Below, in pieces: positions 1 through 64,000 of a stretch of 64,000 nucleotides of DNA (its first letter is position 1; the number at the start of each line of letters is the position of its first letter). A program made the position numbers and the translations under genes. The stretch covers positions 1,232,153-1,296,152 of the forward strand of contig CP034928.1 in assembly GCA_004102645.1 (NCBI GenBank), given 5' to 3'. Source of the DNA: Candidatus Bipolaricaulis sibiricus. Lineage in GTDB: Bacteria; Bipolaricaulota; Bipolaricaulia; Bipolaricaulales; Bipolaricaulaceae. The notes below the pieces were generated by a model, which worked only from the letters and a program-made list of their open reading frames with translations, searched no databases and was not told where the DNA came from.

Positions 1-568
1 ACCGGTAGGGATAGGGATAGGGCAATCGATACACGTCCGGCGCGTACGGCCCGAACCCAGCCTTGTACGGGACCGCCTTGTGGGTCATTGTCATCGTGAG
101 CAAGGTCCGTCCGTGAAAGGCGTTGTCGAATACCAGCACGGCCTTCCGCCCGGTTGCCACGCGTGAGATCTTGACCGCGTTCTCCACCGCCTCCGCCCCC
201 GAGTTGAAGAACGCGCACTTCTTGGGCGTGGGTCCCGGAGCGAGCTCGGCCAAACGCTCCGCCAAGTCTACGTAGGGCTCATAGGGCACGGCCGTGAAGT
301 CCGTATGGAGGCTCAGCTCAGCCTGCTCCCGAACCGCAGCAACGACCTTGGGATGGTTGTGGCCAACGTTCATCACTCCCCATCCGCCAGAGAAGTCGAG
401 GAAGCGGTTTCCATCAAGATCTTCGACCACGGACCCCTCGGCGCGGGCGGCGCAGAACGGCGACAGCGGGGCCAGGGGCTTGGCGATGTATCGCTCCTTC
501 CGAAACAGCGCCGCCCTCGACCTCGGCCCGGGAATCTCGGTGGCCAACCGGATGTACTTGCGTGCCAT
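1..568 (-). CDS. Class III aminotransferase, N-terminal part (runs off window)
   Basis: The minus strand from ATG 568 gives 189 residues, open to the window edge. It reads as the N-terminal part of a PLP-dependent class III (GabT/ornithine-type) aminotransferase: a DLDGNRFLDF strand, the GHNHPKV segment near residue 70, FFNSGAEAVENAVK (the PLP-phosphate-binding SGAEA motif) near residue 120 and the following FHGRTLLTMTMT. The PLP lysine lies outside the window. A strong ribosome site (AAGGAGG) sits just before the start. The gene begins 10 bp after the stop of the RNase Z-like gene, so the two are probably co-transcribed. The substrate (4-aminobutyrate, ornithine, lysine or other) cannot be told from this part. 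The short Pro-Tyr repeat at the window edge is simply coding. Confidence 0.9.
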   Translation of the reverse strand, partial: MARKYIRLATEIPGPRSRAALFRKERYIAKPLAPLSPFCAARAEGSVVEDLDGNRFLDFSGGWGVMNVGHNHPKVVAAVREQAELSLHTDFTAVPYEPYVDLAERLAELAPGPTPKKCAFFNSGAEAVENAVKISRVATGRKAVLVFDNAFHGRTLLTMTMTHKAVPYKAGFGPYAPDVYRLPYPYPYR

Positions 569-578
569 GCATCCTCCT

Positions 579-1424
579 TCACTCGATCTCAACCACCTCT
601 CCCGGCGGGATCAGACGAACCCTGAACGGGAGGTTCATCTTCTCGATCTCGCGGGCGACGGCCGTGAGCTCTCCTCGGTAGCGGCTGGAGAGGTGGAACA
701 CGATGAGCTCCTTCTCGATCCCCGCCTCCCGGGCGACCTCAACGGCCTCCCAGAGGGTGCTGTGTTTGTACTCCTTCCTGTCCTCTTCGGCAAGGAACGT
801 TGCCTCGTGGAACAGAACCTCGGTCCCGCGGATCGCTGCCGGGTTGAGGGGAACGGAATCCCCCCCGAACGAAACGAGATACTGCGTGTACTCCTCGGAG
901 ATGTCGTCCTTCTTCCCTTCGCGGACCAGCGCAACGATGTCCTCCTGACGGAGCTCGCGGTACTCGGGCCGAAGTCGGCGGCGGACCTCGCACACGTTGT
1001 ACCCAAGCGAGGGCTCTCCCCGCGCGTGGATCGTCCCGAACGCCTCGATGTAGCGCGGCATTCGGCCTGCGAGCAGGACCACCCGATCACCCGCCTGGAG
1101 CGGGATCCACTCGAGATCGTACTGAAGGTTGCGGTTCGTGCGGGAGAAGTAGTGAATGAGCTCCGAGACGAAGTGGCTCCCCGCTGGGTAGTGAATGCGC
1201 AACTCCTTCTCGTGATCCCCCATCGCGTTGTTGCGGATGTTGATGAGTCCCATCAGACCCGAGATGTGATCCGCATGTCCGTGGGACAGGAACACGTGTT
1301 TGACGGCAAAGACCCGGTTCTCGAGACACGAGCTCACCCCCTCGCCGCAGTCGAACAGAATGCGATCCGGACCGTAGTAGATCCAGGTGGAGTAGAGCGC
1401 CTTCGAGTAGAGGACCGCCTTCAT
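579..1424 (-). CDS. RNase Z-like metallo-beta-lactamase-fold hydrolase
   Basis: 281 residues of metallo-beta-lactamase fold. The zinc-binding HxHxDH motif is seen as SHGHADHISGL near residue 48, a later metal ligand region as FHEATF near 206, and a terminal histidine region as FHLSSRY near 245. The order and the FDCGEG strand before the HxHxDH motif resemble ribonuclease Z (tRNA 3' processing) and its close relatives. Length is near the bacterial RNase Z norm of about 300, but the N-terminus is short: there is no typical LGTG start before ALYSTWIYYG. It may therefore be a related hydrolase instead of the housekeeping enzyme. It is first in an operon with the downstream aminotransferase and divergent from serS. 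Confidence 0.75.
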   Translation of the reverse strand: MKAVLYSKALYSTWIYYGPDRILFDCGEGVSSCLENRVFAVKHVFLSHGHADHISGLMGLINIRNNAMGDHEKELRIHYPAGSHFVSELIHYFSRTNRNLQYDLEWIPLQAGDRVVLLAGRMPRYIEAFGTIHARGEPSLGYNVCEVRRRLRPEYRELRQEDIVALVREGKKDDISEEYTQYLVSFGGDSVPLNPAAIRGTEVLFHEATFLAEEDRKEYKHSTLWEAVEVAREAGIEKELIVFHLSSRYRGELTAVAREIEKMNLPFRVRLIPPGEVVEIE

Positions 1425-1435
1425 GTCCGTCTCCG

Positions 1436-1441
1436 ATGGTA
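1436..1441 (-). promoter_or_regulatory. Possible -10 for the RNase Z-like gene
   Basis: On the minus strand TACCAT lies 11 bp before the ATG at 1424; the same hexamer is used in the likely recA promoter. A TTGTGA element lies 19 bp further upstream, a long spacer. No clear Shine-Dalgarno precedes the start. Inference from sequence only. Confidence 0.35.
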
Positions 1442-1531
1442 CAGCACAACTGAACGCAGATCACAACACGATGTGCCCTCCGCGGCATCCGGAGCGTCCC
1501 CGCGCGCGATGAACCGCCTTCTCGCCGGGAG

Positions 1532-1537
1532 TACACT
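1532..1537 (+). promoter_or_regulatory. Likely -10 element of serS
   Basis: TACACT lies 10 bp before the serS ATG with no Shine-Dalgarno in between, which would give a leader of only a few bases. The -35 region is weak. The same -10 hexamer occurs in the livK promoter. Confidence 0.4.
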
Positions 1538-1547
1538 CGTCCCCGCC

Positions 1548-2819
1548 ATGCTCGACCTACGAGAGATCCGCACCGACCCCGCAGGCACGTTGGCCCGCCT
1601 CCGGCGGCGTGATCCAACGCTTGACCTCGCGCCGTTGCTTGCTCTTGACGAGGAGCGGCGCCTGCTGACCCAGAAGGTGGACGACCTGCGTCGCCAGCAG
1701 AACGAAGCCTCGGAGCGCATCGCGATCCTGGGGCGGGAGAGCCGGCACGCGGACAAGGAACCGCTGCTGGCGCAGATGCGTGACGTCGCTGCAGAGCGGA
1801 AGGAGGCGGAGGCCCGCCTCCAGGTGGTCGAGCGAGAGCTCGAGTCCCAGGTCCTCGCCCTTCCCAACATCCCCCATGACTCGGTCCCCGACGGAACGAA
1901 GGAGGAGAAGGTCATCCTCCGAACGCACGGGGACAAGCCCCGGTTCGCGTTCCCGCCGCAGCACCACGTCGCTCTGGCCCAGAATCTGGGTCTCCTTGAT
2001 CTCGAGCGGGCAGCCAAGGTCACAGGGGCACGGTTCCCGATGTACACAGGGCTGGGAGCGCGCCTCGAGTTTGCCCTTCTCCACTGGATGTTCGAACTGC
2101 ACGTGCGCGAGCACGGCTACATCCCGATCCTCCCACCGATCCTCGCCAACCGGGCATCATTCGTGACCTCGGGCCAGTTTCCGAAGTTCGCGTCCGAGGT
2201 CTACGCCTGTCCCGAGGACGACCTGTTCCTCAATCCAACGGCCGAAGCTCTCCTCGTGAACCTTCACCGGGATGAGCTGCTGTCCGAGGCCGAGCTTCCT
2301 CGGCGCTATGTGGCCTACACCCCTTGTTTCCGCCGCGAGGCGGGAACCTACGGAGAAGAGCAGCGGGGGCTGATCCGCGTCCACCAGTTCAACAAGGTCG
2401 AGCTGTTCCACTACACGAAGCCGGAGGCGTCGTACGCCGCCCTCGACGAGATCGTCCTCCACGCGGAGACGATCCTGCAGAGGCTGGGGCTCCACTACCG
2501 GGTGGCCCTCCTGCCGGCGGGCGACCTGGCACAACAAGCATCGAAAACGGTCGACGTCGAGGTATGGCTTCCCGGCCAGGAGCGGTACTACGAGGTCTCG
2601 TCGTGCTCGAACTGCGAGGACTACCAGGCCCGGCGGGGCAACATCCGCTACCGTCCCGCGGGCGGTGGAAAGCCGCGATTCGTCCACACCCTGAACGGAT
2701 CGGCACTCGCCACGTCACGCCTGTTCGCCGCGATTCTCGAGCAGAACCAGACCGAGGACGGAACCGTGCTCCTGCCCGCGGTCCTCGCCGACCTTCTCGG
2801 CCAGAAAACGCTCCCGTAG
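1548..2819 (+). CDS. serS: Seryl-tRNA synthetase
   Basis: 423 residues, the normal size for SerRS. It starts MLDLREIRTDP, the family's usual N-terminus, followed by an Arg/Glu-rich coiled-coil arm (about residues 30-100) that contacts the tRNA. The class II catalytic core follows: motif 2 is seen as CFRREAGTYGEEQRGLIRVHQF near residue 260, and motif 3 as NGSALATSRLFAAILEQNQ near 385. SerRS charges tRNA-Ser and tRNA-Sec with serine in the cytoplasm. The reading frame stays open far upstream (to 294), but the extension is antisense to the RNase Z-like gene and is not coding. The start at 1548 is preceded by a -10-like TACACT and no ribosome site, so translation may be leaderless. Confidence 0.97.
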   Translation: MLDLREIRTDPAGTLARLRRRDPTLDLAPLLALDEERRLLTQKVDDLRRQQNEASERIAILGRESRHADKEPLLAQMRDVAAERKEAEARLQVVERELESQVLALPNIPHDSVPDGTKEEKVILRTHGDKPRFAFPPQHHVALAQNLGLLDLERAAKVTGARFPMYTGLGARLEFALLHWMFELHVREHGYIPILPPILANRASFVTSGQFPKFASEVYACPEDDLFLNPTAEALLVNLHRDELLSEAELPRRYVAYTPCFRREAGTYGEEQRGLIRVHQFNKVELFHYTKPEASYAALDEIVLHAETILQRLGLHYRVALLPAGDLAQQASKTVDVEVWLPGQERYYEVSSCSNCEDYQARRGNIRYRPAGGGKPRFVHTLNGSALATSRLFAAILEQNQTEDGTVLLPAVLADLLGQKTLP

Positions 2820-3263
2820 CCACTTCGGCGCGAGTGCGTTGCGGATCGGTCGGCCTCGCGAGGGCGACCCAACGCACACGACAAGCGGCCGCTCTGCCCC
2901 CCAGCCCGCGTAGTTCGCCGAGGAGAACGAGAGTGCACTCGCACCTAGCCCGCGGCCCCACGGGGTCTTGGAGGAGCCTCCCCCTGCGGTCCGGGCGGTG
3001 ACAACCGGGCAGCAGAGATCGCACTGCGGACAGCCCAAACCTCGGTGCCACAAGCCGCCGCACCCCACGCCCGCGGCGCCCACAGTCCCCGTGGATCCCA
3101 GCCTGCCCGGGCCACGATGGGGGGTAGACCCGACAACGTCGCCCCCCGCGTCCAGCAACCCGCGACTGGGGTGTGAACCGAGCGGAGCGTGGTACCGATC
3201 ACAGACAGACCCTGCGCGGCTTGGTACCATGTCAGAGGTGCATTGATCCCAAGGAGGGAGACC
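2820..3263. other. Intergenic stretch, no gene supported
   Basis: About 440 bp between serS and the NosD-like gene. Open frames exist on both strands, as expected at this GC, but none has a recognisable domain or a convincing start. A pair of GGTACC sites flanks 3191-3230, and TACCAT near 3225 could be a -10 for the next gene, but no good -35 accompanies it. No RNA gene was recognised. Confidence 0.5.
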
Positions 3264-5051
3264 ATGCGTAAGGCAGTGGTGTTGGTGTGTGCGATGGCAC
3301 TCGGCGCAGCCATCGCGTGGGGCCAGGGATGGGTGTCCCGCGGGCCGATCTACATCTACGGCGACGCGCAGTTCACCTGGGAGAACGGGGTGATCAAGGG
3401 CGCGGGGACACCAGAGGATCCGTATGTCATCGAGGGCTGGATCATCGACACCCGTGGCCACGACTACGGAATCTACATCGACGGCACGCGGGCCCATTTC
3501 GTGATCCGCGACTGCCAGATCCGCTATCCGCTGGAGAAGGCGGGGATCATGTTCTCCAACGTTCGCAACGGCCGCATCGAGGGCACGGCGGTGTTCGGGG
3601 GCCGAGTGGGAATCCACCTCCTCGTCTCCTCCGGGAACGTGATCACCGGGAACGCGATCGGCTACTGCGACCATGGCATCGTCCTCGGACCCGCCGCGCA
3701 GGGGAACGAGATCTACGGGAACAGCATCATCAACTGCGGCTTCCCCGCCCGTCAGGAGATGCCCAACAACCGCTGGTACAAGGACGGTCGTGGCAACTAC
3801 TGGTCCGACTATCGTGGGCAAGATCTGAACAAGGACGGGATTGGGGATACCCCGTACGAACTCGTCCCTGACCAGTACCCCCTCATGGAGGCACCCGTGA
3901 AGCTCCCTGCCGGAGCGAGCCGCCTCAGCACCGTGGACTTGGCCAAGGTTCAAGAACGGGGCATCGTTGCCCTCGCCCCGGGGAGCCTCGTCCGCCTCCT
4001 TGCCCGGGACGTCGGCGTGGGCGTTGCCAACGTGTTCTATCGCCTTGACGAAGGGCAGTGGCTCACGTATAAGGATCCTTTCCCACTTCCAAACCGGGCG
4101 ATGGTGCGAATGGAGTACTACGCGGTCGACAAGCTAGGGAACCGCGAGAAGACCAAGCAACTCGTCATCTACCTCGACATCGAACCACCCGTGACTCGGA
4201 TCGTGGCCGGCGATCCCCACTACTACGCCCCCGATGGGAAGTTGTGGATCACCTCGCGAACGAAGATCGAGCTTCGCGCAGACGACGCGTCCGGCTTTGC
4301 GAACATCTTCTACCGCATCGCCGGTGGCGATTGGCGTTCCTACGTCGAACCATTCGTTGTCCCCGGGCCCGAGGGTCCGTACAAGGTGGAGTACTACGCC
4401 ATCGACCTGTACGGCAACCGCGAGGGTGTGCAAGCAACGATTCTCTGGAAGGACGACTCCTCGCCTGAGACGGAGACCCACACCGGAGGCAGGGACCCTT
4501 TTGAGGTAGGGGGGACGGGCCCCACCACCGCTCCAGTCCTGCCTGCTCAGCCCGTCCCTGAGCCGGTGCTCACCCCGGTGCCCCAGCCCGCCCCCGAACC
4601 TAGGCCGACCCCGGAGCCGGTCCCCGAGCCCCAACCCGAGCCCGTGCCCGCACCGCAGCCCCAACCCCAACCGGAGCCCGAGCCGGAACCAACGTCTCCT
4701 ACAACCACCCTCACGTTCCGAGTCACCCTCACCTCGATCTCCCTCCTTGAGGAAACAGGCGTGGGGGTGGACTGGACGTTCACCTACTCCCTCAACGGCG
4801 TCGAACGGGTCATCTCGCGGGAGTCCCTCCCGCTCGTCCTCTACACGGGTGAAGCGCGCCGGCTATCCATCACCCTGAGGGCCAAGGAGGGCAATGAGTT
4901 CCCCGACATCGGCGAGCACACACTCACGCTGGAAGCCCCGTGGACCCTCGCCACCTACGACCTCGAGGTTCCGGTGTACGTCGGGAACGACCCCCAGTCT
5001 GCGTTGGTCGGGGTGTGGCGGTTCACGATCCGGGTCTCCGAGGAGCCTTGA
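3264..5051 (+). CDS. Secreted NosD-type beta-helix protein with Ig/OmpL47-like repeats
   Basis: 595 residues. A signal peptide (MRKAVVLVCAMALGAAIAWGQG) targets export. Residues about 25-205 form a right-handed parallel beta-helix of NosD/CASH type: repeated asparagine-rich turns (GNVITGNAIGYC, GNEIYGNSI) ending in the NosD signature GNYWSDY...DLNKDGIGDTPY. Residues about 215-400 hold two similar repeats of the OmpL47/chitobiase-like beta-sandwich kind, each with an aromatic FYR and a YYAVDxxGNRE motif. A Pro/Glu/Gln-rich hinge (about 427-477) leads to a C-terminal beta-rich domain of unknown family. A strong AAGGAGGG ribosome site at 3251-3258 fixes the start; the frame is open upstream but lacks such a site. 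Likely a surface or periplasmic binding protein; no catalytic function can be assigned. Confidence 0.8.
   Translation: MRKAVVLVCAMALGAAIAWGQGWVSRGPIYIYGDAQFTWENGVIKGAGTPEDPYVIEGWIIDTRGHDYGIYIDGTRAHFVIRDCQIRYPLEKAGIMFSNVRNGRIEGTAVFGGRVGIHLLVSSGNVITGNAIGYCDHGIVLGPAAQGNEIYGNSIINCGFPARQEMPNNRWYKDGRGNYWSDYRGQDLNKDGIGDTPYELVPDQYPLMEAPVKLPAGASRLSTVDLAKVQERGIVALAPGSLVRLLARDVGVGVANVFYRLDEGQWLTYKDPFPLPNRAMVRMEYYAVDKLGNREKTKQLVIYLDIEPPVTRIVAGDPHYYAPDGKLWITSRTKIELRADDASGFANIFYRIAGGDWRSYVEPFVVPGPEGPYKVEYYAIDLYGNREGVQATILWKDDSSPETETHTGGRDPFEVGGTGPTTAPVLPAQPVPEPVLTPVPQPAPEPRPTPEPVPEPQPEPVPAPQPQPQPEPEPEPTSPTTTLTFRVTLTSISLLEETGVGVDWTFTYSLNGVERVISRESLPLVLYTGEARRLSITLRAKEGNEFPDIGEHTLTLEAPWTLATYDLEVPVYVGNDPQSALVGVWRFTIRVSEEP
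4543..4695 (+). repeat. Pro/Glu/Gln-rich coding repeat (PEPxP hinge)
   Basis: Degenerate short-period repeat encoding about 50 residues of alternating proline with Glu, Gln, Val and Thr (for example PEPQPEPVPAPQ). It separates the Ig-like repeats from the C-terminal domain and probably acts as a stiff extracellular spacer. The opposite strand reads as a glycine-rich frame, which is an artefact. Confidence 0.75.
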
Positions 5052-5080
5052 GGCCGGACCGGCATTTGAGCTCAGCAGAG

Positions 5081-5108
5081 AGAGCGGCCCGCCCTGGCGG
5101 GCCGCTCT
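5081..5108 (+). terminator. Hairpin after the NosD-like gene
   Basis: A perfect inverted repeat, AGAGCGGCCCGCC with its complement and a minimal loop, lies 30 bp after the stop codon and 40 bp before glgA. It has no T-run, so it is either a GC-type terminator or an mRNA 3' end stabiliser. Confidence 0.65.
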
Positions 5109-5147
5109 GCCCTCGGCCCCCCTTGGCACCAGACTCACCCCACTGAG

Positions 5148-6563
5148 ATGCGCGTCCTGTTCGCCGCCGCAGAGCTGGCACCGTTCGCCAAGGTGGGGGG
5201 ACTTGGCGACGTGGCCGCCGCCCTCCCCGCTGCCCTCTCCCGGTTGGGGGTCGACGTCCGTGTGGCCGTGCCGAAGTACCGCGGGGTCCTGGCGGGGGCT
5301 GGCCCGATAGCCACGTTCGATGTCCCCGTGGGCGGGGACAACCGACGGTGCACGGTGTTCGAGGGGCGCCTGCCCACGGCCGATGTCCCCGTGTACTTCT
5401 TGGGCCACGATCCGTACTTCGACCGCTCTGGAGTGTACGGCGAGGGCGGCTCGGGGTACCCCGACGAGTTGGAGCGTTTCACGTTCCTGTCCCGGGCCGC
5501 ACTGGAGCTCGGCCCGGCCGTGGGCTGGATTCCGCAGGTGATCCACGCCCACGACTGGCACACTGCCCTCATTCCCGTGTCTCTTCGCTCAGGAACAGCA
5601 GATCTCCACGCGGCGTCGGTGTTCACCATCCACAATCTCGCCTACCAGGGCCGGTTCTCCAAGGAGAGAGCTGCGAAATTGGGTCTGAACCCTGCTGAAG
5701 CACAAGCCGTGGCCCGCGACGGGGAGATCAACCTCTTGCAGGGAGCGATCCGGACTGCGGACTGGATCACCACTGTGTCGCCATCCTATGCCCAGGAGAT
5801 CCTCGATCGGGGAGAAGGTCTGGAACTCGAACTTCGGGCTCGCCGCAACACCCTCATCGGGATCCTCAACGGGATTGACACCGAGCTGTGGAACCCGCAG
5901 ACCGATCCCCACCTGTGGTCTCCGTACTCGGTCGCTCGTCTCGCCGGGAAGGGGGAGAACAAGCGCGCGCTCAAACAGGCGCTTGGCCTCGATCCAGCCG
6001 AGGTCCCCCTGGTGGGAATGGTGTCTCGATTGGCAGAGCAGAAGGGCTTCGACCTTGTGATCGAGGGATTCGAGGGGATGCTGGCCCTGGGAATCCAACT
6101 CGTGATCTTGGGAGAGGGAGATCCGCGCTACGCCAACTTCCTCCAGGAAGGCGAGCGCCGGTTCCCGGGGCGTGTCCGTGCACTGGTGGAGTTCTCCGAG
6201 CGGTGGGCCCATCGGATCGAAGCCGGTGCCGACATCTTCCTCATGCCGTCCCGATTCGAGCCGGCCGGTCTGAACCAGCTCTACTCGCTCCGCTACGGGG
6301 CAGTGCCAGTCGTCCGCGCCACGGGGGGCCTCCGGGACACAGTGCAGGACTTTGATCCCGTCCTCGATCGCGGGAATGGGTTCACGTTCGAGGACTACAC
6401 CACCGAGGCGATGCTCGGGGCCTTGCGCCGGGCAGTGGACCTGTGGCACCACGATCCCCACGCCTGGCACCGGCTCGTTGTCCGTGGCATGACGGAGGAC
6501 CACTCCTGGGATGCCCCGGCCCGCGAGTACCGGGCCCTGTACGATCGGATCCTCGGACACTGA
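5148..6563 (+). CDS. glgA: Glycogen synthase (ADP-glucose type)
   Basis: 471 residues, the usual length for bacterial GlgA (GT5). The N-terminal ADP-glucose site KVGGLGDV is at residues 15-22. Further family signatures are HAHDWHTAL near 133, TIHNLAYQG near 160, and the C-terminal FLMPSRFEPAGLNQLYSLRYG segment (residues about 364-384), which carries the catalytic-site glutamate, followed by VRATGGLRDTV. It extends alpha-1,4-glucan chains from ADP-glucose in the cytoplasm. No ribosome site is obvious before the ATG. No other glycogen gene is adjacent; the preceding gene is separated by a hairpin. Confidence 0.96.
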   Translation: MRVLFAAAELAPFAKVGGLGDVAAALPAALSRLGVDVRVAVPKYRGVLAGAGPIATFDVPVGGDNRRCTVFEGRLPTADVPVYFLGHDPYFDRSGVYGEGGSGYPDELERFTFLSRAALELGPAVGWIPQVIHAHDWHTALIPVSLRSGTADLHAASVFTIHNLAYQGRFSKERAAKLGLNPAEAQAVARDGEINLLQGAIRTADWITTVSPSYAQEILDRGEGLELELRARRNTLIGILNGIDTELWNPQTDPHLWSPYSVARLAGKGENKRALKQALGLDPAEVPLVGMVSRLAEQKGFDLVIEGFEGMLALGIQLVILGEGDPRYANFLQEGERRFPGRVRALVEFSERWAHRIEAGADIFLMPSRFEPAGLNQLYSLRYGAVPVVRATGGLRDTVQDFDPVLDRGNGFTFEDYTTEAMLGALRRAVDLWHHDPHAWHRLVVRGMTEDHSWDAPAREYRALYDRILGH

Positions 6564-6605
6564 TGCCCCGCGCCGCGGTTCCCGGTCCGCCTCCCAGGCT
6601 TCCGC

Positions 6606-6633
6606 TTGACGTGAACGTACGTCCGGCTACACT
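6606..6633 (+). promoter_or_regulatory. Likely livK promoter
   Basis: TTGACG (6606-6611), a 16 bp spacer and TACACT (6628-6633) match a sigma70-type promoter, with about 30 bp of leader before the livK start. Confidence 0.6.
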
Positions 6634-6666
6634 GTTGGCCATCTTCCGTCTCAGGAGGTGTCCGAA

Positions 6667-7977
6667 GTGAGATCCCTTATCTGCGTTCTTGTCGTTTCTG
6701 CTTTCGCTTTCGCCCTCACAGCATCAGGTCAGGTCATCCGCATCGGGGTGGTCGGGCCGATGACGTTCATCCAGGGGCGGCACCACTGGCAAGGCGCCCT
6801 GCTCGCTGCAGAGGAGATCAACGCCGCCGGAGGGATCACCGTCGGGGGAAAGACCTACACCATCGAGCTCGTCCGCGTGGACTCGAACGAGATGCACCCC
6901 GGACCTGACGCGGTGAGCGCCGTCGAACGAGCCATCACGGCGTCCAAGGTCGACTTCCTCGTCGGGGGATTCCGCACCGAAGCGATGCTCGCGATGACTG
7001 AGGTTGCGGCCGACTACAAGAAGATCTTCCTCATCGCTGGCGCCGCAGATGACGGGCTGCTCAAGGGCCGGGTGGACAGGAACTACAACCGCTACAAGTA
7101 CCTGTTCCGGATCACCCCGGTTCGCTCGACCTACCTTGCCCAGGTGTCGTTCATCCTGCTCCGGGAAGTGGTTGACGCGTTTCGGCGCGAGCTTGGGATC
7201 GAGCAGCCCAAGATCGCCATCGTCGCCGAGCAGGCAGCATGGGCGAACATGATCGTGACCCTTGTCGCTCTGCAGGCAGGGACTCCTGTGGACAAGGGCG
7301 GTTTCGGAGGACAGCACGTGGGCACGTGGCGCCCATCCCCGCTCGCCACGAGCGTTGTGGCTGAGCTCACCGCGGTGGAGAGGGCTGGAGCGCACATCGT
7401 GTTCACCGTGTTCTCGGGCCCGGTGGGCGTCGTGTTCGGTCGCGACTGGGGCCGCCTCCAGGTGCCGGTGGCCGCCGTGGGGATCAACGTCGAGGCGCAA
7501 GCCCAGGGCTGGCTGGACGCCACCGGGGGGTTTGGCGCCTACACGGCAACTGCAGGCATCTACGCCACCGGGGTCGAAGTCACCCCAGCGACCGTCCCGT
7601 TCATCGAGCGGTTCCAGGCCGAGTTCGGCGAGCTTCCCCTGTTCACGGCCGGGACCTACGATGCGCTATTCATTCTGGCTGACGCGATCCGAAGGGCGGG
7701 TTCGCTCGAGACGGATGCAGTGATCAAAGCCCTCGAGGCCACGGACTACGTCTCCACGATTGGCCGGATCGTGTTCGACGAGCTGCACGACCCGATCTGG
7801 GGTCCCGAGCACCTCACCGGGCTTGGCGTGCAGTGGCAGGATGGAGCTCCGGTGGCGTTCTGGCCACGCGAGTGGCGACCTGACCCGACGAAGCTCCCCG
7901 ACCTCGTCGTCTCCACAGCGGGGACTGTGCCCTATGTGATCCCGCCGTGGGTCAGCGATCACTGGAAGGGGAAGTAG
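6667..7977 (+). CDS. Branched-chain amino-acid-type ABC transporter substrate-binding protein
   Basis: 436 residues of the periplasmic-binding type 1 (LivK-like) family. A signal peptide (MRSLICVLVVSAFAFALTASGQ) is followed by IRIGVVGPMTFIQGRHHWQGALLAAEEINAAGG in outline, the typical first strand-helix of the fold. The start is taken as GTG 6667, because AGGAGG (6653-6658) sits 8 bp before it; the in-frame GTG at 6658 overlaps that ribosome site. It should capture the ligand outside the membrane for the LivHM permease encoded just downstream. Liv-type receptors bind hydrophobic amino acids but also amides, aromatic or aliphatic acids; the nearby acyl-CoA ligase hints at an organic acid. Regulation: a good promoter lies at 6606-6633. 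Confidence 0.9.
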   Translation: MRSLICVLVVSAFAFALTASGQVIRIGVVGPMTFIQGRHHWQGALLAAEEINAAGGITVGGKTYTIELVRVDSNEMHPGPDAVSAVERAITASKVDFLVGGFRTEAMLAMTEVAADYKKIFLIAGAADDGLLKGRVDRNYNRYKYLFRITPVRSTYLAQVSFILLREVVDAFRRELGIEQPKIAIVAEQAAWANMIVTLVALQAGTPVDKGGFGGQHVGTWRPSPLATSVVAELTAVERAGAHIVFTVFSGPVGVVFGRDWGRLQVPVAAVGINVEAQAQGWLDATGGFGAYTATAGIYATGVEVTPATVPFIERFQAEFGELPLFTAGTYDALFILADAIRRAGSLETDAVIKALEATDYVSTIGRIVFDELHDPIWGPEHLTGLGVQWQDGAPVAFWPREWRPDPTKLPDLVVSTAGTVPYVIPPWVSDHWKGK

Positions 7978-7985
7978 CCGACACC

Positions 7986-8013
7986 GGGACGGGGCCCTCG
8001 AGGGCCCCGTCCC
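7986..8013 (+). terminator. Perfect 28-bp palindrome between livK and livH
   Basis: GGGACGGGGCCCTC followed by its exact complement, starting 8 bp after the livK stop. Between a receptor gene and its permease such a hairpin usually stabilises the upstream mRNA or reduces read-through, giving more receptor than permease. A similar hairpin follows dppA in this window. Confidence 0.7.
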
Positions 8014-8026
8014 CATTCCCCTACTC

Positions 8027-8893
8027 ATGGTCGCCAACATTCTCGTCAACGGACTGGTCTACAGCGGCGTGTACGCCATGCTCGCCCTCGGGTTCGGTCT
8101 CGTGTTCGGCGTCGGACGGGTGCTCAACCTCGCACACACTGCGTTCTACATGGTGGCAGCGTACGGGCTCTTCTACTTCGCAAGCACGGGGCTGGGCACT
8201 TCGATCGCCGTCCTGCTCACCACGATCGGGATCGTGGCTGCCGGTATCGCCCTGTACAAGCTGTTCATCGAACCAGTCCGAGAGATGGAAGCGACCGTAC
8301 TCATCGCGACCCTGGCGGTGGCTGTCCTTCTCCAGGAACTCGTCCTCGTGTTCTTCGGCAACGAACCGCGCCACGTGCCGCCCGCGCTGCCTGGGTTCAC
8401 CCAGATCGTGGGAGTTCGGGTTGGCAACCAGGAGATGGTGACCCTCGTCGTTGCCGCAGTGAGCCTCATCGCAACCTGGTTTCTCCTTTCCCGGACGAAG
8501 CTCGGGCTGGCGATCCGTGCCGCAGCTCAGGATCGCGAGGTGGCCAACCTGATGGGGATCAACGTAAACCGGGTCACGGCGATCGTGATGGGCCTCGGGC
8601 TCGTTCTGGCAGCGCTGGCGGGAATCGCCGTCGCCCCCCTGTTCACCGTCGAGCCAGCGATGTGGATGAACCCCCTTGTCATCGTGCTTGCCGCGGTTGT
8701 GCTGGGCGGGCTGGGCAGCCTCAAGGGCAGCCTCATCGGTGCAGTGATCCTCGCCTTCGCCGAGGTCGGCGTCGTGTTCCTTGTCCCCGGCGGATCGTAT
8801 CTGCGCACGGCCATCGCGCTCCTGATCATGGTGTGCGTGTTCTTTATCCGACCGGAAGGGCTGTTCGGGTCAAGCATCGCCGAGGAACGCTGA
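8027..8893 (+). CDS. livH: Branched-chain-type ABC permease (LivH family)
   Basis: 288 residues, standard for LivH. It begins with NILVNGLVYSGVYAMLALGFGLVFGVGRVLNLAH, the family's typical first two membrane spans, and has about eight hydrophobic segments in total. The cytoplasmic coupling loop is visible as TKLGLAIRAAAQDREVANLMGINVN (residues about 165-190), with a following GLGLVLAALAGIAVAP span. The C-terminal GGLGSLKGSLIGA region is also characteristic. Together with LivM it forms the inner-membrane channel served by LivG and LivF, which are encoded convergently. It has no strong ribosome site and starts 13 bp after the intercistronic palindrome. Confidence 0.95.
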   Translation: MVANILVNGLVYSGVYAMLALGFGLVFGVGRVLNLAHTAFYMVAAYGLFYFASTGLGTSIAVLLTTIGIVAAGIALYKLFIEPVREMEATVLIATLAVAVLLQELVLVFFGNEPRHVPPALPGFTQIVGVRVGNQEMVTLVVAAVSLIATWFLLSRTKLGLAIRAAAQDREVANLMGINVNRVTAIVMGLGLVLAALAGIAVAPLFTVEPAMWMNPLVIVLAAVVLGGLGSLKGSLIGAVILAFAEVGVVFLVPGGSYLRTAIALLIMVCVFFIRPEGLFGSSIAEER

Positions 8894-8894
8894 C

Positions 8895-9947
8895 ATGTAC
8901 TACGCTCGCTACCTCCTCCGCTACCTTCGCAACGAGGTCCTGGTCCTCCCGAGCCGGGTAATCGTGCTCGTGTTCGTCGCTTCGCTTCTTGCCTTCCCGC
9001 TCATGTCCCAGGACCCCAATCTCTTGCGCATGCTCATCGTCACCGCCCTGTTCTCCCTGTACGCCGTAAGCTGGGACCTCCTCTCTGGCTACACCGGCCA
9101 GATCAGCCTTGGGCACGCCCTGTTCTTCGGACTGGGAGCCTACGCCAGCGCACTTCTCAGCTCTCACCTTGACCTTCCACCCTACGTCACGATCCCCGCT
9201 GGAGCAACCGTGGCTACGCTGGCGGGACTCCTCGTTGGGGTTCCCTGCCTCCGCTTGCGCAAGCACTACTTGGCCCTCGCCACGCTTGCGTTCCCGATCA
9301 TGCTCACCGGCCTCGTGTTGGCGTTCCCAGGGTTTTCCGGAGGCGAAGGCGGAATCTGGCGTATCGCCCGCCTGACCGCGACGAGGGTCGCGGAGTACTA
9401 CCTCATCATGGGGGTCATGCTGGGGGCGGTGTTCGCCCTGTGGAAGATCGTTGGATCCAGGGTAGGGCTCATTTTCCACTCCATCCGCGAAGACGAGACA
9501 GCGGCACGCGCCCTGGGGATCAACACCGTGCGCTACAAGCTCCTCGCGTTCGCGCTGTCAGGGTTCACGGCCGGGGTTGCCGGTGCCCTCTACGCACACT
9601 CGAGCGCCGCGCGGATCGTGGCCCCCGGGGTGGTTCTCAGCCTGTTCATGTCGTTCCAACCCGTGATCTGGACGATCTTCGGTGGGGTGGCAACCCTCTA
9701 CGGCCCGATCAGCGGTGTGTTCGTCCTCTATCCACTTCTGGACACGCTGAACATCGTCATCCCCAAGTACCGGATGCTTGTCTTTGCCCTGCTCGTCTTG
9801 CTCATCCTGCGGTTCATGCCCCACGGAATCAGCATCTGGATCCGTGACACGATCGAGCGCGTGTGTCCGAGCTGCCGCGTGCGGAACGCTGCGCTCCGCC
9901 ACGCCTGTCGGGCATGCGGCACAGAGCTTCGCGCCGCTCGGTCCTAG
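8895..9947 (+). CDS. livM: Branched-chain-type ABC permease (LivM family) with C-terminal zinc ribbon
   Basis: 350 residues. The LivM core has about nine membrane segments, the TGQISLGHALFFGLGAY motif near residue 67 and the coupling loop HSIREDETAARALGINTVRYKL near 195-215. It starts one base after the livH stop, so translation is coupled. Unusual: after the last span (ending near residue 310) there is a cytoplasmic tail with four cysteines, CPSC at 324-327 and CRAC at 338-341, a CxxC-x10-CxxC zinc-ribbon pattern not normally present in LivM. The tail could dock a regulator or sense metal or redox state. A fusion through a misread stop is possible but the frame is clean. Confidence 0.93.
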   Translation: MYYARYLLRYLRNEVLVLPSRVIVLVFVASLLAFPLMSQDPNLLRMLIVTALFSLYAVSWDLLSGYTGQISLGHALFFGLGAYASALLSSHLDLPPYVTIPAGATVATLAGLLVGVPCLRLRKHYLALATLAFPIMLTGLVLAFPGFSGGEGGIWRIARLTATRVAEYYLIMGVMLGAVFALWKIVGSRVGLIFHSIREDETAARALGINTVRYKLLAFALSGFTAGVAGALYAHSSAARIVAPGVVLSLFMSFQPVIWTIFGGVATLYGPISGVFVLYPLLDTLNIVIPKYRMLVFALLVLLILRFMPHGISIWIRDTIERVCPSCRVRNAALRHACRACGTELRAARS

Positions 9948-10008
9948 CCCCCCACGGTTGTCCCCGTTCCGCTTGGAGCTCGGCTCTCCCCGTCCCAGGG
10001 CCCCCCAC

Positions 10009-10755
10009 CTACAGCCCGAGGTATGAGCGGCGCACGACCTCGTCCACAAGAAGGTTTTCGGGCGGCCCCTCCGCCACCACACGTCCCTGCGACAGCACGT
10101 AACCCCAATCCGCCATCGATAACGAGATCGCCGCATCTTGTTCCACAAGGAGCACCGCGATCCCCAGCTCCTTCACCTCGCGGATCCGCTCGAACAGCGG
10201 TTCCTTGACCAGCGGCGCCAACCCCGTCGACGGCTCGTCGATGAGGAGCAGCTTGGGGCTACTCATGAGGGCCCGACCAATGGCCAGCATCTGCTGCTCC
10301 CCACCGGACAGCGTCCCCGCCCGCTGGCGGGCGCGATCCCACAGAATCGGAAACAGGCGCTGCACTTCGGCTAGCCGGGTCGCGACCTCGCGGCGGCTAT
10401 GCACGAGGTAGGCACCGGCAATGAGGTTCTCCCGAACCGTCATTTCGCGGAACGGCCGGCGCCGCTCCGGGCACAGAATCAGGCCCCGGGCTGCGATCTC
10501 GTGGGGCGGGAGGTGGTCAATCCTCTCCTCGAGAAACCAGACCCGTCCCCCCAGGCGCACGTCCTCGTGCCGGAAGGCACGTTGTTCCCACCGCACCAGC
10601 CCGGCGAGCGAACGGAGAAGGGTCGTCTTGCCCGCTCCGTTGGGCCCGACCACGCTCACCAGCTCGCCCTCGCGCACTTCCAGCCCCACATCGTGGAGGA
10701 TAAGCGCGGTCCCGTACGAGACCGATAGCTCGTGAGCTTGGATGGCCTGGCGCAT
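10009..10755 (-). CDS. livF: Branched-chain-type ABC transporter ATPase (LivF family)
   Basis: 248 residues. Walker A (GPNGAGKTT) is near residue 39, the signature LSGGEQQMLAIGRAL near 150 and Walker B with catalytic Glu (LLLIDEPSTGLAP) near 170, followed by an intact switch histidine region; the protein should be a functional ATPase. It pairs with LivG to drive LivHM import. It is the last gene of the minus-strand operon ligase-livG-livF, overlaps livG by one base, and meets livM tail to tail. A roughly 20-residue tract after the Q-loop (RWEQRAFRHEDVRLGG) is somewhat longer than usual. Confidence 0.94.
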   Translation of the reverse strand: MRQAIQAHELSVSYGTALILHDVGLEVREGELVSVVGPNGAGKTTLLRSLAGLVRWEQRAFRHEDVRLGGRVWFLEERIDHLPPHEIAARGLILCPERRRPFREMTVRENLIAGAYLVHSRREVATRLAEVQRLFPILWDRARQRAGTLSGGEQQMLAIGRALMSSPKLLLIDEPSTGLAPLVKEPLFERIREVKELGIAVLLVEQDAAISLSMADWGYVLSQGRVVAEGPPENLLVDEVVRRSYLGL

Positions 10756-11540
10756 CAGAAGACCTCCGGGGCCACCGCGCCAACCTTGCCGAGGTAGGCC
10801 TCGACGACGCGGGGGTCCTGCACAACCTGCTCGGGGTGTCCATCGGCCAGCACCTCCCCGAAGTGCATCACCACAATGCGGTCCGCGATCCTCATCAGCT
10901 CAGACAACTTGTGCTCGACGATGATCATCGCGCACCCCTCACTGTGGAGGCGGCCGAAACGCCCTCCCTTCCGCAGACGGTGGACCGAGTTCGCCAGCAA
11001 CCTCGTCTCCGCTTGGGTCAGGCCTGCGAACGGCTCGTCGAGGATGAGCAGCTCGGGCTCAGTGGCGATCGCCCGCGCGATCTCGAGCCGCTTCAGGTCC
11101 CCCTGAGAGACCGCACCGGCTGGCGTCATGGCTAGGTCGGAGATCCCGACGAACTCCAGCGCGTCCAGGGCCCGGGCCTCGATCGTCTTCACCCACTCCC
11201 CTTGGCCCCGCACGCGCGGATTGTGGAGACCCACCATCACGTTGGCGATGAGCGGGAGCCGCTTCATCGGCCGGCTGTTCTGGAATGTACCCGTGATCCC
11301 GCCCACCACCCGCTTCCACGTCGGCTGGCGGGTGATGTCTCGGCCCTTCCACAGGACCTTGCCGCTGTCGGGACGCAGCAGCCCCATGATCATCCGGACC
11401 AGCGTCGTCTTCCCCGCTCCATTGGGACCGATCAGGCCTACGATCTCCTGCGGCTCCACCGAGAAGCTCGCCCGCCGCACCGCCTCCAGGCCTCCGAACC
11501 GCTTAGAGATCTCCGAGACGGCGAAGAAGTGCTCCGTCAC
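10755..11540 (-). CDS. livG: Branched-chain-type ABC transporter ATPase (LivG family)
   Basis: 261 residues. Walker A (GPNGAGKTT) is near residue 39; the Q-loop region TGTFQNSRPMKRLPLIANVMVG is typical of LivG; the signature is modified (VSQGDLKRLEIARA); Walker B is LLILDEPFAGL. The C-terminal ADGHPEQVVQDPRVVEAYLG is the standard LivG/LptB-type ending. It is encoded between the acyl-CoA ligase (4 bp overlap) and livF (1 bp overlap), so all three share one transcript from the promoter at 13259-13286. The ATPases and the permeases of this importer therefore lie on separate, converging transcripts. Confidence 0.94.
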   Translation of the reverse strand: MTEHFFAVSEISKRFGGLEAVRRASFSVEPQEIVGLIGPNGAGKTTLVRMIMGLLRPDSGKVLWKGRDITRQPTWKRVVGGITGTFQNSRPMKRLPLIANVMVGLHNPRVRGQGEWVKTIEARALDALEFVGISDLAMTPAGAVSQGDLKRLEIARAIATEPELLILDEPFAGLTQAETRLLANSVHRLRKGGRFGRLHSEGCAMIIVEHKLSELMRIADRIVVMHFGEVLADGHPEQVVQDPRVVEAYLGKVGAVAPEVF

Positions 11541-13204
11541 AGCCCCTCCAGCTCATCGCGCAGATCGCGCCGCGACACCTTGCCAACGTCCGTCTTGGGA
11601 AGCTCGCTGCGGAACTCGACAACCTTGGGCACCTTGTACGGGGCCAGCTTCTCCTTGAGGTACTCGCGGATGTCGGCCTCGGTGACGCGCCCCCGCGCTT
11701 CGGGCTTGAGCACGACGTACGCCATCGGGTACTCGCCGACCTTGGGGTCCTTGACCCCGATCACCCCCGCCGCCTTCACCATCGGGTGGGCGGTGAGGAC
11801 CTCCTCGATCTCGCGCAGGAACACTGAGAAGCCGCGATACTTGATGAGATCCTTCGTGCGGGCGTAGTAGTGGAAGTAGCCGTCCCCGTCCATCCGAACA
11901 AGGTCACCCGTTCGCAGCCATCGTTTCCCGTCCCGGTCGATGAACGCCCGCCGGTTCTCCTCGTCGCGCCTCCAGTAGCCGGCAGTGATGTTGGGGCCCG
12001 ACAGAAGCAGTTCCCCCACCTCGCCCACGGGCAGCAGCTGACCTGTCTCCGGCTCCACAATCGCTGCGTCCACGTTGGGGAGAGGAAGCCCAAACGAACC
12101 GCGCCTGATGCGGTGGTGAGGGTTGACGTGGCTCACGCCCGATGTCTCGGTCATCCCGAACCCCTCGAGAATTGCTTTCCCCGTCCGCTCTTCCCACCCC
12201 GCCGCCGTTGTCTCGGGAAGGGAGTCGGCGCCGCTCACGATCAGCTTCATCTTCTTCCAGTTGACCCACGCCGTCTTGGCGTGGGTGCGCAAGACCTCGT
12301 ACAGAGCTGGCACACCGTAGAACACAGTCACGCCTTGGCGGTCCATGGTCGAGAGGATGTGCCCCAGATCGAGCGAGGTGAACATGACAAGGGTTGCCCC
12401 GAGGGTGATTCCCATCAGAAGCACTCCCACCTGGCCGTAGATGTGGTACAGGGGGAGCGCGGCGGCAACCACCTCGCCTCCTTCCGTCAGGTTCGGGAAG
12501 AACGCCCTCAGCTGGCCGGAACAGGACACGAGGTTGGCATGGGTCAGCCGCACGCCCTTGGGCTGAGCTGAGGTACCGCCCGTGTACGGCAGGGCCGCCA
12601 GGTCGGCCTCAGGATCGACAGCAGCCACCGAACCCGATGTTCCCCCGCGGAGGATCTTCTGAAACGGGTGCACGCTGGGACCTTCCGGGAGGGCCGCCTT
12701 CTTGGCGAACACCCCCTTCAGCGCAGGCAGGTACTCGTGAGCTCCCGTCACGATCGTTCCTTTTAGCTCCAGCTGAGCGCGGGCTACGTTCCCATACAGA
12801 AGATCTTGGCACACGACATAGCTCGCCGCGCTATCCTTCATCTGAAACGCAAGCTCCGAGCTTGAGTAGACGGGGCTTACCGGCACAACCGTCGCCCCCG
12901 CCATGAGAATCCCGAAGTACGCGATCACGAACTGCGGGCTGTTCACGAGGTACAACGCGACACGGTCGCCCTTCTGGACGCCAAGACGCCCCAGGCCGGC
13001 CGCGAACGCACCCACTTGCTCCCGGAGCTCACCGTACGAGAGGTTCGTCCCGTAGTAATGGAGCGCCGCCCGGCGCGGGAACTTCTGGGCGACGTGATCG
13101 AGCAGGCTCCACACGGGCGCGGCCGGCGTATCCACCCTCGGCGGAACACCCTCCGCATAGTGATGCACCCAAGGTCGCTCTCTGTAAGGGTTTTCTCCGC
13201 TCAT
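11537..13204 (-). CDS. AMP-forming acyl-CoA ligase
   Basis: 555 residues, ANL superfamily. The phosphate-binding loop is seen as YTGGTSAQPKGV near residue 215, the A5-type motif as GFGMTETSG near 348, the A7 motif RTGDLVRMDGDGYFHY near 430, and the A10 lysine region as DVGKVSRRDL near the C-terminus. The enzyme activates a carboxylic acid with ATP and joins it to CoA in the cytoplasm. It resembles long-chain fatty acid ligases, but chain length cannot be set from sequence alone. As first gene of an operon with livG and livF, it may activate the acid that this Liv-type importer brings in. A promoter and an AGGCGGTGG ribosome site precede the ATG. Confidence 0.93.
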   Translation of the reverse strand: MSGENPYRERPWVHHYAEGVPPRVDTPAAPVWSLLDHVAQKFPRRAALHYYGTNLSYGELREQVGAFAAGLGRLGVQKGDRVALYLVNSPQFVIAYFGILMAGATVVPVSPVYSSSELAFQMKDSAASYVVCQDLLYGNVARAQLELKGTIVTGAHEYLPALKGVFAKKAALPEGPSVHPFQKILRGGTSGSVAAVDPEADLAALPYTGGTSAQPKGVRLTHANLVSCSGQLRAFFPNLTEGGEVVAAALPLYHIYGQVGVLLMGITLGATLVMFTSLDLGHILSTMDRQGVTVFYGVPALYEVLRTHAKTAWVNWKKMKLIVSGADSLPETTAAGWEERTGKAILEGFGMTETSGVSHVNPHHRIRRGSFGLPLPNVDAAIVEPETGQLLPVGEVGELLLSGPNITAGYWRRDEENRRAFIDRDGKRWLRTGDLVRMDGDGYFHYYARTKDLIKYRGFSVFLREIEEVLTAHPMVKAAGVIGVKDPKVGEYPMAYVVLKPEARGRVTEADIREYLKEKLAPYKVPKVVEFRSELPKTDVGKVSRRDLRDELEGL

Positions 13205-13258
13205 GCCACCGCCTTTGGTTCAGCGTAGCGCACTCGGGAAGCGCGCTTGAAGGAACAG

Positions 13259-13286
13259 ATTATAGGCGCGGCGCAGAGGGGATCAA
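13259..13286 (-). promoter_or_regulatory. Promoter of the acyl-CoA ligase-livG-livF operon
   Basis: On the minus strand TTGATC (13281-13286), a 16 bp spacer and a perfect TATAAT (13259-13264), giving a leader of about 45-50 bases before the ATG at 13204. Confidence 0.7.
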
Positions 13287-13290
13287 GAAC

Positions 13291-13306
13291 GGGCCCCGCG
13301 GGCCCC
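13291..13306 (-). terminator. GC hairpin after the SPT-like gene
   Basis: GGGCCCCGCGGGCCCC forms a six-pair GC stem about 50 bp after the stop of the SPT-like gene and just upstream of the next promoter. There is no U-run, so its role as terminator is inferred from position. Confidence 0.45.
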
Positions 13307-13355
13307 GCCACGCCCGTGCCAGCCCCGACGATCCCCACCGCGGCTCCCCCCGGCG

Positions 13356-14573
13356 TCACGGGTTCGCCGACGAACGACGGATCGTTCCGAACACGCGAAT
13401 CACCTCGGCGATGTGCTCGTCGGTGTGCGTCGCCATGTAGCTCGTCCGGAGAAGGCACCTTCCCTCCGGAACCGCAGGCGGCAACGCGACGTTCGTGTAC
13501 ACTCCCGCGTCGAACAGCTCCCTCCACAGCAGGAGCGTCTCCATTCCTCCCCCGACCACGATGGGGACAATCGGGGTCTCACTGGCCGCCGTGTCAAATC
13601 CCAACTCACGGAGCGAACGCCGCATCCGCTCGCCGAGCTCGTTGACGCGGGCAACGCGCTCCGGTTCTGACTCGAGAATCCCCAGCGCAGCGAGCGCTGC
13701 CGCCGCGCTGGCCGCGGGAAGGCTGGCACTGAAGATGAGCGATCGCGCCCGGTGCTGGATCCAGTGAATCGAGGCTTCGTCGCCAGCGATGAACCCGCCC
13801 ACCGACGCGAGCGACTTGCTGAACGTGCCCATGATGAGATCCACCGACTCGGTGACCCCGTGGTGAGCCGAGGTCCCGCGGCCACCTCCGGTGACCCCGA
13901 TCCCGTGGGCATCGTCCACCATCAGCCGCGCCCCGTGGCGCCGGCAGCAGTCGGCGATCTCCCGCAGCGGGGCGATCTCTCCGCTCATGCTGAACACCCC
14001 ATCGACCACAACGAGCCGACCCACGTCCCGTGGGCAGGCCGACAGCACCCGATCGAGGTCGGCCACGTCGTTGTGCCGGAACCGCCGCATCTCCCCCAAC
14101 GACAACCGGCACCCATCGAAGATGCTCGCGTGGTCCTCCTTGTCGCAGACCACGATGTCGTTCCGGCCAACGAGCGCCGAGACCGCGCCGAGGTTCGCCT
14201 GGTAGCCCGTCGCGAACACGAGCGCCTTCTCCTTGCCCACGTAGTGGGCCAGCCGCTCCTCCAGCTCGAGATGAAGCGCCAACGTTCCGTTGAGGAATCG
14301 CGATCCCGTGCAGCTCGTCCCGTACCTCGCGACCGCGTCCGCCGCGGCCCGCTGGACGCGCGGGTCGGTGGTCAGGCCGAGGTAGTTGTTCGAGCCGATC
14401 ATGATCAGGCGCCGGCCACCGATGACGACGGTCGTCCCCTCCGACTCCTCGAGCGGGATGAAGTAGGGGTACAGGCCCTGGGCCTGTGCCGTCCGCGGGT
14501 TCGTCGGATACCCCAGCCGCTCCGCGTACGCCGGGTCGGTCAGGAATCGGCGGCACTTCTCTAGCAGATCCAT
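13356..14573 (-). CDS. Serine palmitoyltransferase-like PLP enzyme (alpha-oxoamine synthase)
   Basis: 405 residues of the alpha-oxoamine synthase family (AONS, KBL, SPT, ALAS). Seen: GSNNYLGLTTDPRV near residue 58, TGSRFLNGTLALHLELEERLA near 92, DDAHGIGVTGGGRG near 218 and the PLP lysine K253 in GTFSKSLASVGGFIAGDE. The segment after the lysine (HRARSLIFSASLP) and the N-terminal LEESEGTTVVIGGRR resemble bacterial serine palmitoyltransferases more than biotin-pathway AONS; no biotin gene is near. SPT condenses serine with an acyl thioester to a 3-keto long-chain base. It follows an SDR gene by 15 bp, the expected next-step reductase. Glycine C-acetyltransferase or AONS activity remains possible. 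Confidence 0.8.
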   Translation of the reverse strand: MDLLEKCRRFLTDPAYAERLGYPTNPRTAQAQGLYPYFIPLEESEGTTVVIGGRRLIMIGSNNYLGLTTDPRVQRAAADAVARYGTSCTGSRFLNGTLALHLELEERLAHYVGKEKALVFATGYQANLGAVSALVGRNDIVVCDKEDHASIFDGCRLSLGEMRRFRHNDVADLDRVLSACPRDVGRLVVVDGVFSMSGEIAPLREIADCCRRHGARLMVDDAHGIGVTGGGRGTSAHHGVTESVDLIMGTFSKSLASVGGFIAGDEASIHWIQHRARSLIFSASLPAASAAAALAALGILESEPERVARVNELGERMRRSLRELGFDTAASETPIVPIVVGGGMETLLLWRELFDAGVYTNVALPPAVPEGRCLLRTSYMATHTDEHIAEVIRVFGTIRRSSANP

Positions 14574-14588
14574 GTCACGGAGACGCTT

Positions 14589-15434
14589 CTAGTAGACACC
14601 GTAGTAGCGCATGATACCCCATTCGAACAGCCGCCCCGGGAGCACGGCCCGGGCGTGGACCGCCAGCCGCTGGATCGGGTTGCCAACCGTATACCGCAGC
14701 CGCGGAGCGGGGTGACGCAGGACCCGGAGGACGAGCCGCGCCACCGCAGCCGGGTCCTCCCCCGCCTGCTCGTCGCGTTCGATCCGCCGCAAAGCGCGGG
14801 CAAACCGCTCCCGATACGCGTCGTTCGTCACCGACGCCGCCGTCCGCCGACGGTGCGCCGTGAACCCCGTGCGGGTGTCGCCCGGCTCAATCAGGACTAC
14901 CTTTATCCCGAGCGGCTTGGCCTCCATCCTCAGCGCCTCGGTCATCCCCTCGAGGGCGAACTTCGACGCGCTGTAGAGGCCCTGGAACGGAAGGCCGATC
15001 CGACCGCCGAGCGACGAGACGTTGACGATCGTTCCCGCCCCGCGGGCGCGGAAGTAGGGCAACACCGCCCGACACACCCGTAGCGCGCCGAAGAAATTCG
15101 TCTGGAAGAGGTCAAGGACCTCCTCAACCGTGGTGTCCTCCACCGCCCCGGCGATGCCGAACCCCGCGTTGTTGACCACCGCGTCGAGCCGCCCCGCGTC
15201 GGCCACCACCCGCGCGACTGCCCCTGCCACGGACGCATCGTCGCGAACGTCCATCGAAAGTGAGGTCCAGCCGGCGTCGGTCGGACCCTCACCCGTCGAG
15301 CGGCTCCCTCCGTACACGGTGAACCCGTTCCGCGCAAGGAGATCGGCACAGGCCCGCCCGATCCCCGACGACGCCCCCGTGACCAGCACCACCCAAGACT
15401 CGGGCCCCTCTGCCCTGCCGACGTGATCCGTCAA
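14589..15434 (-). CDS. Short-chain dehydrogenase, possible 3-ketosphinganine-type reductase
   Basis: 281 residues, classical SDR fold. The dinucleotide motif TGASSGIG is near residue 20, NNAG near 88, the catalytic Ser in NVSSLGG near 137 and the YxxxK pair as YSASKFALEGMTEAL near 153. A C-terminal extension (about residues 225-281), rich in Arg and hydrophobic residues, fits membrane association as seen in ketosphinganine reductase and retinol/17-beta-HSD types. The start is TTG, chosen because GGAGGTG lies 4 bp before it. It leads a two-gene operon with the SPT-like enzyme, downstream of a strong promoter, which suggests it reduces that enzyme's keto product. Confidence 0.85.
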   Translation of the reverse strand: MTDHVGRAEGPESWVVLVTGASSGIGRACADLLARNGFTVYGGSRSTGEGPTDAGWTSLSMDVRDDASVAGAVARVVADAGRLDAVVNNAGFGIAGAVEDTTVEEVLDLFQTNFFGALRVCRAVLPYFRARGAGTIVNVSSLGGRIGLPFQGLYSASKFALEGMTEALRMEAKPLGIKVVLIEPGDTRTGFTAHRRRTAASVTNDAYRERFARALRRIERDEQAGEDPAAVARLVLRVLRHPAPRLRYTVGNPIQRLAVHARAVLPGRLFEWGIMRYYGVY

Positions 15435-15461
15435 CCCGCACCTCCACGATCCAGGTCGAGC

Positions 15462-15490
15462 AAGGTAGCACGAACCGACATCGCAGTCAA
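15462..15490 (-). promoter_or_regulatory. Promoter of the SDR-SPT operon
   Basis: Minus strand TTGACT (15485-15490), 17 bp spacer, TACCTT (15462-15467), about 28 bp before the TTG start of the SDR gene. Confidence 0.65.
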
Positions 15491-15557
15491 CAGCTCACAC
15501 TCTGAGAACGCCTTTCCACACAATTCCCGCGCGGCCGCGTCACGCCGGAGACCAGAG

Positions 15558-15594
15558 AGGACGGGCCCCGGCGTGTTGCTCGCAGGCCCGTCCT
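15558..15594 (-). terminator. Hairpin ending the kdgK operon
   Basis: AGGACGGGCC and its complement GGCCCGTCCT pair across a 17-base loop, 27 bp after the kdgK stop. It separates the long catabolic operon from the SDR promoter. No U-run follows. Confidence 0.6.
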
Positions 15595-15620
15595 GTTGTC
15601 ACAGCGGGGCAGAGATGTCC

Positions 15621-16607
15621 TTACCGCGCGATGCGCAGACCCTCCCCCTTGAGGAGCCCCTCCACCTCATCCCGGGTCGCCCACACGAGGTCGCCAGGGT
15701 TCGTCTGCTTGAGGGCAGATGCCGCTATCCCGTATCGGACACCGGCCTCCGGCCCGTCGGTGAGGTACCCGAACAGAAACCCCCCAGCAAACGCGTCTCC
15801 CGCCCCCACCCGGTCCACGACCTCGATATCGTACGTGGGGCCGCGGATGATCCCGCCCTGGGCGTAGGCAATCGCCGTCCACGTGTTGTGCCACACCGAC
15901 GGCGTCTCCCGCACCGTGATCGCCACTACGGCGAGATTGAACTCCCGGGCGAGGCGCTCCGCCACCTTCTCATAGGCGGTCTCCTCGATCCCGAACACCC
16001 GTTTCGTGTCCTCTTCGGTCGTGATGAGGACATCAGCCATCCGGACGAGCCCGGTCATGACCCGGCGGGCCTCCTCTTGGGTCCACAGCCGGGCCCGGTA
16101 GTTGAGGTCGAGCGACACGAGGAGCCCAGCTTCCTTGGCTCTACTGACCGCTTCCTGCGTTGCCTTCGCGGCCAGCGAGGAAAGAGCGGGAGTGATCCCT
16201 GTGGTGTGGAAGCACCGGGCGTCACGGAAGATCTTGGCCCAGTCAACCTCACCCGGCCGGATGTTGGCCATGGCTGAACCTCGGCGGTCGTACAGCACAG
16301 AACTCGCCCGCGGGCTCGCCCCGAACTCCACAAAGTACAGGCCCACCCGGTCCTCGTCGGTCCACACGATGTGGGAGGCGTCCACTCCCTGCTCGCGGGC
16401 CCGGTTGGCGATCATCCGCCCCAGCGCGTTGCGGGAAAGCCGCGTCACGTAGGCGGCGTTCAGGCCGAGGCGTTGGGCGGTCACCGCCACGTTCAGCTCC
16501 GCCCCACCAACATGGACTTCGAGCGTGGTTGTCTGCTCCAGCCGCTGTAGCCCTGGCGGAGAGAGGCGAACCATCGCTTCCCCAAACGTCACCAGGTCAT
16601 ACTTCAT
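15621..16607 (-). CDS. kdgK: 2-keto-3-deoxygluconate kinase (PfkB family)
   Basis: 328 residues. PfkB/ribokinase signatures: MKYDLVTFGEAMVRLSPPG at the N-terminus, HVGGAELNVAVTAQRLG near residue 35 and the catalytic-base motif DRVGAGDAFAGGFLFGYL near 255. The N-terminal form and the GARFVEFG-like substrate loop (LYFVEFGASPRASSVLYDR) fit KDG kinases. It phosphorylates 2-keto-3-deoxygluconate to KDPG with ATP. The start is ATG 16607, preceded by GGAGGAGG and overlapping eda by 4 bp; the frame is open upstream but that part is antisense-like and inside eda. Last gene of the operon; with Eda it completes conversion of a 2-keto-3-deoxy sugar acid to pyruvate and glyceraldehyde 3-phosphate. Confidence 0.92.
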   Translation of the reverse strand: MKYDLVTFGEAMVRLSPPGLQRLEQTTTLEVHVGGAELNVAVTAQRLGLNAAYVTRLSRNALGRMIANRAREQGVDASHIVWTDEDRVGLYFVEFGASPRASSVLYDRRGSAMANIRPGEVDWAKIFRDARCFHTTGITPALSSLAAKATQEAVSRAKEAGLLVSLDLNYRARLWTQEEARRVMTGLVRMADVLITTEEDTKRVFGIEETAYEKVAERLAREFNLAVVAITVRETPSVWHNTWTAIAYAQGGIIRGPTYDIEVVDRVGAGDAFAGGFLFGYLTDGPEAGVRYGIAASALKQTNPGDLVWATRDEVEGLLKGEGLRIAR

Positions 16608-17248
16608 CGGGCCACCTCCTCCCGGGCTTTCCGCACCGCTTCCACCAGGGACCGGGCCCGTTCGGTGATGAGCTCGTACCGGCCCTCCGCCACCGCGCTC
16701 TTGTCCACGAGCCACGAGCCAGCGCAGACCGCGGCGGCACCGGCGCGGATGAACTCGCCAGCATTGTCCGCGGTGATCCCGCCCGTCGGCACGAGGGGGA
16801 TCTGGGGGAGAGGACCGTGCACCTCCTCAATGTACCTCGGGCTGAGCGCGGAAGAGGGGAACACCTTAACCATATCCGCCCCCGCTTCCCAGGCGGTGAG
16901 AATCTCGCTGGGGGTCATGGCACCGATGATGGCGGGGACTCCATAGCGGTGGGCCACCTCCAGGACGTCGAGCTTCACGGTGGGGGTGACGAGGAACCGC
17001 GCGCCCGCCAGGATCGCCTGACGGGCCGTAGGGGCATCGAGCACGGTTCCCACGCCGATGATCACCTCACTCAGCTCACTGGACACCTCCTCAATCGCCC
17101 GCAGGGCCCCCGGCGTGGTCATGGTGAGCTCGACGTACGGCAGCCCGCCGGTCGCGAGAGCCTCAGCGATGCGCAGGAGATCATCCGAGGACCGAATGCG
17201 GATGACCCCAAGCACACCTACTGTCTCAACCATCACGGTTTCTGTCAC
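16604..17248 (-). CDS. eda: KDPG/KDPGal-type aldolase
   Basis: 214 residues, the size of E. coli Eda (213). The catalytic glutamate is E40 in YVELTM and the Schiff-base lysine is K128 in DMVKVFPSS; their spacing of 88 equals that of E45 and K133 in the E. coli enzyme. VPTGGITADNAGEFIRAGA is the phosphate-binding end of the barrel. It cleaves 2-keto-3-deoxy-6-phosphogluconate to pyruvate and glyceraldehyde 3-phosphate. The start is taken as GTG 17248, since GGGGGG lies 7 bp before it; ATG 17233 is an alternative with no ribosome site. It begins 17 bp after the upstream threonine-synthase-like gene. Related DgaF aldolases work in D-glucosaminate breakdown, in keeping with the DgaE-like gene of this operon. 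Confidence 0.92.
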   Translation of the reverse strand: MTETVMVETVGVLGVIRIRSSDDLLRIAEALATGGLPYVELTMTTPGALRAIEEVSSELSEVIIGVGTVLDAPTARQAILAGARFLVTPTVKLDVLEVAHRYGVPAIIGAMTPSEILTAWEAGADMVKVFPSSALSPRYIEEVHGPLPQIPLVPTGGITADNAGEFIRAGAAAVCAGSWLVDKSAVAEGRYELITERARSLVEAVRKAREEVAR

Positions 17249-17265
17249 TTCAACCGCCCCCCTTG

Positions 17266-18546
17266 TCACAAGTCGTTGGCCACCCCGGTAGCGTCTTCCT
17301 GCCCGCGTTCGATCGCGCCTGCACAAGCTTGATAGAATGCCGATAGGCAAGGCTCGATGACGGGAACGGCGGACAAGAGCCGCTCCATCGGAGCTATGTC
17401 CTTGAGTCCGTGGCCGGTGAGCACACAAACCACGCGGTCTCCAAGTCTGAGAGCTCCCGTTTCCAGAGCTTGCTCAATGGCCGCCGCTCCCGCAGCACCC
17501 GCTGGCTCGACCAGTCCGATTCCCTCTCGAGCCAGTCGGTGCCAAGCGGCCAGGATGCTCTGATCATCCACCGCGAGCATGGCACCGTCACTCTCTCGAA
17601 CAGCACGCAGGGCCAAGGCGCCGCTTTCCTTGGGATCGTCCAGCGTCAACGCCGCAGCGATGGTCTTCGGAGGGGATTCGAGACGAGGCACGCTGCACAG
17701 TCCATGATCGAACGCGTTCACAATGGGACAACTTCCTGTCGGCTGGACTCCCACGAGCCTGGGCATTCGCGACGCCAGACCCAGAGCGTTCATCTCACGA
17801 AACCCCTTCCAGAGCCCACTGAGCAATGTTCCCGAACCAACTGGAACGAGAACAGCATCGATATCTCCTAACTCCAAGGTCAACTCATACGCCACGGTCT
17901 TGTATCCCTCCAAGATCAGTGGATTCCCATCCACAACCGTGTTCATGAGTAGCCATCCCAGCTCTGCAGAAGCCTGCTCAGCGAGATGAAGCACCTCGGC
18001 TTCGCGTTCTGCATTCACAGCCACCACCGTCGCACCATAGGCCTGGGTCATGAAAGTCTTCTCACGCGTTCCTCCCTGGTACATGAACACTACAGCGCGC
18101 ACACCGGCCAAGGCCGCATAGAGAGCGACCGAACCGGCAGCATTGCCACTGGACATCATCACGACCGTGTTGACCTGTTCAGGCAGCCCGCTGGTCATCA
18201 CAGCAACTCCCCGATCCTTGAACGAGCCGGAGGGATTAGCGCCTTCGTCCTTGAACATCAGGTCAATGCCCAGCTGGCGTCCCCACCGACGCGCGGGCAC
18301 TAGCAGTGTTCCGCCTTCACCACGGGAGAGCCTGCGAGGAAGAGGTGGAAGAAGCTGAGAATAACGCCAGATCCCCCGCTCCTTCTGAACACGTACCCTC
18401 TTCCCCTCTAAAGCGTATTCCGCCAGCAACAACCCCCGATCGCGAGGGCAGCGCCGGACCTCAAGCGGATAGAGAGAATGACATCGTTGACACCGCAGGC
18501 CCGCGAACCAGCTCTCCCTACCGACCACTGCAGCCACCTTCAGCAC
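17266..18546 (-). CDS. Threonine-synthase-like PLP enzyme, copy 1
   Basis: 426 residues, fold type II PLP enzyme. The PLP lysine is K110 in NPSGSFKDRG; MSSGNAAGS near 140 binds the cofactor phosphate side chain region and VPVGSGTLL near 235 is the glycine-rich phosphate loop. A short N-terminal zinc-ribbon-like part has CQRC and a single later Cys (CPRDR), so the fourth cysteine present in copy 2 is replaced by Asp. The start GTG 18546 overlaps the creatininase gene by 29 bp and is tentative; it places the PLP lysine at the same number as in copy 2. Threonine synthase converts O-phosphohomoserine to threonine, but the catabolic context and the presence of two copies suggest an elimination or replacement on another amino acid. 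Confidence 0.8.
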   Translation of the reverse strand: MLKVAAVVGRESWFAGLRCQRCHSLYPLEVRRCPRDRGLLLAEYALEGKRVRVQKERGIWRYSQLLPPLPRRLSRGEGGTLLVPARRWGRQLGIDLMFKDEGANPSGSFKDRGVAVMTSGLPEQVNTVVMMSSGNAAGSVALYAALAGVRAVVFMYQGGTREKTFMTQAYGATVVAVNAEREAEVLHLAEQASAELGWLLMNTVVDGNPLILEGYKTVAYELTLELGDIDAVLVPVGSGTLLSGLWKGFREMNALGLASRMPRLVGVQPTGSCPIVNAFDHGLCSVPRLESPPKTIAAALTLDDPKESGALALRAVRESDGAMLAVDDQSILAAWHRLAREGIGLVEPAGAAGAAAIEQALETGALRLGDRVVCVLTGHGLKDIAPMERLLSAVPVIEPCLSAFYQACAGAIERGQEDATGVANDL

Positions 18547-19369
18547 GGAGTCCCGGCAGAGTCCACCCGTGAAAAGCCACGATAAACCGCGCCACCTCTG
18601 CCGCGGCCACCTCAAGCCAGCGAGTCCCGCTCTCGGCCGTGGCAGCCGCCGCGTCACCAAGTACCCCGCTCGGCGAGAGCTCCTCGACGGAGAAACCCAC
18701 TGTAACCACGGAGTCCTCGTACCAATCGGTACTCCAGTAGATTTCGCCCTGGCCGTGGATGAACGGGGGACGCTCCCCTCTCACAAGATCAGAGCGGAGC
18801 GCCATCACCGCGGCCGTTTCGAACTCGCAAGCATGCCCGAGTCCACCAAGCTTGGACCGACGTTCTGCCCCGAGGACACGACGAAGAAAGGCCCAGTAGT
18901 TTGCGGCCGCACATAGCGCACCCGTCTGCCTGTGGATCCGGCTCACCGCAATCTCCAATGCAGCCTTGTTCCCAGCGTGGCCATTCAGGTAGAGCAGCTG
19001 TCGGAACCCGTGGGAAGCGATCGAGAGTCCCACCTGGGTCACCATGTCGATAAAGGTGACATCGTCGACAGCTAAGGTCCCGGGGAATCTCATGTGATGT
19101 TGGGAGCAACCAACGGTCAACGCCGGGGCAAGGAGGGCCGGCACGGTCTTCCGCGCCTGGGCCACGGCTTGGTCCGCAATTGCTGTCACGATGAGCGAGT
19201 CGGTGCAAAGAGGAAGATGAGGCCCGTGCTGCTCGGTAGATGCCGTGGGTACGACCACCACCGCCCCTCGCTCAGCCATCTCCCGGATTTCTGGCCAAGT
19301 GCACTCCTCCCACCTGTACGGATGACGCGGCCCCTCATCAAGCCCGGGGTTCCTTGCTACTTCGATCAC
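18518..19369 (-). CDS. Creatininase-family amidohydrolase
   Basis: 283 residues. Family metal ligands are visible: VPTASTEQHGPHLPLCTDSLI near residue 40 (Glu, His, Asp), LNGHAGN near 128 (the HGGN-type motif with Ala for one Gly), and GHACEFETAAVM near 178. Members hydrolyse cyclic amides or formamides (creatinine, mycofactocin precursor, FAPy-type compounds) using two metals. It overlaps the M20 gene by 4 bp in the RidA-led operon, so it probably opens an amide in the imported compound or an intermediate. The exact substrate cannot be predicted. Confidence 0.88.
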   Translation of the reverse strand: MIEVARNPGLDEGPRHPYRWEECTWPEIREMAERGAVVVVPTASTEQHGPHLPLCTDSLIVTAIADQAVAQARKTVPALLAPALTVGCSQHHMRFPGTLAVDDVTFIDMVTQVGLSIASHGFRQLLYLNGHAGNKAALEIAVSRIHRQTGALCAAANYWAFLRRVLGAERRSKLGGLGHACEFETAAVMALRSDLVRGERPPFIHGQGEIYWSTDWYEDSVVTVGFSVEELSPSGVLGDAAAATAESGTRWLEVAAAEVARFIVAFHGWTLPGLRAEGGCSGR

Positions 19370-20553
19370 GTCTGTCTCCCCTCACCCGCACATACGCGCA
19401 CAATCGCGCGAAGGTAAGCCCTAGCGGCGCTCCACACTTCATCGAGGTCGACGTGTTCATCTGCCCCGTGGGCCTGGGCGATGTCTCCGGGCCCCCACAC
19501 CACGGTGGGGACCCTGCGCTCCGCAAACAGAGACCCATCGGTCCCGTACGGAACACCCTGCAGCTCAGGTCGAAGCCCCTCTTCGCGGGCTGCTCCCTGC
19601 AACGCCCGAACGAAAGGATGATCTGAGCGGGTCTCCATGGGACGGCAATGCCGAGTCTCCTCCAACCTCCTCACGTTGGCTGTTACGCCACGGGCATCGC
19701 GGATCGCACGCGCGACAACCATGCGAATCTCGGCAAGAACGGCGTCGATATCCTCGCTGGGGAGCCATCTTCTATCGAGCCGCACCCAACATCGGTCGGG
19801 CACCACATTGGGGGCCACCCCCCCCTGAATCATCCCCACGCTGAGAGTCGGCGCCCCCAGCAAAGGGTGAGTTCTTTCCTCCGCCCACTTCACCCCTAGT
19901 TCCGCAAGCGCTTGAACGATCGCTGCGGCCCAGACAACGCTATTTGCCCCGATCTGGGGGCAGCTTGCATGAGCGGCACGGCCTTCGACAACGATCTCTA
20001 CCCACTCCACTCCTTTGTGGGCCGTGACCAGGCGGAGCCTTGTGGGCTCACCAACGATGCATGTCTGAGGCGTTACTTCGCTGAGCAGAGCTTTGGTCCC
20101 GAGACCGCCGATTTCCTCACCAGCAACAGCGGCTAACATCACCGGCCGCCTCAGAGGGAACCGGCCCCGCTGCAGGGCCACGAGGGCCATCGCCATGGCT
20201 GCCACTCCTGCCTTCATATCTGCTGCCCCACGCCCGAACAGAAGTCTCCCACGCACCGCCGGAGTGCGCCCCTCGGAAGGAGGGGGAACGGTATCAAGGT
20301 GCCCGTTGAGCAAGAGGAAGGGCGCGTCGGTTGGCTCTGGATAGCCCGCCAGCAGGTTCACATGGGGGCCTTCGGCCGCAGGCTGGACAACGGTCGCCAC
20401 TCCTTCTCCTGACAGGAACCTTCGAAGCCGATGTGCAACCTCCGCGGTTCCCACAGCGGAGTGGCTGGGAATGAGCACGAGCTCGTGTGCCAGACGGCGC
20501 ACCTCAGCTGGGGTGATGGATCCGATCAACCTTGCCCCAGTTGCCCCGCTCAT
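19366..20553 (-). CDS. M20-family metallohydrolase (ArgE/DapE/ACY1 type)
   Basis: 395 residues. Two-zinc site residues are seen in order: NGHLDTVPP near residue 83, the bridging Asp in GRGAADMKAG near 110, the catalytic Glu pair in VAGEEIGGLGTKAL near 146, and the C-terminal His in GADEHVDLDEV near 370. A lid/dimerisation domain lies at about 175-290. Such enzymes remove an N-acyl or N-carbamoyl group or a peptide-bound residue. It overlaps copy 2 of the threonine-synthase-like gene and the creatininase gene by 4 bp each. A good candidate for deacylating the molecule imported by the Dpp-type transporter. Confidence 0.9.
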   Translation of the reverse strand: MSGATGARLIGSITPAEVRRLAHELVLIPSHSAVGTAEVAHRLRRFLSGEGVATVVQPAAEGPHVNLLAGYPEPTDAPFLLLNGHLDTVPPPSEGRTPAVRGRLLFGRGAADMKAGVAAMAMALVALQRGRFPLRRPVMLAAVAGEEIGGLGTKALLSEVTPQTCIVGEPTRLRLVTAHKGVEWVEIVVEGRAAHASCPQIGANSVVWAAAIVQALAELGVKWAEERTHPLLGAPTLSVGMIQGGVAPNVVPDRCWVRLDRRWLPSEDIDAVLAEIRMVVARAIRDARGVTANVRRLEETRHCRPMETRSDHPFVRALQGAAREEGLRPELQGVPYGTDGSLFAERRVPTVVWGPGDIAQAHGADEHVDLDEVWSAARAYLRAIVRVCAGEGRQT

Positions 20554-21818
20554 ACGAAGTCGCCCCTCTCAGACTCACTCCCCGGGCCGCTGGAGAGATA
20601 AGCAGCTGAGGACGCTAGGTCTTCAACAGGAATCCTCTCTCCAAGTCGCCGCGACCGGCATAACTGTTCAGTGCGCTCCGTGTTCTTGAGTCCATGCCCC
20701 GTCACGTAACACACTACCCAGTCAGTGGGTTGGACCAAGTCCTGGTCAACTGCAGTGAGCAACCCCGCGGTTGCCACTGCTCCCGCAGGCTCTGCGAAAA
20801 CTCCCTCGAGCGAGGCGAGGAGGACTTGGGCTTCCTCCAGCCGCGCGTCGACCTTGCCCAAGTACATCCCGCCGGATGCGACAATGCTTTCCCGCGCCCA
20901 CACGCCGTCCAACGGAACGTAGTAGTTGGCCGAGTCAACAGCGTTCGCCCCGATGCGATCGATCTCCAGATACCGATCCCCGCCGTATTGGGCTCCAAAC
21001 ACCCGAGGCAAACGGTCTATCAGGCCCACCCGGCTGAGCTCCTCAAAGCCCTTCCAAGTCCCCCCGCACAGCCCCCCTCCCCCTACAGGTACGAACACTT
21101 TGTCGGGCACCTTCTTCAGTTGGAGAGCGATTTCGAACGCAATCGACTTCGCTCCCTCTACCACAAGGGGGTTCACCCGCCGCGCGGTAACCATCGGAAC
21201 GAGGTCGCGCTCGGCGCAGAACCGCCCCATGTCAGTGTAGACTGCGTAGTAGCGAGCCATGTCTCCGGTGACCGCGGGGTCGGGTAGGATAAACAACCGT
21301 GCCCCAAAGACCTGCATCTGGCTGAGTTTGGCAGAAGGAGTCCCGTCAGAAACCCAGATATTGGCCGTACAACCGGCGCGCGCACAGAAAGCGGCTAGCG
21401 AGACGCCAGCGTTGCCCGACGAGGCGATGCCGAACACCCGGTGCCTCCACTCCAGAGCCTTACAGAATGCCACGGCGACTTGTCGATCCTTGAAAGACCC
21501 GGTCGGATTGCACTGCTCAAGCTTGAGGTAGACATGACACAGACCGAGGCGGCGCGCCAGACGGGGAGCTGGGACAAGGGGCGTCCCCCCTTCCCCCAAC
21601 GTCACAGGATCTCCTTGTTCTAGCGGCGGGAGCAGCGGAGTGAATCTCTCCCAAAGGGACTGCCCCTGCCCCCAGGCCGACCTCCAGGAGCGCTGTTTCC
21701 TCAGTGCCTCGCAGTCATACTCCAGACTGAGTTCCCCCCCACACCGCGGGCACCGATATAGCTCCCGGAAGGCTTCCTCATGGCTGCAGTCCACACACCG
21801 CCAGACGGGGGAATCCAC
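20550..21818 (-). CDS. Threonine-synthase-like PLP enzyme, copy 2
   Basis: 422 residues, fold type II. The N-terminus carries a complete zinc-ribbon-like motif, CVDC and CPRC at about residues 8-28, then the PLP lysine K110 in NPTGSFKDRQ, ASSGNAGVSLAAF near 140 and the phosphate loop VPVGGGGLCGG near 250. It is clearly paralogous to copy 1, which lies three genes further down the operon, but only moderately similar. The 4 bp overlap with the M20 gene and 2 bp gap from the DgaE-like gene show tight coupling. Activity could be threonine synthase, threonine dehydratase or another beta/gamma-elimination; a RidA gene leading the operon fits an enamine-forming enzyme. Confidence 0.82.
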   Translation of the reverse strand: MDSPVWRCVDCSHEEAFRELYRCPRCGGELSLEYDCEALRKQRSWRSAWGQGQSLWERFTPLLPPLEQGDPVTLGEGGTPLVPAPRLARRLGLCHVYLKLEQCNPTGSFKDRQVAVAFCKALEWRHRVFGIASSGNAGVSLAAFCARAGCTANIWVSDGTPSAKLSQMQVFGARLFILPDPAVTGDMARYYAVYTDMGRFCAERDLVPMVTARRVNPLVVEGAKSIAFEIALQLKKVPDKVFVPVGGGGLCGGTWKGFEELSRVGLIDRLPRVFGAQYGGDRYLEIDRIGANAVDSANYYVPLDGVWARESIVASGGMYLGKVDARLEEAQVLLASLEGVFAEPAGAVATAGLLTAVDQDLVQPTDWVVCYVTGHGLKNTERTEQLCRSRRLGERIPVEDLASSAAYLSSGPGSESERGDFV

Positions 21819-21820
21819 GG

Positions 21821-23026
21821 TCAGCCCTCCCCAATCCAGTTCGTCAGCGAACGTATCTGGAGATCAGCCTGATTGGGGATTCCCTGGTGTTTGCGGCGGA
21901 TGGTCTCTTTGGTTGGGGCCGAGGACTCAACCAGGCCTCGGATGGCCGCGAGCACCGTGCTCACTTGGTCGGCCCGTACCACACACGGATCGAGGAACAG
22001 AACACCCTCATCGATCGCATGGTGATCACGTACCATGATGGGGGGTTCTCTGGCTGCGAGCGCAGCCGCGAGGTGGTACGCGGTCAGCCCGGCCAACTCT
22101 GGGTCCACTGCAACCTTGACCCGGGAGATCGGGTTGCCGGTGGGGTCGGGCTCTACCGAGACCTCAATGCCACTAAGTCCAGACAGGCCACGAACGAACT
22201 CGTTCAGTATCGCGCCCTGCTTGTGTCGTTCATCTTCGTGATCCAACGCCTCCCACCGCAGAAGGGCGGCCATCGCCCCCACGATCCCTTCCTTGCCTAC
22301 CTTCATCGCTCGGCCGATCCCATGGTATTGGTGGTACAGACAAGCCTCGACCAAGTCACGTTTCCCGGCGATGATCCCAGAAGTAGGGCCCGACAGAAAC
22401 TTGTGACCACTAAAGCACACAAGGTCTGCCCCCCGCTCGACAAAACTCCGCATGTTGCTCTCCGAAGCAGCGTCAACGACTACCGGTACACCGTGAGCGT
22501 GCGCCACGCGGCAGAACTCCTCGAGAGCAATGAGCCCGTATTGCACGGTATGGTGAGACACAACATACAGCGCAGCTGCCGTGTTCTCACAAAGTCTCCC
22601 CTCGAGCTGGTACACACCAGCCCGGGTCGCATCGCCGATCTCCACCACTTTGGCTCCACTCAGCCTCACCATCTGAGGAACCGACGCGCCGAACCACACC
22701 ACGTGCCCCCGCTGGATGACGACCTCGTCCTTGAGGCCGGTGGTGTCGGGCAGCTGTTCGACCCTCGCCATATCTCGGCCAGTCATGCAAGCAGCAACGC
22801 AGATCGCCATCCCAGCGGCGGCGCTCGACGTGATGCATCCGGCTTCTGCACCGATGACCCGCCGGATGACCTTGCTTGCCTGCCGTTGCAGGTCCACCAT
22901 GTCCACGAACTTCGGGAGGACCTCAACCATTGCTTGGATCACCTCGGGGGCCACCGAGCAAGAGCCAAGCGCAGTCATGGTGCCTGAGACATTGATCACC
23001 TCACGAATGACAAACCCCATGTTCAT
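21821..23026 (-). CDS. DgaE/SelA-type PLP enzyme, possible sugar-acid or amino-acid ammonia-lyase
   Basis: 401 residues. The N-terminal INVSGTMTALGS and the PLP lysine K209 in CFSGHKFLSGPTSG are characteristic of the SelA-related group that includes D-glucosaminate-6-phosphate ammonia-lyase (DgaE); DAASE near 188 supplies the PLP-pyridine aspartate. DgaE eliminates ammonia to give 2-keto-3-deoxygluconate 6-phosphate, the substrate of KDPG aldolase, and both an aldolase and a KDG kinase are in this operon. That context supports a lyase making a 2-keto-3-deoxy acid. No sugar PTS is present, so an unphosphorylated substrate followed by KdgK is a reasonable inference. It overlaps the amidohydrolase gene by 4 bp. 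Confidence 0.8.
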   Translation of the reverse strand: MNMGFVIREVINVSGTMTALGSCSVAPEVIQAMVEVLPKFVDMVDLQRQASKVIRRVIGAEAGCITSSAAAGMAICVAACMTGRDMARVEQLPDTTGLKDEVVIQRGHVVWFGASVPQMVRLSGAKVVEIGDATRAGVYQLEGRLCENTAAALYVVSHHTVQYGLIALEEFCRVAHAHGVPVVVDAASESNMRSFVERGADLVCFSGHKFLSGPTSGIIAGKRDLVEACLYHQYHGIGRAMKVGKEGIVGAMAALLRWEALDHEDERHKQGAILNEFVRGLSGLSGIEVSVEPDPTGNPISRVKVAVDPELAGLTAYHLAAALAAREPPIMVRDHHAIDEGVLFLDPCVVRADQVSTVLAAIRGLVESSAPTKETIRRKHQGIPNQADLQIRSLTNWIGEG

Positions 23027-24291
23027 GGCTGATCCACCGCCTTCTTTCGCCGATCAACGACGATCTCGCCCCTTCGCATCACCCAGACCACGTCTGCAAG
23101 TGCCTCTACACCCGCACAGGGATCTGCCACACATCCGATGATGTCGGCATCCGCCCCTGCTCGGATCTCCCCCTTGCGACCGCGCAACCCGAGGGCTCCC
23201 GCCGCGTGGTAGGTCGCTGCTAGCAGGACTTCCTCCGTACCCAACCCCGCTCGGCTCATAAGAACGAGCTCTAGATAGGTCTCGTCAAACGGGGTCAGAG
23301 TGACTCCAGCATCCGTCCCGATAACCGGCTGCACGCCCAACCGGATCAGTTTCGTAAAGCAGTCAAGCATCTTCTCCTCTTGCTCTAGGCGGAATCGGTC
23401 GTCTGCCCCCAAGTCGGTGCAGCCCCGGACCGCATCGAGCCGGTGGTATCCCGCACTGAGGCAAGGGGTCACGTAGGTACCAGCATCCGCCAGTATACGT
23501 GCGGCTGTGGAGTCATACTCCCGCACCAATCGTCCCTCGCGATCACGGGTGAAGAACACCGCATGCTCGACACAATCCACTCCACATCTGACAGCATCGA
23601 CCACGCCTTCGGCACACAGGCAGTGGGCCACGGCACGCAGCCCAAGGCGATGGGCTTCGGTGACCACGCTCCGCAACTCAGCAAGCCTGTAGGCTGGGGC
23701 TTCGGGGCGCGTCCCAGGCGTCATCTGGCCACCAGTGGCCATGATTTTGACCGCGTCTACCCCCGCCTTCGCTCGTTGTCGCACCGCAGCGCGGACTCCC
23801 TCCACTCCGTCCGCTTCCCCGCCCATCCAATGCAGGTGCCCGCCCGTGGGGGTTATCGGTGGGCCGCTCACCAGCACCTCAGGTAGGGTATGCTGTGCTT
23901 GCACCGCGGGATCCCTCAAGAGCACAAGACCATAACCCCGAGAACCGCAGTCCCGAACCGTAGTCGCCCCAGAGAGCAGCATCGTGCGTGCATTGCCCAC
24001 CGCCCGGAGCAGAAGGGCCAGATCATCCCGAGACAGGTAATCGGGCACCGGGTCATCACCCGCATTCATCGTCAGATGGACGTGGGTGTTCAGAAGCCCC
24101 GGCATCAAATACAGATCGTCTAGTTGTACCCTTCGGTACAGCCTTGAGAATGCGAGTTGCCGTTCGACCTCAGCCAAAGGGCCAACGGCCACGACCTTCG
24201 TCCCCTCGATCGCCACTGCCCCCGGAGCAAACGGCCGTTGGCCAGGGATTCCGGTCCACACACTGCGAGCCGTCACCAGAAGCTCTGCCAT
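23023..24291 (-). CDS. Amidohydrolase (imidazolonepropionase/prolidase-like)
   Basis: 422 residues, TIM-barrel amidohydrolase superfamily. Metal ligands: HVHL near residue 67, the lysine region VDAVKIMATGG near 175, two histidines in AVAHCLCAEG and CVEHAVF (about 215-240) and the catalytic Asp in GTDAGVTLTPF near 320. Members with the MATGG segment include prolidase-like and imidazolonepropionase-like hydrolases of amides and lactams. The start is taken as ATG 24291, giving the family's usual MAELLVTARSV opening; two in-frame ATGs upstream lie inside or nearly inside dppC. It sits directly behind the Dpp permease genes, so it may perform the first cytoplasmic step on the imported compound. 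Confidence 0.88.
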   Translation of the reverse strand: MAELLVTARSVWTGIPGQRPFAPGAVAIEGTKVVAVGPLAEVERQLAFSRLYRRVQLDDLYLMPGLLNTHVHLTMNAGDDPVPDYLSRDDLALLLRAVGNARTMLLSGATTVRDCGSRGYGLVLLRDPAVQAQHTLPEVLVSGPPITPTGGHLHWMGGEADGVEGVRAAVRQRAKAGVDAVKIMATGGQMTPGTRPEAPAYRLAELRSVVTEAHRLGLRAVAHCLCAEGVVDAVRCGVDCVEHAVFFTRDREGRLVREYDSTAARILADAGTYVTPCLSAGYHRLDAVRGCTDLGADDRFRLEQEEKMLDCFTKLIRLGVQPVIGTDAGVTLTPFDETYLELVLMSRAGLGTEEVLLAATYHAAGALGLRGRKGEIRAGADADIIGCVADPCAGVEALADVVWVMRRGEIVVDRRKKAVDQP

Positions 24292-24304
24292 GGCGTGGTC
24301 AGGG

Positions 24305-25126
24305 TCAAGTGTGTACATGCCTCCGCTTCGGGTCCAAGGCCTCGCGGAGACCGTCTCCAACAAGGTTTAGAAAGAGCACGCATAACATGATGGCCCCCCC
24401 CGCGAAGAAAACCATCCACGGTGCTGTCTGCATGATTGGCCGGGCGTCACCGATGATGTTTCCCCAGCTTGGCGTCGGAGGCTGAATCCCCACACCGACA
24501 AAGCTCAGCCCTGCCTCTCCGAGCACCGCATATGCGAAGATAAAGGTCTGTTGGACAACCAAAGCCGGAATCGCTCCCGGCAGCACGTGTCGAAGCAAGA
24601 TCCGCGGAGTCGAGAAACCCAAAGCCCGTGCAGCCTCTACGTACGCTTCCTGTCGGACCCCCAACACCACGCTTCGTACCACTCGCGCGGTGCGCGGTGT
24701 GTACGCCAAGGAGAGCGCAACGACCACGTTGAACGCACTGGAACCAAGTGAGGCCATTATCGCCAGGGCAAGCAACAAGGATGGGAACGACATCAGAACG
24801 TCCATGACTCGCATCACCACAGCATCCAGGCGGGCGAGGCCGCCGCAACCGAGGCCCACCAATCCGCCCAGTCCTGCGGTCATAACCATCGTCGCTGCAC
24901 CCACGGCGAGACTGATCCGCCCCCCGTGCACCACACGAGACAATAGGTCGCGGCCTAGATCGTCGGTACCCAGAGGGTGACCCCGCCCGGGCGGGAGAAG
25001 AATAGCGGTGTAGTCCATATCCGTCGGATCTGCCGTAATCATGGTCGGCCCAACCACGACGACCAGCAGCAAGACCCCCAGGCCGACGATTCCCACAAAA
25101 AGAGAGGGGCTCTTCAAACCCGCCAT
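24305..25126 (-). CDS. Dipeptide/oligopeptide-type ABC permease (DppC family)
   Basis: 273 residues, five to six membrane segments. The DppC hallmark GRGHPLGTDDLGRDLLSRVVHGGRISL in outline is at about residues 45-70, and the permease coupling motif EAYVEAARALGFSTPRILLRHVLPG near 170. The start is ATG 25126, because AGGAGG lies 9 bp before it; longer in-frame starts would run into dppB. It pairs with DppB. No Dpp ATPase gene is present in the operon, so an ATPase pair from elsewhere must energise the importer. Confidence 0.93.
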   Translation of the reverse strand: MAGLKSPSLFVGIVGLGVLLLVVVVGPTMITADPTDMDYTAILLPPGRGHPLGTDDLGRDLLSRVVHGGRISLAVGAATMVMTAGLGGLVGLGCGGLARLDAVVMRVMDVLMSFPSLLLALAIMASLGSSAFNVVVALSLAYTPRTARVVRSVVLGVRQEAYVEAARALGFSTPRILLRHVLPGAIPALVVQQTFIFAYAVLGEAGLSFVGVGIQPPTPSWGNIIGDARPIMQTAPWMVFFAGGAIMLCVLFLNLVGDGLREALDPKRRHVHT

Positions 25127-25139
25127 TCGCGCCCGCCTC

Positions 25140-26084
25140 CTAGTCATACTTGATCCTCGGGTCCAGATACGCGTAGGCAACGTCAACGACGAGGTTCGCG
25201 AGCAGAACGATGCTCGACACCACAAGGAGGACACCCTGCACAACCGGATAGTCGCGACGCTTCACAGCCGCGATAACCAAACTCCCGATGCCCGGCAACC
25301 GAAAGACGACCTCAGTGATGAACGCCCCACCAAGAAGCAGCGCGAACGAAAGCCCGATCACGGTCACAATCGGTAGCATCGCATTGCGCAATGCATGCTT
25401 CCACACGACACGAGACTCGTGGAGCCCTTTGGCCCGTGCCGTCCGGACACAGTCACCCGTCAACACCTCGAGCATCGCCGAGCGGGTCATGCGCGCGATC
25501 AAAGCCGACTGGATGAACCCCAGAGAGAAGGCAGGCATGGCTATGTGCAGCAGCGCTCTCCGGAAGTCCGCAGTGAAAGCAACGTATCCCCCAGTCGGCA
25601 GCCAACGCAGCGTCACCGCGAACACGTACATCAATCCTAGTCCCATCAGGAACTCTGGAATCGATAGACCAATCAGCGATACGCCCATCACAGTCGTGTC
25701 TAGCACCGTATTCGGGCGGAGCGCAGCAATGATCCCCAACGGGAGGCCGATCAGAGTGGCCACCACCATGGCACACAGCGTGAGAGCGAACGTCACCGGG
25801 ATACGCTCCACAATCGCCACCGCTACCGGCCGACCCAAGAAGTACGAATCCCCGAGGTCGCCCTGAAGCAGACCCAGATACCAGTCCTGCAGCCGATGTA
25901 CAAGCGGCTTATCCAGCCCTAGCCTCTGGCGGACGGTTTCCACCCCAGTCAGGGTGGCTTCCTGCCCCAAGATCACGGCAGCGGGATCTCCCGGCGTAAG
26001 CTGGATGATAAGAAACGCCATCAGCCCGACGGCAAGCCATGTCGGAATCAACCCGAGCAGCCGACGGCAGATGTATCCGATCAT
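25140..26084 (-). CDS. Dipeptide/oligopeptide-type ABC permease (DppB family)
   Basis: 314 residues with six predicted spans, standard for DppB. The N-terminal MIGYICRRLLGLIPTWLAVG span, the DPAAVILGQEAT periplasmic loop and the coupling segment CVRTARAKGLHESRVVWKHALRNAM (about residues 215-240) are typical. The C-terminal VDVAYAYLDPRIKYD ending is the classic family tail. It forms the membrane channel with DppC. It is separated from dppA by a strong hairpin (26099-26125). Confidence 0.94.
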   Translation of the reverse strand: MIGYICRRLLGLIPTWLAVGLMAFLIIQLTPGDPAAVILGQEATLTGVETVRQRLGLDKPLVHRLQDWYLGLLQGDLGDSYFLGRPVAVAIVERIPVTFALTLCAMVVATLIGLPLGIIAALRPNTVLDTTVMGVSLIGLSIPEFLMGLGLMYVFAVTLRWLPTGGYVAFTADFRRALLHIAMPAFSLGFIQSALIARMTRSAMLEVLTGDCVRTARAKGLHESRVVWKHALRNAMLPIVTVIGLSFALLLGGAFITEVVFRLPGIGSLVIAAVKRRDYPVVQGVLLVVSSIVLLANLVVDVAYAYLDPRIKYD

Positions 26085-26098
26085 GGTATCGGGGGAAG

Positions 26099-26125
26099 CG
26101 AGGGGGGACCCCAGGTCCCCCCTCG
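26099..26125 (-). terminator. Hairpin between dppA and dppB
   Basis: CGAGGGGGGACC and its exact complement with a 3-base loop, starting 12 bp after the dppA stop. As at livK-livH it would favour receptor over permease expression. No U-run, so it is more likely an attenuator or mRNA stabiliser than a full stop. Confidence 0.65.
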
Positions 26126-26136
26126 TCGTTATCCCG

Positions 26137-27693
26137 TCACTCCTTCCAACAGTCCCAGAACCGCGGAATGACGTACCACGGCGTGTACCCCCTCAGGCGC
26201 GCATTCGTCCCTTCAAGGGTGAAGAAATCACCGATCCTCAATACGGCAACATCCTCCCACATGTAACGCTGCAACTCGTGGAAGATACGCTGTCTTTCCT
26301 CTACTGGCCGATCGCGCGACAGTTCCGACAGCAGCCGGTCCACCTCAGGGTTGCAGTACATGTAGGCGTAGGGGGCTCCACATTTCAGGCTCGTCGCCAG
26401 CTGGATAGGGTCAAGCCGCGGAGACCACCCGGTTTGATTGATGTGCCACCCCTTCTGGGTCAATGCACGCTGGATCTGGGAAGGCCAGTCAGAGAACTCC
26501 ACGATGACGTTGATGCCAGCCTGCTGAAGTTGGGAGGCCACCGCCAATGTACACTTGTACATCCAGTCGTAATCCCGGTTCGACAAGAAGATAATGGGCT
26601 CAAAGTTGTACCCGGCTTCGGCGAGAAGCCTGCGTACCTCCGCCAGATCCTTCTTGTTGTATCCTTCTGCCCCGGCATCCGTGTGCCATACTGCCTGCTC
26701 CGGGAAGAAAAAGCCCGGTTGCGTTCGGTAGAACGCCGGGTTCCCGAACGTTACAGCGCGGAGGACGTCCTCCATGCCGAGCGCCGCGATCAACGCTCTC
26801 CGGAATAGGACGTTGTCCATCGGTGGCTCGGACTGATTGAGCTCCAGGACAAGCGCCCATCGTGGCTTGAGCACGTTCGGCACTACATCAGGGTTACGGA
26901 GTAGCTGTTCGTAAGCCGTGATGGGGAGGGACTCCGCGTAGTCGAACTCTCCGGTGAGCAGACCCGCCAACCTAGCAGCCTGCTCCAACACAGGGATGAA
27001 CTGGATCTCCTCAAAGTAGGCAGTGCGGCGTCCTCCCAACCCGCTCGGTCCAGAGAACCTTTCGTCGGCGGTGTACTCGGCAAACCTGACGAGGCGCACG
27101 TGCACATCCGGTCTCCACTCAGCGAAGCGGTACGGTCCAGTGCCGATTAGATCTGAACCACGTACCTCAGCTTGCCTCCCTCGGATGATCTCTGCTGGGT
27201 AGATGGCCAAGAACGGATCAGGAATGGCCAGGGTAACTAGCAGAAGAGTAGGCTCTTTGACCCTGATCTCGACCGTCAAGGGATTGAGAGCTGTGACACT
27301 CTCCACAATCCCGGCGAACCTTCCGCCCCCTGGCGAATAGGCAAAATACCGTTCAAGAGATGCTACCACATCATCGGCAGTTAGAGTCTTTCCGTTGTGG
27401 AATCTCACCCCCGCGCGCAGATAGAAAATGTAGACAAGCCCGTCGGAACTTATCTCCCAGCTCTCAGCAAGCTGTGGGATGATGTCGTACTCCTCCCCGT
27501 AGACCACTAAGGTCTCAAAAACGTAGGGGGCTACCTGACGGACAACTACGTTGGTGCTGAGGTGTGGATCTAGGGTGGGTGGATTCGTCTGCATCGCTGC
27601 CTTGAGGATTCCTCCAGGGCGCCCCGGTTGAGCAAGTACCGGTAGCGAAAGCATCACCAGCGCTAACACAACAACCATCATCACGCGCTTCAT
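26137..27693 (-). CDS. Dpp/Opp-type solute-binding protein (SBP family 5)
   Basis: 518 residues. The signal peptide MKRVMMVVVLALVMLSLPVLAQ has no lipobox. It is followed by GGILKAAMQTNPPTLDPHLSTN, the typical first strand of family 5 receptors, and the LAESWEISSDGLVYIFYLRAGVRFHNGKTLTADDV block in outline near residues 80-115. GAGGAGG lies before the ATG at 27693; the frame is open upstream but without that site. Family 5 receptors bind peptides, nickel, opines, sugars or nucleoside antibiotics; the hydrolase and lyase neighbours favour a nitrogenous organic ligand here. Confidence 0.93.
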   Translation of the reverse strand: MKRVMMVVVLALVMLSLPVLAQPGRPGGILKAAMQTNPPTLDPHLSTNVVVRQVAPYVFETLVVYGEEYDIIPQLAESWEISSDGLVYIFYLRAGVRFHNGKTLTADDVVASLERYFAYSPGGGRFAGIVESVTALNPLTVEIRVKEPTLLLVTLAIPDPFLAIYPAEIIRGRQAEVRGSDLIGTGPYRFAEWRPDVHVRLVRFAEYTADERFSGPSGLGGRRTAYFEEIQFIPVLEQAARLAGLLTGEFDYAESLPITAYEQLLRNPDVVPNVLKPRWALVLELNQSEPPMDNVLFRRALIAALGMEDVLRAVTFGNPAFYRTQPGFFFPEQAVWHTDAGAEGYNKKDLAEVRRLLAEAGYNFEPIIFLSNRDYDWMYKCTLAVASQLQQAGINVIVEFSDWPSQIQRALTQKGWHINQTGWSPRLDPIQLATSLKCGAPYAYMYCNPEVDRLLSELSRDRPVEERQRIFHELQRYMWEDVAVLRIGDFFTLEGTNARLRGYTPWYVIPRFWDCWKE

Positions 27694-27737
27694 GTCGAAC
27701 CTCCTCGGGTCTTCCCCTCTCACACGAAACCTCACGT

Positions 27738-28295
27738 TCACCGAAACCCCAAGTTCACGCGCTGCTCCGCGTCGTTCCTCGCCGCTTTCACCTCCTCGCC
27801 TCGGTTCGGGGCCGCCCCCGCGCAACCCGTTGTCGGAAACAACCGAACCACCACCTCCACCTCCACCGCGATGTTGCCTGGCAGTACGCTTGTTCCCAGA
27901 GCCGCCCGTGCATGACGCCCCCTCTCCCCGAACAACCTCACCAGAAGCTCCGAAGCTCCGTTCAGGACCTTGGGTTGGTCGTGAAAACCAGGTGCGCTGC
28001 TGATGAACCCGCGAACATGGACCACCTCAGCTACTCGGTCCAGGGACCCCGCGACCATCTTCACCGCGGCGAGGCTATTCAGGACGCACAGCTGAGCTGC
28101 CTCGTAAGCCTCAGAGAGGGATACCTCCGCACCTACCCGTCCCACACAGATCGCTCTACCGTTCTGGATTGGACCTTGACCCGACACGTAGACCAGGTCT
28201 CCCACCTGCTTCGCCGGGACGTACTCCGCCACTGGCGTGGGAACCGGCGGAAGCTGCAGACCTAGCTCGACCAAACGGGCCTCTATCGCATCCAT
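27738..28295 (-). CDS. RidA-family enamine/imine deaminase
   Basis: 185 residues. Residues about 1-155 match the RidA/YjgF fold: the YVSGQGPIQNG strand near 37, the central AYEAAQLCVLNSLAAV helix, and the conserved arginine with ARAALGTSVLPGNIAVEVEVVVRL. RidA proteins hydrolyse reactive enamines and imines released by PLP enzymes to keto acids plus ammonia. Its place as first gene of an operon with four PLP or aldolase enzymes fits such a role. A tail of about 30 residues after the fold (TTGCAGAAPNRGEEVKAARN) is unusual. The promoter at 28332-28360 precedes it; no ribosome site is clear. Confidence 0.88.
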   Translation of the reverse strand: MDAIEARLVELGLQLPPVPTPVAEYVPAKQVGDLVYVSGQGPIQNGRAICVGRVGAEVSLSEAYEAAQLCVLNSLAAVKMVAGSLDRVAEVVHVRGFISSAPGFHDQPKVLNGASELLVRLFGERGRHARAALGTSVLPGNIAVEVEVVVRLFPTTGCAGAAPNRGEEVKAARNDAEQRVNLGFR

Positions 28296-28331
28296 GTCAT
28301 TTGGCTAAAGCAAAAACCCTTTTTCTTATGC

Positions 28332-28360
28332 AATATACAGCCGCTGCACTCCCCTGTCAA
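28332..28360 (-). promoter_or_regulatory. Strong promoter of the ridA-dpp-kdgK operon
   Basis: Minus strand consensus TTGACA (28355-28360), 17 bp spacer, TATATT (28332-28337), giving a leader of about 30 bases. The leader (28296-28325) is AT-rich with A and T runs, unlike its surroundings, and is a possible site for the nearby IclR regulator. Confidence 0.8.
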
Positions 28361-28388
28361 GGGCCACGAGTACAGCCCCTCGCCCGGC

Positions 28389-29486
28389 CTATGTTTCCAG
28401 AGCGTCTAGCCCGGCCTTCAGCGCCTCGAGAAGGCCGCCGACCGCTGTCGGAGTCGCTGTGGGCCCCATGTGGCCCACCCGGAATACCTTCCCCCGCAGC
28501 TTTCCCAGGCTCCCGGCAATAAGGATTCCGTGGCAGTCACGCAGATAGCCCAACAGCTCTTCGACTCGCCCCTCGGGTCCCACCACGCTCGTCACTCCGT
28601 GCGCAGCTACCTTGTCCTCTACGAACGGAGCGAGCCCCAAGTCGCGCAGACCACGCCGCAAGGAGGCTGCGACTTCCTGATGGCGGTGCTGGCGGCCCTC
28701 CAACCCTTCGCGGAGGATCCGCTCCACCCCCAAGCGGAGGGCTCGCACGTTGTTCACCGCCTGCGTGATGGGGTGCGGATGCCAATCGCTCCACCGCGCC
28801 GTGTACTCCCGCCATACCTTGAGATTGAGGTACCAGCCGGCACCCGCCGCCCGGTCGATCCAGCGCCAGGCCGCATCGTCCACCGCGACCACTGCCAACC
28901 CAGGCGGGGATTCAAGCCCCTTCTGAGATGCAGACACGCATATCCCGATGTTCCAGTCATCCATGGGCAGGCGCTCCACGCCAAGCGACGAGACGGCATC
29001 CACGACAAGAAGTACGTCGTACCTCAGGCAGACCTCGGCAAGCTCTCTGACAGGGTTCAAGACTCCAGTGGAGGTCTCGCAGTGCACCACCGCTACTGCG
29101 TCGAACGGCCTCCGACGAACCCGGTCCTCCACCCGGTTCACATCCACACACTGCCCAAGCGGGAACGGCAGGACTTCCACGTCCGGTGTATGGGATCGAG
29201 CGATCTCGGCAAGCCTCTCCCCAAAGAAGCCGTTCTGGGGGATGAGCACGCGTCCCGAATGGCCAACGGCCGAACCCAACGCCGCATCCAGTCCAGCGCT
29301 GCCGGAGCCGGGGATCAGGAACACGTCGCCCGTGGTGCAGTACACACGACGCACCAAGTCAACGGTCTTCTGGTAGTAGGCTGTCCATTCCGCCCCGTAG
29401 TGAGCCACGAGGGGTTCGCCCATCGCCGCCAGCACCTCCGGGGCGACCTCGGTCGGTCCTGGGATCATCAGTCTGTACTGCCTCAT
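28389..29486 (-). CDS. Class V aminotransferase (alanine/serine-glyoxylate type)
   Basis: 365 residues. The N-terminal MIPGPTEVAPEVLAAMGEP is the usual opening of alanine-glyoxylate aminotransferases; GSGSAGLDAALGS near 62 and the Asp of VDAVSSLGVERLP near 165 bind PLP, and the lysine is K189 in ASQKGLESPPG. It transfers an amino group between a small amino acid and glyoxylate or pyruvate. It lies between iclR and the ridA promoter, about 75 bp after iclR, so it may share the iclR transcript. Serine-pyruvate or phosphonoacetaldehyde-type activities are alternatives. Confidence 0.9.
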   Translation of the reverse strand: MRQYRLMIPGPTEVAPEVLAAMGEPLVAHYGAEWTAYYQKTVDLVRRVYCTTGDVFLIPGSGSAGLDAALGSAVGHSGRVLIPQNGFFGERLAEIARSHTPDVEVLPFPLGQCVDVNRVEDRVRRRPFDAVAVVHCETSTGVLNPVRELAEVCLRYDVLLVVDAVSSLGVERLPMDDWNIGICVSASQKGLESPPGLAVVAVDDAAWRWIDRAAGAGWYLNLKVWREYTARWSDWHPHPITQAVNNVRALRLGVERILREGLEGRQHRHQEVAASLRRGLRDLGLAPFVEDKVAAHGVTSVVGPEGRVEELLGYLRDCHGILIAGSLGKLRGKVFRVGHMGPTATPTAVGGLLEALKAGLDALET

Positions 29487-29561
29487 CCTCGGTCCTGCCC
29501 GTCCCAGGCGGGTTCAGGGGAGCAGGTAAGACCCCAGTGGACCAGTGTCCAGGGCATGGAG

Positions 29562-30335
29562 CTAACCGGCCTCGTAACCCATGGCAGCCGAGATGTCCTG
29601 GGCACCCTTCACCACCGCACAGGCGAACTGCTCCAGTGGATCACGAGCCAGCCGGCTCTTCATGAGAGACACGGAGATCGCGGCCACGACCCGGCCCCGA
29701 TAGTTCCGCACCGGGGCCGCGACGCACACGTTGCCCTCGTGGAACTCCTCCCAGTCCACGGCAAAGGCGTGCTGCCTCACCCGCTCAAGCTCCTGACGGA
29801 GGGTCGTCGGCTCGGTCACCGTGTTCGGGGTGAGGGCAGGGAGCCCCCCCCGCCCCAGGACCCGCTCCGCGACGTCCGGATTGTGAGCCAGGAGAACCTT
29901 CCCCAGCGCCGTACAGTGAGACGGGACGCGGAGGCCGATCGCGGAGGAGATGACCATGCTCGGAGCGGCCTCCTCCCGATCGAGGTATAGGACGTCGTCC
30001 TCGTACAGGATCGCGAGGTGGGTATTCGCTTCGAGGGCGCGGGCCAGCCGGCGCAACACGGGCTTCGCTTGCTCGCGGATGTCGAGCGAGCCGAGGATGT
30101 GGTTCGCCTGGGCAAGGATCTTTAGGCCAAGGCGATACCGCTTCGTCTCCGGGTCGCGATCGAGGTACCCGAACCGCTGCAGCGTGTGGACTACGGGGTA
30201 GATGCTCCCCGGCCGGGTGCCCATCGCCCGCGCGACCTCGGTCAGCGTAAGTCCGCGCGGCACCTCCCCGTTGAACAGGTCTAACACCCCAAGGGCCTTG
30301 GCCAACGATGTGTTGAGGTAGCGCTCCCGCTGCAT
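29562..30335 (-). CDS. IclR-family transcriptional regulator
   Basis: 257 residues. An N-terminal winged helix-turn-helix (about residues 8-75: GLTLTEVARAMGTRPGSIYPVVHTLQRFGYL) is followed by the IclR effector domain (about 85-250) with GLRVPSHCTALGKVLLA and VCVAAPVRNYRGRVVAAISVS. IclR proteins control catabolic operons in response to small carboxylates. Its position upstream of the aminotransferase and the RidA-Dpp-KDG operon makes it the probable regulator of that pathway. The promoter is 9 bp before the start codon and there is no ribosome site, so the mRNA is probably leaderless. Confidence 0.93.
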   Translation of the reverse strand: MQRERYLNTSLAKALGVLDLFNGEVPRGLTLTEVARAMGTRPGSIYPVVHTLQRFGYLDRDPETKRYRLGLKILAQANHILGSLDIREQAKPVLRRLARALEANTHLAILYEDDVLYLDREEAAPSMVISSAIGLRVPSHCTALGKVLLAHNPDVAERVLGRGGLPALTPNTVTEPTTLRQELERVRQHAFAVDWEEFHEGNVCVAAPVRNYRGRVVAAISVSLMKSRLARDPLEQFACAVVKGAQDISAAMGYEAG

Positions 30336-30344
30336 TGCTGCTGA

Positions 30345-30373
30345 ATTTTACCAACACAAATGGGTTCTGACAA
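30345..30373 (-). promoter_or_regulatory. iclR promoter
   Basis: Minus strand TTGTCA (30368-30373), 17 bp spacer, TAAAAT (30345-30350), ending 9 bp before the ATG at 30335. A palindrome TGTCGACA lies just upstream at 30383-30390 and could be part of an operator. Confidence 0.75.
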
Positions 30374-30461
30374 TAGGCGATATGTCGACACGTGCCGGGT
30401 GGTCCCTGTCCAGCGCGGGCCAGTTCCTTCCCCAGTGAGGAGGCGGGACAACGGGGATCCC

Positions 30462-30490
30462 TTGTGCCGACCCCTTCTCCTTCGTACCAT
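30462..30490 (+). promoter_or_regulatory. Possible recA promoter
   Basis: TTGTGC (30462-30467), 17 bp spacer, TACCAT (30485-30490). Placed just before the GGGGAGG ribosome site of recA. No clear LexA-type operator was seen around it. Confidence 0.45.
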
Positions 30491-30507
30491 TGTTGGGGAG
30501 GCGGTCT

Positions 30508-31524
30508 ATGGGCAAACGCGAAGTGCTCGACAACGTCTTGAAGCAGATCCAGAAGTCCTACGGCGAGGGCGCGATCATGTGGTTGGGTGAGAAACCCGTC
30601 GCCACCGGGATGGACGTGATCCCCACCGGATCCTTGGCCCTCGACATCGCCCTCGGCGTGGGCGGCGTTCCCCGCGGGCGGATGATCGAGATCTTCGGTG
30701 CCGAAGCGTCCGGAAAGACGACGCTCGCCCTCCACATCGTTGCCGAGGCCCAGAAGCTGGGCGGCACCGCTGCGTTCATCGATGCCGAGCACGCCCTTGA
30801 CCCCAACTACACCCGCGCGATCGGGGTCGACCTCGACCACCTCCTCCTCTCTCAGCCCAACTCGGGCGAGCAGGCCCTGGAGATCATGGAACAGCTCGTC
30901 CGATCCGGAGCGGTGGACATCATCACCGTCGACTCGGTGGCCGCGCTCGTTCCGGAGGCCGAACTCCAGGGACAGATGGGGGATGCCCAGGTCGGGCTCC
31001 AGGCGCGGCTCATGAGCCAGGCGATGCGCAAACTCGCCGCCGCGATCTCCCAGTCCAAGACCGTTGCCATCTTCGTGAACCAGATCCGGTCCACGATCCA
31101 GTCCGGTCCGTGGGGACCGGGGACGACAACGTCCGGTGGCCGCGCGCTCAAGTTCTACGCCTCGGTGCGGATGAACATCTGGGCCGAGGGGAAGATCGCC
31201 GAGGGCGACGACCGGGTGGGGATGAAGGCCCACGTCCGTGTGGTCAAGAACAAGGTCGCCGCCCCGTTCCGCGAGGCCACGTTCGACGTGATCTACGGCC
31301 AGGGAATCGTCCGCGAGCGCGATGCGATCAACTGCGGCGTCGAGCTCGACGTGATCACCCGATCCGGCTCCTGGTACTCGTTCGGCGACACCCGCCTTGG
31401 CCAGGGCCTGGCCCAGGCTGCCCAGTTCCTCCGCGACAACCCGGACATCACCGACCAGATCGTCCGCGCGGTCCGGGAGAAGGCGGGCCTTCCCGAGCCC
31501 CAAGCTCGTGAAAGCGAGGGATGA
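30508..31524 (+). CDS. recA: Recombinase A
   Basis: 338 residues. Walker A is GAEASGKTT at residues 64-72 (usual GPESSGKTT slightly altered), followed by AFIDAEHALDPNY, loop L1 with EAELQGQMGDAQVGLQARLMSQAMRKL, and loop L2 with NQIRSTIQSGPWGPGTTTSGGRALKFYASVR. The DNA-strand-exchange core is complete; the acidic C-terminal tail is short. The start is ATG 30508 with GGGGAGG six bases before it; upstream TTG codons in frame would overlap that site. recX follows with a 17 bp overlap, a common pairing. Confidence 0.98.
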   Translation: MGKREVLDNVLKQIQKSYGEGAIMWLGEKPVATGMDVIPTGSLALDIALGVGGVPRGRMIEIFGAEASGKTTLALHIVAEAQKLGGTAAFIDAEHALDPNYTRAIGVDLDHLLLSQPNSGEQALEIMEQLVRSGAVDIITVDSVAALVPEAELQGQMGDAQVGLQARLMSQAMRKLAAAISQSKTVAIFVNQIRSTIQSGPWGPGTTTSGGRALKFYASVRMNIWAEGKIAEGDDRVGMKAHVRVVKNKVAAPFREATFDVIYGQGIVRERDAINCGVELDVITRSGSWYSFGDTRLGQGLAQAAQFLRDNPDITDQIVRAVREKAGLPEPQARESEG

Positions 31525-32029
31525 GAGCACAGCCCTGGCCTACATCGCCCGCCTCGTCGCCCACCGCCCGCGGACCGTGGCCGAGGTCGAGCAGCGCCTT
31601 GCCGGGAAGGGGTTCCCGCCCGACGTCGTTCGGACGGCCCTGGCAACCGCCCAACGCGCCGGGGTGTTGGACGACGCCCTGTTCGCCCGCCTCTATGCCG
31701 AGGACCGGCTCCTGTCGCGCCCCTGTGCGCGCAGCATCCTCGACCGGGAGCTGCGAGACCGCGGGGTAGACCCGGCCCTTGCCGCGCACGCCGCCGGCGC
31801 CGCCCTTCCGGAGCTCACCGAACGGGACCTTGCCCGCCGCGCGCTGATCGCACGCCTTCCGCTCTGGGAGCGGCTCGATCCCAAGGTCGCTCTCAACCGC
31901 GCCGCGGCGTTCCTTCTCCGCCGCGGGTTCGCCCCCTCCCTCGCCAAGGCGATCATCGAGGAGACGCTGCCCATGGGTCGCTCGCTCACCGCAGAGCACG
32001 CCGAGAACGCCGCGGAGGCCACGGAGTAG
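31508..32029 (+). CDS. recX: RecX regulatory protein
   Basis: 173 residues in three tandem helical repeats typical of RecX: ALAYIARLVAHRPRTVAEVEQRLAGKGFPPDVVRTAL, then GVLDDALFARLYAEDRL...CARSILDRELRDRGV, and a third ending in AAAFLLRRGFAPSLAKAIIEE in outline. RecX caps or modulates RecA filaments. The GTG at 31508 is chosen because it gives the conserved first repeat; no ribosome site is seen and coupling to recA through the overlap is likely. The last 14 residues (LTAEHAENAAEATE) are not part of the fold and are encoded by an inserted intergenic-type repeat (31988-32088). Confidence 0.92.
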   Translation: MKARDESTALAYIARLVAHRPRTVAEVEQRLAGKGFPPDVVRTALATAQRAGVLDDALFARLYAEDRLLSRPCARSILDRELRDRGVDPALAAHAAGAALPELTERDLARRALIARLPLWERLDPKVALNRAAAFLLRRGFAPSLAKAIIEETLPMGRSLTAEHAENAAEATE

Positions 32030-32088
32030 TGTTCCGGCCGCCTCTGCACTTCCCGGTTCCTTCTGCCGCCTCCGCGCACTCAGCGGTA
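31988..32088. repeat. Imperfect palindromic repeat entering the recX 3' end
   Basis: The left arm (31988-32026, ACCGCAGAGCACGCCGAGAA type) and the right arm (about 32046-32088, its approximate complement ending in CAGCGGT) form an imperfect inverted repeat. The pattern resembles the dispersed CGCAGAG-type elements known from many bacterial genomes, which in frame give AEHAEN-like peptides. It supplies the last residues and stop of recX and could form a hairpin in the recX-ispF gap. Confidence 0.55.
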
Positions 32089-32138
32089 GGGAAGTACGAT
32101 TTCGGGTACGGTTGAGGCGTGCGATCAGGGAGAGAGAC

Positions 32139-32636
32139 GTGACCTTCCGGATTGGCGTGGGGATTGACTTTCACCGGTTCGATCCCCAGCGCGCACTCGT
32201 GCTCGGCGGGGTCGAGATCCCCTACGACCGCGGCCTGGCGGGCCATTCGGACGCCGACGTGCTCCTTCACGCGATCTGCGACGCCCTGCTCGGGGCCGCG
32301 GCCCTCGGCGACATCGGCGGGCACTTCCCGGTGGGGGATCCCGCGTACAAGGGGATCTCTTCCCTCGAACTCCTCCGCCGTACTGTGTCCCTGCTCGACG
32401 ATGCGGGGTGCGCCCCCCACCAGGTGGACGCGGTGGTCGTGGCGGAGCGGCCCACGATCGCCCCGCACGTCCCGCTGATGCGAGAGCGGATCGCCGCCGC
32501 CCTTGGGATCGAGCGGTCCGCGGTGTCCGTGAAGGCCACCACGCCGGAGGGGATGGGCGCCCTCGGCCGGGGAGAAGGGATCGGCGCGTGGGCCGTGGCC
32601 CTTATCCGAACAGACGGCGGAGGTCCTGGAACGTGA
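32139..32636 (+). CDS. ispF: 2-C-methyl-D-erythritol 2,4-cyclodiphosphate synthase
   Basis: 165 residues, standard for IspF. Zinc ligands D and H are in GIDFHRF near residue 9 and H in GHSDADVLLHAICDALLGA near 44; IGGHFP, the ERPTIAPH segment and KATTPEGMGALGRGEGI complete the family pattern. It makes the cyclic diphosphate of the MEP isoprenoid pathway. The GTG start at 32139 has GGGAG seven bases before it; the longer TTG start lacks support. The 3' end overlaps the convergent rseP gene by 35 bp. ispD lies separately at 45.8 kb. Confidence 0.95.
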   Translation: MTFRIGVGIDFHRFDPQRALVLGGVEIPYDRGLAGHSDADVLLHAICDALLGAAALGDIGGHFPVGDPAYKGISSLELLRRTVSLLDDAGCAPHQVDAVVVAERPTIAPHVPLMRERIAAALGIERSAVSVKATTPEGMGALGRGEGIGAWAVALIRTDGGGPGT

Positions 32637-33873
32637 TCAGGATCAGGACCCCGATCAAGATCGCGAACCCCGCGGCGTGGACCGCCATCTCCACGCGCGG
32701 CGAGACCTTCCGCCGGGTCAGCATCTCGTAGAGCGCGAACGCCATCCGAGCCCCATCGAGCGCCGGGAACGGGATGAGGTTGAACAGGGCCAAGTTCAGA
32801 CTGATCAGGGCCACGAGGAGCATGAGCACGAAAGGCCCCGCCCGCACCCCCTGCCCGAGGACAGCCGCGATTCCGACCGGGCCGGTGACCGCCTCCCCGG
32901 CGGGGATCGAGCGGGTCAGAAGCCCGCGGATGGCTGTCACGAACCCGACCATTGCGCCCCCGATCTCCTTGAAGGAGAGGGCCACACCCTCCCCGACCCC
33001 CGGCCGCTCGTAGACCGGGGGCAACGTCCGGAACGAAGCATCGCCGAACAGGCCCTCGACTGAGTCCGGGAGCGGCAGAGCCAACGCGGCGCCGCCCCGA
33101 TCGACCGTCGCCTGCCGGCACCCATCCAGCCACCGCGCGTAGAGATCGAAGAACGACCCCACAGGGTCACCGCACGCGGACACGATGCGATCACCGGGGA
33201 GGAATCCCGCCCGCAACCAGGCGCCACCCGCCGCCACCTCGTCGACCTGTGCCAGGACAAGCTGGGGAAGGAAGTAGGCCCCGACCAGGTACCGCCCATC
33301 GTCCTCGGCGAACACCGGCACCACGGTCACCTCGAGCTGCTCTGTGCCACGGCGGATTCCAAACGTCACCGGCTCGGGGGCAAGCGCGCGAATCGCGGCC
33401 CCGACGTCCTCGGTCGCCCACGCCGAACGACCATCAACGGTGAGGATGACATCACCCACCTCGAACACCTCGGCGGCAGGCCGCCCGGGGACGAGGCCCG
33501 CCACCTGGGGGCGGGGAAGGCCGATTCCGAGAATCGCCCCCAAAACGACGGCCACGGCAAGGACAACGTTGGCCACCGGACCACAGAGGGACAAGATGAA
33601 CCGCTTCCACGCCGGCTGGCCGTAGTACGTACGCTCGAATGGAACATCGGTCGCGGCCTCTGCTTCCCCGGCAAGGCGAACGAACCCGCCCAACGGGAAC
33701 GCCCGCACGCTGTACCGCGTCTCTCCCCGCTTGCGCGTCCACAGGGATGGGCCGAACCCGAGGGCGAACTCCTCGACGGCGATCCCGAGGAGCTTGGCGG
33801 CGACGAAGTGTCCCCCCTCGTGGATACCGATGAGAAACAGAATCGTCCCCACGAACACGAGCAAGGTGGTCAC
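32602..33873 (-). CDS. rseP: RseP-type site-2 protease
   Basis: 423 residues. The zinc-metalloprotease motif HEGGH (residues 18-22) sits in the first membrane span; FALGFGPSLWTRKRGETRYSVRAFPLGGFVRL follows in outline. Two PDZ-like regions lie at about 120-280 (GLVPGRPAAEVFEVGDVILTVDGR visible). The second catalytic element NLIPFPALDG is near 375, and a last span ends the protein. It cleaves membrane-bound anti-sigma factors or leftover signal peptides within the inner membrane. It overlaps tilS by 4 bp on the same strand, so tilS-rseP form an operon. Confidence 0.95.
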   Translation of the reverse strand: MTTLLVFVGTILFLIGIHEGGHFVAAKLLGIAVEEFALGFGPSLWTRKRGETRYSVRAFPLGGFVRLAGEAEAATDVPFERTYYGQPAWKRFILSLCGPVANVVLAVAVVLGAILGIGLPRPQVAGLVPGRPAAEVFEVGDVILTVDGRSAWATEDVGAAIRALAPEPVTFGIRRGTEQLEVTVVPVFAEDDGRYLVGAYFLPQLVLAQVDEVAAGGAWLRAGFLPGDRIVSACGDPVGSFFDLYARWLDGCRQATVDRGGAALALPLPDSVEGLFGDASFRTLPPVYERPGVGEGVALSFKEIGGAMVGFVTAIRGLLTRSIPAGEAVTGPVGIAAVLGQGVRAGPFVLMLLVALISLNLALFNLIPFPALDGARMAFALYEMLTRRKVSPRVEMAVHAAGFAILIGVLILITFQDLRRLFG

Positions 33874-35381
33874 AGCCGCCGCGCCTCCACGGCCAGTACC
33901 TCAGTGGCATCGGGCATGACCCGATGATCGTCGCTCGTTCGCACCCCTACCACCCACGCGACCCCACGCCCGTCCGCGATGACCGGCCACCGCGCCCGCT
34001 CCCAACGCGGAACCCGCGCCTCCATGAGCAGGTCACCCACCCGTTTCGTCCCGTCCATGCCGAGCGGCCACAGCCGGTCCCCGGGGCGAACTGCTCGGAC
34101 GACAAGCGGGGGCACGATCCGCCGGGGATCGAAGTAGGCCACCAGCCGGTTCGGGGAGACCAGGCTCTCCGGCCGGGGGAGCAGGGACACGCGGAACACC
34201 CACCCCAGCTCCTCGACCCGCACCTCGGCACCGGAAGCGTCAGCGGGAAGGAGTGGGACGCTAGACCGGAGCGAGAGCTCGGCCGCTGGTGGTGCGGCGG
34301 GCTCACCGGGGGGCCGCTTCTCCTGCCCCGGTCCCCCTGACCGGGGCGAACGAGATCGAGGGTGAGGGGGCCTCGGCAGGTTGCTCGACCGCTCGCTGCG
34401 CACAAGCTCCCAGACCTGGTCGCGGACGGGAGATCCCGCGATCGAGTCGAAGGAGAGGATCCCGCTTCCGATCCGGGCGGTGACGCCACCGGGGAGGTAG
34501 ACCTCACCCCTACCTACGGCCACCGCATCCAGGACCTGACCCACGTGGCGTTCCTCTGGCGCGGCCCCAGCCGCTTCGGCCGCTCGGCGCACGGCGAGGG
34601 CCTGCACGCTTGGTGGGAGGTTCCGCAGGAGGTCGAGAGCGAGTCCCCCTTCCCGCGCAACCTCGGCCACGACAAGGTCCGCGGTCCAGGCCAGCGCTTC
34701 CTCAGCATCAGCGCACAGCCGGCCCGCCCGGGCAAGGGCCGCCTCGGCCTGCGGGTTGAACCGAGCGAGGATCGGGAGAACCTCGAGGCGTATCGCGTTC
34801 CGCACAAGCCGCCGGTCGTCGTTCGTCGGATCGTCCCGAAACGAGATCCCCTCAGCCTGACAGAACGCGCGCGTCTCGTCGCGAGACACGAGGATCAACG
34901 GCCGAACGTAGGGCGGGGTGCACGGAAGGACGCCCCGCAGCCCGCGCGGCCCGGCGCCGCGGAGGAGGTGGAGGAGCACAGTCTCCGTGACGTCGGTCCG
35001 GGTGTGGCCGAGGGCGATGCGCTCGGCCCCTGCCTCGATCGCTGCACGTTCAAGGAACTCCCGGCGGGCAAGCCGGGCCGCTTGTTCCAGGTTGAGCCGC
35101 TTCTCGCGGGCCCGCGCCGGAACGTCGACCCGTTCGTACAGGAGCGGGAGACCGAGCTCCCCGCTTGCCGCCCGGACCACCGCCAGATCGTCGGCCGTGT
35201 CGGGACGGATCCCGTGGTCGAGGTGAGCCACGGTGAGGGTCAGCGCGAGTTCGTCCCTCAACCGGTGCAGCGCGTGGAGGAGGGCCATCGAGTCCGCTCC
35301 CCCAGACACAGCTGCCAGCACGCGGGTCCCTGGACGGACTAGCTCGTACCGCCGGATCGCCTCGCGGACCTTGTCAAGCAT
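33870..35381 (-). CDS. tilS: tRNA(Ile)-lysidine synthetase
   Basis: 503 residues. The PP-loop SGGADS is at 26-31 and HLDHGIRPD near 80; LGHTRTDVTETVLLHLLRGAGPRGLRG (about 135-162) binds the tRNA substrate region. A C-terminal TilS domain (about 415-503: VRPGDRLWPLGMDGTKRVGDLLMEARVPRWER in outline) is present. A low-complexity Pro/Arg/Gly-rich linker (about 325-365) is unusual. TilS adds lysine to C34 of tRNA-Ile2 so that AUA is read as isoleucine. The frame is open well upstream, but the extension has no homology; the ATG at 35381 gives the normal MLDKVREAI opening. Confidence 0.94.
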   Translation of the reverse strand: MLDKVREAIRRYELVRPGTRVLAAVSGGADSMALLHALHRLRDELALTLTVAHLDHGIRPDTADDLAVVRAASGELGLPLLYERVDVPARAREKRLNLEQAARLARREFLERAAIEAGAERIALGHTRTDVTETVLLHLLRGAGPRGLRGVLPCTPPYVRPLILVSRDETRAFCQAEGISFRDDPTNDDRRLVRNAIRLEVLPILARFNPQAEAALARAGRLCADAEEALAWTADLVVAEVAREGGLALDLLRNLPPSVQALAVRRAAEAAGAAPEERHVGQVLDAVAVGRGEVYLPGGVTARIGSGILSFDSIAGSPVRDQVWELVRSERSSNLPRPPHPRSRSPRSGGPGQEKRPPGEPAAPPAAELSLRSSVPLLPADASGAEVRVEELGWVFRVSLLPRPESLVSPNRLVAYFDPRRIVPPLVVRAVRPGDRLWPLGMDGTKRVGDLLMEARVPRWERARWPVIADGRGVAWVVGVRTSDDHRVMPDATEVLAVEARRL

Positions 35382-35431
35382 CGCCGCATTGTGAGTCCGC
35401 CCGCCCCCGGGTTCCACTGCCCACCCTCCGC

Positions 35432-35437
35432 TATGAT
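35432..35437 (+). promoter_or_regulatory. -10 element of a probable leaderless gene
   Basis: TATGAT ends 6 bp before the GTG of the next gene, so transcription would begin at or next to the start codon. The -35 region is weak. Confidence 0.5.
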
Positions 35438-35443
35438 CGCCCC

Positions 35444-35875
35444 GTGGAGCTGGCCGTGTTCTTGTGGGCGCTGGGGGACCTGCCGGTCGCGATGGCCGGA
35501 GCGGGAGGCGTCGTCGTCGGACCCCAGCCGTGGATCGCCTTGCCCATCGGGCCCCTCCAGCTGTTCGTCGGAGCCGGGCAGCCCCGCGTCGCCGGCCGAG
35601 CCCATCTCCTCCGCGGCCCATGGTTCGCGTGGCTCGACCTCCCCCCGCCGCGGGTCGCCCTCGGGCGAGCGATTGCCCCGGCATGGATCGCGCTGGCGGG
35701 TACCCCCGCTGAGCTCTCTCTGGCCTGGGAGGTGCTCGCATCTCCCCTTCTGTCGCTGTTTGGATCGCTGGGAAGCGAGATTGGCTTCGGGATCCGCCTG
35801 CGCGGGTCCTGGTGTTGGGCGGCGGCCCTCGTCCGCCAGGGAGGACTGACCCTATGGTGCGGAGCTTACTTCTAG
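35444..35875 (+). CDS. Hypothetical hydrophobic protein
   Basis: 143 residues of no recognised family. It is rich in Ala, Leu, Gly, Pro and Trp with several hydrophobic stretches (ELAVFLWALGDLPVAMAG; LLSLFGSLGSEIGFGIRL), but no clear signal peptide or regular membrane spans. Its 3' end overlaps the metallophosphoesterase gene by 22 bp and it has a good -10 directly before its GTG, both supporting a real gene. It is probably the first gene of a two-gene operon. No function is proposed. Confidence 0.55.
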   Translation: MELAVFLWALGDLPVAMAGAGGVVVGPQPWIALPIGPLQLFVGAGQPRVAGRAHLLRGPWFAWLDLPPPRVALGRAIAPAWIALAGTPAELSLAWEVLASPLLSLFGSLGSEIGFGIRLRGSWCWAAALVRQGGLTLWCGAYF

Positions 35876-36654
35876 TCCTGTTGTTCTCGGTCACGGCGGC
35901 AGCATGGGAGATCACGATCGCGTTCACGAACGACCTCCATGCCTATCCCGATCGACTCCGGTCGTTCGCCTCCGTCCTCAACGAGGCGGATCTCGTCCTC
36001 GATGCCGGCGACACGTGGGAGGACACGCACCGGCTGACCGGGGCCCGGGAGGCATGGGCAACGATGGAGGCGATGGCACACCTCGGCTACGACGCGATGG
36101 TCCTCGGAAACCACGAGACCTACCTCGGACCGCGTCTCCTGGGAGAGCTCATTGCGGCCGCCCCGTTCCCTGTGCTCGCCACGAACCTCCAGACCGACCT
36201 CCCCACCCAGCGGTGGGCGCTCGTCGAGGCGCGCGGGGTCCGGGTCCTCCTCCTCGGAGTGCTGTGGGACCTCGCCCTTGTCTGGCCAGGTTGGGCTTTG
36301 CTCGACCCGCTACAGAGCGTCCGCGCCGCCCTCGCGGATGCGCCCGCCTATGATCTGTTCGTCCTCCTCGCGCACGTCGAGTTCGCGCGGCTGGAGGCGC
36401 TGGCCCGCGCCCTCCCGGAGTGCGCGCTCGTGATCTCGGGCCACAACCACCGTTTCCTCGCGGAGCCGGTGTGGGTAGGTGACGTGCCGATCGTCCAGGC
36501 CGGCCACCGCGGGCAGGCCGTGGGCGTCGTGCGGCTGACGGAAGCCGGCCTTGCCACCTACGAGCTCATCCGCGCCCCCGCGGGCGAGTCGGGCGCGTGG
36601 GAGGACGCCGCCGACCGCGTCGAGCACTCCGTCGGGGTCGTTCCTAGAAGCTGA
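35854..36654 (+). CDS. Secreted metallophosphoesterase (5'-nucleotidase-like)
   Basis: 266 residues. A signal peptide (MVRSLLLVLLFSVTAAAW) is followed by the calcineurin-type motifs in order: FTNDLHAYPDRL, DAGDTWED near 50, GNHETY near 85, LLAHVEF near 178 and SGHNHRF near 205. This is the metal-binding catalytic domain of the UshA/5'-nucleotidase family, without the usual C-terminal substrate domain. It should hydrolyse phosphomonoesters or cyclic nucleotides outside the cytoplasm. The end overlaps the convergent small membrane-protein gene by 11 bp. Confidence 0.88.
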   Translation: MVRSLLLVLLFSVTAAAWEITIAFTNDLHAYPDRLRSFASVLNEADLVLDAGDTWEDTHRLTGAREAWATMEAMAHLGYDAMVLGNHETYLGPRLLGELIAAAPFPVLATNLQTDLPTQRWALVEARGVRVLLLGVLWDLALVWPGWALLDPLQSVRAALADAPAYDLFVLLAHVEFARLEALARALPECALVISGHNHRFLAEPVWVGDVPIVQAGHRGQAVGVVRLTEAGLATYELIRAPAGESGAWEDAADRVEHSVGVVPRS

Positions 36655-37018
36655 GGGCGAACCCCGTTGGGGACACCTTGAGGGTCAGCCCCTCCCGCTT
36701 GAGGGCTACGGTGTACGCATCCCAGCCCGAATAGAGCGCCCACAAGGTGTGCGGCAAGGCGAGAACCCCGTAGCCGTACCACGGAGAGATCGAGTACACG
36801 AGCGGCCAGAGGACAAGCCGCCCCAGCGCGATGAGCCCCACGTCCACCGCGAAGTGGAGGAGGGCTTTGTCGTACTCGGTGTTGAGGTACTGCCCGAGAC
36901 CGGGAAGCGCAAACGACGCAATCCCATGAATGAGCGGAATCGGGTTTGGCTCCTGCCGTGCCCATCCCGCGAACCCCCACACCGCCACCACCGCCAGCAC
37001 CGCCACTGCGATCCGCAT
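36644..37018 (-). CDS. Small membrane protein with PGLGQ motif (DUF5683-like)
   Basis: 124 residues. An N-terminal span or signal (MRIAVAVLAVVAVWGFAGWA) is followed by FALPGLGQYLNTEYDKALLHFAVDVGLIALG, a PGLGQ-type motif seen in small DUF5683-like envelope proteins, then a second hydrophobic region and YSGWDAYTVALKREG. It starts directly before the yebC stop (1 bp spacing), so it is probably translated from the yebC transcript. Function unknown. Confidence 0.7.
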   Translation of the reverse strand: MRIAVAVLAVVAVWGFAGWARQEPNPIPLIHGIASFALPGLGQYLNTEYDKALLHFAVDVGLIALGRLVLWPLVYSISPWYGYGVLALPHTLWALYSGWDAYTVALKREGLTLKVSPTGFALSF

Positions 37019-37774
37019 CTAGCCTCCTTCGATCTCTGTCAGAACTGCATCCGGAATGTCAAAGTTCGCCACGACCTCCTGGACGTCCTCTTCCTCGTCG
37101 AGGGCATCCATGAGCCTGAGGAGGCGTTCCGCGTCCTTTCCCTCCACCCGCACGGTGGCCTTGGGCACGAACGCGATCTCGGCCCGGGTCACCTCGACGC
37201 CCTCCGCCCTCAGCGCATCGCGGACTGCGGCTACGCCCGATGCCGGAGTGTAGAAGGTCAGCGTCCCCCCGTCGTCGACGAAGTCATCGGCCCCGGCCTC
37301 GGCAGCCGTGAGCACCAGGGCCTCTCGATCGATCCCCGGCGGCAGCTCGCCAAGCTCGACGACCCCCCGCCGCTCGAACTGCCAGGCCACGCTGCCTTCT
37401 CCTCCCAAGCTGCCGCCGTGGCCCTCGAAGATGTGGCGCACTGCAGCCGCGGTGCGGTTCCGGTTGTCGGTCAGCGCTCGCAGAAGAATCGCCACCCCGC
37501 CCGGACCATAGCCCTCGTACGTCACCTCGGAGTACTGGACACCATCGAGATTGCCCGATCCCTTCTTGATCGCACGCTCGATGTTTTCCTTGGGCATGTT
37601 CGCGGCCTTCGCGCGCTCGACCGCCGCCGCCAGGGTTACGTTTGTCTCCGGATTGGGGTCCTGCCGAGCACAGACGATGATCTCCCGTGTGATGCGGGAG
37701 AACAGGCTGGACCTTTTCTTGTCCTGCGCTCCCTTGCGGTGCTTGATGTTTGCCCACTTGGAATGACCGGCCAT
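37019..37774 (-). CDS. yebC: YebC/PmpR-family protein
   Basis: 251 residues, typical. The N-terminal MAGHSKWANIKHRKGAQDKKR is diagnostic; RAKAANMPKENIERAIKKGSG and GYGPGGVAILLRALTDNRNRTAAAVRHIF follow. YebC proteins act on transcription of some genes and, as more recently reported for relatives such as TACO1, help ribosomes through proline-rich stretches. GGAGGGAACG sits before the ATG at 37774; a good promoter lies 25 bp upstream. The frame is open further upstream but that part is antisense to sir2. Confidence 0.96.
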   Translation of the reverse strand: MAGHSKWANIKHRKGAQDKKRSSLFSRITREIIVCARQDPNPETNVTLAAAVERAKAANMPKENIERAIKKGSGNLDGVQYSEVTYEGYGPGGVAILLRALTDNRNRTAAAVRHIFEGHGGSLGGEGSVAWQFERRGVVELGELPPGIDREALVLTAAEAGADDFVDDGGTLTFYTPASGVAAVRDALRAEGVEVTRAEIAFVPKATVRVEGKDAERLLRLMDALDEEEDVQEVVANFDIPDAVLTEIEGG

Positions 37775-37798
37775 CGTTCCCTCCGCGTGCGATGACGA

Positions 37799-37827
37799 AT
37801 GATAGTGATCGAACGGCGACCGGGCAA
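37799..37827 (-). promoter_or_regulatory. yebC promoter
   Basis: Minus strand TTGCCC (37822-37827), 17 bp spacer, TATCAT (37799-37804), with about 25 bp to the ATG. Confidence 0.6.
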
Positions 37828-37836
37828 CCATCGCGG

Positions 37837-37865
37837 TTGCGCGAAACCGGATCGGGAAGCAGACT
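37837..37865 (+). promoter_or_regulatory. Possible sir2 promoter
   Basis: TTGCGC (37837-37842), 17 bp spacer, CAGACT (37860-37865), ending 8 bp before the ATG at 37874, which lacks a Shine-Dalgarno. Both hexamers are imperfect. Confidence 0.35.
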
Positions 37866-37873
37866 TGCCATCG

Positions 37874-38635
37874 ATGCGCCCCGACACGGACGCGATCACG
37901 AGGGCAGCAAGGCTCCTGAACCAAGCGCACGACGCGTGGGCCCTCACTGGAGCAGGGGTCAGCACTCCGTCCGGGATCCCCGATTTCCGATCCCCCGGAG
38001 GTCTGTGGGAGCTGGCCGATCCCGACGAGGTGTCCTCCATCGCCGGATTCCGACGAAACCCAGAGGCGTTCTACAGCTTCTGGGTGGGGAGGTTCCGGCA
38101 GATGCAAGAAGCCCAACCCAACAGCCTGCACACCCTCCTCGCTGCGCTCGAAGCGCGGAACCAGCTCCGGGGGATCATCACCCAGAACATCGATGGTCTT
38201 CACCAGCGGGCGGGCTCCCGCCGGGTGTTCGAAGTGCACGGCAACGCCCGATCAGGCACCTGCCAAACGTGCCGTGCCCGGTACACGATGGCAGAGATCG
38301 CCCACCAGACCGAGATCCACGGCACCGCCCATTGCGCGTGCGGTGGACTGGTCAAGCCCAACGTGGTCCTCTTCGGCGAGGACATGAGCCCCGACTTCGC
38401 GCAGGCGTGGGAGTCGACAGCCAACGCGGATCTTCTGCTTGTCCTCGGGACATCGCTCACCGTGTGGCCGGTGGCGGGGCTCGTACCCCGGCTGTCCGCC
38501 CGCGGCGCGACGCTGATCATCGCCAACCGCGACCCCACGCCCTATGATGATCGGGCAGAGGTCGTCCTGCGCGGCGATCTCCTGGAACTGGCCTGTGCCT
38601 TGAGCCGGGCGCTGGGGATGGACGCAGATGCTTGA
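37874..38635 (+). CDS. Sir2-type NAD-dependent protein deacylase
   Basis: 253 residues. NAD-binding ALTGAGVSTPSGIPDFRS near residue 23, TQNIDGLHQRAG near 104, catalytic H122 in EVHGN, zinc cysteines CQTC and CAC (about 131-160), and GTSLTVWPVAGL near 195. It removes acyl groups from lysines, releasing nicotinamide and O-acyl-ADP-ribose. Its end overlaps the CinA/PncC gene by 8 bp; that enzyme acts in pyridine nucleotide salvage, which gives the pair a shared NAD theme. The start ATG 37874 gives the usual N-terminal length; the frame is open further upstream. Confidence 0.94.
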   Translation: MRPDTDAITRAARLLNQAHDAWALTGAGVSTPSGIPDFRSPGGLWELADPDEVSSIAGFRRNPEAFYSFWVGRFRQMQEAQPNSLHTLLAALEARNQLRGIITQNIDGLHQRAGSRRVFEVHGNARSGTCQTCRARYTMAEIAHQTEIHGTAHCACGGLVKPNVVLFGEDMSPDFAQAWESTANADLLLVLGTSLTVWPVAGLVPRLSARGATLIIANRDPTPYDDRAEVVLRGDLLELACALSRALGMDADA

Positions 38636-39098
38636 GGTCGAAGTCGGACAGCAGCTCACGACGCACGGCGGTACCCTCGCCGTCGCCGAGTCATGCACCG
38701 GGGGGCTCCTCGCCCAGCGCATCACCGCCGTCCCTGGATCCTCGGCCTACTTCCTGGGCGGAGTCATCGCCTACCACAACGAGATCAAGGTGCAACTTCT
38801 CGGAGTACCCCGCGACGTCATCGTTCGTCACGGTGGCGTCTCGGCCGAGTGCACCCGGGCCATGGCTGAAGGTGTGCGCGCCCGGCTGGGCTCAGACTTC
38901 GCCCTGGCGATCAGTGGAATCGCCGGGCCGAGCGGGGGAACCCCTGGCAAGCCTGTGGGCCTTGTGTACGTGGCGTTGGCCTCGTCCCACGGGACGTGGG
39001 TCGAGGAACATCGCTTCCGCGGATCCCGCCACGGGAACCGGTGGTCAGCCTCGGAAGCGGCCCTCAGCCTTCTGCTTCGGCACCTGGGGTCGTCGTGA
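38628..39098 (+). CDS. pncC: CinA C-terminal-type nicotinamide-nucleotide amidase
   Basis: 156 residues, the stand-alone CinA C-terminal domain. Seen: AVAESCTGGLLAQRITAVPGSS near residue 18, FLGGVIAYHNEIKVQLLGV near 42, and ISGIAGPSGGTPGKPVGLVYVAL near 95. This domain deamidates NMN to nicotinate mononucleotide. The N-terminal CinA domain is absent. It overlaps sir2 at its start and the following membrane protein gene at its stop (GTGA), so three genes are translationally coupled. Confidence 0.92.
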   Translation: MLEVEVGQQLTTHGGTLAVAESCTGGLLAQRITAVPGSSAYFLGGVIAYHNEIKVQLLGVPRDVIVRHGGVSAECTRAMAEGVRARLGSDFALAISGIAGPSGGTPGKPVGLVYVALASSHGTWVEEHRFRGSRHGNRWSASEAALSLLLRHLGSS

Positions 39099-40204
39099 CC
39101 TCGCCGCGACCCGTCCGCTCTCGCTGGGCTCGCCTGCGCTGGGGCAGCCTCGTCGTGTTCATGCTGGTGGGGCTAGCGCTGTTTGGAGCGCTGATCTACC
39201 TCAGCGGTCCGGCCCGGGTGCTTGCGGAGATCGTGGGTATGGGGGTCGTGGGGTTCGCTGCCGTCGTCTTGAGCGTGGTTGCGTCGATGGTCGCGTGGTC
39301 CCTGAGTTGGTACGCGCTGTTGCGGGGAGCCGGTATCGCCGTCCCCTGGCACCGCACGGTCGCCCCGCTCCTTGCCGGGTTCGCGGTCACCTATGTCACT
39401 CCGTCGATGTACATCGGTGGAGAGCCGGTGCGCGCCCATTGGATCGCCCGCGACCAGGGGGTTCCGATGGCCCGGGTGATGGGAACGGCGATCGTCGAGA
39501 GGATCGTCTCTGGCTTCTCGATGCTCGCGTTTGCCTCGATCGGTGCAGTGTTCACGGTCGCCTCCCCCCAGATCTCCCTGGCGGACAAAGGGGCGATCGG
39601 CATCGCCCTCGGGGCGTTGGCCGTGCTGTTGGTCGTGGCCCTCGTTCCGTTCACTCAGAACAGACACTGGATCTCCCGGTTCGTTTCCTGGATCGCGCGG
39701 TATCTCCCCGGCCGCCAGCGGCTACTCCGCGCTGCCCGTCATGTCGCAGAGATGGAGGACGAGATCCACCGGGCGTTCACCCGGTACCGCGGCTACACCC
39801 TGCTCGCCTTCGCCTGCCAGGTCGTGAGCATCTTCTTCCACTACATCCGTCCCCAGATCTTCTTCCACTTCACGCAGCGGGCCCTGTTCACGTTTCCTCA
39901 GCTATCGCTCTACTTCACGCTCAGTTTGTTCGTCAACACCCTGCTCTGGTTTACCCCGGGCGGGTTCGGGGTCACGGACGGAGGCCGGGTGATGATCTTC
40001 ACCCTCCTCGGGATTCCCGCCAGTGGCGGGGTGGCCTTCAACGTCGTGTTCCGGTTCGTGGACCTCATCCTGGTGGGGATCGGAGCGCAGCTCCTGGTTC
40101 GCCGTGGCCTCATCCGATGGCGTCGGGGCCGGGTCACGGTTGCTGTCGACAAGCCCGATCCGAGCGCCGACCGGCTTCCGCCACCGCTTCCTCCCCCACC
40201 CTGA
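39095..40204 (+). CDS. Flippase-like membrane protein (lysylphosphatidylglycerol synthase TM family)
   Basis: 369 residues with about seven to eight membrane spans. The family (UPF0104/LPG synthase transmembrane region) is recognised by VTYVTPSMYIGGEPVRAHWIARDQG near residue 105, ERIVSGFSMLAF near 140, and the late NTLLWFTPGGFGVTDGGRVMIF segment near 285. The C-terminal tail is Pro-rich and cytosolic. Such proteins are thought to move lipids or lipid-linked intermediates across the inner membrane. There is no catalytic synthase domain. The GTG start overlaps the pncC stop. Confidence 0.85.
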   Translation: MTSPRPVRSRWARLRWGSLVVFMLVGLALFGALIYLSGPARVLAEIVGMGVVGFAAVVLSVVASMVAWSLSWYALLRGAGIAVPWHRTVAPLLAGFAVTYVTPSMYIGGEPVRAHWIARDQGVPMARVMGTAIVERIVSGFSMLAFASIGAVFTVASPQISLADKGAIGIALGALAVLLVVALVPFTQNRHWISRFVSWIARYLPGRQRLLRAARHVAEMEDEIHRAFTRYRGYTLLAFACQVVSIFFHYIRPQIFFHFTQRALFTFPQLSLYFTLSLFVNTLLWFTPGGFGVTDGGRVMIFTLLGIPASGGVAFNVVFRFVDLILVGIGAQLLVRRGLIRWRRGRVTVAVDKPDPSADRLPPPLPPPP

Positions 40205-40337
40205 TCCCCGTGCTCGTCCCTGGCTCGGCCCCTCCCCCAGCTCCGCCGGGCCCTGTCCACTGCTCCCCACGGCGGAAGGGCGAGCGGCTCGCCGGTTCTG
40301 TAAGATCAGAGATATGCACTGCAGACAAGGAGGAGCG

Positions 40338-40928
40338 ATGAAGATCCAATGGACCACCCTCATGCTGGCCGGCCTGGTGGCCCTGAGCACCGCTGCGTTC
40401 GGACAGGCGAAGCTGGAGGCGTTTCCAGTCGGAACCACGACCATGGTGTACACCGTGGTGACCTCGGAGCTGACCCAGCCTCAGACCCTGGAGCTCCAGG
40501 TCATCGTCCACCCCGCCCGGACGTACACCGTGCGGATGGTCGCCGAAGCCAGCGGGACCGCTGACCAGCTCTCAGGGTTCGGGTTCCTATTTGGCGGCGC
40601 CGGGCTCGCATATGGCGGGGGAGAGGACGTCAGCCTCTCCGCCCTGCAGGTTCTGGTGGACCAGCGAAGTCGTCTCCAGGAAGGCGAGGAGTACCTGCTT
40701 CCGGGTGGGGGCTCGTTCGCCAACGTCGCGATCGTGGACATCGCCGGAGTTCGGTGCGTCGAGGGTTCGTACGTCGATCCGAAGAACAGCGACACCCGGA
40801 TGACCGTTGCCTTCGGGATCTCGAAGCCGGTGTACACCGTTCCGCGCATCCGCCTGGAGCGGTTCCGCGGTGGAAGGTGGGAGACCGTGTTCCACATGGA
40901 GCTGATCGCCTATACCGTTTCCAACTAG
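40338..40928 (+). CDS. Small secreted protein of export module 1
   Basis: 196 residues. AAGGAGGAG precedes the ATG; the signal peptide is MKIQWTTLMLAGLVALSTAAFGQ. The mature part is beta-rich with no recognised domain. It is paralogous to the secreted protein at 52420-53085: both have a FPVGTT/YPGGTT-xVY strand, a DLS/SLS-x-LxVL segment, a YYLPDG/YLLPGG turn, IAGxxxxxGxYV and an MAFxxxKP segment in the same order. Each copy lies directly upstream of a MacB-type ATPase and permease, so it is probably the ligand, cargo or periplasmic partner of the transporter. Unlike MacA it is too short for a coiled-coil adaptor. Confidence 0.75.
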   Translation: MKIQWTTLMLAGLVALSTAAFGQAKLEAFPVGTTTMVYTVVTSELTQPQTLELQVIVHPARTYTVRMVAEASGTADQLSGFGFLFGGAGLAYGGGEDVSLSALQVLVDQRSRLQEGEEYLLPGGGSFANVAIVDIAGVRCVEGSYVDPKNSDTRMTVAFGISKPVYTVPRIRLERFRGGRWETVFHMELIAYTVSN

Positions 40929-40938
40929 CGAGGCAGGG

Positions 40939-41625
40939 ATGGCGCTCCTCGAGCTCACGGGCATCACCAAGGACTACCGACTGGGCAAGACCACCGTGCA
41001 GGCCCTGCGTGGGCTCGATCTGACCGTAAACGAGGGCGAGGTCGTGGCCCTGATGGGGCCGTCTGGGTCAGGGAAGTCCACACTGATGCACATCCTGGGC
41101 GCGCTCGACACGCCGACAAGCGGGACCGCCAGGTTCGATGGACAGAGCCTTCAGCAACTCTCCGAGAACCAGCTCGCAACGCTCCGCGGCCGCAAGGTGG
41201 GGTTTGTGTTCCAGACCTTCAACCTCGTCGCCACCCTCTCCGCGCAGAAGAACGTTGAGCTACCGATGGTCTTCCTCGGCGTACCGAAGCGGGAGCGGGC
41301 CCTGCGCGCCAGGGAATTGCTTGGCAAAGTCGGTCTCGCCGACCGCATCCGCCACAAACCCAACGAGCTCTCCGGGGGCGAACGCCAACGGGTGGCCATC
41401 GCCCGAGCGTTGGCCAACAACCCCGAGATCATCCTCGCCGACGAACCTACGGGGAACCTCGACACGGAGACCGGGGCCCCTATCCTGGACCTCCTGAAGC
41501 GCCTCAGCACCGACGAGGGCCGAACCGTGGTCTTGGTGACCCACGACCCGGAGGCAGCGCGGATCGCGAACCGCGTGATCCGCCTCCGGGACGGACGCGT
41601 GGTGGAGGAGATCGTCCATGGTTAG
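40939..41625 (+). CDS. LolD/MacB-type ABC ATPase, module 1
   Basis: 228 residues. Walker A GPSGSGKST near residue 38, signature LSGGERQRVAIARALANNP near 140, Walker B with catalytic Glu ILADEPTGNLD near 165, and HDPEAARIANRVIRLRDGRVVEE at the end. This is the MacB/LolD/FtsE-like group that powers mechanotransmission permeases. It follows the secreted protein gene by 10 bp and overlaps the permease gene by 8 bp. Confidence 0.94.
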   Translation: MALLELTGITKDYRLGKTTVQALRGLDLTVNEGEVVALMGPSGSGKSTLMHILGALDTPTSGTARFDGQSLQQLSENQLATLRGRKVGFVFQTFNLVATLSAQKNVELPMVFLGVPKRERALRARELLGKVGLADRIRHKPNELSGGERQRVAIARALANNPEIILADEPTGNLDTETGAPILDLLKRLSTDEGRTVVLVTHDPEAARIANRVIRLRDGRVVEEIVHG

Positions 41626-42877
41626 GGACTTCTTCGCCCTCGCTGGTTCCAGCATTCTCCACCGCAAGATCCGCAGCTGGCTCACCGTGATCGGGGTGTT
41701 CATCGGAATCACCGCTGTGGTCGCGCTGATCTCAGTGGGGCTGGGGTTGGAGCGCACGATCAACGACGAGGTGGCAAAGGTGTTTGGTGTGGACACGTTC
41801 ATCCTCGCCCCGCGCGGATCGTTCGGGCCTGCCCGTGGCAGCTCCGGTTCCGATCAGTACGCCCTCGACCTCGAGTGGTTGAAGCGGCTGGACGGGGTGA
41901 AGACCGCGGCCGCTGTCCGGCAGCGCACAGCGTTCGTTCAGGGCCAGACCGGGCCGGACGGCCGCCGCGCCCAGGGATTCCTCCCCGTCGTCGGTCTGTC
42001 TCCAGAGCTGGTCACGTCGTTCAGCTCGTTTGTCGGCGCGCTCGAAGTCGAACCCGGGGGGCGGCTGTTCCGTGACGACGACACGTTGGTCGCTCTGCTC
42101 GGACGCGAGGTGGCAACGCGATTGCAGGTGGGCGTCGGGCAGACGATCGTCATCGCCGGAGACGCCGACAAGCCGGAGATCACCGTCACGGTAGTCGGGA
42201 TCCTCGCAGCGCCCGCCAGCGACGCCCCTTCACAGGGCGGGTTCGCCTCGGGCATGCGAACGAGTGGAGACACGATCTACATTCCCTATACCACCATGGA
42301 CCTGTTGTGGGGGCCCGCCACCGACGTACTCGTCACGCTCGTGCGCACGATGCCAGGCCGCGACGTGGACGAGGTCGCAAACCGGGCCCAGGCCGAGCTC
42401 CGAGCCCGCGGCTCGCGCGTCACCGCGATCACCTACAGCGACATCAGCAATGCGATTGGGACGGTGACCTCCACCGTGAGCGCCTTTCTCGCCGGCATCG
42501 CCGGCATCTCCCTCCTTGTGGGCGGAGTTGGGGTGATGAACACGATGTTCACGTCCGTGCTCGAGCGCACGAAGGAGATCGGGATCATGAAGGCAGTTGG
42601 GGCGAAGAACAGCCACATCCTGGCCATCTTCGTGATCGAATCCGGGATGATGGGACTCGTGGGGGGAATCGTGGGGACGCTCTCGGGCCTGGGCCTCAGT
42701 GCGGTCGCGTCGGCGATCATCGGCCGAATGTTCGATGTCCGGATCGCGGTTGTTGCCAGCCCCACGCTTATCGCGGCCACGCTGGCGGGTTCGTTCGCCC
42801 TCGGGGCGGTAGCCGGGCTGTGGCCAGCGCGCCGCGCCGCCAAGCTTCCGGTTGTGGACGCCTTGCGCTACGAGTAG
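41618..42877 (+). CDS. MacB-type ABC permease, module 1
   Basis: 419 residues, four spans: one near residues 15-45 (LTVIGVFIGITAVVALISVG), then a large periplasmic domain (about 50-285), and three C-terminal spans with the FtsX-family motif GVGVMNTMFTSVLERTKEIGIMKAVGAKNSHI near 300 and GLWPARRAAKLPVVDALRYE at the end. The periplasmic part works as a mechanical lever on a substrate or partner and does not form a channel. Expected partner: the secreted protein encoded two genes upstream. The 3' end overlaps the convergent ftsX gene by 10 bp. Confidence 0.93.
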   Translation: MVRDFFALAGSSILHRKIRSWLTVIGVFIGITAVVALISVGLGLERTINDEVAKVFGVDTFILAPRGSFGPARGSSGSDQYALDLEWLKRLDGVKTAAAVRQRTAFVQGQTGPDGRRAQGFLPVVGLSPELVTSFSSFVGALEVEPGGRLFRDDDTLVALLGREVATRLQVGVGQTIVIAGDADKPEITVTVVGILAAPASDAPSQGGFASGMRTSGDTIYIPYTTMDLLWGPATDVLVTLVRTMPGRDVDEVANRAQAELRARGSRVTAITYSDISNAIGTVTSTVSAFLAGIAGISLLVGGVGVMNTMFTSVLERTKEIGIMKAVGAKNSHILAIFVIESGMMGLVGGIVGTLSGLGLSAVASAIIGRMFDVRIAVVASPTLIAATLAGSFALGAVAGLWPARRAAKLPVVDALRYE

Positions 42878-43683
42878 GTCGGAGGGGCAACGGTGGCGAT
42901 GAGGCTCCCCACCAGACCGAGCCCGACCCCGATCGCCATCCCCGCCGCGGTCAGGCCGCCCCATACGTAGGGGAAGCTGGGAACGACGTCGCGCAGGTAC
43001 GGGGTCGACCCGCCCCACATCCAGAGAGCCCAACAGATCGCAACGTACAGCCCACCTGCGACCAGGCCAACAGCAGCGCCCAGCGCCAAGAACGGAGCGC
43101 GCCGTGCCGCCGGGCTCACCCCGCAGCTGTGCAACAGGGCGAGTTCGCGTCCCCACGCCGCCGCCGCACCCGTCACCGCCCGATAGCCAAGCCACAGCGA
43201 GAGCGCCAGCGCTCCCACCAACACCACCAGCGCCACGACGCGGGACGCAGCGGGGACACTGGTGTGACCCGACCGCCGCTCGTGGTACTGCACTCCGACC
43301 ACCTCTGTGAGCGCCCGCAGCCGCGACTCCACCGTCGAACGCGCATCAGGCGCAAGGAGCCGCACCACGAGCGTCCGCTGCGTGATCGCGACGGGATCGT
43401 TCTCCCCGGGAAAGCGGAACGTCACCACGTCCACCCCTTGCCAAGTCCAGACCTCGCTCCCCAATCGGGCAATCGCGGCTTCAGAGGGATCCACTGCCAA
43501 CTGCGCGAGCAGATACGCCTCCGTGGTCGCTCCGGAGATCACGGGCGCAATTGGGATCAGGAACAACGCGGTCCCACTCACAAGAACAGCCACGACGGCC
43601 AGTGCCCACACGATGAGGGCCAGGGGCCGGGCAACCGTTCTCCGCAACACATCGACCGTCAGAAACCCGATCCCATAGCTCAC
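42868..43683 (-). CDS. ftsX: FtsX-like cell-division ABC permease
   Basis: 271 residues, four spans: about 20-45, then an extracytoplasmic domain (about 50-155), and three more at about 165-187, 207-230 and 242-266. Size and layout fit FtsX, not MacB. FtsEX normally activates cell-wall hydrolases in the periplasm during division. It overlaps ftsE by 4 bp. Sequence identity with well-known FtsX is limited, so the name rests on topology and on the ftsE neighbour. Confidence 0.75.
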   Translation of the reverse strand: MSYGIGFLTVDVLRRTVARPLALIVWALAVVAVLVSGTALFLIPIAPVISGATTEAYLLAQLAVDPSEAAIARLGSEVWTWQGVDVVTFRFPGENDPVAITQRTLVVRLLAPDARSTVESRLRALTEVVGVQYHERRSGHTSVPAASRVVALVVLVGALALSLWLGYRAVTGAAAAWGRELALLHSCGVSPAARRAPFLALGAAVGLVAGGLYVAICWALWMWGGSTPYLRDVVPSFPYVWGGLTAAGMAIGVGLGLVGSLIATVAPPTYS

Positions 43684-44369
43684 CCAATCACCCCCGGCCG
43701 CAGCTGAACGGTGTACTGGAGCTGGGGCGTTCGGTCCCGCGGCGGGAACCCGTGGCGCGCCGGAAGCTCCGCATCTCGCGCCGTGGCAAGCACCGCCAGT
43801 CCGGCCTCGTTGACGCCCCGCAGCACCTGCACGAGCTCGTCCTGATCTGCTGACTCAAGGTCCCGAAACGGGTCATCACACAGCAGAACCGCTGGCTCCG
43901 GACAGAGCGCGAGGGCGAGGGTCAGCTTGCGCTGGCCGAGCTTGTCCAGCGACCCCCCTTCGGTCTTCTCCTCTCCCTTCAGCCCCGCCATCTCCACCGC
44001 CCGCGCCACATGCTCCCGCGCCTCCGCTCCACCGATCCCAAGCGCCCGCAGTTTGAACTCGAGGTTGCCCACCACCGACCGCCGGTCGAGCACAACCGAC
44101 TGCTCAGGCATGTACCCGATCCGGCGGCGCAGCTCCCGCGCCCGGACCGGAGACAGCCGCGCCATGTTCCGCCCCAGAACGAGGATCTGTCCCCCCGTGG
44201 GAACCTTCTCCCGCAGGATGAGCTCAAGGAGAAGCGTCTTGCCTGATGACGGAGGGCCGACCACGAACACGAACCCATCCCCGGGCAGGCCCAACGACAG
44301 GTCGTCCAGGACGAGCACACCATCGTCCGTCGCATAGCGCAGCTCTGAAACCTGAATCGCTACCCGCAT
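43680..44369 (-). CDS. ftsE: FtsE-like ABC ATPase with degenerate signature
   Basis: 229 residues. Walker A GPPSSGKT is at residues 38-45 and the FtsE-like VVGNLEFKLRALG segment follows. Unusual: the ABC signature LSGGQ is replaced by LDKLGQRK, and Walker B ends DDPF, with Asp for the catalytic Glu. The C-terminal 40 residues also lack the usual switch histidine region. ATP hydrolysis may be slow or regulated. The start ATG 44369 has AGGGGACG before it and overlaps the prmC end by 10 bp; the frame is open upstream inside prmC. Confidence 0.78.
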   Translation of the reverse strand: MRVAIQVSELRYATDDGVLVLDDLSLGLPGDGFVFVVGPPSSGKTLLLELILREKVPTGGQILVLGRNMARLSPVRARELRRRIGYMPEQSVVLDRRSVVGNLEFKLRALGIGGAEAREHVARAVEMAGLKGEEKTEGGSLDKLGQRKLTLALALCPEPAVLLCDDPFRDLESADQDELVQVLRGVNEAGLAVLATARDAELPARHGFPPRDRTPQLQYTVQLRPGVIG

Positions 44370-45217
44370 CGTCCCCTGAAGAACCTCTCCCTGTTGCTCC
44401 AGTCTCTCTCCACGCTCGTTTCTACCCATCCGGGCACCTGCCCGGCAAATTCGAGCACCGTGGCGCCTTGACCAGCGCCGATCTCGAGCAGCAACGTCCC
44501 TCCCGAGAAGAGATGGGCGGGGGCCGACGCGACGATCTCCCGAATCGCAGCCAGGCCGTCCCACCCACCGTCCAGCGCGCGCAAGGGCTCGTACCGTCCC
44601 ACTTCGGGTTCGAGGGCTCTCAGGTCACCACGCCGGACGTAGGGCGGATTCCCCACAATGACATGAAACGTCTCCGGTACGTTTGCGAACCAGTCCGAGC
44701 GCCGCACCTCGACCCGATCCTGCAGACCGTGGAGCCGCACGTTCCGCCGCGCACACGACAGCGCGCGAGGGCTCACGTCCACTGCGACCACCGATGCATC
44801 CGCCCTCTGGCGGGCGAGAGCGATCGCAAGGGCGCCGGTACCCGTCCCCAAGTCGAGGACACGAGGCTGGGGAGGAAGGGACGAGAGTACGGACCGCGCC
44901 CGGTCGGCGAGTTCCTCCGTCTCGGGCCGGGGGACGAACACCCCAGGCCGGGTGCGCAGATCGAAATCGAGAAAACCGGTCTCCCCTTCCAGCAGCGGAA
45001 CCGGAACCCGCCGCCGTCGCGCCCCCACGAGCACCCAGTACCGCCGCCGGATCGCAGAGGGAACGGGACCCGTCAGGTCCAGGACTCCCCCTGCACTGCC
45101 CGCGGCCAGCGCGAACAGCCGGCGCGACTCCCGAAGCGAAGACGAGATGCCCGCTGCTGCGAGCGCCTCCGCCCCTTGGGTTACCACATCCCTCGCCAGC
45201 TCTGTCTTTGGGGCCAC
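44360..45217 (-). CDS. prmC: Peptide chain release factor glutamine methyltransferase
   Basis: 285 residues. An N-terminal helical domain (about 1-75) is followed by a SAM-binding Rossmann domain: RPETEELADRA near 95, VLDLGTGTGALAIALA near 122, VAVDVSPRALSCARRN near 147 and the diagnostic NPPY in VIVGNPPYVRR near 192. It methylates the GGQ glutamine of RF1 and RF2. The GTG start at 45217 gives the usual length; the longer open frame is antisense to the lipoprotein gene. First gene of the prmC-ftsE-ftsX operon. Confidence 0.93.
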   Translation of the reverse strand: MAPKTELARDVVTQGAEALAAAGISSSLRESRRLFALAAGSAGGVLDLTGPVPSAIRRRYWVLVGARRRRVPVPLLEGETGFLDFDLRTRPGVFVPRPETEELADRARSVLSSLPPQPRVLDLGTGTGALAIALARQRADASVVAVDVSPRALSCARRNVRLHGLQDRVEVRRSDWFANVPETFHVIVGNPPYVRRGDLRALEPEVGRYEPLRALDGGWDGLAAIREIVASAPAHLFSGGTLLLEIGAGQGATVLEFAGQVPGWVETSVERDWSNRERFFRGRCG

Positions 45218-45281
45218 CCTATCCTTCCCTCGTACAATGGGACAACGCAAACGCATTGTAGCGAAAAAGGGGGACGATGTG

Positions 45282-45779
45282 GTGCGCATTACACTCACGG
45301 GGCTCGTTCTGGGAGTCATTGGGCTGACTCTGACCGGCTGTGCGTTCTTCGGAAACGAGGAACAACCTGTGGACTTCTGGCAACCCACCCTGTCGCCGGA
45401 CGGCTCGACCCTGGCCTACATCGCCAAGGGGGCCAAGAGCTACGACCTGTTCACGCTTGACCTGGCGACGGGATCCGAGCGACTCCTGCTCGCCCTGGAG
45501 CGGGACATCGTGTACCCGAGCTGGTCGCCCGACGGAGCGCGCCTGGCCTTTATGTACGTTCAGGACAAGGATAACTGGGACATCTTCACCGTCGACGTGC
45601 AAACGGGAAACGTGTTCCGAGTAACGTCGGATCCCGCCGCCGATGCCAACCCCACCTGGACCGCATCCGGCCAGATCCTGTTCAACTCCAACCGCGGCGG
45701 AAGGTGGGGCGCGTACACGATCAACGCGGACGGAACCGGCCTCCGGAAAGTGTCCTTCGACCGCTCGGGGCAGGACTGA
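45282..45779 (+). CDS. TolB-like beta-propeller lipoprotein (short)
   Basis: 165 residues. The lipoprotein signal MRITLTGLVLGVIGLTLTGC ends in an LTGC lipobox, so Cys20 is likely lipidated. The mature part has three PD40/TolB-type blades: QPTLSPDGSTLAYIAKG, YPSWSPDGARLAFMYV and NPTWTASGQILFNSNRGG. TolB propellers have six, so this is a partial propeller or an oligomeric one. AAGGGGGA precedes the GTG at 45282. It is 7 bp upstream of ispD, so the two are co-transcribed; the link to isoprenoid synthesis is not obvious. Confidence 0.8.
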   Translation: MRITLTGLVLGVIGLTLTGCAFFGNEEQPVDFWQPTLSPDGSTLAYIAKGAKSYDLFTLDLATGSERLLLALERDIVYPSWSPDGARLAFMYVQDKDNWDIFTVDVQTGNVFRVTSDPAADANPTWTASGQILFNSNRGGRWGAYTINADGTGLRKVSFDRSGQD

Positions 45780-45786
45780 GGTTGCC

Positions 45787-46455
45787 GTGAGCGTATCGGG
45801 AATCATCCTCGCTGCCGGAGCGGGCAGCCGGTTCGGCGGAGCGGAGAGCAAGGTGTGGGCCCCTCTCGCCGGGAGACCCCTCGTTGCGCACTGCGTTGCT
45901 GCGTTCGCCGCCTCCCATGCCGTCGACGAGATCATCGTCGTCGTCAGCGCGCGAGACGAACAGCGTCTCCCCGAACTCGCCCCCACTGCGATGCCACTGC
46001 ACCCGGTCCGCGGAGGAGAGCGGCGCGCCGATTCTGCCCAGGCTGGATTGTCTCGGGCCCGCGGTGATTGCGTGCTTGTCCACGATGGTGCCCGCCCGCT
46101 TGTCTCTCCCGATCTCATTCGGCGAGTGGTTGCGGCGGCCCAGCAGCACGGAGCAGCGGTGCCCGCCGTCCACGTCGCGGACACCGTGCGGTATGTGGAG
46201 GCCGGCTTCCTCGCTGCCGCCGTGGATCGGTCGGGTCTCGTCCTTGTCCAGACCCCGCAGGGCTTCAGGCGGGACCTTCTCGCCGCGGGATACGCAGAAG
46301 CAGCGCGTCGCCGACTCGACCTGCCCGACGACGCAGCAGCAGTCCTTCTCCTGGGCCACCCCGTCGCCGTTGTCCCCGGCGACCCGGCGAACATCAAGAT
46401 CACCTGGCCCGGGGACCTCACACTCGCCGCGCGGCTCCTCGCCACGCGCGGCTGA
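45787..46455 (+). CDS. ispD: 2-C-methyl-D-erythritol 4-phosphate cytidylyltransferase
   Basis: 222 residues. The nucleotide-binding IILAAGAGSRFGG is at residues 5-17 and a lysine follows in ESKVWAPLAGRPL; VRGGERRADSAQAGL near 78, VHDGARPLVSPDLI near 100 and TPQGFRRDLL near 157 are family motifs, and VPGDPANIKITWPGDL is the C-terminal signature. It makes CDP-methylerythritol in the MEP pathway. The GTG start at 45787 has GAGG five bases before it; the frame is open upstream within the lipoprotein gene. Confidence 0.95.
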   Translation: MSVSGIILAAGAGSRFGGAESKVWAPLAGRPLVAHCVAAFAASHAVDEIIVVVSARDEQRLPELAPTAMPLHPVRGGERRADSAQAGLSRARGDCVLVHDGARPLVSPDLIRRVVAAAQQHGAAVPAVHVADTVRYVEAGFLAAAVDRSGLVLVQTPQGFRRDLLAAGYAEAARRRLDLPDDAAAVLLLGHPVAVVPGDPANIKITWPGDLTLAARLLATRG

Positions 46456-46470
46456 TCCGACACTCCACTC

Positions 46471-46495
46471 GGGGTCAGGTCTTTCAATCCAACAT
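46471..46495 (+). repeat. GGGGTCAGGTCTTTCAATCC-type repeat remnant
   Basis: This 25-bp stretch resembles a dispersed sequence that I associate with REP-type palindromes and IS200-like (RAYT) transposase genes in many bacterial genomes. Here it stands alone in the ispD-mutS gap with no transposase nearby. Recognition is from memory and needs a search. Confidence 0.4.
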
Positions 46496-46552
46496 ACTCG
46501 CGCATCACGCACCCAGCTAGAGCCAGCCGCGTCTAGCCTGCCGCCGTCCGCT

Positions 46553-46568
46553 GGGCCGAGGGCGGCCC
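46553..46568. terminator. Small GC hairpin between ispD and mutS
   Basis: GGGCCG and CGGCCC pair across a 4-base loop, 5 bp from the mutS stop. Position between convergent genes suggests a bidirectional terminator, but it is short and has no U-run. Confidence 0.35.
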
Positions 46569-46572
46569 CGGC

Positions 46573-49065
46573 CTAGCCCCGCTCGACGAGCGCCCGCAGC
46601 CGGTAGAGGAGATCAAGCGCCTCACGCGGGGTCAGCCGGTCGGGGTCGACGTCCCGCAGCGCACGCACCGCGGGGTGTTCCTCCGAACCGAACAGGGGGA
46701 GCTGCGCGCCCGAGGCCGCCGGCGGCGCGGGCGCGACGCTCTCCACCTCGTCCAGGGCTCGCTGCGCCTCCCGAAGGACCTCCTCGGGCAGCTCGGCCAG
46801 CCGAGCCACGTGGATCCCGTAGCTTCGCTCCCCCACCCCGGGGAGGACTCGGTACAGGAACACCACCTCTCCCTTCCACTCCCGGGCCGCGGCGTGGAGG
46901 TTCACCACCCCCACGGCCGCCTCAGCGAGCCGCGCCAGCTCCCGGTAGTGGGTCGCGAACAGGGTCTTGCACCCCACCCGCTCGGCCAGGTGGCGGGCGA
47001 TCGCCCAGGCAAGGGCCATCCCGTCGTGGGTGCTCGTCCCCCGCCCCAGCTCGTCCAGGATCACGAGCGACCGCGACGTGGCCCCGTTCAGGATCTCCGC
47101 CGCCTCGGTCATCTCGGCCATGAACGTGGACAGCCCGCCCGTCAGGGCGTCGGACGCCCCGACCCGGGTGTAGATCCGGTCGAACACGGGAAGCTCCGCC
47201 TCCGCGGCTGGGACGAACGACCCCATCTGGGCGAGGAGGGCGACAAGCGCCGTCTGGCGGAGGAACACGGACTTCCCGGCCATGTTCGGCCCGGTGACGA
47301 CCGCCAGCCGGACCTCCTCCCCGAGGTCGAGGTCGTTGGGCACGAACTGGGTCACCTCCTCTACCACCGGGTGACGCCCCTCGACGATGCGGATTCGGGC
47401 CCGGTCCGTGAACCGGGGGCGGGTGTACCGGTTGCGCCGCGCCAAGTCAGCGAGCGAGCGCAGAGCATCGAGCTCGGCCAACGCCTCGCCCACCGCGCCA
47501 AGCGCGGCGAGCGTCTCCCCGACCCGACGGCAGAGCCCGGAGAAGAGCTCCCGCTCACGCTTCGCGATCCCGTCCTCGGCCGCGGCAAGGCGGTCGGCGA
47601 GAAGGTCGAGCTCGGCCGAGCTGAACCGCTCCCCGTTCGCCAGGGACTGCCGCCGCCGCCAGTCGGAGGGAACCTTGGCGAGATGCGGCCGGGTGACGTC
47701 GAAGTAGTAGCCGAACACCCGGTTGTACCCGACCTTGAGGCTGGGGATGCCCGTCGTCTGGCGGGCCTCCCCCTCGAGGGCGGCGATCCGGCCCCGCACC
47801 TCGGCCGCCTCCCCGCGGAGGGCGTCGAGGGCCGGGTCGTATCCGTCACGGATGACGGGGCCGAGGTCGAGGGAGGGCGGGGGTGGATCGGCCAGGGCCC
47901 GCTGGACATCCGCAGCAAGCGCGGCCGGTGCGGCGCGGAGGGCGGTCGCCAGGGCCGCCAGCCGCTCCGGGACCGGCTCAGGAAGCGCGCTCACCGCCCC
48001 AGCGAGCTCCGCCGCGGCGTCGAGGGTACGGGCGAGGGCAGCGAGGTCGACCGGGGAGAGGCCGCCCGTCACGGCCCGCGCGCGGAGGCGGGGCAGATCA
48101 GAGCACCGCCCCAGTGCCGGGGCCAGCTCCCCATCGAGACCCGACCGGAGGAGAGCCTCCACCGCGTCGAGTCGAGCCTCGATCGCCGGCCGGGAGGCGA
48201 GCGGGGCGAGCACCCACCGCTTGAGAAGCCGCCGACCCATCGCCGTCTTCGTCCGGTCGAGCACGGAGAACACGGTGGGCCCTCCTTCGCCACGGAGCGG
48301 GGCCAAGAGCTCGAGCGACCGCTGGGTGAATGCGTCCAGGACGAGGGTCTCGCCCTCGAGCCCCCGCACGGGGGGGCGGAGGTGGGAGACGTCGCCCACC
48401 GTCGCCTCGAGGTAGGCGAGCAGCGCCCCCGCCGCCCGGGCGGCGCGCGGGGCATCGGGGAGGGCCTCGGGGAACCGCGCCGCCAGGCGGTCCCGGTCGA
48501 ACTCCGTTGCCGGCCGGTCGGTGATGGTCCCCCCCACCTCGCCAGGAGGTCGCCACCCATCCGGGAACACCCACTCCGCCACCGGCAGCCGCGCCGCCAG
48601 CTCCGGGAAGCGGGAGGAGGGGATCTCCTCCGCCCACAACGCCCCCGACGCCGCCTCGGCCCATGCCACACCGAGGGCGTCCCCATCCGGCCACACTGCG
48701 GCGAGCAGAACGTCCGTTGCCGCGTCGAGGGCCCCGTCCTCGATCACGGTCCCCGGGGTAAGAACGCGAACCACGTCGCGCTTGAGGAGGCGCTTCCCTT
48801 GCCCGGGACGCTCGAGCTGGGGGCCGAGGGCAACCTTGTGCCCCCGGCGGAGCAACCGCTGGACGTAGAGGTCCGCCTTGCGCACGGGAACCCCAGCCAT
48901 CGGGACCCCATCCCGGCTCGTGAGGACGATCTCCAACTCGCGGGCCACGACCTCGGCATCGCTGGCGAACGTCTCGTAGAAGTCGCCGAGCTGGAAGAAC
49001 AGGATCGCGTCCGGGTACCGCGCCTTGAGCGCCTGGTACTGCCGCATGACCGGGGTGAGCTCCAT
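46573..49065 (-). CDS. mutS: DNA mismatch repair protein MutS
   Basis: 830 residues, MutS1 type. The N-terminal mismatch-recognition domain has F29 and E31 in GDFYETF, the Phe-x-Glu that reads mispairs. Connector, lever and clamp domains follow, then the ATPase: Walker A GPNMAGKS near 590, SVFLRQTALVALLAQMGSFVPA, and VILDELGRGTSTHDGMALAWA. A helix-turn-helix and short C-terminus end the protein. No mutL is in the window. The minus-strand TATACT ends 8 bp before the ATG without a ribosome site. A long antisense open frame opposite it is only a GC effect. Confidence 0.97.
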   Translation of the reverse strand: MELTPVMRQYQALKARYPDAILFFQLGDFYETFASDAEVVARELEIVLTSRDGVPMAGVPVRKADLYVQRLLRRGHKVALGPQLERPGQGKRLLKRDVVRVLTPGTVIEDGALDAATDVLLAAVWPDGDALGVAWAEAASGALWAEEIPSSRFPELAARLPVAEWVFPDGWRPPGEVGGTITDRPATEFDRDRLAARFPEALPDAPRAARAAGALLAYLEATVGDVSHLRPPVRGLEGETLVLDAFTQRSLELLAPLRGEGGPTVFSVLDRTKTAMGRRLLKRWVLAPLASRPAIEARLDAVEALLRSGLDGELAPALGRCSDLPRLRARAVTGGLSPVDLAALARTLDAAAELAGAVSALPEPVPERLAALATALRAAPAALAADVQRALADPPPPSLDLGPVIRDGYDPALDALRGEAAEVRGRIAALEGEARQTTGIPSLKVGYNRVFGYYFDVTRPHLAKVPSDWRRRQSLANGERFSSAELDLLADRLAAAEDGIAKRERELFSGLCRRVGETLAALGAVGEALAELDALRSLADLARRNRYTRPRFTDRARIRIVEGRHPVVEEVTQFVPNDLDLGEEVRLAVVTGPNMAGKSVFLRQTALVALLAQMGSFVPAAEAELPVFDRIYTRVGASDALTGGLSTFMAEMTEAAEILNGATSRSLVILDELGRGTSTHDGMALAWAIARHLAERVGCKTLFATHYRELARLAEAAVGVVNLHAAAREWKGEVVFLYRVLPGVGERSYGIHVARLAELPEEVLREAQRALDEVESVAPAPPAASGAQLPLFGSEEHPAVRALRDVDPDRLTPREALDLLYRLRALVERG

Positions 49066-49073
49066 GGGCGGGG

Positions 49074-49079
49074 AGTATA
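49074..49079 (-). promoter_or_regulatory. -10 element of mutS
   Basis: Minus strand TATACT, 8 bp before the mutS ATG. No matching -35 at 17 bp; no Shine-Dalgarno between it and the start, consistent with a leaderless message. Confidence 0.5.
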
Positions 49080-49123
49080 CCCCTCCGACGCACGGGCCCG
49101 GTTCAGGCCCGGCAGACGAGGGC

Positions 49124-50386
49124 CTACAGCCCGTACAGGTTGAACGTGTACCTCAGCTCCACCGCAAGCCGCTGCCAACCCATGTCGGTCGTCGCGTCTA
49201 GGCCAAGAACGAATCGGAAGTCCCCAAACAGGGAAACCTGCCCCTGGAACGTCACCAGCCCCAAACCGAACAGGTGCGCCCCCTCGGCAGCGAAGTACAG
49301 ATCGAGGGCCAGTTCGGTCTCGAGTGCCGTGTGGCGCAGAGACACCACAAGGTCATAGCGGGGGAGGCCCGGCAGCGAGCCGCGGTAGACGTTCCCCGCA
49401 AACGAATACCTGCTGCTCACAGTGACGCCCCCCAGGGGGACTCCGCTGAGCCCTACTTCGTCCAGTCGGATCCCCGTGATCGTTGGATTCGTCGAACTCA
49501 GAACCGGCGGAACCAGGCTGTAGGAGAGGTAGATCTCCGACCCTGTCCCGGGGAGGATGAGCCGCGGGGTGATCCGCAGCTCGTGGTCGGCAGTTCTGAA
49601 CACGAGGGTGGCGGCGGCGGTGATCCACGCCTCGGCCAGCGTGAACGTGTAGGCCGTCGCGATGCGAGCGGATTCGAACCCCGTCTTCGTCAGTCGCACG
49701 GTCGCATCCAGGCTGAGGCAGCACAGGGAGAACACCCCCGCGGCGAGCGTGGTGCCCCGGTAGTCGAACATCTCCCCGCCCACCTGGCCGAGGGAGACGG
49801 CCCGGACCAACGCGCCCCGATCGGTGGTCAGTCCGAACTGCGACGTGATGCTCAGCGCCAGGCCCCAGAGGGTCGTTCCCGAGAACCCCAGTTCCATGCC
49901 CGACCCCACCGCAGCATCGGCCCGGCCCACCGACAGCTTGAGGTTCAGCGCAACCCCGGCGTAGTGGACCCACCCATACGCCCACAGGTAGTGCCGCCGC
50001 CCATCCCAGGAGAACGCGAGCTCCGACACCCCGCCCGCCACCCCGACCGGCCAGTCGATCACGATGTCCTCTTTGAGGTAGCCGAACAGCTGGACGAACG
50101 CGGTCGGCGCCGGCGAGGGCACCACGATCTGGAACCCTGATCCGGTCGCGACGAGGGTGTTCTCGGCCAGGCCCGGGATCGAGGACAGGGTCGAGCTCGG
50201 CAGCTCGGCCACGAGCCCGGTGAAGTAGCTCAGCTGAAACGCGGCCTCGGAGGTCGTGGTCAGCGGGGTGAGCACAAGCCGGCTGGTCAGACTGCCAAAC
50301 GCCTTTCCCGCTCCCGCTCCCGTCACGACAGCGCAGCCCAACGCGACCCCCAAGAGAGCGAGGCCCCACCACCGACGGCTCCTCAT
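49124..50386 (-). CDS. Exported beta-rich protein of export module 2
   Basis: 420 residues. The signal peptide is MRSRRWWGLALLGVALGCAVVTGAGAG. The rest is a long series of alternating polar/hydrophobic strands (for example RRHYLWAYGWVHYAGVALNLKLSVG, ESARIATAYTFTLAEAWITAAATLVF in part) separated by short turns, ending in VELRYTFNLYGL. This suggests an outer-membrane beta-barrel or a large beta-solenoid, though no family is recognised. GGGAG precedes the ATG; it lies 10 bp after the MacB-type permease gene, making it the fourth gene of the module. Module 1 has no counterpart. Confidence 0.7.
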   Translation of the reverse strand: MRSRRWWGLALLGVALGCAVVTGAGAGKAFGSLTSRLVLTPLTTTSEAAFQLSYFTGLVAELPSSTLSSIPGLAENTLVATGSGFQIVVPSPAPTAFVQLFGYLKEDIVIDWPVGVAGGVSELAFSWDGRRHYLWAYGWVHYAGVALNLKLSVGRADAAVGSGMELGFSGTTLWGLALSITSQFGLTTDRGALVRAVSLGQVGGEMFDYRGTTLAAGVFSLCCLSLDATVRLTKTGFESARIATAYTFTLAEAWITAAATLVFRTADHELRITPRLILPGTGSEIYLSYSLVPPVLSSTNPTITGIRLDEVGLSGVPLGGVTVSSRYSFAGNVYRGSLPGLPRYDLVVSLRHTALETELALDLYFAAEGAHLFGLGLVTFQGQVSLFGDFRFVLGLDATTDMGWQRLAVELRYTFNLYGL

Positions 50387-50396
50387 CGAACTCCCG

Positions 50397-51716
50397 CTAC
50401 ACATGGCGCAACGCCTCCACCGGACGAAGCCGCGCCGCCCGCAGCGCGGGGAGCGCCCCCGCCACCGCCCCCAGCAGGGTCGATCCTCCCAACGCGGCGA
50501 GGATGAGCCACGGCTCGAAGTGGGGGAGGATGCCTCCCGCGAGCGACGTGAGCTCGCTCGCTCCCTGCAACGTTCGCCCCACGCCGGCGGCGGCAACCCT
50601 GCTCATCACCGCCCCGGCCAGGGTCCCGATCGCCCCGCCCAGGAGCCCAAGGAGGCCGGACTCCACGAGGAACAACCCCAAGACGTGGCGGTCCTTGGCG
50701 CCCACCGCCTTCATGATCCCGATGTGTCGGGTCCGTTCCAGAACCGAGGTGTACATCGTGTTCATGACCCCAATCCCTCCCACGAGCAGGGCCACCGCGG
50801 CGATCGCCGCCAGCGTGGTCTGCAGGTCGCCGAGCACCGCGGTGATCCGCGCACTGAGTTCCTTCGTCGACACCGCCGTCACGGGGATCCCGCTCCGGGC
50901 GAACACCGTGCGCACTGCGGCGGCAACTCCGTCCACGTCCTCTCCCGGGCGCGCCTCCACCAGTCCGAGGCTGATCCGATCGGGGTTCCCGTACAGAAGC
51001 GCCACCGTTTCGATCGGCGCGAACAGCGCCAGGTTCAGGTTGCCGAACGTGACCCCCACCCCACCGCTGGTTGTCCGAGCGAGGATCCCGACCACCGTGA
51101 ACTCCTGATCCTCCACCCGAACGACGCTTCCCACGGACGCCCCGAGGTCGCGAGCGACGTCCGCCCCGAGGACGAGCGACAGCTCGTCCGGGGAGCGAAA
51201 GGACCGCCCTTCGGCAACCGCGAACCCCGGGAAGTAGCCCGGGAAGTCCTCGAAGATCCCGGAGCTCACGCCGGTCACGTGGAGGACACCCAGTCCGGCC
51301 ATTCCAGCCGAGGTGACGAACGCGATCTCGGTGCGGATCGCCCCGGCCCGGGCCACCTCCGGCAAGGCGCGGACCTCGTCCAGGGCGGAGGACACCGGGC
51401 GCCGAACCGCTGCCCGGAACGGCGCGGCCCGCCCACCCGTGGCCTCGGGTTGGGCCTGGATGAACCGCCCCACCAACGCCTCGAGCGTCAGGGCGTCGGA
51501 TCCCGCGTCGCCGGAGGCCAACCCGGGAGTCACCACTACCGTGTTGTAGCCAATGGCCCGGAACTCCTCGTGGACGGATCGCTGCAGGCCCTGACCGATC
51601 GAGACGAGGGCGACCACCGCTGCCACCCCGACCACGACCCCGAGCACGGTCAGCCCGGCCCGGGCGGGGCGGGTGCGAAGGTTGTGGACCGACCACAACA
51701 GGTGATCCCGGATCAT
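50397..51716 (-). CDS. MacB-type ABC permease, module 2
   Basis: 439 residues with the four-span MacB layout: first span near 20-45 (AGLTVLGVVVGVAAVVALVSIG), a periplasmic domain (about 50-300), then GIGVMNTMYTSVLERTRHIGIMKAVGAKDRHVLG near 315 and two last spans, ending LPALRAARLRPVEALRHV. Paralogous to the module 1 permease. It overlaps the ATPase gene by 4 bp. Confidence 0.93.
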   Translation of the reverse strand: MIRDHLLWSVHNLRTRPARAGLTVLGVVVGVAAVVALVSIGQGLQRSVHEEFRAIGYNTVVVTPGLASGDAGSDALTLEALVGRFIQAQPEATGGRAAPFRAAVRRPVSSALDEVRALPEVARAGAIRTEIAFVTSAGMAGLGVLHVTGVSSGIFEDFPGYFPGFAVAEGRSFRSPDELSLVLGADVARDLGASVGSVVRVEDQEFTVVGILARTTSGGVGVTFGNLNLALFAPIETVALLYGNPDRISLGLVEARPGEDVDGVAAAVRTVFARSGIPVTAVSTKELSARITAVLGDLQTTLAAIAAVALLVGGIGVMNTMYTSVLERTRHIGIMKAVGAKDRHVLGLFLVESGLLGLLGGAIGTLAGAVMSRVAAAGVGRTLQGASELTSLAGGILPHFEPWLILAALGGSTLLGAVAGALPALRAARLRPVEALRHV

Positions 51717-52423
51717 CGGCCCCCCCCATGCCCGTCTCCGGTGTCCGACACGACCTGTCCATCCCGCATTAGGACGCGACGGTGTGCGAATACGGCGATC
51801 TCGGGCTCGTGGGTGACGAGGATCACCGTGATTCGCCGCTCCCGGTTGAGCTCGGCGAGGAGACCCATGATCTGCTGTCCGGAGGCCGAGTCGAGGTTCC
51901 CCGTCGGCTCATCGCACAGGAGCACCTCCGGGCCGGTGACGAGCGCCCGCGCGATCGCGACCCGTTGCTGTTCCCCCCCCGAGAGCTCGGTCGGCCGGTG
52001 ATGGCCGCGGTCCGCAAGACCCACGCTGTCCAGCATCTCCCCGGCCCGGCGGTGGCGGTCGCGGCGCGGCACCCCTTGGTAGGCAAGGGGGAGCTCGACG
52101 TTGCCCAGGGCCGTGAGCGTGGGGATGAGGTTGAACATCTGGAACACGAACCCCACCTTCCGGCTTCGGAACTCGGCGAGGGCATCGCGCGACTGGCGGG
52201 AGATCTCCAGCCCACGGTACGCGACCTGTCCCCCGTCGGGGACGTCCAACCCTCCCAGGAGGTGGAGGAGGGTGCTCTTGCCCGAGCCCGACGGGCCCAT
52301 GATCGCCACGAACTCACCTTCGGCGATCCGGAGATCCACACCCCGCAGCGCGGGGACAGTGCCGCGGCCGAGGTGGTAGTCCCGGGCGAGCCCGGAGACC
52401 TCGATCAGGGTGTCCGGGGTCAC
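51713..52423 (-). CDS. LolD/MacB-type ABC ATPase, module 2
   Basis: 236 residues with intact Walker A (GPSGSGKST near 41), signature LSGGEQQRVAIARALVTGP near 143, Walker B LLCDEPTGNLD near 168 and the switch His (VTHEPEIAVFAHRRV). Closely similar to the module 1 ATPase, with the same SQxxxxLAEFRSRKVGFVFQMFNLIPTL Q-loop style. It overlaps the secreted protein gene and the permease gene by 4 bp each. Confidence 0.94.
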   Translation of the reverse strand: MTPDTLIEVSGLARDYHLGRGTVPALRGVDLRIAEGEFVAIMGPSGSGKSTLLHLLGGLDVPDGGQVAYRGLEISRQSRDALAEFRSRKVGFVFQMFNLIPTLTALGNVELPLAYQGVPRRDRHRRAGEMLDSVGLADRGHHRPTELSGGEQQRVAIARALVTGPEVLLCDEPTGNLDSASGQQIMGLLAELNRERRITVILVTHEPEIAVFAHRRVLMRDGQVVSDTGDGHGGGR

Positions 52424-53085
52424 GGGGTGTGGCTGAACTCGACGAGGACGATCTTGCTCCGGATCTCGCCGCTCGCCTCGGTCACGCTGAGGGGAGGGAA
52501 CGGAAGCAGCCCGCTGATCTCGGGCTTCGTGAACGCCATCTCGACCCTCTGCCCGGGGAACCCCGGGTGGACGTAGACCCCGATCACCACGTCGATCCCC
52601 GCGATGACGCTCGGATCCCCGGTCACGAGCCTCGCCCCGTCGGGCAGGTAGTAGCTCTGGTTCGGCTCGACGACCACCCCTCGTTCCTCGAGGACCCGCA
52701 GCGGACTGAGGTCGATGTTCCCTCCGCGGAACCGCTCAAAGCGGGCCGCCATCGCGGCCGCGGCCCCGGACGGGCCGAACCCGATCGCGACCTGGCCCAG
52801 GACGACATCAAACAACGTTGTGCTCTCGATGACATCGTACCGGTCCCCGCTCTGAATCACCTCGAGGGTGTACAAATGGGGCTTCGTCTGGCCAGCCTGC
52901 CAGATCTCGTAGACGACCTTCGTCGTCCCCCCGGGGTAGTTCATCAGCCCCAGTCCGAACGAACGCTGGACGAACGTCCGCATCGCTGTGCCCGCCTGGG
53001 CGAACGCCGTCCCCTGGCCCACCAGAACCACGACCACCGCCAGCGCCAGCCCACGCCCAACCCCGCTTCGCCAACCGATTCGCAT
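52420..53085 (-). CDS. Small secreted protein of export module 2
   Basis: 221 residues. The signal peptide is LALAVVVVLVGQGTAFAQ after a short charged lead. AGGGGAG precedes a double ATG (53088 and 53085); 53085 has the better spacing. It is paralogous to the module 1 protein by shared, ordered motifs (YPGGTTKVVY, NIDLSPLRVL, YYLPDGARL, IAGIDVVIGVYV, MAFTKPEI). The ALFDVVLGQVAIGF-like segment is extra. First gene of the four-gene operon that diverges from the two-component system. Confidence 0.75.
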   Translation of the reverse strand: MRIGWRSGVGRGLALAVVVVLVGQGTAFAQAGTAMRTFVQRSFGLGLMNYPGGTTKVVYEIWQAGQTKPHLYTLEVIQSGDRYDVIESTTLFDVVLGQVAIGFGPSGAAAAMAARFERFRGGNIDLSPLRVLEERGVVVEPNQSYYLPDGARLVTGDPSVIAGIDVVIGVYVHPGFPGQRVEMAFTKPEISGLLPFPPLSVTEASGEIRSKIVLVEFSHTP

Positions 53086-53162
53086 CATCGGGCTCCCCTC
53101 CTGTTGTGCCACCAGTTCAGCACGGCCACAGTGTCGGCTGAATGTGGAAGAGCCACGGCCCC

Positions 53163-53231
53163 GTTGTGGCAGGATGGTGGAGAATGTGTGAAGAACACGC
53201 GATCCCCCGTCCTCCTCGGTCCTGCCACAAC
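53163..53231. promoter_or_regulatory. 12-bp inverted repeat in the divergent region
   Basis: GTTGTGGCAGGA (53163-53174) and its exact complement TCCTGCCACAAC (53220-53231), 45 bp apart, between export module 2 and the response-regulator gene. The spacing is about 57 bp centre to centre, near five to six helical turns, which fits paired binding sites for a dimeric regulator or a looped operator. A stable hairpin is the other reading. Confidence 0.5.
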
Positions 53232-53264
53232 CGTGCCGCCGGGCCTTCATCGCCACGCCGACCA

Positions 53265-53294
53265 TTGGGCGACAGAGCCCATCGCGGCTAGACT
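53265..53294 (+). promoter_or_regulatory. Possible promoter of the two-component genes
   Basis: TTGGGC (53265-53270), 18 bp spacer, TAGACT (53289-53294), 10 bp before the GTG of the response regulator; a GGGAAGAG ribosome site also lies in this gap. Confidence 0.4.
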
Positions 53295-53304
53295 CGGGAA
53301 GAGC

Positions 53305-54009
53305 GTGCTGCCAAAGAGGATCCTTCTCGTGGACGATGACCCGTGGGTGCGCAAGCTCGTGCGGGGGTACCTCGAGCAGGCCGGGTTCGCGGTGACGGTC
53401 GCCGCGACGGGCGAGGAGGCCCTCGCCGAGTTCCGCGCCCGCCCGCCTGATCTCATCGTCCTCGACCTCATGCTCCCCGGCACGGACGGTCTCGAGGTCG
53501 CCCGCGAGATTCGGAGGTCATCGGCCGTGCCCATCATCATGCTCACCGCCCGGTCCACGGAAGACGACCGCGTGCGGGGTCTAGAGCTCGGGGCCGATGA
53601 CTACGTGATCAAGCCGTTCAGCGCTCGCGAGCTCGAGGCGCGGGTGCGGGCGGTGTTCCGCCGAGCGGAGAGCCCGCCGGAGGGTCCGCGCACGGCAGAA
53701 GCAGCGGGGATCCGGCTGGACCTCGACCGGCGCGAGGCGTGGGTCGACGGACGGGCGGTCAACCTCACCGCACTCGAGTTCGACCTGTTGGCGTTCCTCG
53801 TCCAGCACCCCGATCGAGCGTTCACCCGGCTGGAGCTCCTCGAGGCCGTGCGGGGATCGGCCTTCTCATCCTTCGAACGAGCAGTTGACTCCCACATCAA
53901 ACGGCTCCGCAAGAAGGTGGAGCCCGTTCCCGAGTCGCCGTCGCGCATCGTGACCGTGTACGGCGTGGGGTACAAGCTGTCCACCGAGGGGTCGGATGCG
54001 CCGGCTTAG
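53305..54009 (+). CDS. OmpR-family response regulator
   Basis: 234 residues. Receiver domain (about 1-120): acidic DDD at 10-12, phosphoacceptor D54 in LIVLDLMLPG, T in MLTAR near 82 and K in VIKPFS near 104. The C-terminal winged helix (about 140-230) has VNLTALEFDLLAFLVQHPDRAFTR and the YGVGYKL hairpin. The GTG at 53305 has GGGAAGAG before it and gives the normal MLPKRILLVDDD opening. It overlaps the sensor kinase by 14 bp and diverges from export module 2, which it may control. Confidence 0.95.
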   Translation: MLPKRILLVDDDPWVRKLVRGYLEQAGFAVTVAATGEEALAEFRARPPDLIVLDLMLPGTDGLEVAREIRRSSAVPIIMLTARSTEDDRVRGLELGADDYVIKPFSARELEARVRAVFRRAESPPEGPRTAEAAGIRLDLDRREAWVDGRAVNLTALEFDLLAFLVQHPDRAFTRLELLEAVRGSAFSSFERAVDSHIKRLRKKVEPVPESPSRIVTVYGVGYKLSTEGSDAPA

Positions 54010-55330
54010 AAACCTCTCGTTCCAGACCAAACTCGTGGGGACGCTACTCCTCGTCGTCCTCCTCGTCACGGCGCTCGGCTACGCCCTGATCAAGCTGTCG
54101 GTGGACCGGGCGTTCGACGACCTCGCGACACGCGAGCGCCGCGCGTACGACCAGTGGGTCCGCAACCTCATCCTCCGCTACCCGGGCCAGCGCGGGGGAT
54201 TCGAGGGGATCGGCCAATTCCTGGAGGGCGCGCCCCGTCCTCTGGGGTTCGTGCTCGCCGATCCCGAGGGACGGGTCGTGGTTGCCCGCGACGAGGCGCT
54301 CGTGGGGAGAACCCTCTCCCGTCAGGAACTTGCTTTGGGCATAGGGGTCGAACTGCCCGACGGGACGCGGTGGACGCTCGTCCCATTGTCCCGCGTCCCC
54401 CCCTACCCCCTTCACGATCGGTTCATGGAGGCGGTGGATCGGTCGCTGTGGATCGCGGGGGGAATCGTGGCGGCGCTGTCCCTCGTCCTGGCATGGGCCC
54501 TCATCCGCCACTTCACCGATCCCCTCCGCCGGCTGTCGGCCGCTGCCCGCCGGATCGCGGATGGAGACCTCAGTGTCCGGGTCGAGGCCGCGAACACGGA
54601 CGAACTGGGGCGGCTGTCCGGGTCGTTCAACGCGATGGCGGAGAGCATCGAACAGGCCGAGCGTTCCAAACGCCAGATGATCGCCGACGTGGCCCACGAG
54701 CTGCGCACCCCGATCGCCGTCCTTCGCACGGCGGTGGAGGGGTTCGAGGACGGGGTCCTGCAACCCACGCCGGAGAACCTGTCTGCGCTCAAGGACAAAA
54801 TCCACCTCACGGCGCGGCTCATCGACGATCTGCAGCAGCTCGCGCTCGCGGACATGGGGCAGCTCTCGCTCCAGCTGGAACCGCTTGCCGTGAGGGACGT
54901 TGTGGAGGACATCGTAAGCCTCGTCGGTCCCCAAATCGAGGACGGCGGGGTCCGCCTCGTGCTCGAAGTCCCCACCGGCCTCCCACCCGTGAAGGGCGAT
55001 CGCCACCGTGTTCAGCAGGTCCTCCTCAACCTCCTCGCCAATGCCCTTCGTCACACCCCGGCCGGTGGGGAGATCCGGATCACCGCCCGGCACGAGGGAT
55101 CGGGGGTCGAGGTAAGCGTGAGTGATTCAGGGCCCGGTCTCAGCGAAGAGGACGTGAAGCACGTGTTCGATCGGTTCTACCGCGGAGCAGCCGCCCGCAG
55201 CGCCGGCCCGGGCGCGGGTCTCGGGCTATCCGTGGCCAAGGCCCTGGTCGAGGCCCACGGGGGAACGATCTCGGCCGAGAACCGCCCCGAGGGTGGGGCC
55301 TGCTTCCGCTTCACCCTTCCCCAGATGTAG
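53996..55330 (+). CDS. Membrane sensor histidine kinase (BaeS-like)
   Basis: 444 residues. Span 1 at about 14-38, a periplasmic sensor region (about 40-150), span 2 at about 152-176, HAMP (about 178-230), HisKA with H234 in DVAHELRTPI, then the ATPase domain with NLLANALRHTPAGG (N box), DSGPGLSEED (G1) and GAGLGLSVAKALVEAHGG (G2). It phosphorylates the adjacent regulator. The small periplasmic region suggests sensing of envelope stress or a small ligand, as in BaeS. Confidence 0.95.
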   Translation: MRRLRNLSFQTKLVGTLLLVVLLVTALGYALIKLSVDRAFDDLATRERRAYDQWVRNLILRYPGQRGGFEGIGQFLEGAPRPLGFVLADPEGRVVVARDEALVGRTLSRQELALGIGVELPDGTRWTLVPLSRVPPYPLHDRFMEAVDRSLWIAGGIVAALSLVLAWALIRHFTDPLRRLSAAARRIADGDLSVRVEAANTDELGRLSGSFNAMAESIEQAERSKRQMIADVAHELRTPIAVLRTAVEGFEDGVLQPTPENLSALKDKIHLTARLIDDLQQLALADMGQLSLQLEPLAVRDVVEDIVSLVGPQIEDGGVRLVLEVPTGLPPVKGDRHRVQQVLLNLLANALRHTPAGGEIRITARHEGSGVEVSVSDSGPGLSEEDVKHVFDRFYRGAAARSAGPGAGLGLSVAKALVEAHGGTISAENRPEGGACFRFTLPQM

Positions 55331-55687
55331 CTGGGGCGGCAGACGGCGTGACCGCTCCGCGGGGCCACTTGCCCGGGGGAAGGAGATCCGTTCCCTGCGG
55401 GAAGCGGGGACCCACTCCCGGGCTCGCAGAGATCCCCAAGGACCCCCCGACCCCCTTCACCACGAAGGGTACCCCGACCGCCAAGGGATCTGGGTGCAGA
55501 GCGTAGGGCCTTCCGGTCCTCGTCCGTGTGTAGTCCGTCGTTCCCCCTGGGATCGGTCTTGGAGGCGATTCTGGCGGTACGACGCCCTGCGGACGGGGGG
55601 TACCGCCCGCAGGTGGAAACTGCGCTTGAGCCGGAGCTGCCCAGGGCCGCGGGTCACGAGGTTCGCCCCCGGTGCCCGCCTCGCCCC
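55331..55687. other. Gap before perR; possible minus-strand ORF
   Basis: About 360 bp between the kinase and the perR promoter. A minus-strand frame (stop at 55311) stays open across it and reads as a Pro/Gly-rich peptide ending in a less biased part (HPDPLAVGVPFVVKGVGG). Third codon positions look GC-rich as in true genes, but there is no recognised family, no good start, and an upstream start would sit inside the perR promoter. Not called as a gene. Confidence 0.35.
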
Positions 55688-55715
55688 TTGACGGGGTGAG
55701 CCGAGGGAGTACAAT
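55688..55715 (+). promoter_or_regulatory. perR operon promoter
   Basis: TTGACG (55688-55693), 16 bp spacer, TACAAT (55710-55715). Transcription should begin near 55722, within the operator that follows and only a few bases before ATG 55729. Confidence 0.8.
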
Positions 55716-55729
55716 GATAACCATAATCA
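55715..55729. promoter_or_regulatory. Fur/PerR-family operator
   Basis: TGATAACCATAATCA matches the 7-1-7 Fur-family consensus TGATAATNATTATCA at 12 of 14 defined positions. It overlaps the end of the -10 hexamer, the transcription start and the start codon, an ideal place for autorepression by the product of the first gene. Confidence 0.75.
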
Positions 55730-56136
55730 TGAGCAGACGGACGTTGACCGCCAAACAGCAGCAAGTGCTTGAGGCGCTCCAGGGCCGCACCGACCATCCT
55801 ACCGCGGAGGAGATCTACCGCTCGCTCCGCAACCAGGGCCACCGGACAAGCCTCGCCACGGTGTACCGCGCGCTGCGGGCGTTGGCCGAGGATGGACGGG
55901 TGGCCGAGGTACGCGGCCTGGGAGCGGACCGGTTCGACCCGGTCCCGAGCGCCCACTACCACCTCTTCTGCACGCGCTGCAGCGGGGTCTACGATGCGGA
56001 CGTCCCGTATCAGGACGATCTGGACAATCTCCCAGCACGGGATAGGTTCCGGGTCACGGGCCACGAGGTCACGTTCTACGGGGTCTGCGGGTCTTGCTCC
56101 AACCACAAGGAGGAACACGATGGCCAAAGTCGCTAG
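55729..56136 (+). CDS. perR: PerR-type peroxide-sensing repressor
   Basis: 135 residues, Fur superfamily. A winged helix (about 8-60: HPTAEEIYRSL, TSLATVYRALRAL) is followed by the dimer domain. The regulatory metal ligands of B. subtilis PerR (H37, D85, H91, H93, D104) map onto H23, D70, H76, H78 and D89 with matching spacing; D70 is Asp as in PerR, where Fur has Glu. Structural zinc cysteines are C81/C84 and a C-terminal CGSC. Peroxide oxidation of the ligand histidines releases DNA. The start is taken as ATG 55729 because the promoter and operator cover the earlier ATG at 55714. It heads an operon of stress genes and probably represses itself. Confidence 0.92.
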   Translation: MSRRTLTAKQQQVLEALQGRTDHPTAEEIYRSLRNQGHRTSLATVYRALRALAEDGRVAEVRGLGADRFDPVPSAHYHLFCTRCSGVYDADVPYQDDLDNLPARDRFRVTGHEVTFYGVCGSCSNHKEEHDGQSR

Positions 56137-56671
56137 AGAGATGGTGGAGAAGGCGGGAGTGAACGTCGATCAGCTCCTGGAACTCCTGGTGAAGAACGCG
56201 TCCGCGGAGCTCACCACGTACTACTACTACACGATCCTGCGGGTGAACCTGATCGGCCTCGACGGGGAGGGGATCAAGGAGATCGCCGAGGTCGCACGGA
56301 TCGAGGACCGCAACCACTTCGAGGCGCTCGTCCCCCGCATCTACGAGCTGGGAGGGAAGTTGCCCGACTGCATGAAGGCCTTTCACGACACGTCGGCGTG
56401 CCCGCCGGCGAGGCTACCCACGGACCCGCGAGACATCCGGGCGATGCTCCAGACGCTCGTGGAGGCGGAGCGGTGCGCGGTGCGGGGGTACACCCACATC
56501 TGCAACATGACCGCCGGCAAGGACCACCGGACCTACGACCTCGCGTTGGCGATCCTGAACGAGGAGATCGAGCACGAGTCGTGGTTCTCGGAGTTCCTGG
56601 GCGAGGGCCCGTCGGGGCACTTCATGCGCCACGGGGAGACCTCACCGTTCGTGTCGAAGTTTCTGAAGTAG
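56120..56671 (+). CDS. DPSL-type (thioferritin) Dps-like protein
   Basis: 183 residues. A four-helix ferritin-like fold with ligands in SAELTTYYYY (E30), EDRNHFEALVPRIYELGGKLP near 75, EAERCAVRGYTHI near 118 and NEEIEHESWF near 150. A cysteine pair in LPDCMKAFHDTSACPP matches the dicysteine that marks the Dps-like (DPSL, thioferritin) group of archaea and anaerobes. These proteins form 12-mers that oxidise iron with peroxide and store it, protecting DNA. AAGGAGGAAC precedes the ATG; it overlaps perR by 17 bp. Confidence 0.85.
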   Translation: MAKVAREMVEKAGVNVDQLLELLVKNASAELTTYYYYTILRVNLIGLDGEGIKEIAEVARIEDRNHFEALVPRIYELGGKLPDCMKAFHDTSACPPARLPTDPRDIRAMLQTLVEAERCAVRGYTHICNMTAGKDHRTYDLALAILNEEIEHESWFSEFLGEGPSGHFMRHGETSPFVSKFLK

Positions 56672-56673
56672 GG

Positions 56674-56937
56674 ATGCGGGAGATCACCCTCGACGAGCTC
56701 CGCGCGGCCGATGGCCACGAGGGTCGTCCGGCCTGGATCGGCTATGCAGGTCGGGTCTACGATGTCACAGAGAGCTTTCTCTGGCAGCGGGGATCCCATC
56801 AAGCGCTGCACAAGGCGGGACGCGACCTGACCGTTGAACTGGAGGCGGCTCCCCACGGAGCGGAGTTCGTCGAGGGATTCCCCGTGGTCGGGCAGCTCAT
56901 CCCACGGAGTACAGGAGGCAACACATGCGAAAGATGA
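56674..56937 (+). CDS. Small cytochrome b5-like heme-binding protein
   Basis: 87 residues forming a single cytochrome b5-like heme/steroid-binding domain: ITLDELRAADGHEGRPAWIGYAGRVYDVTES in outline, two candidate axial histidines in GSHQALHKAGRDL (about 47-52) and APHGAEFVEGFPVVGQL. There is no signal peptide or membrane anchor, so it is cytosolic. It begins 2 bp after the thioferritin gene and overlaps rubrerythrin by 13 bp. It may deliver electrons to a neighbouring redox enzyme; heme binding itself is inferred. Confidence 0.8.
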   Translation: MREITLDELRAADGHEGRPAWIGYAGRVYDVTESFLWQRGSHQALHKAGRDLTVELEAAPHGAEFVEGFPVVGQLIPRSTGGNTCER

Positions 56938-57428
56938 CGGAAGCGAACCTGAAGGACGCCTTCGCCGGCGAGTCCCAGGCCCACATGCGGTACCTGATCT
57001 TCGCCGAGGTCGCGGAGGAGGAGAAGCGGCCGAACCTCGCTCGCCTGTTCCGGGCGATCGCCTACGCCGAACAGGTCCACGCCACGAACCACCTCCGGGA
57101 GCTCGGGATGGTCCGCACGAGCCCCGACAACCTCCAAGAGGCGATCGGGGGCGAGTCGTTCGAGGTTGGGGAGATGTACCCCGCCTACCACGCCGTGGCC
57201 GAGCTCCAGGGGGAGAAGGGGGCGCTGCGCTCCACCCACTACGCCCTCGAGGCGGAGAAGATCCACGCCGCGATGTACACGAAGGCGCGAGAAAGCGCCC
57301 TCGCTGGGAAGGACGTGCTGCTGGGGAGAATCCAGATCTGCGCCGTCTGCGGCCACACCGTGGAGGGCGACGCGCCGGAGCGGTGCCCAATCTGCCAGGC
57401 CCCGCGCGCGAAGTTCAAGGCGTTCTAG
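56925..57428 (+). CDS. rbr: Rubrerythrin
   Basis: 167 residues. A di-iron four-helix domain (about 1-130) has ESQAHMRY near 13, EEEKRP, AEQVHATNHL near 46, GEMYPAY near 82, and AEKIHAAMY near 112. A C-terminal rubredoxin-like Fe-Cys4 domain follows: CAVC...CPIC with 12 residues between. It reduces hydrogen peroxide to water in anaerobes, drawing electrons through the rubredoxin-like site. ACAGGAGGCAAC precedes the ATG. Confidence 0.96.
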   Translation: MRKMTEANLKDAFAGESQAHMRYLIFAEVAEEEKRPNLARLFRAIAYAEQVHATNHLRELGMVRTSPDNLQEAIGGESFEVGEMYPAYHAVAELQGEKGALRSTHYALEAEKIHAAMYTKARESALAGKDVLLGRIQICAVCGHTVEGDAPERCPICQAPRAKFKAF

Positions 57429-57443
57429 GCTGCGAGGAGGGAG

Positions 57444-58118
57444 ATGATGGACAAGCGGATGCCGTTGATTGGTGATCCCGCCCCCGCCTTCGTCGCCCAG
57501 ACGACCCGGGGGCGAATCGAGTTCCCGAAGGACTACCAGGGGAAGTGGGTCGTCCTGTTCTCACATCCGGCGGACTTCACGCCCGTTTGCACAACGGAGT
57601 TCGTGGCGTTCGCTCAGCGCTACCCGGAGTTCCAGCGGATGGGGGCCGAGCTCATCGGGCTCTCCGTGGACCACGTGTACTCCCACATCAAGTGGACGGA
57701 GTGGATCGCGGAGAAGCTCAAGGTAGAGATCCCGTTCCCCATCATCGCCGACACCACGGGGAAGATCGCTGAGCTGTACGGAATGATCCACCCCGGAGCG
57801 TCGGAGGCAGCCGCGGTCCGGGCGGTGTTCCTGGTCTGCCCGCAGGGGATCGTGCGGGCGATTGTGTACTACCCGATGAACATCGGCCGGAACATAGACG
57901 AGATCGTCCGACTCCTCAAGGCGTTCCAAACGGCGGTGAGGGAGAAGGTCGCCCTGCCCGCGGATTGGCCGAAGAACGGGCTCATCGGCGACCACGGGAT
58001 CGTCCCCCCGCCGGACACGGAGGACGGGGCGAAGAAGCGCCTCGACGAGGCCAAGGCGGGCCTGGTCGAATGCTACGACTGGTGGTTCTGCCACCGGAAG
58101 CTCAAGGAGAAGGCATGA
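57444..58118 (+). CDS. Peroxiredoxin, archaeal/Prx6-type
   Basis: 224 residues. Peroxidatic C49 lies in HPADFTPVCTTE. Two further cysteines, C210 and C216, in ECYDWWFCHRK match the spacing of the thermophilic archaeal thioredoxin peroxidase of Aeropyrum (C50, C207, C213), so the enzyme may form intramolecular disulphides and not act as a pure 1-Cys enzyme. It reduces peroxides. GAGGAGGGAG precedes the ATG pair at 57444. Its stop overlaps the ferritin start (ATGA). Confidence 0.95.
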   Translation: MMDKRMPLIGDPAPAFVAQTTRGRIEFPKDYQGKWVVLFSHPADFTPVCTTEFVAFAQRYPEFQRMGAELIGLSVDHVYSHIKWTEWIAEKLKVEIPFPIIADTTGKIAELYGMIHPGASEAAAVRAVFLVCPQGIVRAIVYYPMNIGRNIDEIVRLLKAFQTAVREKVALPADWPKNGLIGDHGIVPPPDTEDGAKKRLDEAKAGLVECYDWWFCHRKLKEKA

Positions 58119-58615
58119 TCGCCAAGAAGATGGAGAAAGCGCTGAACGAACAGATCCGGGAGGAGCTCGCCTCGGCCTACCTGTACCTGGCGATGGCGGC
58201 GTACTTCGCCCACGACGGGTGGGATGGGATGGCCGGTTGGATGAGGATTCAAGCTCGAGAGGAGCAGGAGCACGCGATGCGCCTGTTCGACCACATCGTC
58301 GAGCGGGGGGGTCAGGTCAAGCTCCCCGCGCTGGCCGAGCCCCAGGCGACGTGGGCATCGCCCCTCGCCGCGTTCCAGGCCGCGTACAAGCATGAGCAAC
58401 ACATCACAGGGTGCATCCATGGCCTGGTCGAGCTCGCCCAGGAGGAGAAGGACTACGCGGCCGAGGTGATGCTCCAGTGGTTCGTGGCCGAGCAGGTGGA
58501 AGAGGAAGACCACACGATGAAGGCAGTCCAGCTTCTGGAGAGAATGGGCAGCGAGGGCCGCGGTTTGGTGATGGCCGACCGCGAGCTCGGCCGCCGCACC
58601 GCCGAGAAGGACTAG
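58115..58615 (+). CDS. ftnA: Ferritin
   Basis: 166 residues, non-heme bacterial ferritin. Ferroxidase residues are in NEQIREELASAYLYLAMAAYF (E near 15), REEQEHAMRLFDHI (E, H near 50), VELAQEEKDY near 92 and EQVEEEDHTM near 128. It stores iron as ferrihydrite and lowers Fenton chemistry, complementing the peroxidases beside it. AAGGAGAAGGC precedes its ATG within the peroxiredoxin end. Confidence 0.95.
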   Translation: MIAKKMEKALNEQIREELASAYLYLAMAAYFAHDGWDGMAGWMRIQAREEQEHAMRLFDHIVERGGQVKLPALAEPQATWASPLAAFQAAYKHEQHITGCIHGLVELAQEEKDYAAEVMLQWFVAEQVEEEDHTMKAVQLLERMGSEGRGLVMADRELGRRTAEKD

Positions 58616-58624
58616 GAGGGACCG

Positions 58625-59017
58625 ATGGGCATCGCAACCAAGATTCAGACAGCAGACTGGAAAGCGGAGAAGCACGTTCCGGCAATCGAGTGCCCGGACC
58701 GAGTGAAGGCCGGGGAGTGGGCCACGATCAAGGTGAGCCTGGGCAAAGCCACGGCGCACCCGAACACCACCGAGCACCACATCCGCTGGATCGGAGCCTA
58801 CTTCGCCCCCGATGGGGAGAAGTTCATCTACGACCTCGGAAGGTTTGAGATGGCCGCCCACGGCGAGGCCGTGGCCGGCCCGAACCAGGGCCCGGTGTAC
58901 ACCCACCACGAGGTCACGTTCTCGTTCAAGACCGCGAAACCAGGGACGCTCCACGCCCTGGCGTACTGCAACATCCACGGGCTGTGGGAGTCGGAGAAGC
59001 GGATCGAGCTCGGGTAG
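58625..59017 (+). CDS. sor: Superoxide reductase (neelaredoxin, class II)
   Basis: 130 residues. The catalytic iron ligands are seen as H17, H45, H51, H118 and C115 (CNIHGLW), with the active-site E15-K16 pair in AEKHVP. There is no N-terminal desulforedoxin domain, so it is the one-iron neelaredoxin type. It reduces superoxide to peroxide without making oxygen, feeding rubrerythrin and peroxiredoxin encoded upstream. AGGAGG precedes the ATG by 5 bp. Confidence 0.96.
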   Translation: MGIATKIQTADWKAEKHVPAIECPDRVKAGEWATIKVSLGKATAHPNTTEHHIRWIGAYFAPDGEKFIYDLGRFEMAAHGEAVAGPNQGPVYTHHEVTFSFKTAKPGTLHALAYCNIHGLWESEKRIELG

Positions 59018-59022
59018 GCGCG

Positions 59023-59985
59023 GTGTTCGCCCGACCACGGGTCGTCGTCTCCCGCTGCCTCGGGTTCGCCCATTGCCGGTACGACGGGAGCACGATCTCC
59101 GCGCCCGAGGTGCGGTCGCTGGAGCGCGAGGTCGAGTTCCACACCGTGTGCCCGGAGATGGGGATCGGGCTCCCGGCCCCCCGGCAGCCCCTGCGGCTTG
59201 TCGGGGAGCGGGAGCCCCGCCTCGTCCAGCCCGCCACGGGCAACGACTTCACCCACCCGATGCGACGGTTCGCCGAGGAGTTTCTCTCCTCGCTCCCTCC
59301 GGTGGACGGGTTCATCCTCAAGAACCGGTCGCCATCGTGCGGGATCGCTGATGCGAAGGTGTACTCGTCAACCGAGAAGGGGACGGCGATCGCCCGCCGG
59401 GCGGGGATGTTCGGGGGCGCGGTCCGGGAGCGGTTCCCCGACCTCCCGACCGAGGACGAGGGTCGTCTCACGAACCGCCCCCTTCGCGAGGCGTTCCTGA
59501 CCTCAATCTTCGCCCTGGCGGCCCTCCGCGAGGCGGAGGCCTCCGGACGCATGAACGATCTGGTCACGTTCCACGCCCGGAACAAGCTCCTCCTGATGGC
59601 GCTCGGGCAGGCGCGGCTCGCGGAGCTGGGGCGGATCGTGGCCAACGCCGACCGCCTTCCGGTCCTCGACGCCTTCCGCCGGTACCGGGTGGCGTTCCAG
59701 GCCGCGCTGGCCCGGCCCCTGCGCCGGCCGTCGGCGGCCAACGCCCTTCTCCACGCGTTCGGCTACGTCACGGACGGGCTCTCCCCCGGGGAGCGGGCGT
59801 ACTTCCTGGAGATCCTCGCCGAGTACCGGGCCGGGCACGTTCCACTCTCGGCGCCGGTGGGCGTCCTGCGGGCGTGGATCGTCCGGTTCGACGTCGCGTA
59901 CCTCGCCGACCAACGCCTGTTCTTCCCGTTCCCGTCCTCCCTCCTCTCCCCGGCGGACTCGGGCCAGGGGCGGGAGCCCCCGTGA
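59023..59985 (+). CDS. DUF523-DUF1722 fusion protein (YbbK-YbgA type)
   Basis: 320 residues. The DUF523 half (about 1-150) has VSRCLGFAHCRYDGS, VCPEMGIGLPAPR and LKNRSPSCGIADAKVY, with conserved cysteines that could bind a metal or sulfur. The DUF1722 half (about 175-300) has FHARNKLLLMALGQ and the later FGYVTDGLSPGERAYFLE helices. YbgA/DUF1722 genes are often beside photolyase genes, as in E. coli ybgA-phrB and here. Function is not established; a role in DNA light repair or thiolated-nucleotide metabolism has been suggested by context. GTG start chosen for the conserved VSRCLGF opening. Confidence 0.88.
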   Translation: MFARPRVVVSRCLGFAHCRYDGSTISAPEVRSLEREVEFHTVCPEMGIGLPAPRQPLRLVGEREPRLVQPATGNDFTHPMRRFAEEFLSSLPPVDGFILKNRSPSCGIADAKVYSSTEKGTAIARRAGMFGGAVRERFPDLPTEDEGRLTNRPLREAFLTSIFALAALREAEASGRMNDLVTFHARNKLLLMALGQARLAELGRIVANADRLPVLDAFRRYRVAFQAALARPLRRPSAANALLHAFGYVTDGLSPGERAYFLEILAEYRAGHVPLSAPVGVLRAWIVRFDVAYLADQRLFFPFPSSLLSPADSGQGREPP

Positions 59986-60884
59986 GGATCGGCTACCCGT
60001 GTCTCAACCTCGGGCTCTCCTGCCGGCCCAGCCGCACCCTGCGGCTCGCATCGCTCGCCGAGGAGCGCCTGTTCGCCACCGTCGACGGGAACCTCCGCTG
60101 CATGGAGGAGATCGTCCGCTGGAACGCGGCGCACGGGCTCCTCTTCCTTCGCATCACGTCCGATCTTGTGCCGCTCGCGTCCCATCCGCAGAACCGCGTT
60201 CCGTGGGCTGAGGTGCTCGCCCCCCGCTTCGCGGAGATCGGGGCCCTCATCCGCCAGTCCGGGATGAGGATTTCGATGCACCCAGGGCAGTACACCCTGC
60301 TCTCTTCCCCGCGGCCAGAGGTGACCGCGGCCGCGCGGGCCGACCTCGCCTACCACGCCCAGGTCCTCGACCTCCTCGGGCTCGACCGGACGGCGAAGAT
60401 TCAGATCCACGGGGGCGGGGTGTACGGGGCGCGGACGGCGGCCGTGGCGCGGTTCGCCGCCGCGGTGGACGCCCTTCCGCCCGCGGTGCGAGAGCGGCTC
60501 GTCGTGGAGAACGATGAGCGGCTGTACACGTTCAGCGACGTCCTCGGCCTCCACGCGATGACCGGGCTTCCCGTCGTTCTCGATGCGTTCCACCACGCCC
60601 TGAACGGGGATGGGCGGTCCCTCGGGGAGGCCCTCGCCGCCCAGGCGGAGACCTGGGGGTGGGAGGACGGACTCCCGATCGTCGACTACTCGTCCCCCCT
60701 CCCTAGCGGCCGCACGGGCCGCCACGCCCAGACCCTCGACGAAGGTGACTTCGCCCGGTTCATCGAGGGGAGCCGCCCCCACGACTTCGACCTCATGCTC
60801 GAGGTCAAGGACAAGGAGCAGAGCGCCCTCCGTGCGCTCGCCCTCGCCCAGGGCGATCCCCGGCTCGTGGCGGAGGCCGGCTGA
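59982..60884 (+). CDS. uvsE: UV-damage endonuclease
   Basis: 300 residues, UVDE TIM-barrel family. RIGYPCLNLGL at the N-terminus, RITSDLVPLASHP near 55, MRISMHPGQYTLLSSP near 95, KIQIHGGGVYGAR near 137, VVENDERLYTFSDV near 168, and LDAFHHALN near 197 carry the metal-binding His and Glu residues; EVKDKEQSALRAL is the C-terminal signature. It nicks DNA 5' to UV photoproducts and abasic sites. Its GTG overlaps the stop of the previous gene (GTGA). Confidence 0.95.
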   Translation: MRIGYPCLNLGLSCRPSRTLRLASLAEERLFATVDGNLRCMEEIVRWNAAHGLLFLRITSDLVPLASHPQNRVPWAEVLAPRFAEIGALIRQSGMRISMHPGQYTLLSSPRPEVTAAARADLAYHAQVLDLLGLDRTAKIQIHGGGVYGARTAAVARFAAAVDALPPAVRERLVVENDERLYTFSDVLGLHAMTGLPVVLDAFHHALNGDGRSLGEALAAQAETWGWEDGLPIVDYSSPLPSGRTGRHAQTLDEGDFARFIEGSRPHDFDLMLEVKDKEQSALRALALAQGDPRLVAEAG

Positions 60885-61864
60885 TGGCCGCCGTGGGGAT
60901 CGCCGTCGGATTGCTGCTTGTCTTCCTCGCGGTCGCCCCGCTCGTGGTGCCCCTTCCTCCCCTTCGCGAGACGGTCCCGCCGGAGGAACTCGCCGATCCC
61001 GACAGCCAGTTCGTCCTCCTGAACGGTGTTCGGGTCCACTACAAGACGGCCGGGTCCGGGAAGCCGGGGTTCGTCCTGCTTCACGGGTTCGGCGCGAGCG
61101 CCTTCTCCTGGCGCGAGGTCGTACCGGCCCTTGCCGAGTGGGGGACGACGGTCGCGTTCGATCGGCCGGGGTTCGGTCTCACCGAGCGCCCGCTTGCCTG
61201 GACGGGCGAGAACCCCTACGCGGCGCAGAGCCAGGTCGCCCTCACCCTCGGATTGATGGACGCGTTGGGAATCGACAGGGCCGTCCTTGTCGGGCATTCA
61301 GCGGGAGGGGGGACCGCCCTTCTCACCGCCCTCACCCATCCGGAGCGCGTCGCGGCGCTGGTCCTCGTGGCGCCGGCCGTGGGAGCTGAGGGGGGACTCC
61401 CCGCCTGGCTCCGTCCCCTCCTCGCTACTCCCCAGGCGCGCCGCCTGGGGCCCCTCCTCGTGAGGAGAATCCGAGACCAGGGCCGCACCATCCTGCAGCA
61501 GTCGTGGCACGATCCCCGTCTCCTGACCCCGGACGTGATCGCTGGGTATGAGACCCCGCTCCGCGCGGAGAACTGGGACCGCGGGCTGTGGGAGTTCGCC
61601 CTCGCCGCCAGCCCGACCGGCGTGAGCGGTCGGCTGGCGGAGATTCGAGTCCCGACGCTCGTCGTGACGGGTGACGATGACCGAATCGTCCCCATGCAGC
61701 GGGCAGCAGAGCTTGCGGCCAGGATCCCGGACGCCGAGTTGGTCGTCCTCGCTGCGTGTGGACACCTGCCCCACGAGGAGCGCCCCCAGGCGTTCCTCGA
61801 CGCCGTCGCCTCCTTCCTTGCCCGCCACGGCCTCATCGCGATGGCAGAACCAGGCGAGCCATGA
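60884..61864 (+). CDS. Membrane-anchored alpha/beta hydrolase
   Basis: 326 residues. An N-terminal span (GIAVGLLLVFLAVAPLVVPLP) probably anchors it with the catalytic part outside the cytoplasm. Catalytic triad: nucleophile Ser in VGHSAGGGTA near 142, Asp in GDDDRIVP near 263 and His in CGHLPHEE near 292; the oxyanion region is LLHGFGASAFSW. Substrate unknown (ester, lactone or epoxide). It overlaps uvsE by one base and photolyase by 4 bp, so it belongs to the stress operon despite its unexpected type. Confidence 0.88.
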   Translation: MAAVGIAVGLLLVFLAVAPLVVPLPPLRETVPPEELADPDSQFVLLNGVRVHYKTAGSGKPGFVLLHGFGASAFSWREVVPALAEWGTTVAFDRPGFGLTERPLAWTGENPYAAQSQVALTLGLMDALGIDRAVLVGHSAGGGTALLTALTHPERVAALVLVAPAVGAEGGLPAWLRPLLATPQARRLGPLLVRRIRDQGRTILQQSWHDPRLLTPDVIAGYETPLRAENWDRGLWEFALAASPTGVSGRLAEIRVPTLVVTGDDDRIVPMQRAAELAARIPDAELVVLAACGHLPHEERPQAFLDAVASFLARHGLIAMAEPGEP

Positions 61865-63225
61865 ACACCCCCGTAGAGCGAGAACGGGTGCAGGTGAGGA
61901 ACACCCGCCCCCTGCGCCCGGGAAGGTACGTCCTCTACTGGATGCAGGCCTCGCAGCGGGCAAGGTGGAACCCGGCCCTCGAGCACGCAATCGCCCTCGC
62001 CAATGACCGGGACCTCCCTGTACTCGTGGGGTTCGGCCTGAGTCCCCGGTACCCCGAGGCGACCCTCCGGCCATACGCGTTCATGGTCGCCGGCCTCCGG
62101 GAGACGGAGCGGGATCTTCGCGACCGGGGGATCGCGCTCGTCGTTCGAATCGGCGACCCACCGGCGGTGGCCCTCGACCTCGCCCGGGACGCGGCAGGGG
62201 TCGTCGTGGACCGTGGGTACCTCCGCCCTGGCCGGGCGTGGCGGGCCGCGGTCGCCGCGGGGGCACCGTGCCCCGTGATCGAGGTCGAGGGCGACGCTGT
62301 GGTCCCCGTTGAGCTCGCCTACGACCGCGCCGCGTGGAGCGCAGCCGTCCTCCGGCGACGGATCGTGCCCCTCGTCGACCGGTTCCTCCAGCCCCTGGCC
62401 GAGGGCGCCCCCTGCCGCCCGTCTCTCGGGCTCGACATCCCCGGCGTCGACCTCGACGACGATCGGATTCTGGACGGCCTCGACCTCGACCCGTCCGTCC
62501 CCCCGGTCGACCTCCCCGCGGGCCCCACGGCGGCCCGAGCGCGGCTCGCGTTGTTTCTCGAGGAGAGCCTCCCCCGCTACGCCGATCGCCGGAGCGATCC
62601 CAGCGCCAACGCGACGTCCGGCCTGAGCCCGTACCTCCACTTCGGCCAGATCTCCCCAGTCGAGGTGGCGTGGCGGGTCCGCGCCGCCGGGGGCGCGGGG
62701 GCGGAGGCGTTCGTCGAGGAGCTCGTTGTGCGGCGGGAACTTGCCCTGAACTTCACCCTCTACAACGCCCACTACGACCGGTTCGAGGGCGTCCCCGCCT
62801 GGGCCCGGGAGTCCCTTGCCGCCCACGCCGCCGACCCCCGCCCGGCGACCTACGACCCCGCGGCCCTCGACGGGGCGCACACCGACGACCCGGTCTGGAA
62901 CGCAGCCCAACAGGAGCTCCGCTGCACCGGGACGATCCACGGCTACCTCCGGATGTACTGGGGCAAGCAGATCCTCCTCTGGACGCCCGACCCGGAGCGC
63001 GCGTTCCGCCTCGCCCTTCACCTCAACAACCGCTATGGGCTCGACGGCCGCGACCCGTCGAGCTACGCCGGGGTCGGGTGGTGCTTCGGCCTCCACGACC
63101 GGCCGTTCCCGGAGCGGCCGGTGTGGGGGAAGGTTCGTCCGATGACGCGGCGCGGGCTCGAGGCCAAGTTCGACCTCCAGCCGTACCTCGCCCGGATCGC
63201 GTCACTGGCACGCCACAAGGAGTAG
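61861..63225 (+). CDS. phr: Class II CPD photolyase
   Basis: 454 residues. N-terminal alpha/beta antenna domain (about 1-170: GRYVLYWMQASQRARWNPALEHA in outline) and the helical FAD domain with SGLSPYLHFGQISP near 258, ELVVRRELALNFTLYN near 288 and the class II signature MYWGKQILLWTPDPERAF near 364 and NNRYGLDGRDPSSYAGVGWCFG. It splits cyclobutane pyrimidine dimers using light. The ATG 61861 overlaps the hydrolase stop; the open frame upstream belongs to the hydrolase in another frame. Confidence 0.95.
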   Translation: MNTPVERERVQVRNTRPLRPGRYVLYWMQASQRARWNPALEHAIALANDRDLPVLVGFGLSPRYPEATLRPYAFMVAGLRETERDLRDRGIALVVRIGDPPAVALDLARDAAGVVVDRGYLRPGRAWRAAVAAGAPCPVIEVEGDAVVPVELAYDRAAWSAAVLRRRIVPLVDRFLQPLAEGAPCRPSLGLDIPGVDLDDDRILDGLDLDPSVPPVDLPAGPTAARARLALFLEESLPRYADRRSDPSANATSGLSPYLHFGQISPVEVAWRVRAAGGAGAEAFVEELVVRRELALNFTLYNAHYDRFEGVPAWARESLAAHAADPRPATYDPAALDGAHTDDPVWNAAQQELRCTGTIHGYLRMYWGKQILLWTPDPERAFRLALHLNNRYGLDGRDPSSYAGVGWCFGLHDRPFPERPVWGKVRPMTRRGLEAKFDLQPYLARIASLARHKE

Positions 63226-63228
63226 ACC

Positions 63229-64000
63229 ATGCGCACATCTGCCGTTGTCGTAGCCTTGATCGTTGGGCTCGGCGCCCTGGGCGCGGAGCAGCCGCTCCCC
63301 GGTCCGTTCCCGACGCGAGTGGCCGAGTTTGGGCTCGTCGACCCCAGCCGCGGCCGCCGGGTGGAGGTCGTGCTCGTCGCCCCTGAGGGACACGGACCGT
63401 TCCCGTTCGTCGCCTTCAGCCCGGGGTTCCTCCTCTCGGGCCGGGAGTACCAGTCCACCGCAGTCCTCCTCGCGTCCCACGGGATCGCAGTGGCCCTCCT
63501 CACCTACGACGTGACCCTGTTCACGGCGGACCACCGCCTGCTCGCCGGGGACCTACGGTTCGTCCTGGGAGCGCTTCCCCCTGCCGCGGCCGAACGGGGC
63601 GTGTCACTCGATCCCGAACAAATCGCGCTCGCCGGGCACTCGCTGGGGGGCAAGCTCTCGTTCCTCGTCGCCGCCGAGGTGCCTACCGTGCGAGCGGTGG
63701 CTGGTCTCGACCCGGTGGACGGAGGCGCACCAGGTACCGACGACCCCATCCGCTTTCCCCGTGCTGCAGATCGCATGGCCGAGATCACAGCCCCCAAGCT
63801 CCTCCTCGGTGCCGAGCGAGGTGGAGAGGCCCGGTTCGGGATGCCCTGCGCACCCCGCGACGCCAACTACGCGCGCCTGTTCGAACGGGCCATCTCCTCG
63901 GCGGTAGAGGTGACCCAGCTGGGGGCGGGCCACATGGACTACCTCGACAACCCGAACTGCGGGTTCGCCTGCGCGGTGTGCATCCCTGGTGCCGATCCCA
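63229..64000 (+). CDS. Secreted alpha/beta hydrolase (chlorophyllase/PAF-acetylhydrolase-like), partial
   Basis: 257 residues to the window edge, C-terminus missing. Signal peptide MRTSAVVVALIVGLGALGAEQ. An esterase-type fold follows: PEGHGPFPFVAFSPGFLLSG (oxyanion strand), LASHGIAVALLTYD, and the nucleophile Ser in LAGHSLGGKLSFL near 145; a likely catalytic His is in GAGHMDYLDN near 237. This resembles chlorophyllase-like and platelet-activating-factor acetylhydrolase-like esterases. AAGGAG precedes the ATG and overlaps the photolyase end, so it continues the operon. Confidence 0.8.
   Translation, partial: MRTSAVVVALIVGLGALGAEQPLPGPFPTRVAEFGLVDPSRGRRVEVVLVAPEGHGPFPFVAFSPGFLLSGREYQSTAVLLASHGIAVALLTYDVTLFTADHRLLAGDLRFVLGALPPAAAERGVSLDPEQIALAGHSLGGKLSFLVAAEVPTVRAVAGLDPVDGGAPGTDDPIRFPRAADRMAEITAPKLLLGAERGGEARFGMPCAPRDANYARLFERAISSAVEVTQLGAGHMDYLDNPNCGFACAVCIPGADP

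Follow-up and report, generated by a model that had tools for sequence, protein, structure and literature searches.

Which compound is degraded by the products of an operon that combines a Dpp-type importer, a Rid protein, three hydrolases, several PLP enzymes, a 2-keto-3-deoxygluconate (KDG) kinase and a KDPG aldolase? The question is raised by a locus of Candidatus Bipolaricaulis sibiricus lying in the 64,000-nucleotide stretch of contig CP034928.1 analysed here (hereafter the window). A first-pass annotation had grouped the twelve minus-strand genes from ridA (28295) to kdgK (15621) into a unit that follows one consensus promoter and is a candidate for an undescribed catabolic pathway. The observation was confirmed and the interpretation was partly supported. 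On balance, we lean towards a facultative 14-gene island for the uptake and breakdown of a 2-amino-2-deoxy-aldonic acid, either D-glucosaminate or one of its epimers, which most likely arrives N-acylated or peptide-linked.

Gene content of the operon and its insertion site

Translation and family scans identified 14 intact minus-strand genes in the order iclR, aminotransferase, ridA, SBP (solute-binding protein), dppB, dppC, amidohydrolase, dgaE-like, ThrC-like 2, M20, creatininase, ThrC-like 1, eda and kdgK. In each enzyme checked, among them hydrolases, PLP enzymes and the kinase, the catalytic motifs were found to be intact. The program-called starts of the SBP gene, eda and kdgK are too long. 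The features are as follows (all on the minus strand):

29562..30335, minus: IclR-family regulator (PF01614, 1e-45; PF09339)
28389..29486, minus: class-V PLP aminotransferase, PPAT/PhnW/BhcA-like (PF00266, 2.6e-20; NF046070, 201.6 bits, below cut-off)
28332..28360, minus: sigma-70-like promoter TTGACA-N17-TATATT (11/12 consensus), just upstream of ridA
27738..28295, minus: Rid-family imine/enamine hydrolase (PF14588, 5.6e-26)
26137..27825 (likely start 27681), minus: ABC solute-binding protein, family 5 (PF00496, 6.9e-68)
25140..26084, minus: DppB, Dpp/Opp-type permease (PF00528, PF19300)
24305..25243 (likely start 25147 or 25126), minus: DppC, Dpp/Opp-type permease (PF00528)
23023..24363, minus: metal-dependent amidohydrolase, cog1228-like carboxypeptidase/N-acyl amino acid hydrolase type (PF01979, 1.7e-31)
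21821..23026, minus: DgaE-like PLP ammonia-lyase, Cys346 clade (TIGR01437, 349 bits; PDB 7lc0, 9.4e-77)
20550..21818, minus: threonine-synthase-like PLP enzyme 2 (PF00291, 6e-56)
19366..20553, minus: M20 (ArgE/DapE-like) deacylase (PF01546, 4.1e-35)
18518..19369, minus: creatininase-family hydrolase (PF02633, 8.8e-68)
17266..18660, minus: threonine-synthase-like PLP enzyme 1 (PF00291, 2e-68)
16604..17428 (likely start about 17233), minus: KDPG/KHG aldolase Eda (TIGR01182, 189.2 bits)
15621..16715 (likely ATG start 16607), minus: PfkB-family kinase, probably a KDG kinase (PF00294; PDB 2afb, 1.1e-74)

The twelve genes of the first-pass annotation are all present, intact and tightly coupled: a 2-bp gap separates the dgaE-like gene from ThrC-like 2, and 4-bp overlaps join amidohydrolase to dgaE, ThrC-like 2 to M20, M20 to creatininase and, with the ATG at 16607, eda to kdgK. 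However, the unit is larger than proposed, with the aminotransferase and IclR genes located immediately upstream on the same strand and within the same insertion. The consensus promoter is also present, but two promoter-like sites were observed in the scan compared to 2.4 expected by chance from shuffles. As this count does not exceed the expectation, the site at 28360-28332 is only suggestive of an operon promoter.

The window was used as a blastn query against six genomes of the same genus (G004, G005, G007, G008, G011 and G014). The comparison places the operon within 15.1 kb of inserted DNA, at 15394-30496, which separates kdsR from recA and is missing from this site in all six genomes. 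The relatives' flanks align to window positions 15386-15393 and again from 30497, the start of recA, and the flank ends at their empty site are about 90-100 bp apart. In G005, G007, G008 and G014 the alignment spans acs, SPT and kdsR before the insertion site; for G004 and G011 the aligned sequence on the left is acs (at 13267), which adjoins recA. Neither terminal repeats of at least 9 bp nor a tRNA were found at the insertion ends, so these point to no particular integrase or transposon mechanism.

The region 13356-15434 carries serine palmitoyltransferase-like and 3-ketodihydrosphingosine-reductase-like genes, a sphingolipid-type pair scoring under the NCBIfam equivalog cut-offs. This pair is located between the acyl-CoA ligase gene and recA in the window genome, G005, G007, G008 and G014. 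It is missing in G004 and G011, which makes the recA-side site variable in content twice over.

The insertion is a mosaic in terms of GC3, the values being 0.62-0.73 for ridA through ThrC-like 1 and 0.83-0.86 for iclR, eda and kdgK, compared to 0.82-0.87 for neighbouring genes. Relatives of eda and kdgK with about 55-80% identity, many of them with 65-80%, occur in other genomes of the phylum, in many of which the two genes are adjacent or close and terminate different sugar clusters. Some of these clusters carry the same aminotransferase or IclR type: the window IclR is 70% identical to that of two eda clusters of the phylum (L141, L144), and an aminotransferase homologue (51-60% identity) adjoins eda in three loci (L039, L151 and L152). 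The GC3 contrast and the eda and kdgK relatives elsewhere in the phylum make the eda-kdgK module and the IclR gene look phylum-native, and the importer-to-ThrC block acquired.

In L142, L147 and L152 (from other genomes of the phylum, G025, G079 and G085) the eda-kdgK sugar clusters include genes for aldehyde:ferredoxin oxidoreductase-like and small cysteine-rich ferredoxin-like proteins, and L142 also contains an N-acylglucosamine 2-epimerase-like gene; a ferredoxin-linked oxidation of aldoses feeding KDG is possible in these clusters. G001 has three copies of eda over a span of about 17 kb (contig 29, 13504-30361), and they belong to separate sugar clusters.

The DgaE-like lyase and the predicted fate of its product

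The DgaE-like protein scored 349.2 bits against TIGR01437, under the cut-off of 385.3, and 328.2 bits against a further family profile, likewise under its cut-off. In a maximum-likelihood tree, the twelve DgaE-like proteins linked to ABC importers (the window protein and eleven plasmid orthologues) formed one clade (support 100/99). Alignment revealed that all of them keep His162-His163, Lys213, Arg301 and Arg332. Position 346 is Cys in 12/12 of these proteins and Arg in Salmonella DGL, in PDB 8t7j and in a Klebsiella homologue that sits in a PTS-like locus. Salmonella DGL acts on D-glucosaminate-6-phosphate, with His163 as the C3 proton donor, and in a manual docking model the substrate phosphate lies close to its three proposed ligands, Arg301, Arg332 and Arg346 (PMC9529869). 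Cys346, the ABC importer and the downstream putative KDG kinase together argue for an unphosphorylated substrate of the window enzyme. They do not prove it: Arg301 and Arg332 remain and Cys346 could be a mere lineage mark, so the argument from the phosphate site falls short of proof.

Eda exceeds the TIGR01182 cut-off (156.05 bits), and the genome, rated 99.8% complete, has no other match to PF01081. KDG kinases are the nearest relatives of the kinase, which matches that of T. maritima (PDB 2afb) and scored 309.9 bits against NF041332 (equivalog cut-off 440) and 68.6 bits against NF052444 (cut-off 400). The same genome yielded zero matches to PF00920 (IlvD/Edd), and therefore has no Edd. This absence also implies that the standard dihydroxyacid dehydratase of branched-chain amino acid synthesis is missing. 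The only strong MR_MLE (enolase-type) match in the genome is preceded by a GNAT gene, the arrangement of OSBS/racemase pairs; its product looks like an OSBS/racemase-type enzyme and not evidently like a sugar-acid dehydratase. The DgaE-like enzyme is the best candidate source of KDG in this genome, although uronate or other KDG-producing routes are conceivable. A non-phosphorylating route is favoured by the Cys346 clade, the single KDPG aldolase in the operon and the lack of an Edd/IlvD homologue.

The predicted substrate, steps and reaction order are as follows. The family-5 binding protein and DppBC would import the substrate using ATPases encoded elsewhere, and the amidohydrolase and/or the M20 enzyme would release its amino group. 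The DgaE-like lyase would eliminate ammonia from the unphosphorylated amino-sugar acid to yield KDG, with the Rid protein hydrolysing any enamine/imine set free. KdgK would convert KDG to KDPG, and Eda would cleave KDPG to pyruvate and glyceraldehyde-3-phosphate. The IclR protein would be the regulator of the island.

Importer, accompanying enzymes and conservation of the core

The operon encodes a Dpp/Opp-type importer set, comprising the family-5 binding protein (PF00496) and two PF00528 permeases. As noted in the first-pass annotation, it has these ABC importer genes instead of a PTS. No gene for an oligo_HPY ABC ATPase was found within the operon, and three tandem pairs of Dpp/Opp-type ATPases are encoded elsewhere in the genome. 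Plain peptides are often the cargo of the DppB/C and binding protein families.

In an alignment with cluster homologues and a sequence that we take to be that of TdcF, the Rid protein was found to contain the conserved Arg and Glu and an HAR...VEVE motif. The Arg is required for imine hydrolysis (PMC4433059).

The best PDB match of the amidohydrolase is 3be7, a Zn-dependent arginine carboxypeptidase (2.5e-38), and its score against PF07969 (26.8 bits) is below the cut-off of 29.7. The M20 protein scored 214 bits against TIGR01910 (cut-off 217.6). The two ThrC-like enzymes scored 129.1 and 157.4 bits against TIGR00260 threonine synthase, both below 167.1; two other ThrC-like genes are present elsewhere in the genome. 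For the creatininase-family protein, PF02633 membership is clear, with 102.1 bits against TIGR04448, below the equivalog cut-off of 235. A beta-hydroxyaspartate cycle, considered because of BhcA/BhcB/BhcR-like matches, was rejected: the scores were far below cut-offs and the operon contains no BhcC/BhcD-type gene.

Homologues were surveyed in plasmids and in 100 genomes of the phylum; a broader scan of genome contigs with the DgaE-like protein gave a single match of 49 residues. This protein is 48-53% identical to plasmid proteins of Rhizobium, Sinorhizobium, Martelella, Qingshengfaniella, Aminobacter, Salipiger, Phyllobacterium and others. In the annotated plasmid loci, genes for a family-5 binding protein and a pair of permeases are accompanied by ATPase genes, a RidA-family gene and a regulator gene of the IclR or GntR type, and often by one for an amidohydrolase/deacetylase. 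In two unannotated loci (L036, L038), tblastn detected SBP, DppB, DppC and RidA homologues in the same order (32-49% identity). A Paraburkholderia locus gave Rid and IclR matches, with no Dpp genes within the stretch taken. Within the phylum, one genome (G041) carries dppB-dppC-Rid-DgaE'-eda-aminotransferase and another (G003) has dppC-...-deacetylase-DgaE'-Rid, in which the deacetylase scores above the PRK09237 cut-off. The core SBP5-DppB-DppC-Rid-DgaE-like, usually with a cog3964-type deacetylase, is therefore found on plasmids of Alphaproteobacteria and, in more diverged form, in G041 and G003. Literature searches gave nothing specific on the rhizobial cluster. Divergent DgaE/SelA-like domains that lack His-His are encoded on rhizobial plasmids in two clusters (L045, L046) whose PEP mutase and cytidylyltransferase genes indicate phosphonate biosynthesis.

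The gene order SBP5-DppBC-[deacetylase]-Rid-DgaE thus recurs, and the synteny check set by the first-pass annotation comes out positive for DgaE-Rid-Dpp. It does not for the creatininase, M20 and ThrC-like genes, which were found at none of the DgaE loci examined outside the window. Plasmid searches with the ThrC-like, creatininase and aminotransferase proteins returned only 30-40% homologues, mostly in unrelated contexts. In haloarchaea a ThrC-like gene directly adjoins an M20 gene (L065, L068), and in Natronorubrum M20 adjoins creatininase. Such pairs without DgaE suggest either processing of the other half of a conjugated substrate or a second route sharing the importer. While the proposed logic of import, deacylation, DgaE/Rid, KdgK and Eda is supported, the action of creatininase, M20 and the two ThrC-like enzymes on the same substrate is unsupported so far; our guess would be that the ThrC-like, creatininase and aminotransferase proteins process an amino-acid or acyl part. 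In another cluster of the phylum (L149 of G041, 1075-2515), two tandem creatininase-family genes lie upstream of eda, which suggests that such hydrolases recur near KDG-type routes.

Relation to known routes and alternative explanations

The closest parallel in outline is the ong pathway of Pseudoalteromonas prydzensis, which leads from GlcNAc1A through GlcN1A and KDG to KDPG with no prior phosphorylation, requires the Rid protein OngD for growth on GlcNAc1A, and has a deaminase, OngC, that also acts on D-serine and D-threonine (PMC9537276). The ong deacetylase is a D-aminoacylase-like amidohydrolase (PMC12017989). The proposed route has in common with ong an acylated amino-sugar acid that is not phosphorylated, its deacetylation, a deamination that yields KDG, and the participation of KdgK, Rid and KDPG aldolase; the KDG kinase and Rid genes, as ong-type features, are both in the window cluster. 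The differences include (i) a fold-type III deaminase in ong versus the DgaE-like lyase (SelA-related fold), (ii) the D-aminoacylase-type OngB versus the cog1228, M20 and creatininase hydrolases, (iii) the SSS symporter OngIT and a beta-hexosaminidase versus the Dpp-type ABC importer, and (iv) the location of Eda inside the window operon. Since the two differ in the fold type of the deaminase, in the family of the deacetylase and in the transporter, the window system parallels ong in outline but is not a member of it.

With DGL/dga (PDB 7lc0, 7lce) the window shares a homologous PLP lyase with the same His-His and Lys, and KDPG as the predicted end product. It differs in the lack of a PTS, the change of Arg346 to Cys, the added KDG kinase and a PF01081 aldolase where the Klebsiella dga-like locus has one of the KDGP-aldolase family; adjacent PTS genes and a DgaF-type aldolase were not found in the window operon. 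The alphaproteobacterial SBP5-DppBC-(cog3964 deacetylase)-(DppDF)-Rid-IclR-DgaE loci (Rhizobium, Martelella, Salipiger and others), judged by annotation, are alike in transporter, Rid, regulator family and DgaE clade, but lack eda, kdgK, aminotransferase, M20, creatininase and ThrC-like genes. A glucosaminate route with a DgaE homologue was proposed for chitinotrophic haloarchaea, whose clusters have IclR and Rid/RutC-family neighbours (PMC12343721); the haloarchaeal plasmid homologues examined here lack His-His and Arg301/332 and fall outside the window clade. The designation of the pathway as undescribed must thus be narrowed, the same intermediates and a Rid protein being already part of the experimentally established ong pathway and a DgaE-homologue route having been proposed.

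Several points speak against the amino-aldonate reading: the window has cog1228, M20 and creatininase enzymes in place of the homologues' cog3964 deacetylase, Arg301/332 are retained and the role of Arg346 comes from manual docking, the KdgK and DgaE-like scores are under equivalog cut-offs, and peptide cargo is common for this importer type. A composite scavenging operon, in which one peptide/N-acyl importer serves an amino-sugar-acid route (Rid, DgaE, Eda, KdgK) and an N-acyl amino acid/peptide route (cog1228, M20, creatininase, two ThrC-like), would account for the absence of the ThrC-like, M20 and creatininase genes from the other DgaE loci examined and for the haloarchaeal and Natronorubrum pairs independent of DgaE. 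We consider it rather unlikely, as these three kinds of gene have dgaE on one side and eda on the other, with junctions of 2-4 bp, favouring one coordinated process.

Catabolism of a hydroxylated amino acid or peptide, with the DgaE-like enzyme deaminating another beta-hydroxy (D-)amino acid and Eda acting as a 4-hydroxy-2-oxoglutarate aldolase, is less probable still. Members of the Eda family can be bifunctional KHG/KDPG aldolases according to NCBIfam names, and OngC, a functional analogue, accepts D-serine and D-threonine; yet a kinase is superfluous in KHG routes, and here it overlaps eda by 4 bp in a pair that recurs in sugar clusters of the phylum. The classical D-glucosaminate-6-phosphate route with a kinase in place of the PTS seems the most improbable: it is consistent with two of the three phosphate-site Arg residues, the presence of a kinase and the haloarchaeal proposal (PMC12343721), but no member of the clade has kept Arg346, the best matches of the kinase are KDG kinases, and the DGL-type partners (PTS, KDGP-aldolase family) are absent.

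Under the preferred amino-sugar-acid reading, the window system would represent a new variant of amino-sugar-acid catabolism, real and coherent, with its steps predicted from sequence. More tentatively, and short of probable, the Cys346 clade may constitute unrecognised non-phosphorylating amino-aldonate ammonia-lyases which, with the Dpp-type importer and Rid, serve a catabolism of acylated/peptidyl amino-sugar acids common to rhizobia and this phylum, the window having gained hydrolases and lyases for an undescribed conjugate. If the proposed pathway is right, a small genome would have gained a whole route at one site, and the clean empty sites of its relatives allow comparison. The pathway would then make sense of genes found together again and again on the plasmids of plant-associated rhizobia, where they carry only the generic annotations transporter, hydrolase, RidA and SelA-like. 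It would also provide a physiological partner reaction for the Rid protein and show that the GlcNAc1A/glucosaminate step in oxidative chitin turnover can be carried out in a second way, by an unrelated enzyme.
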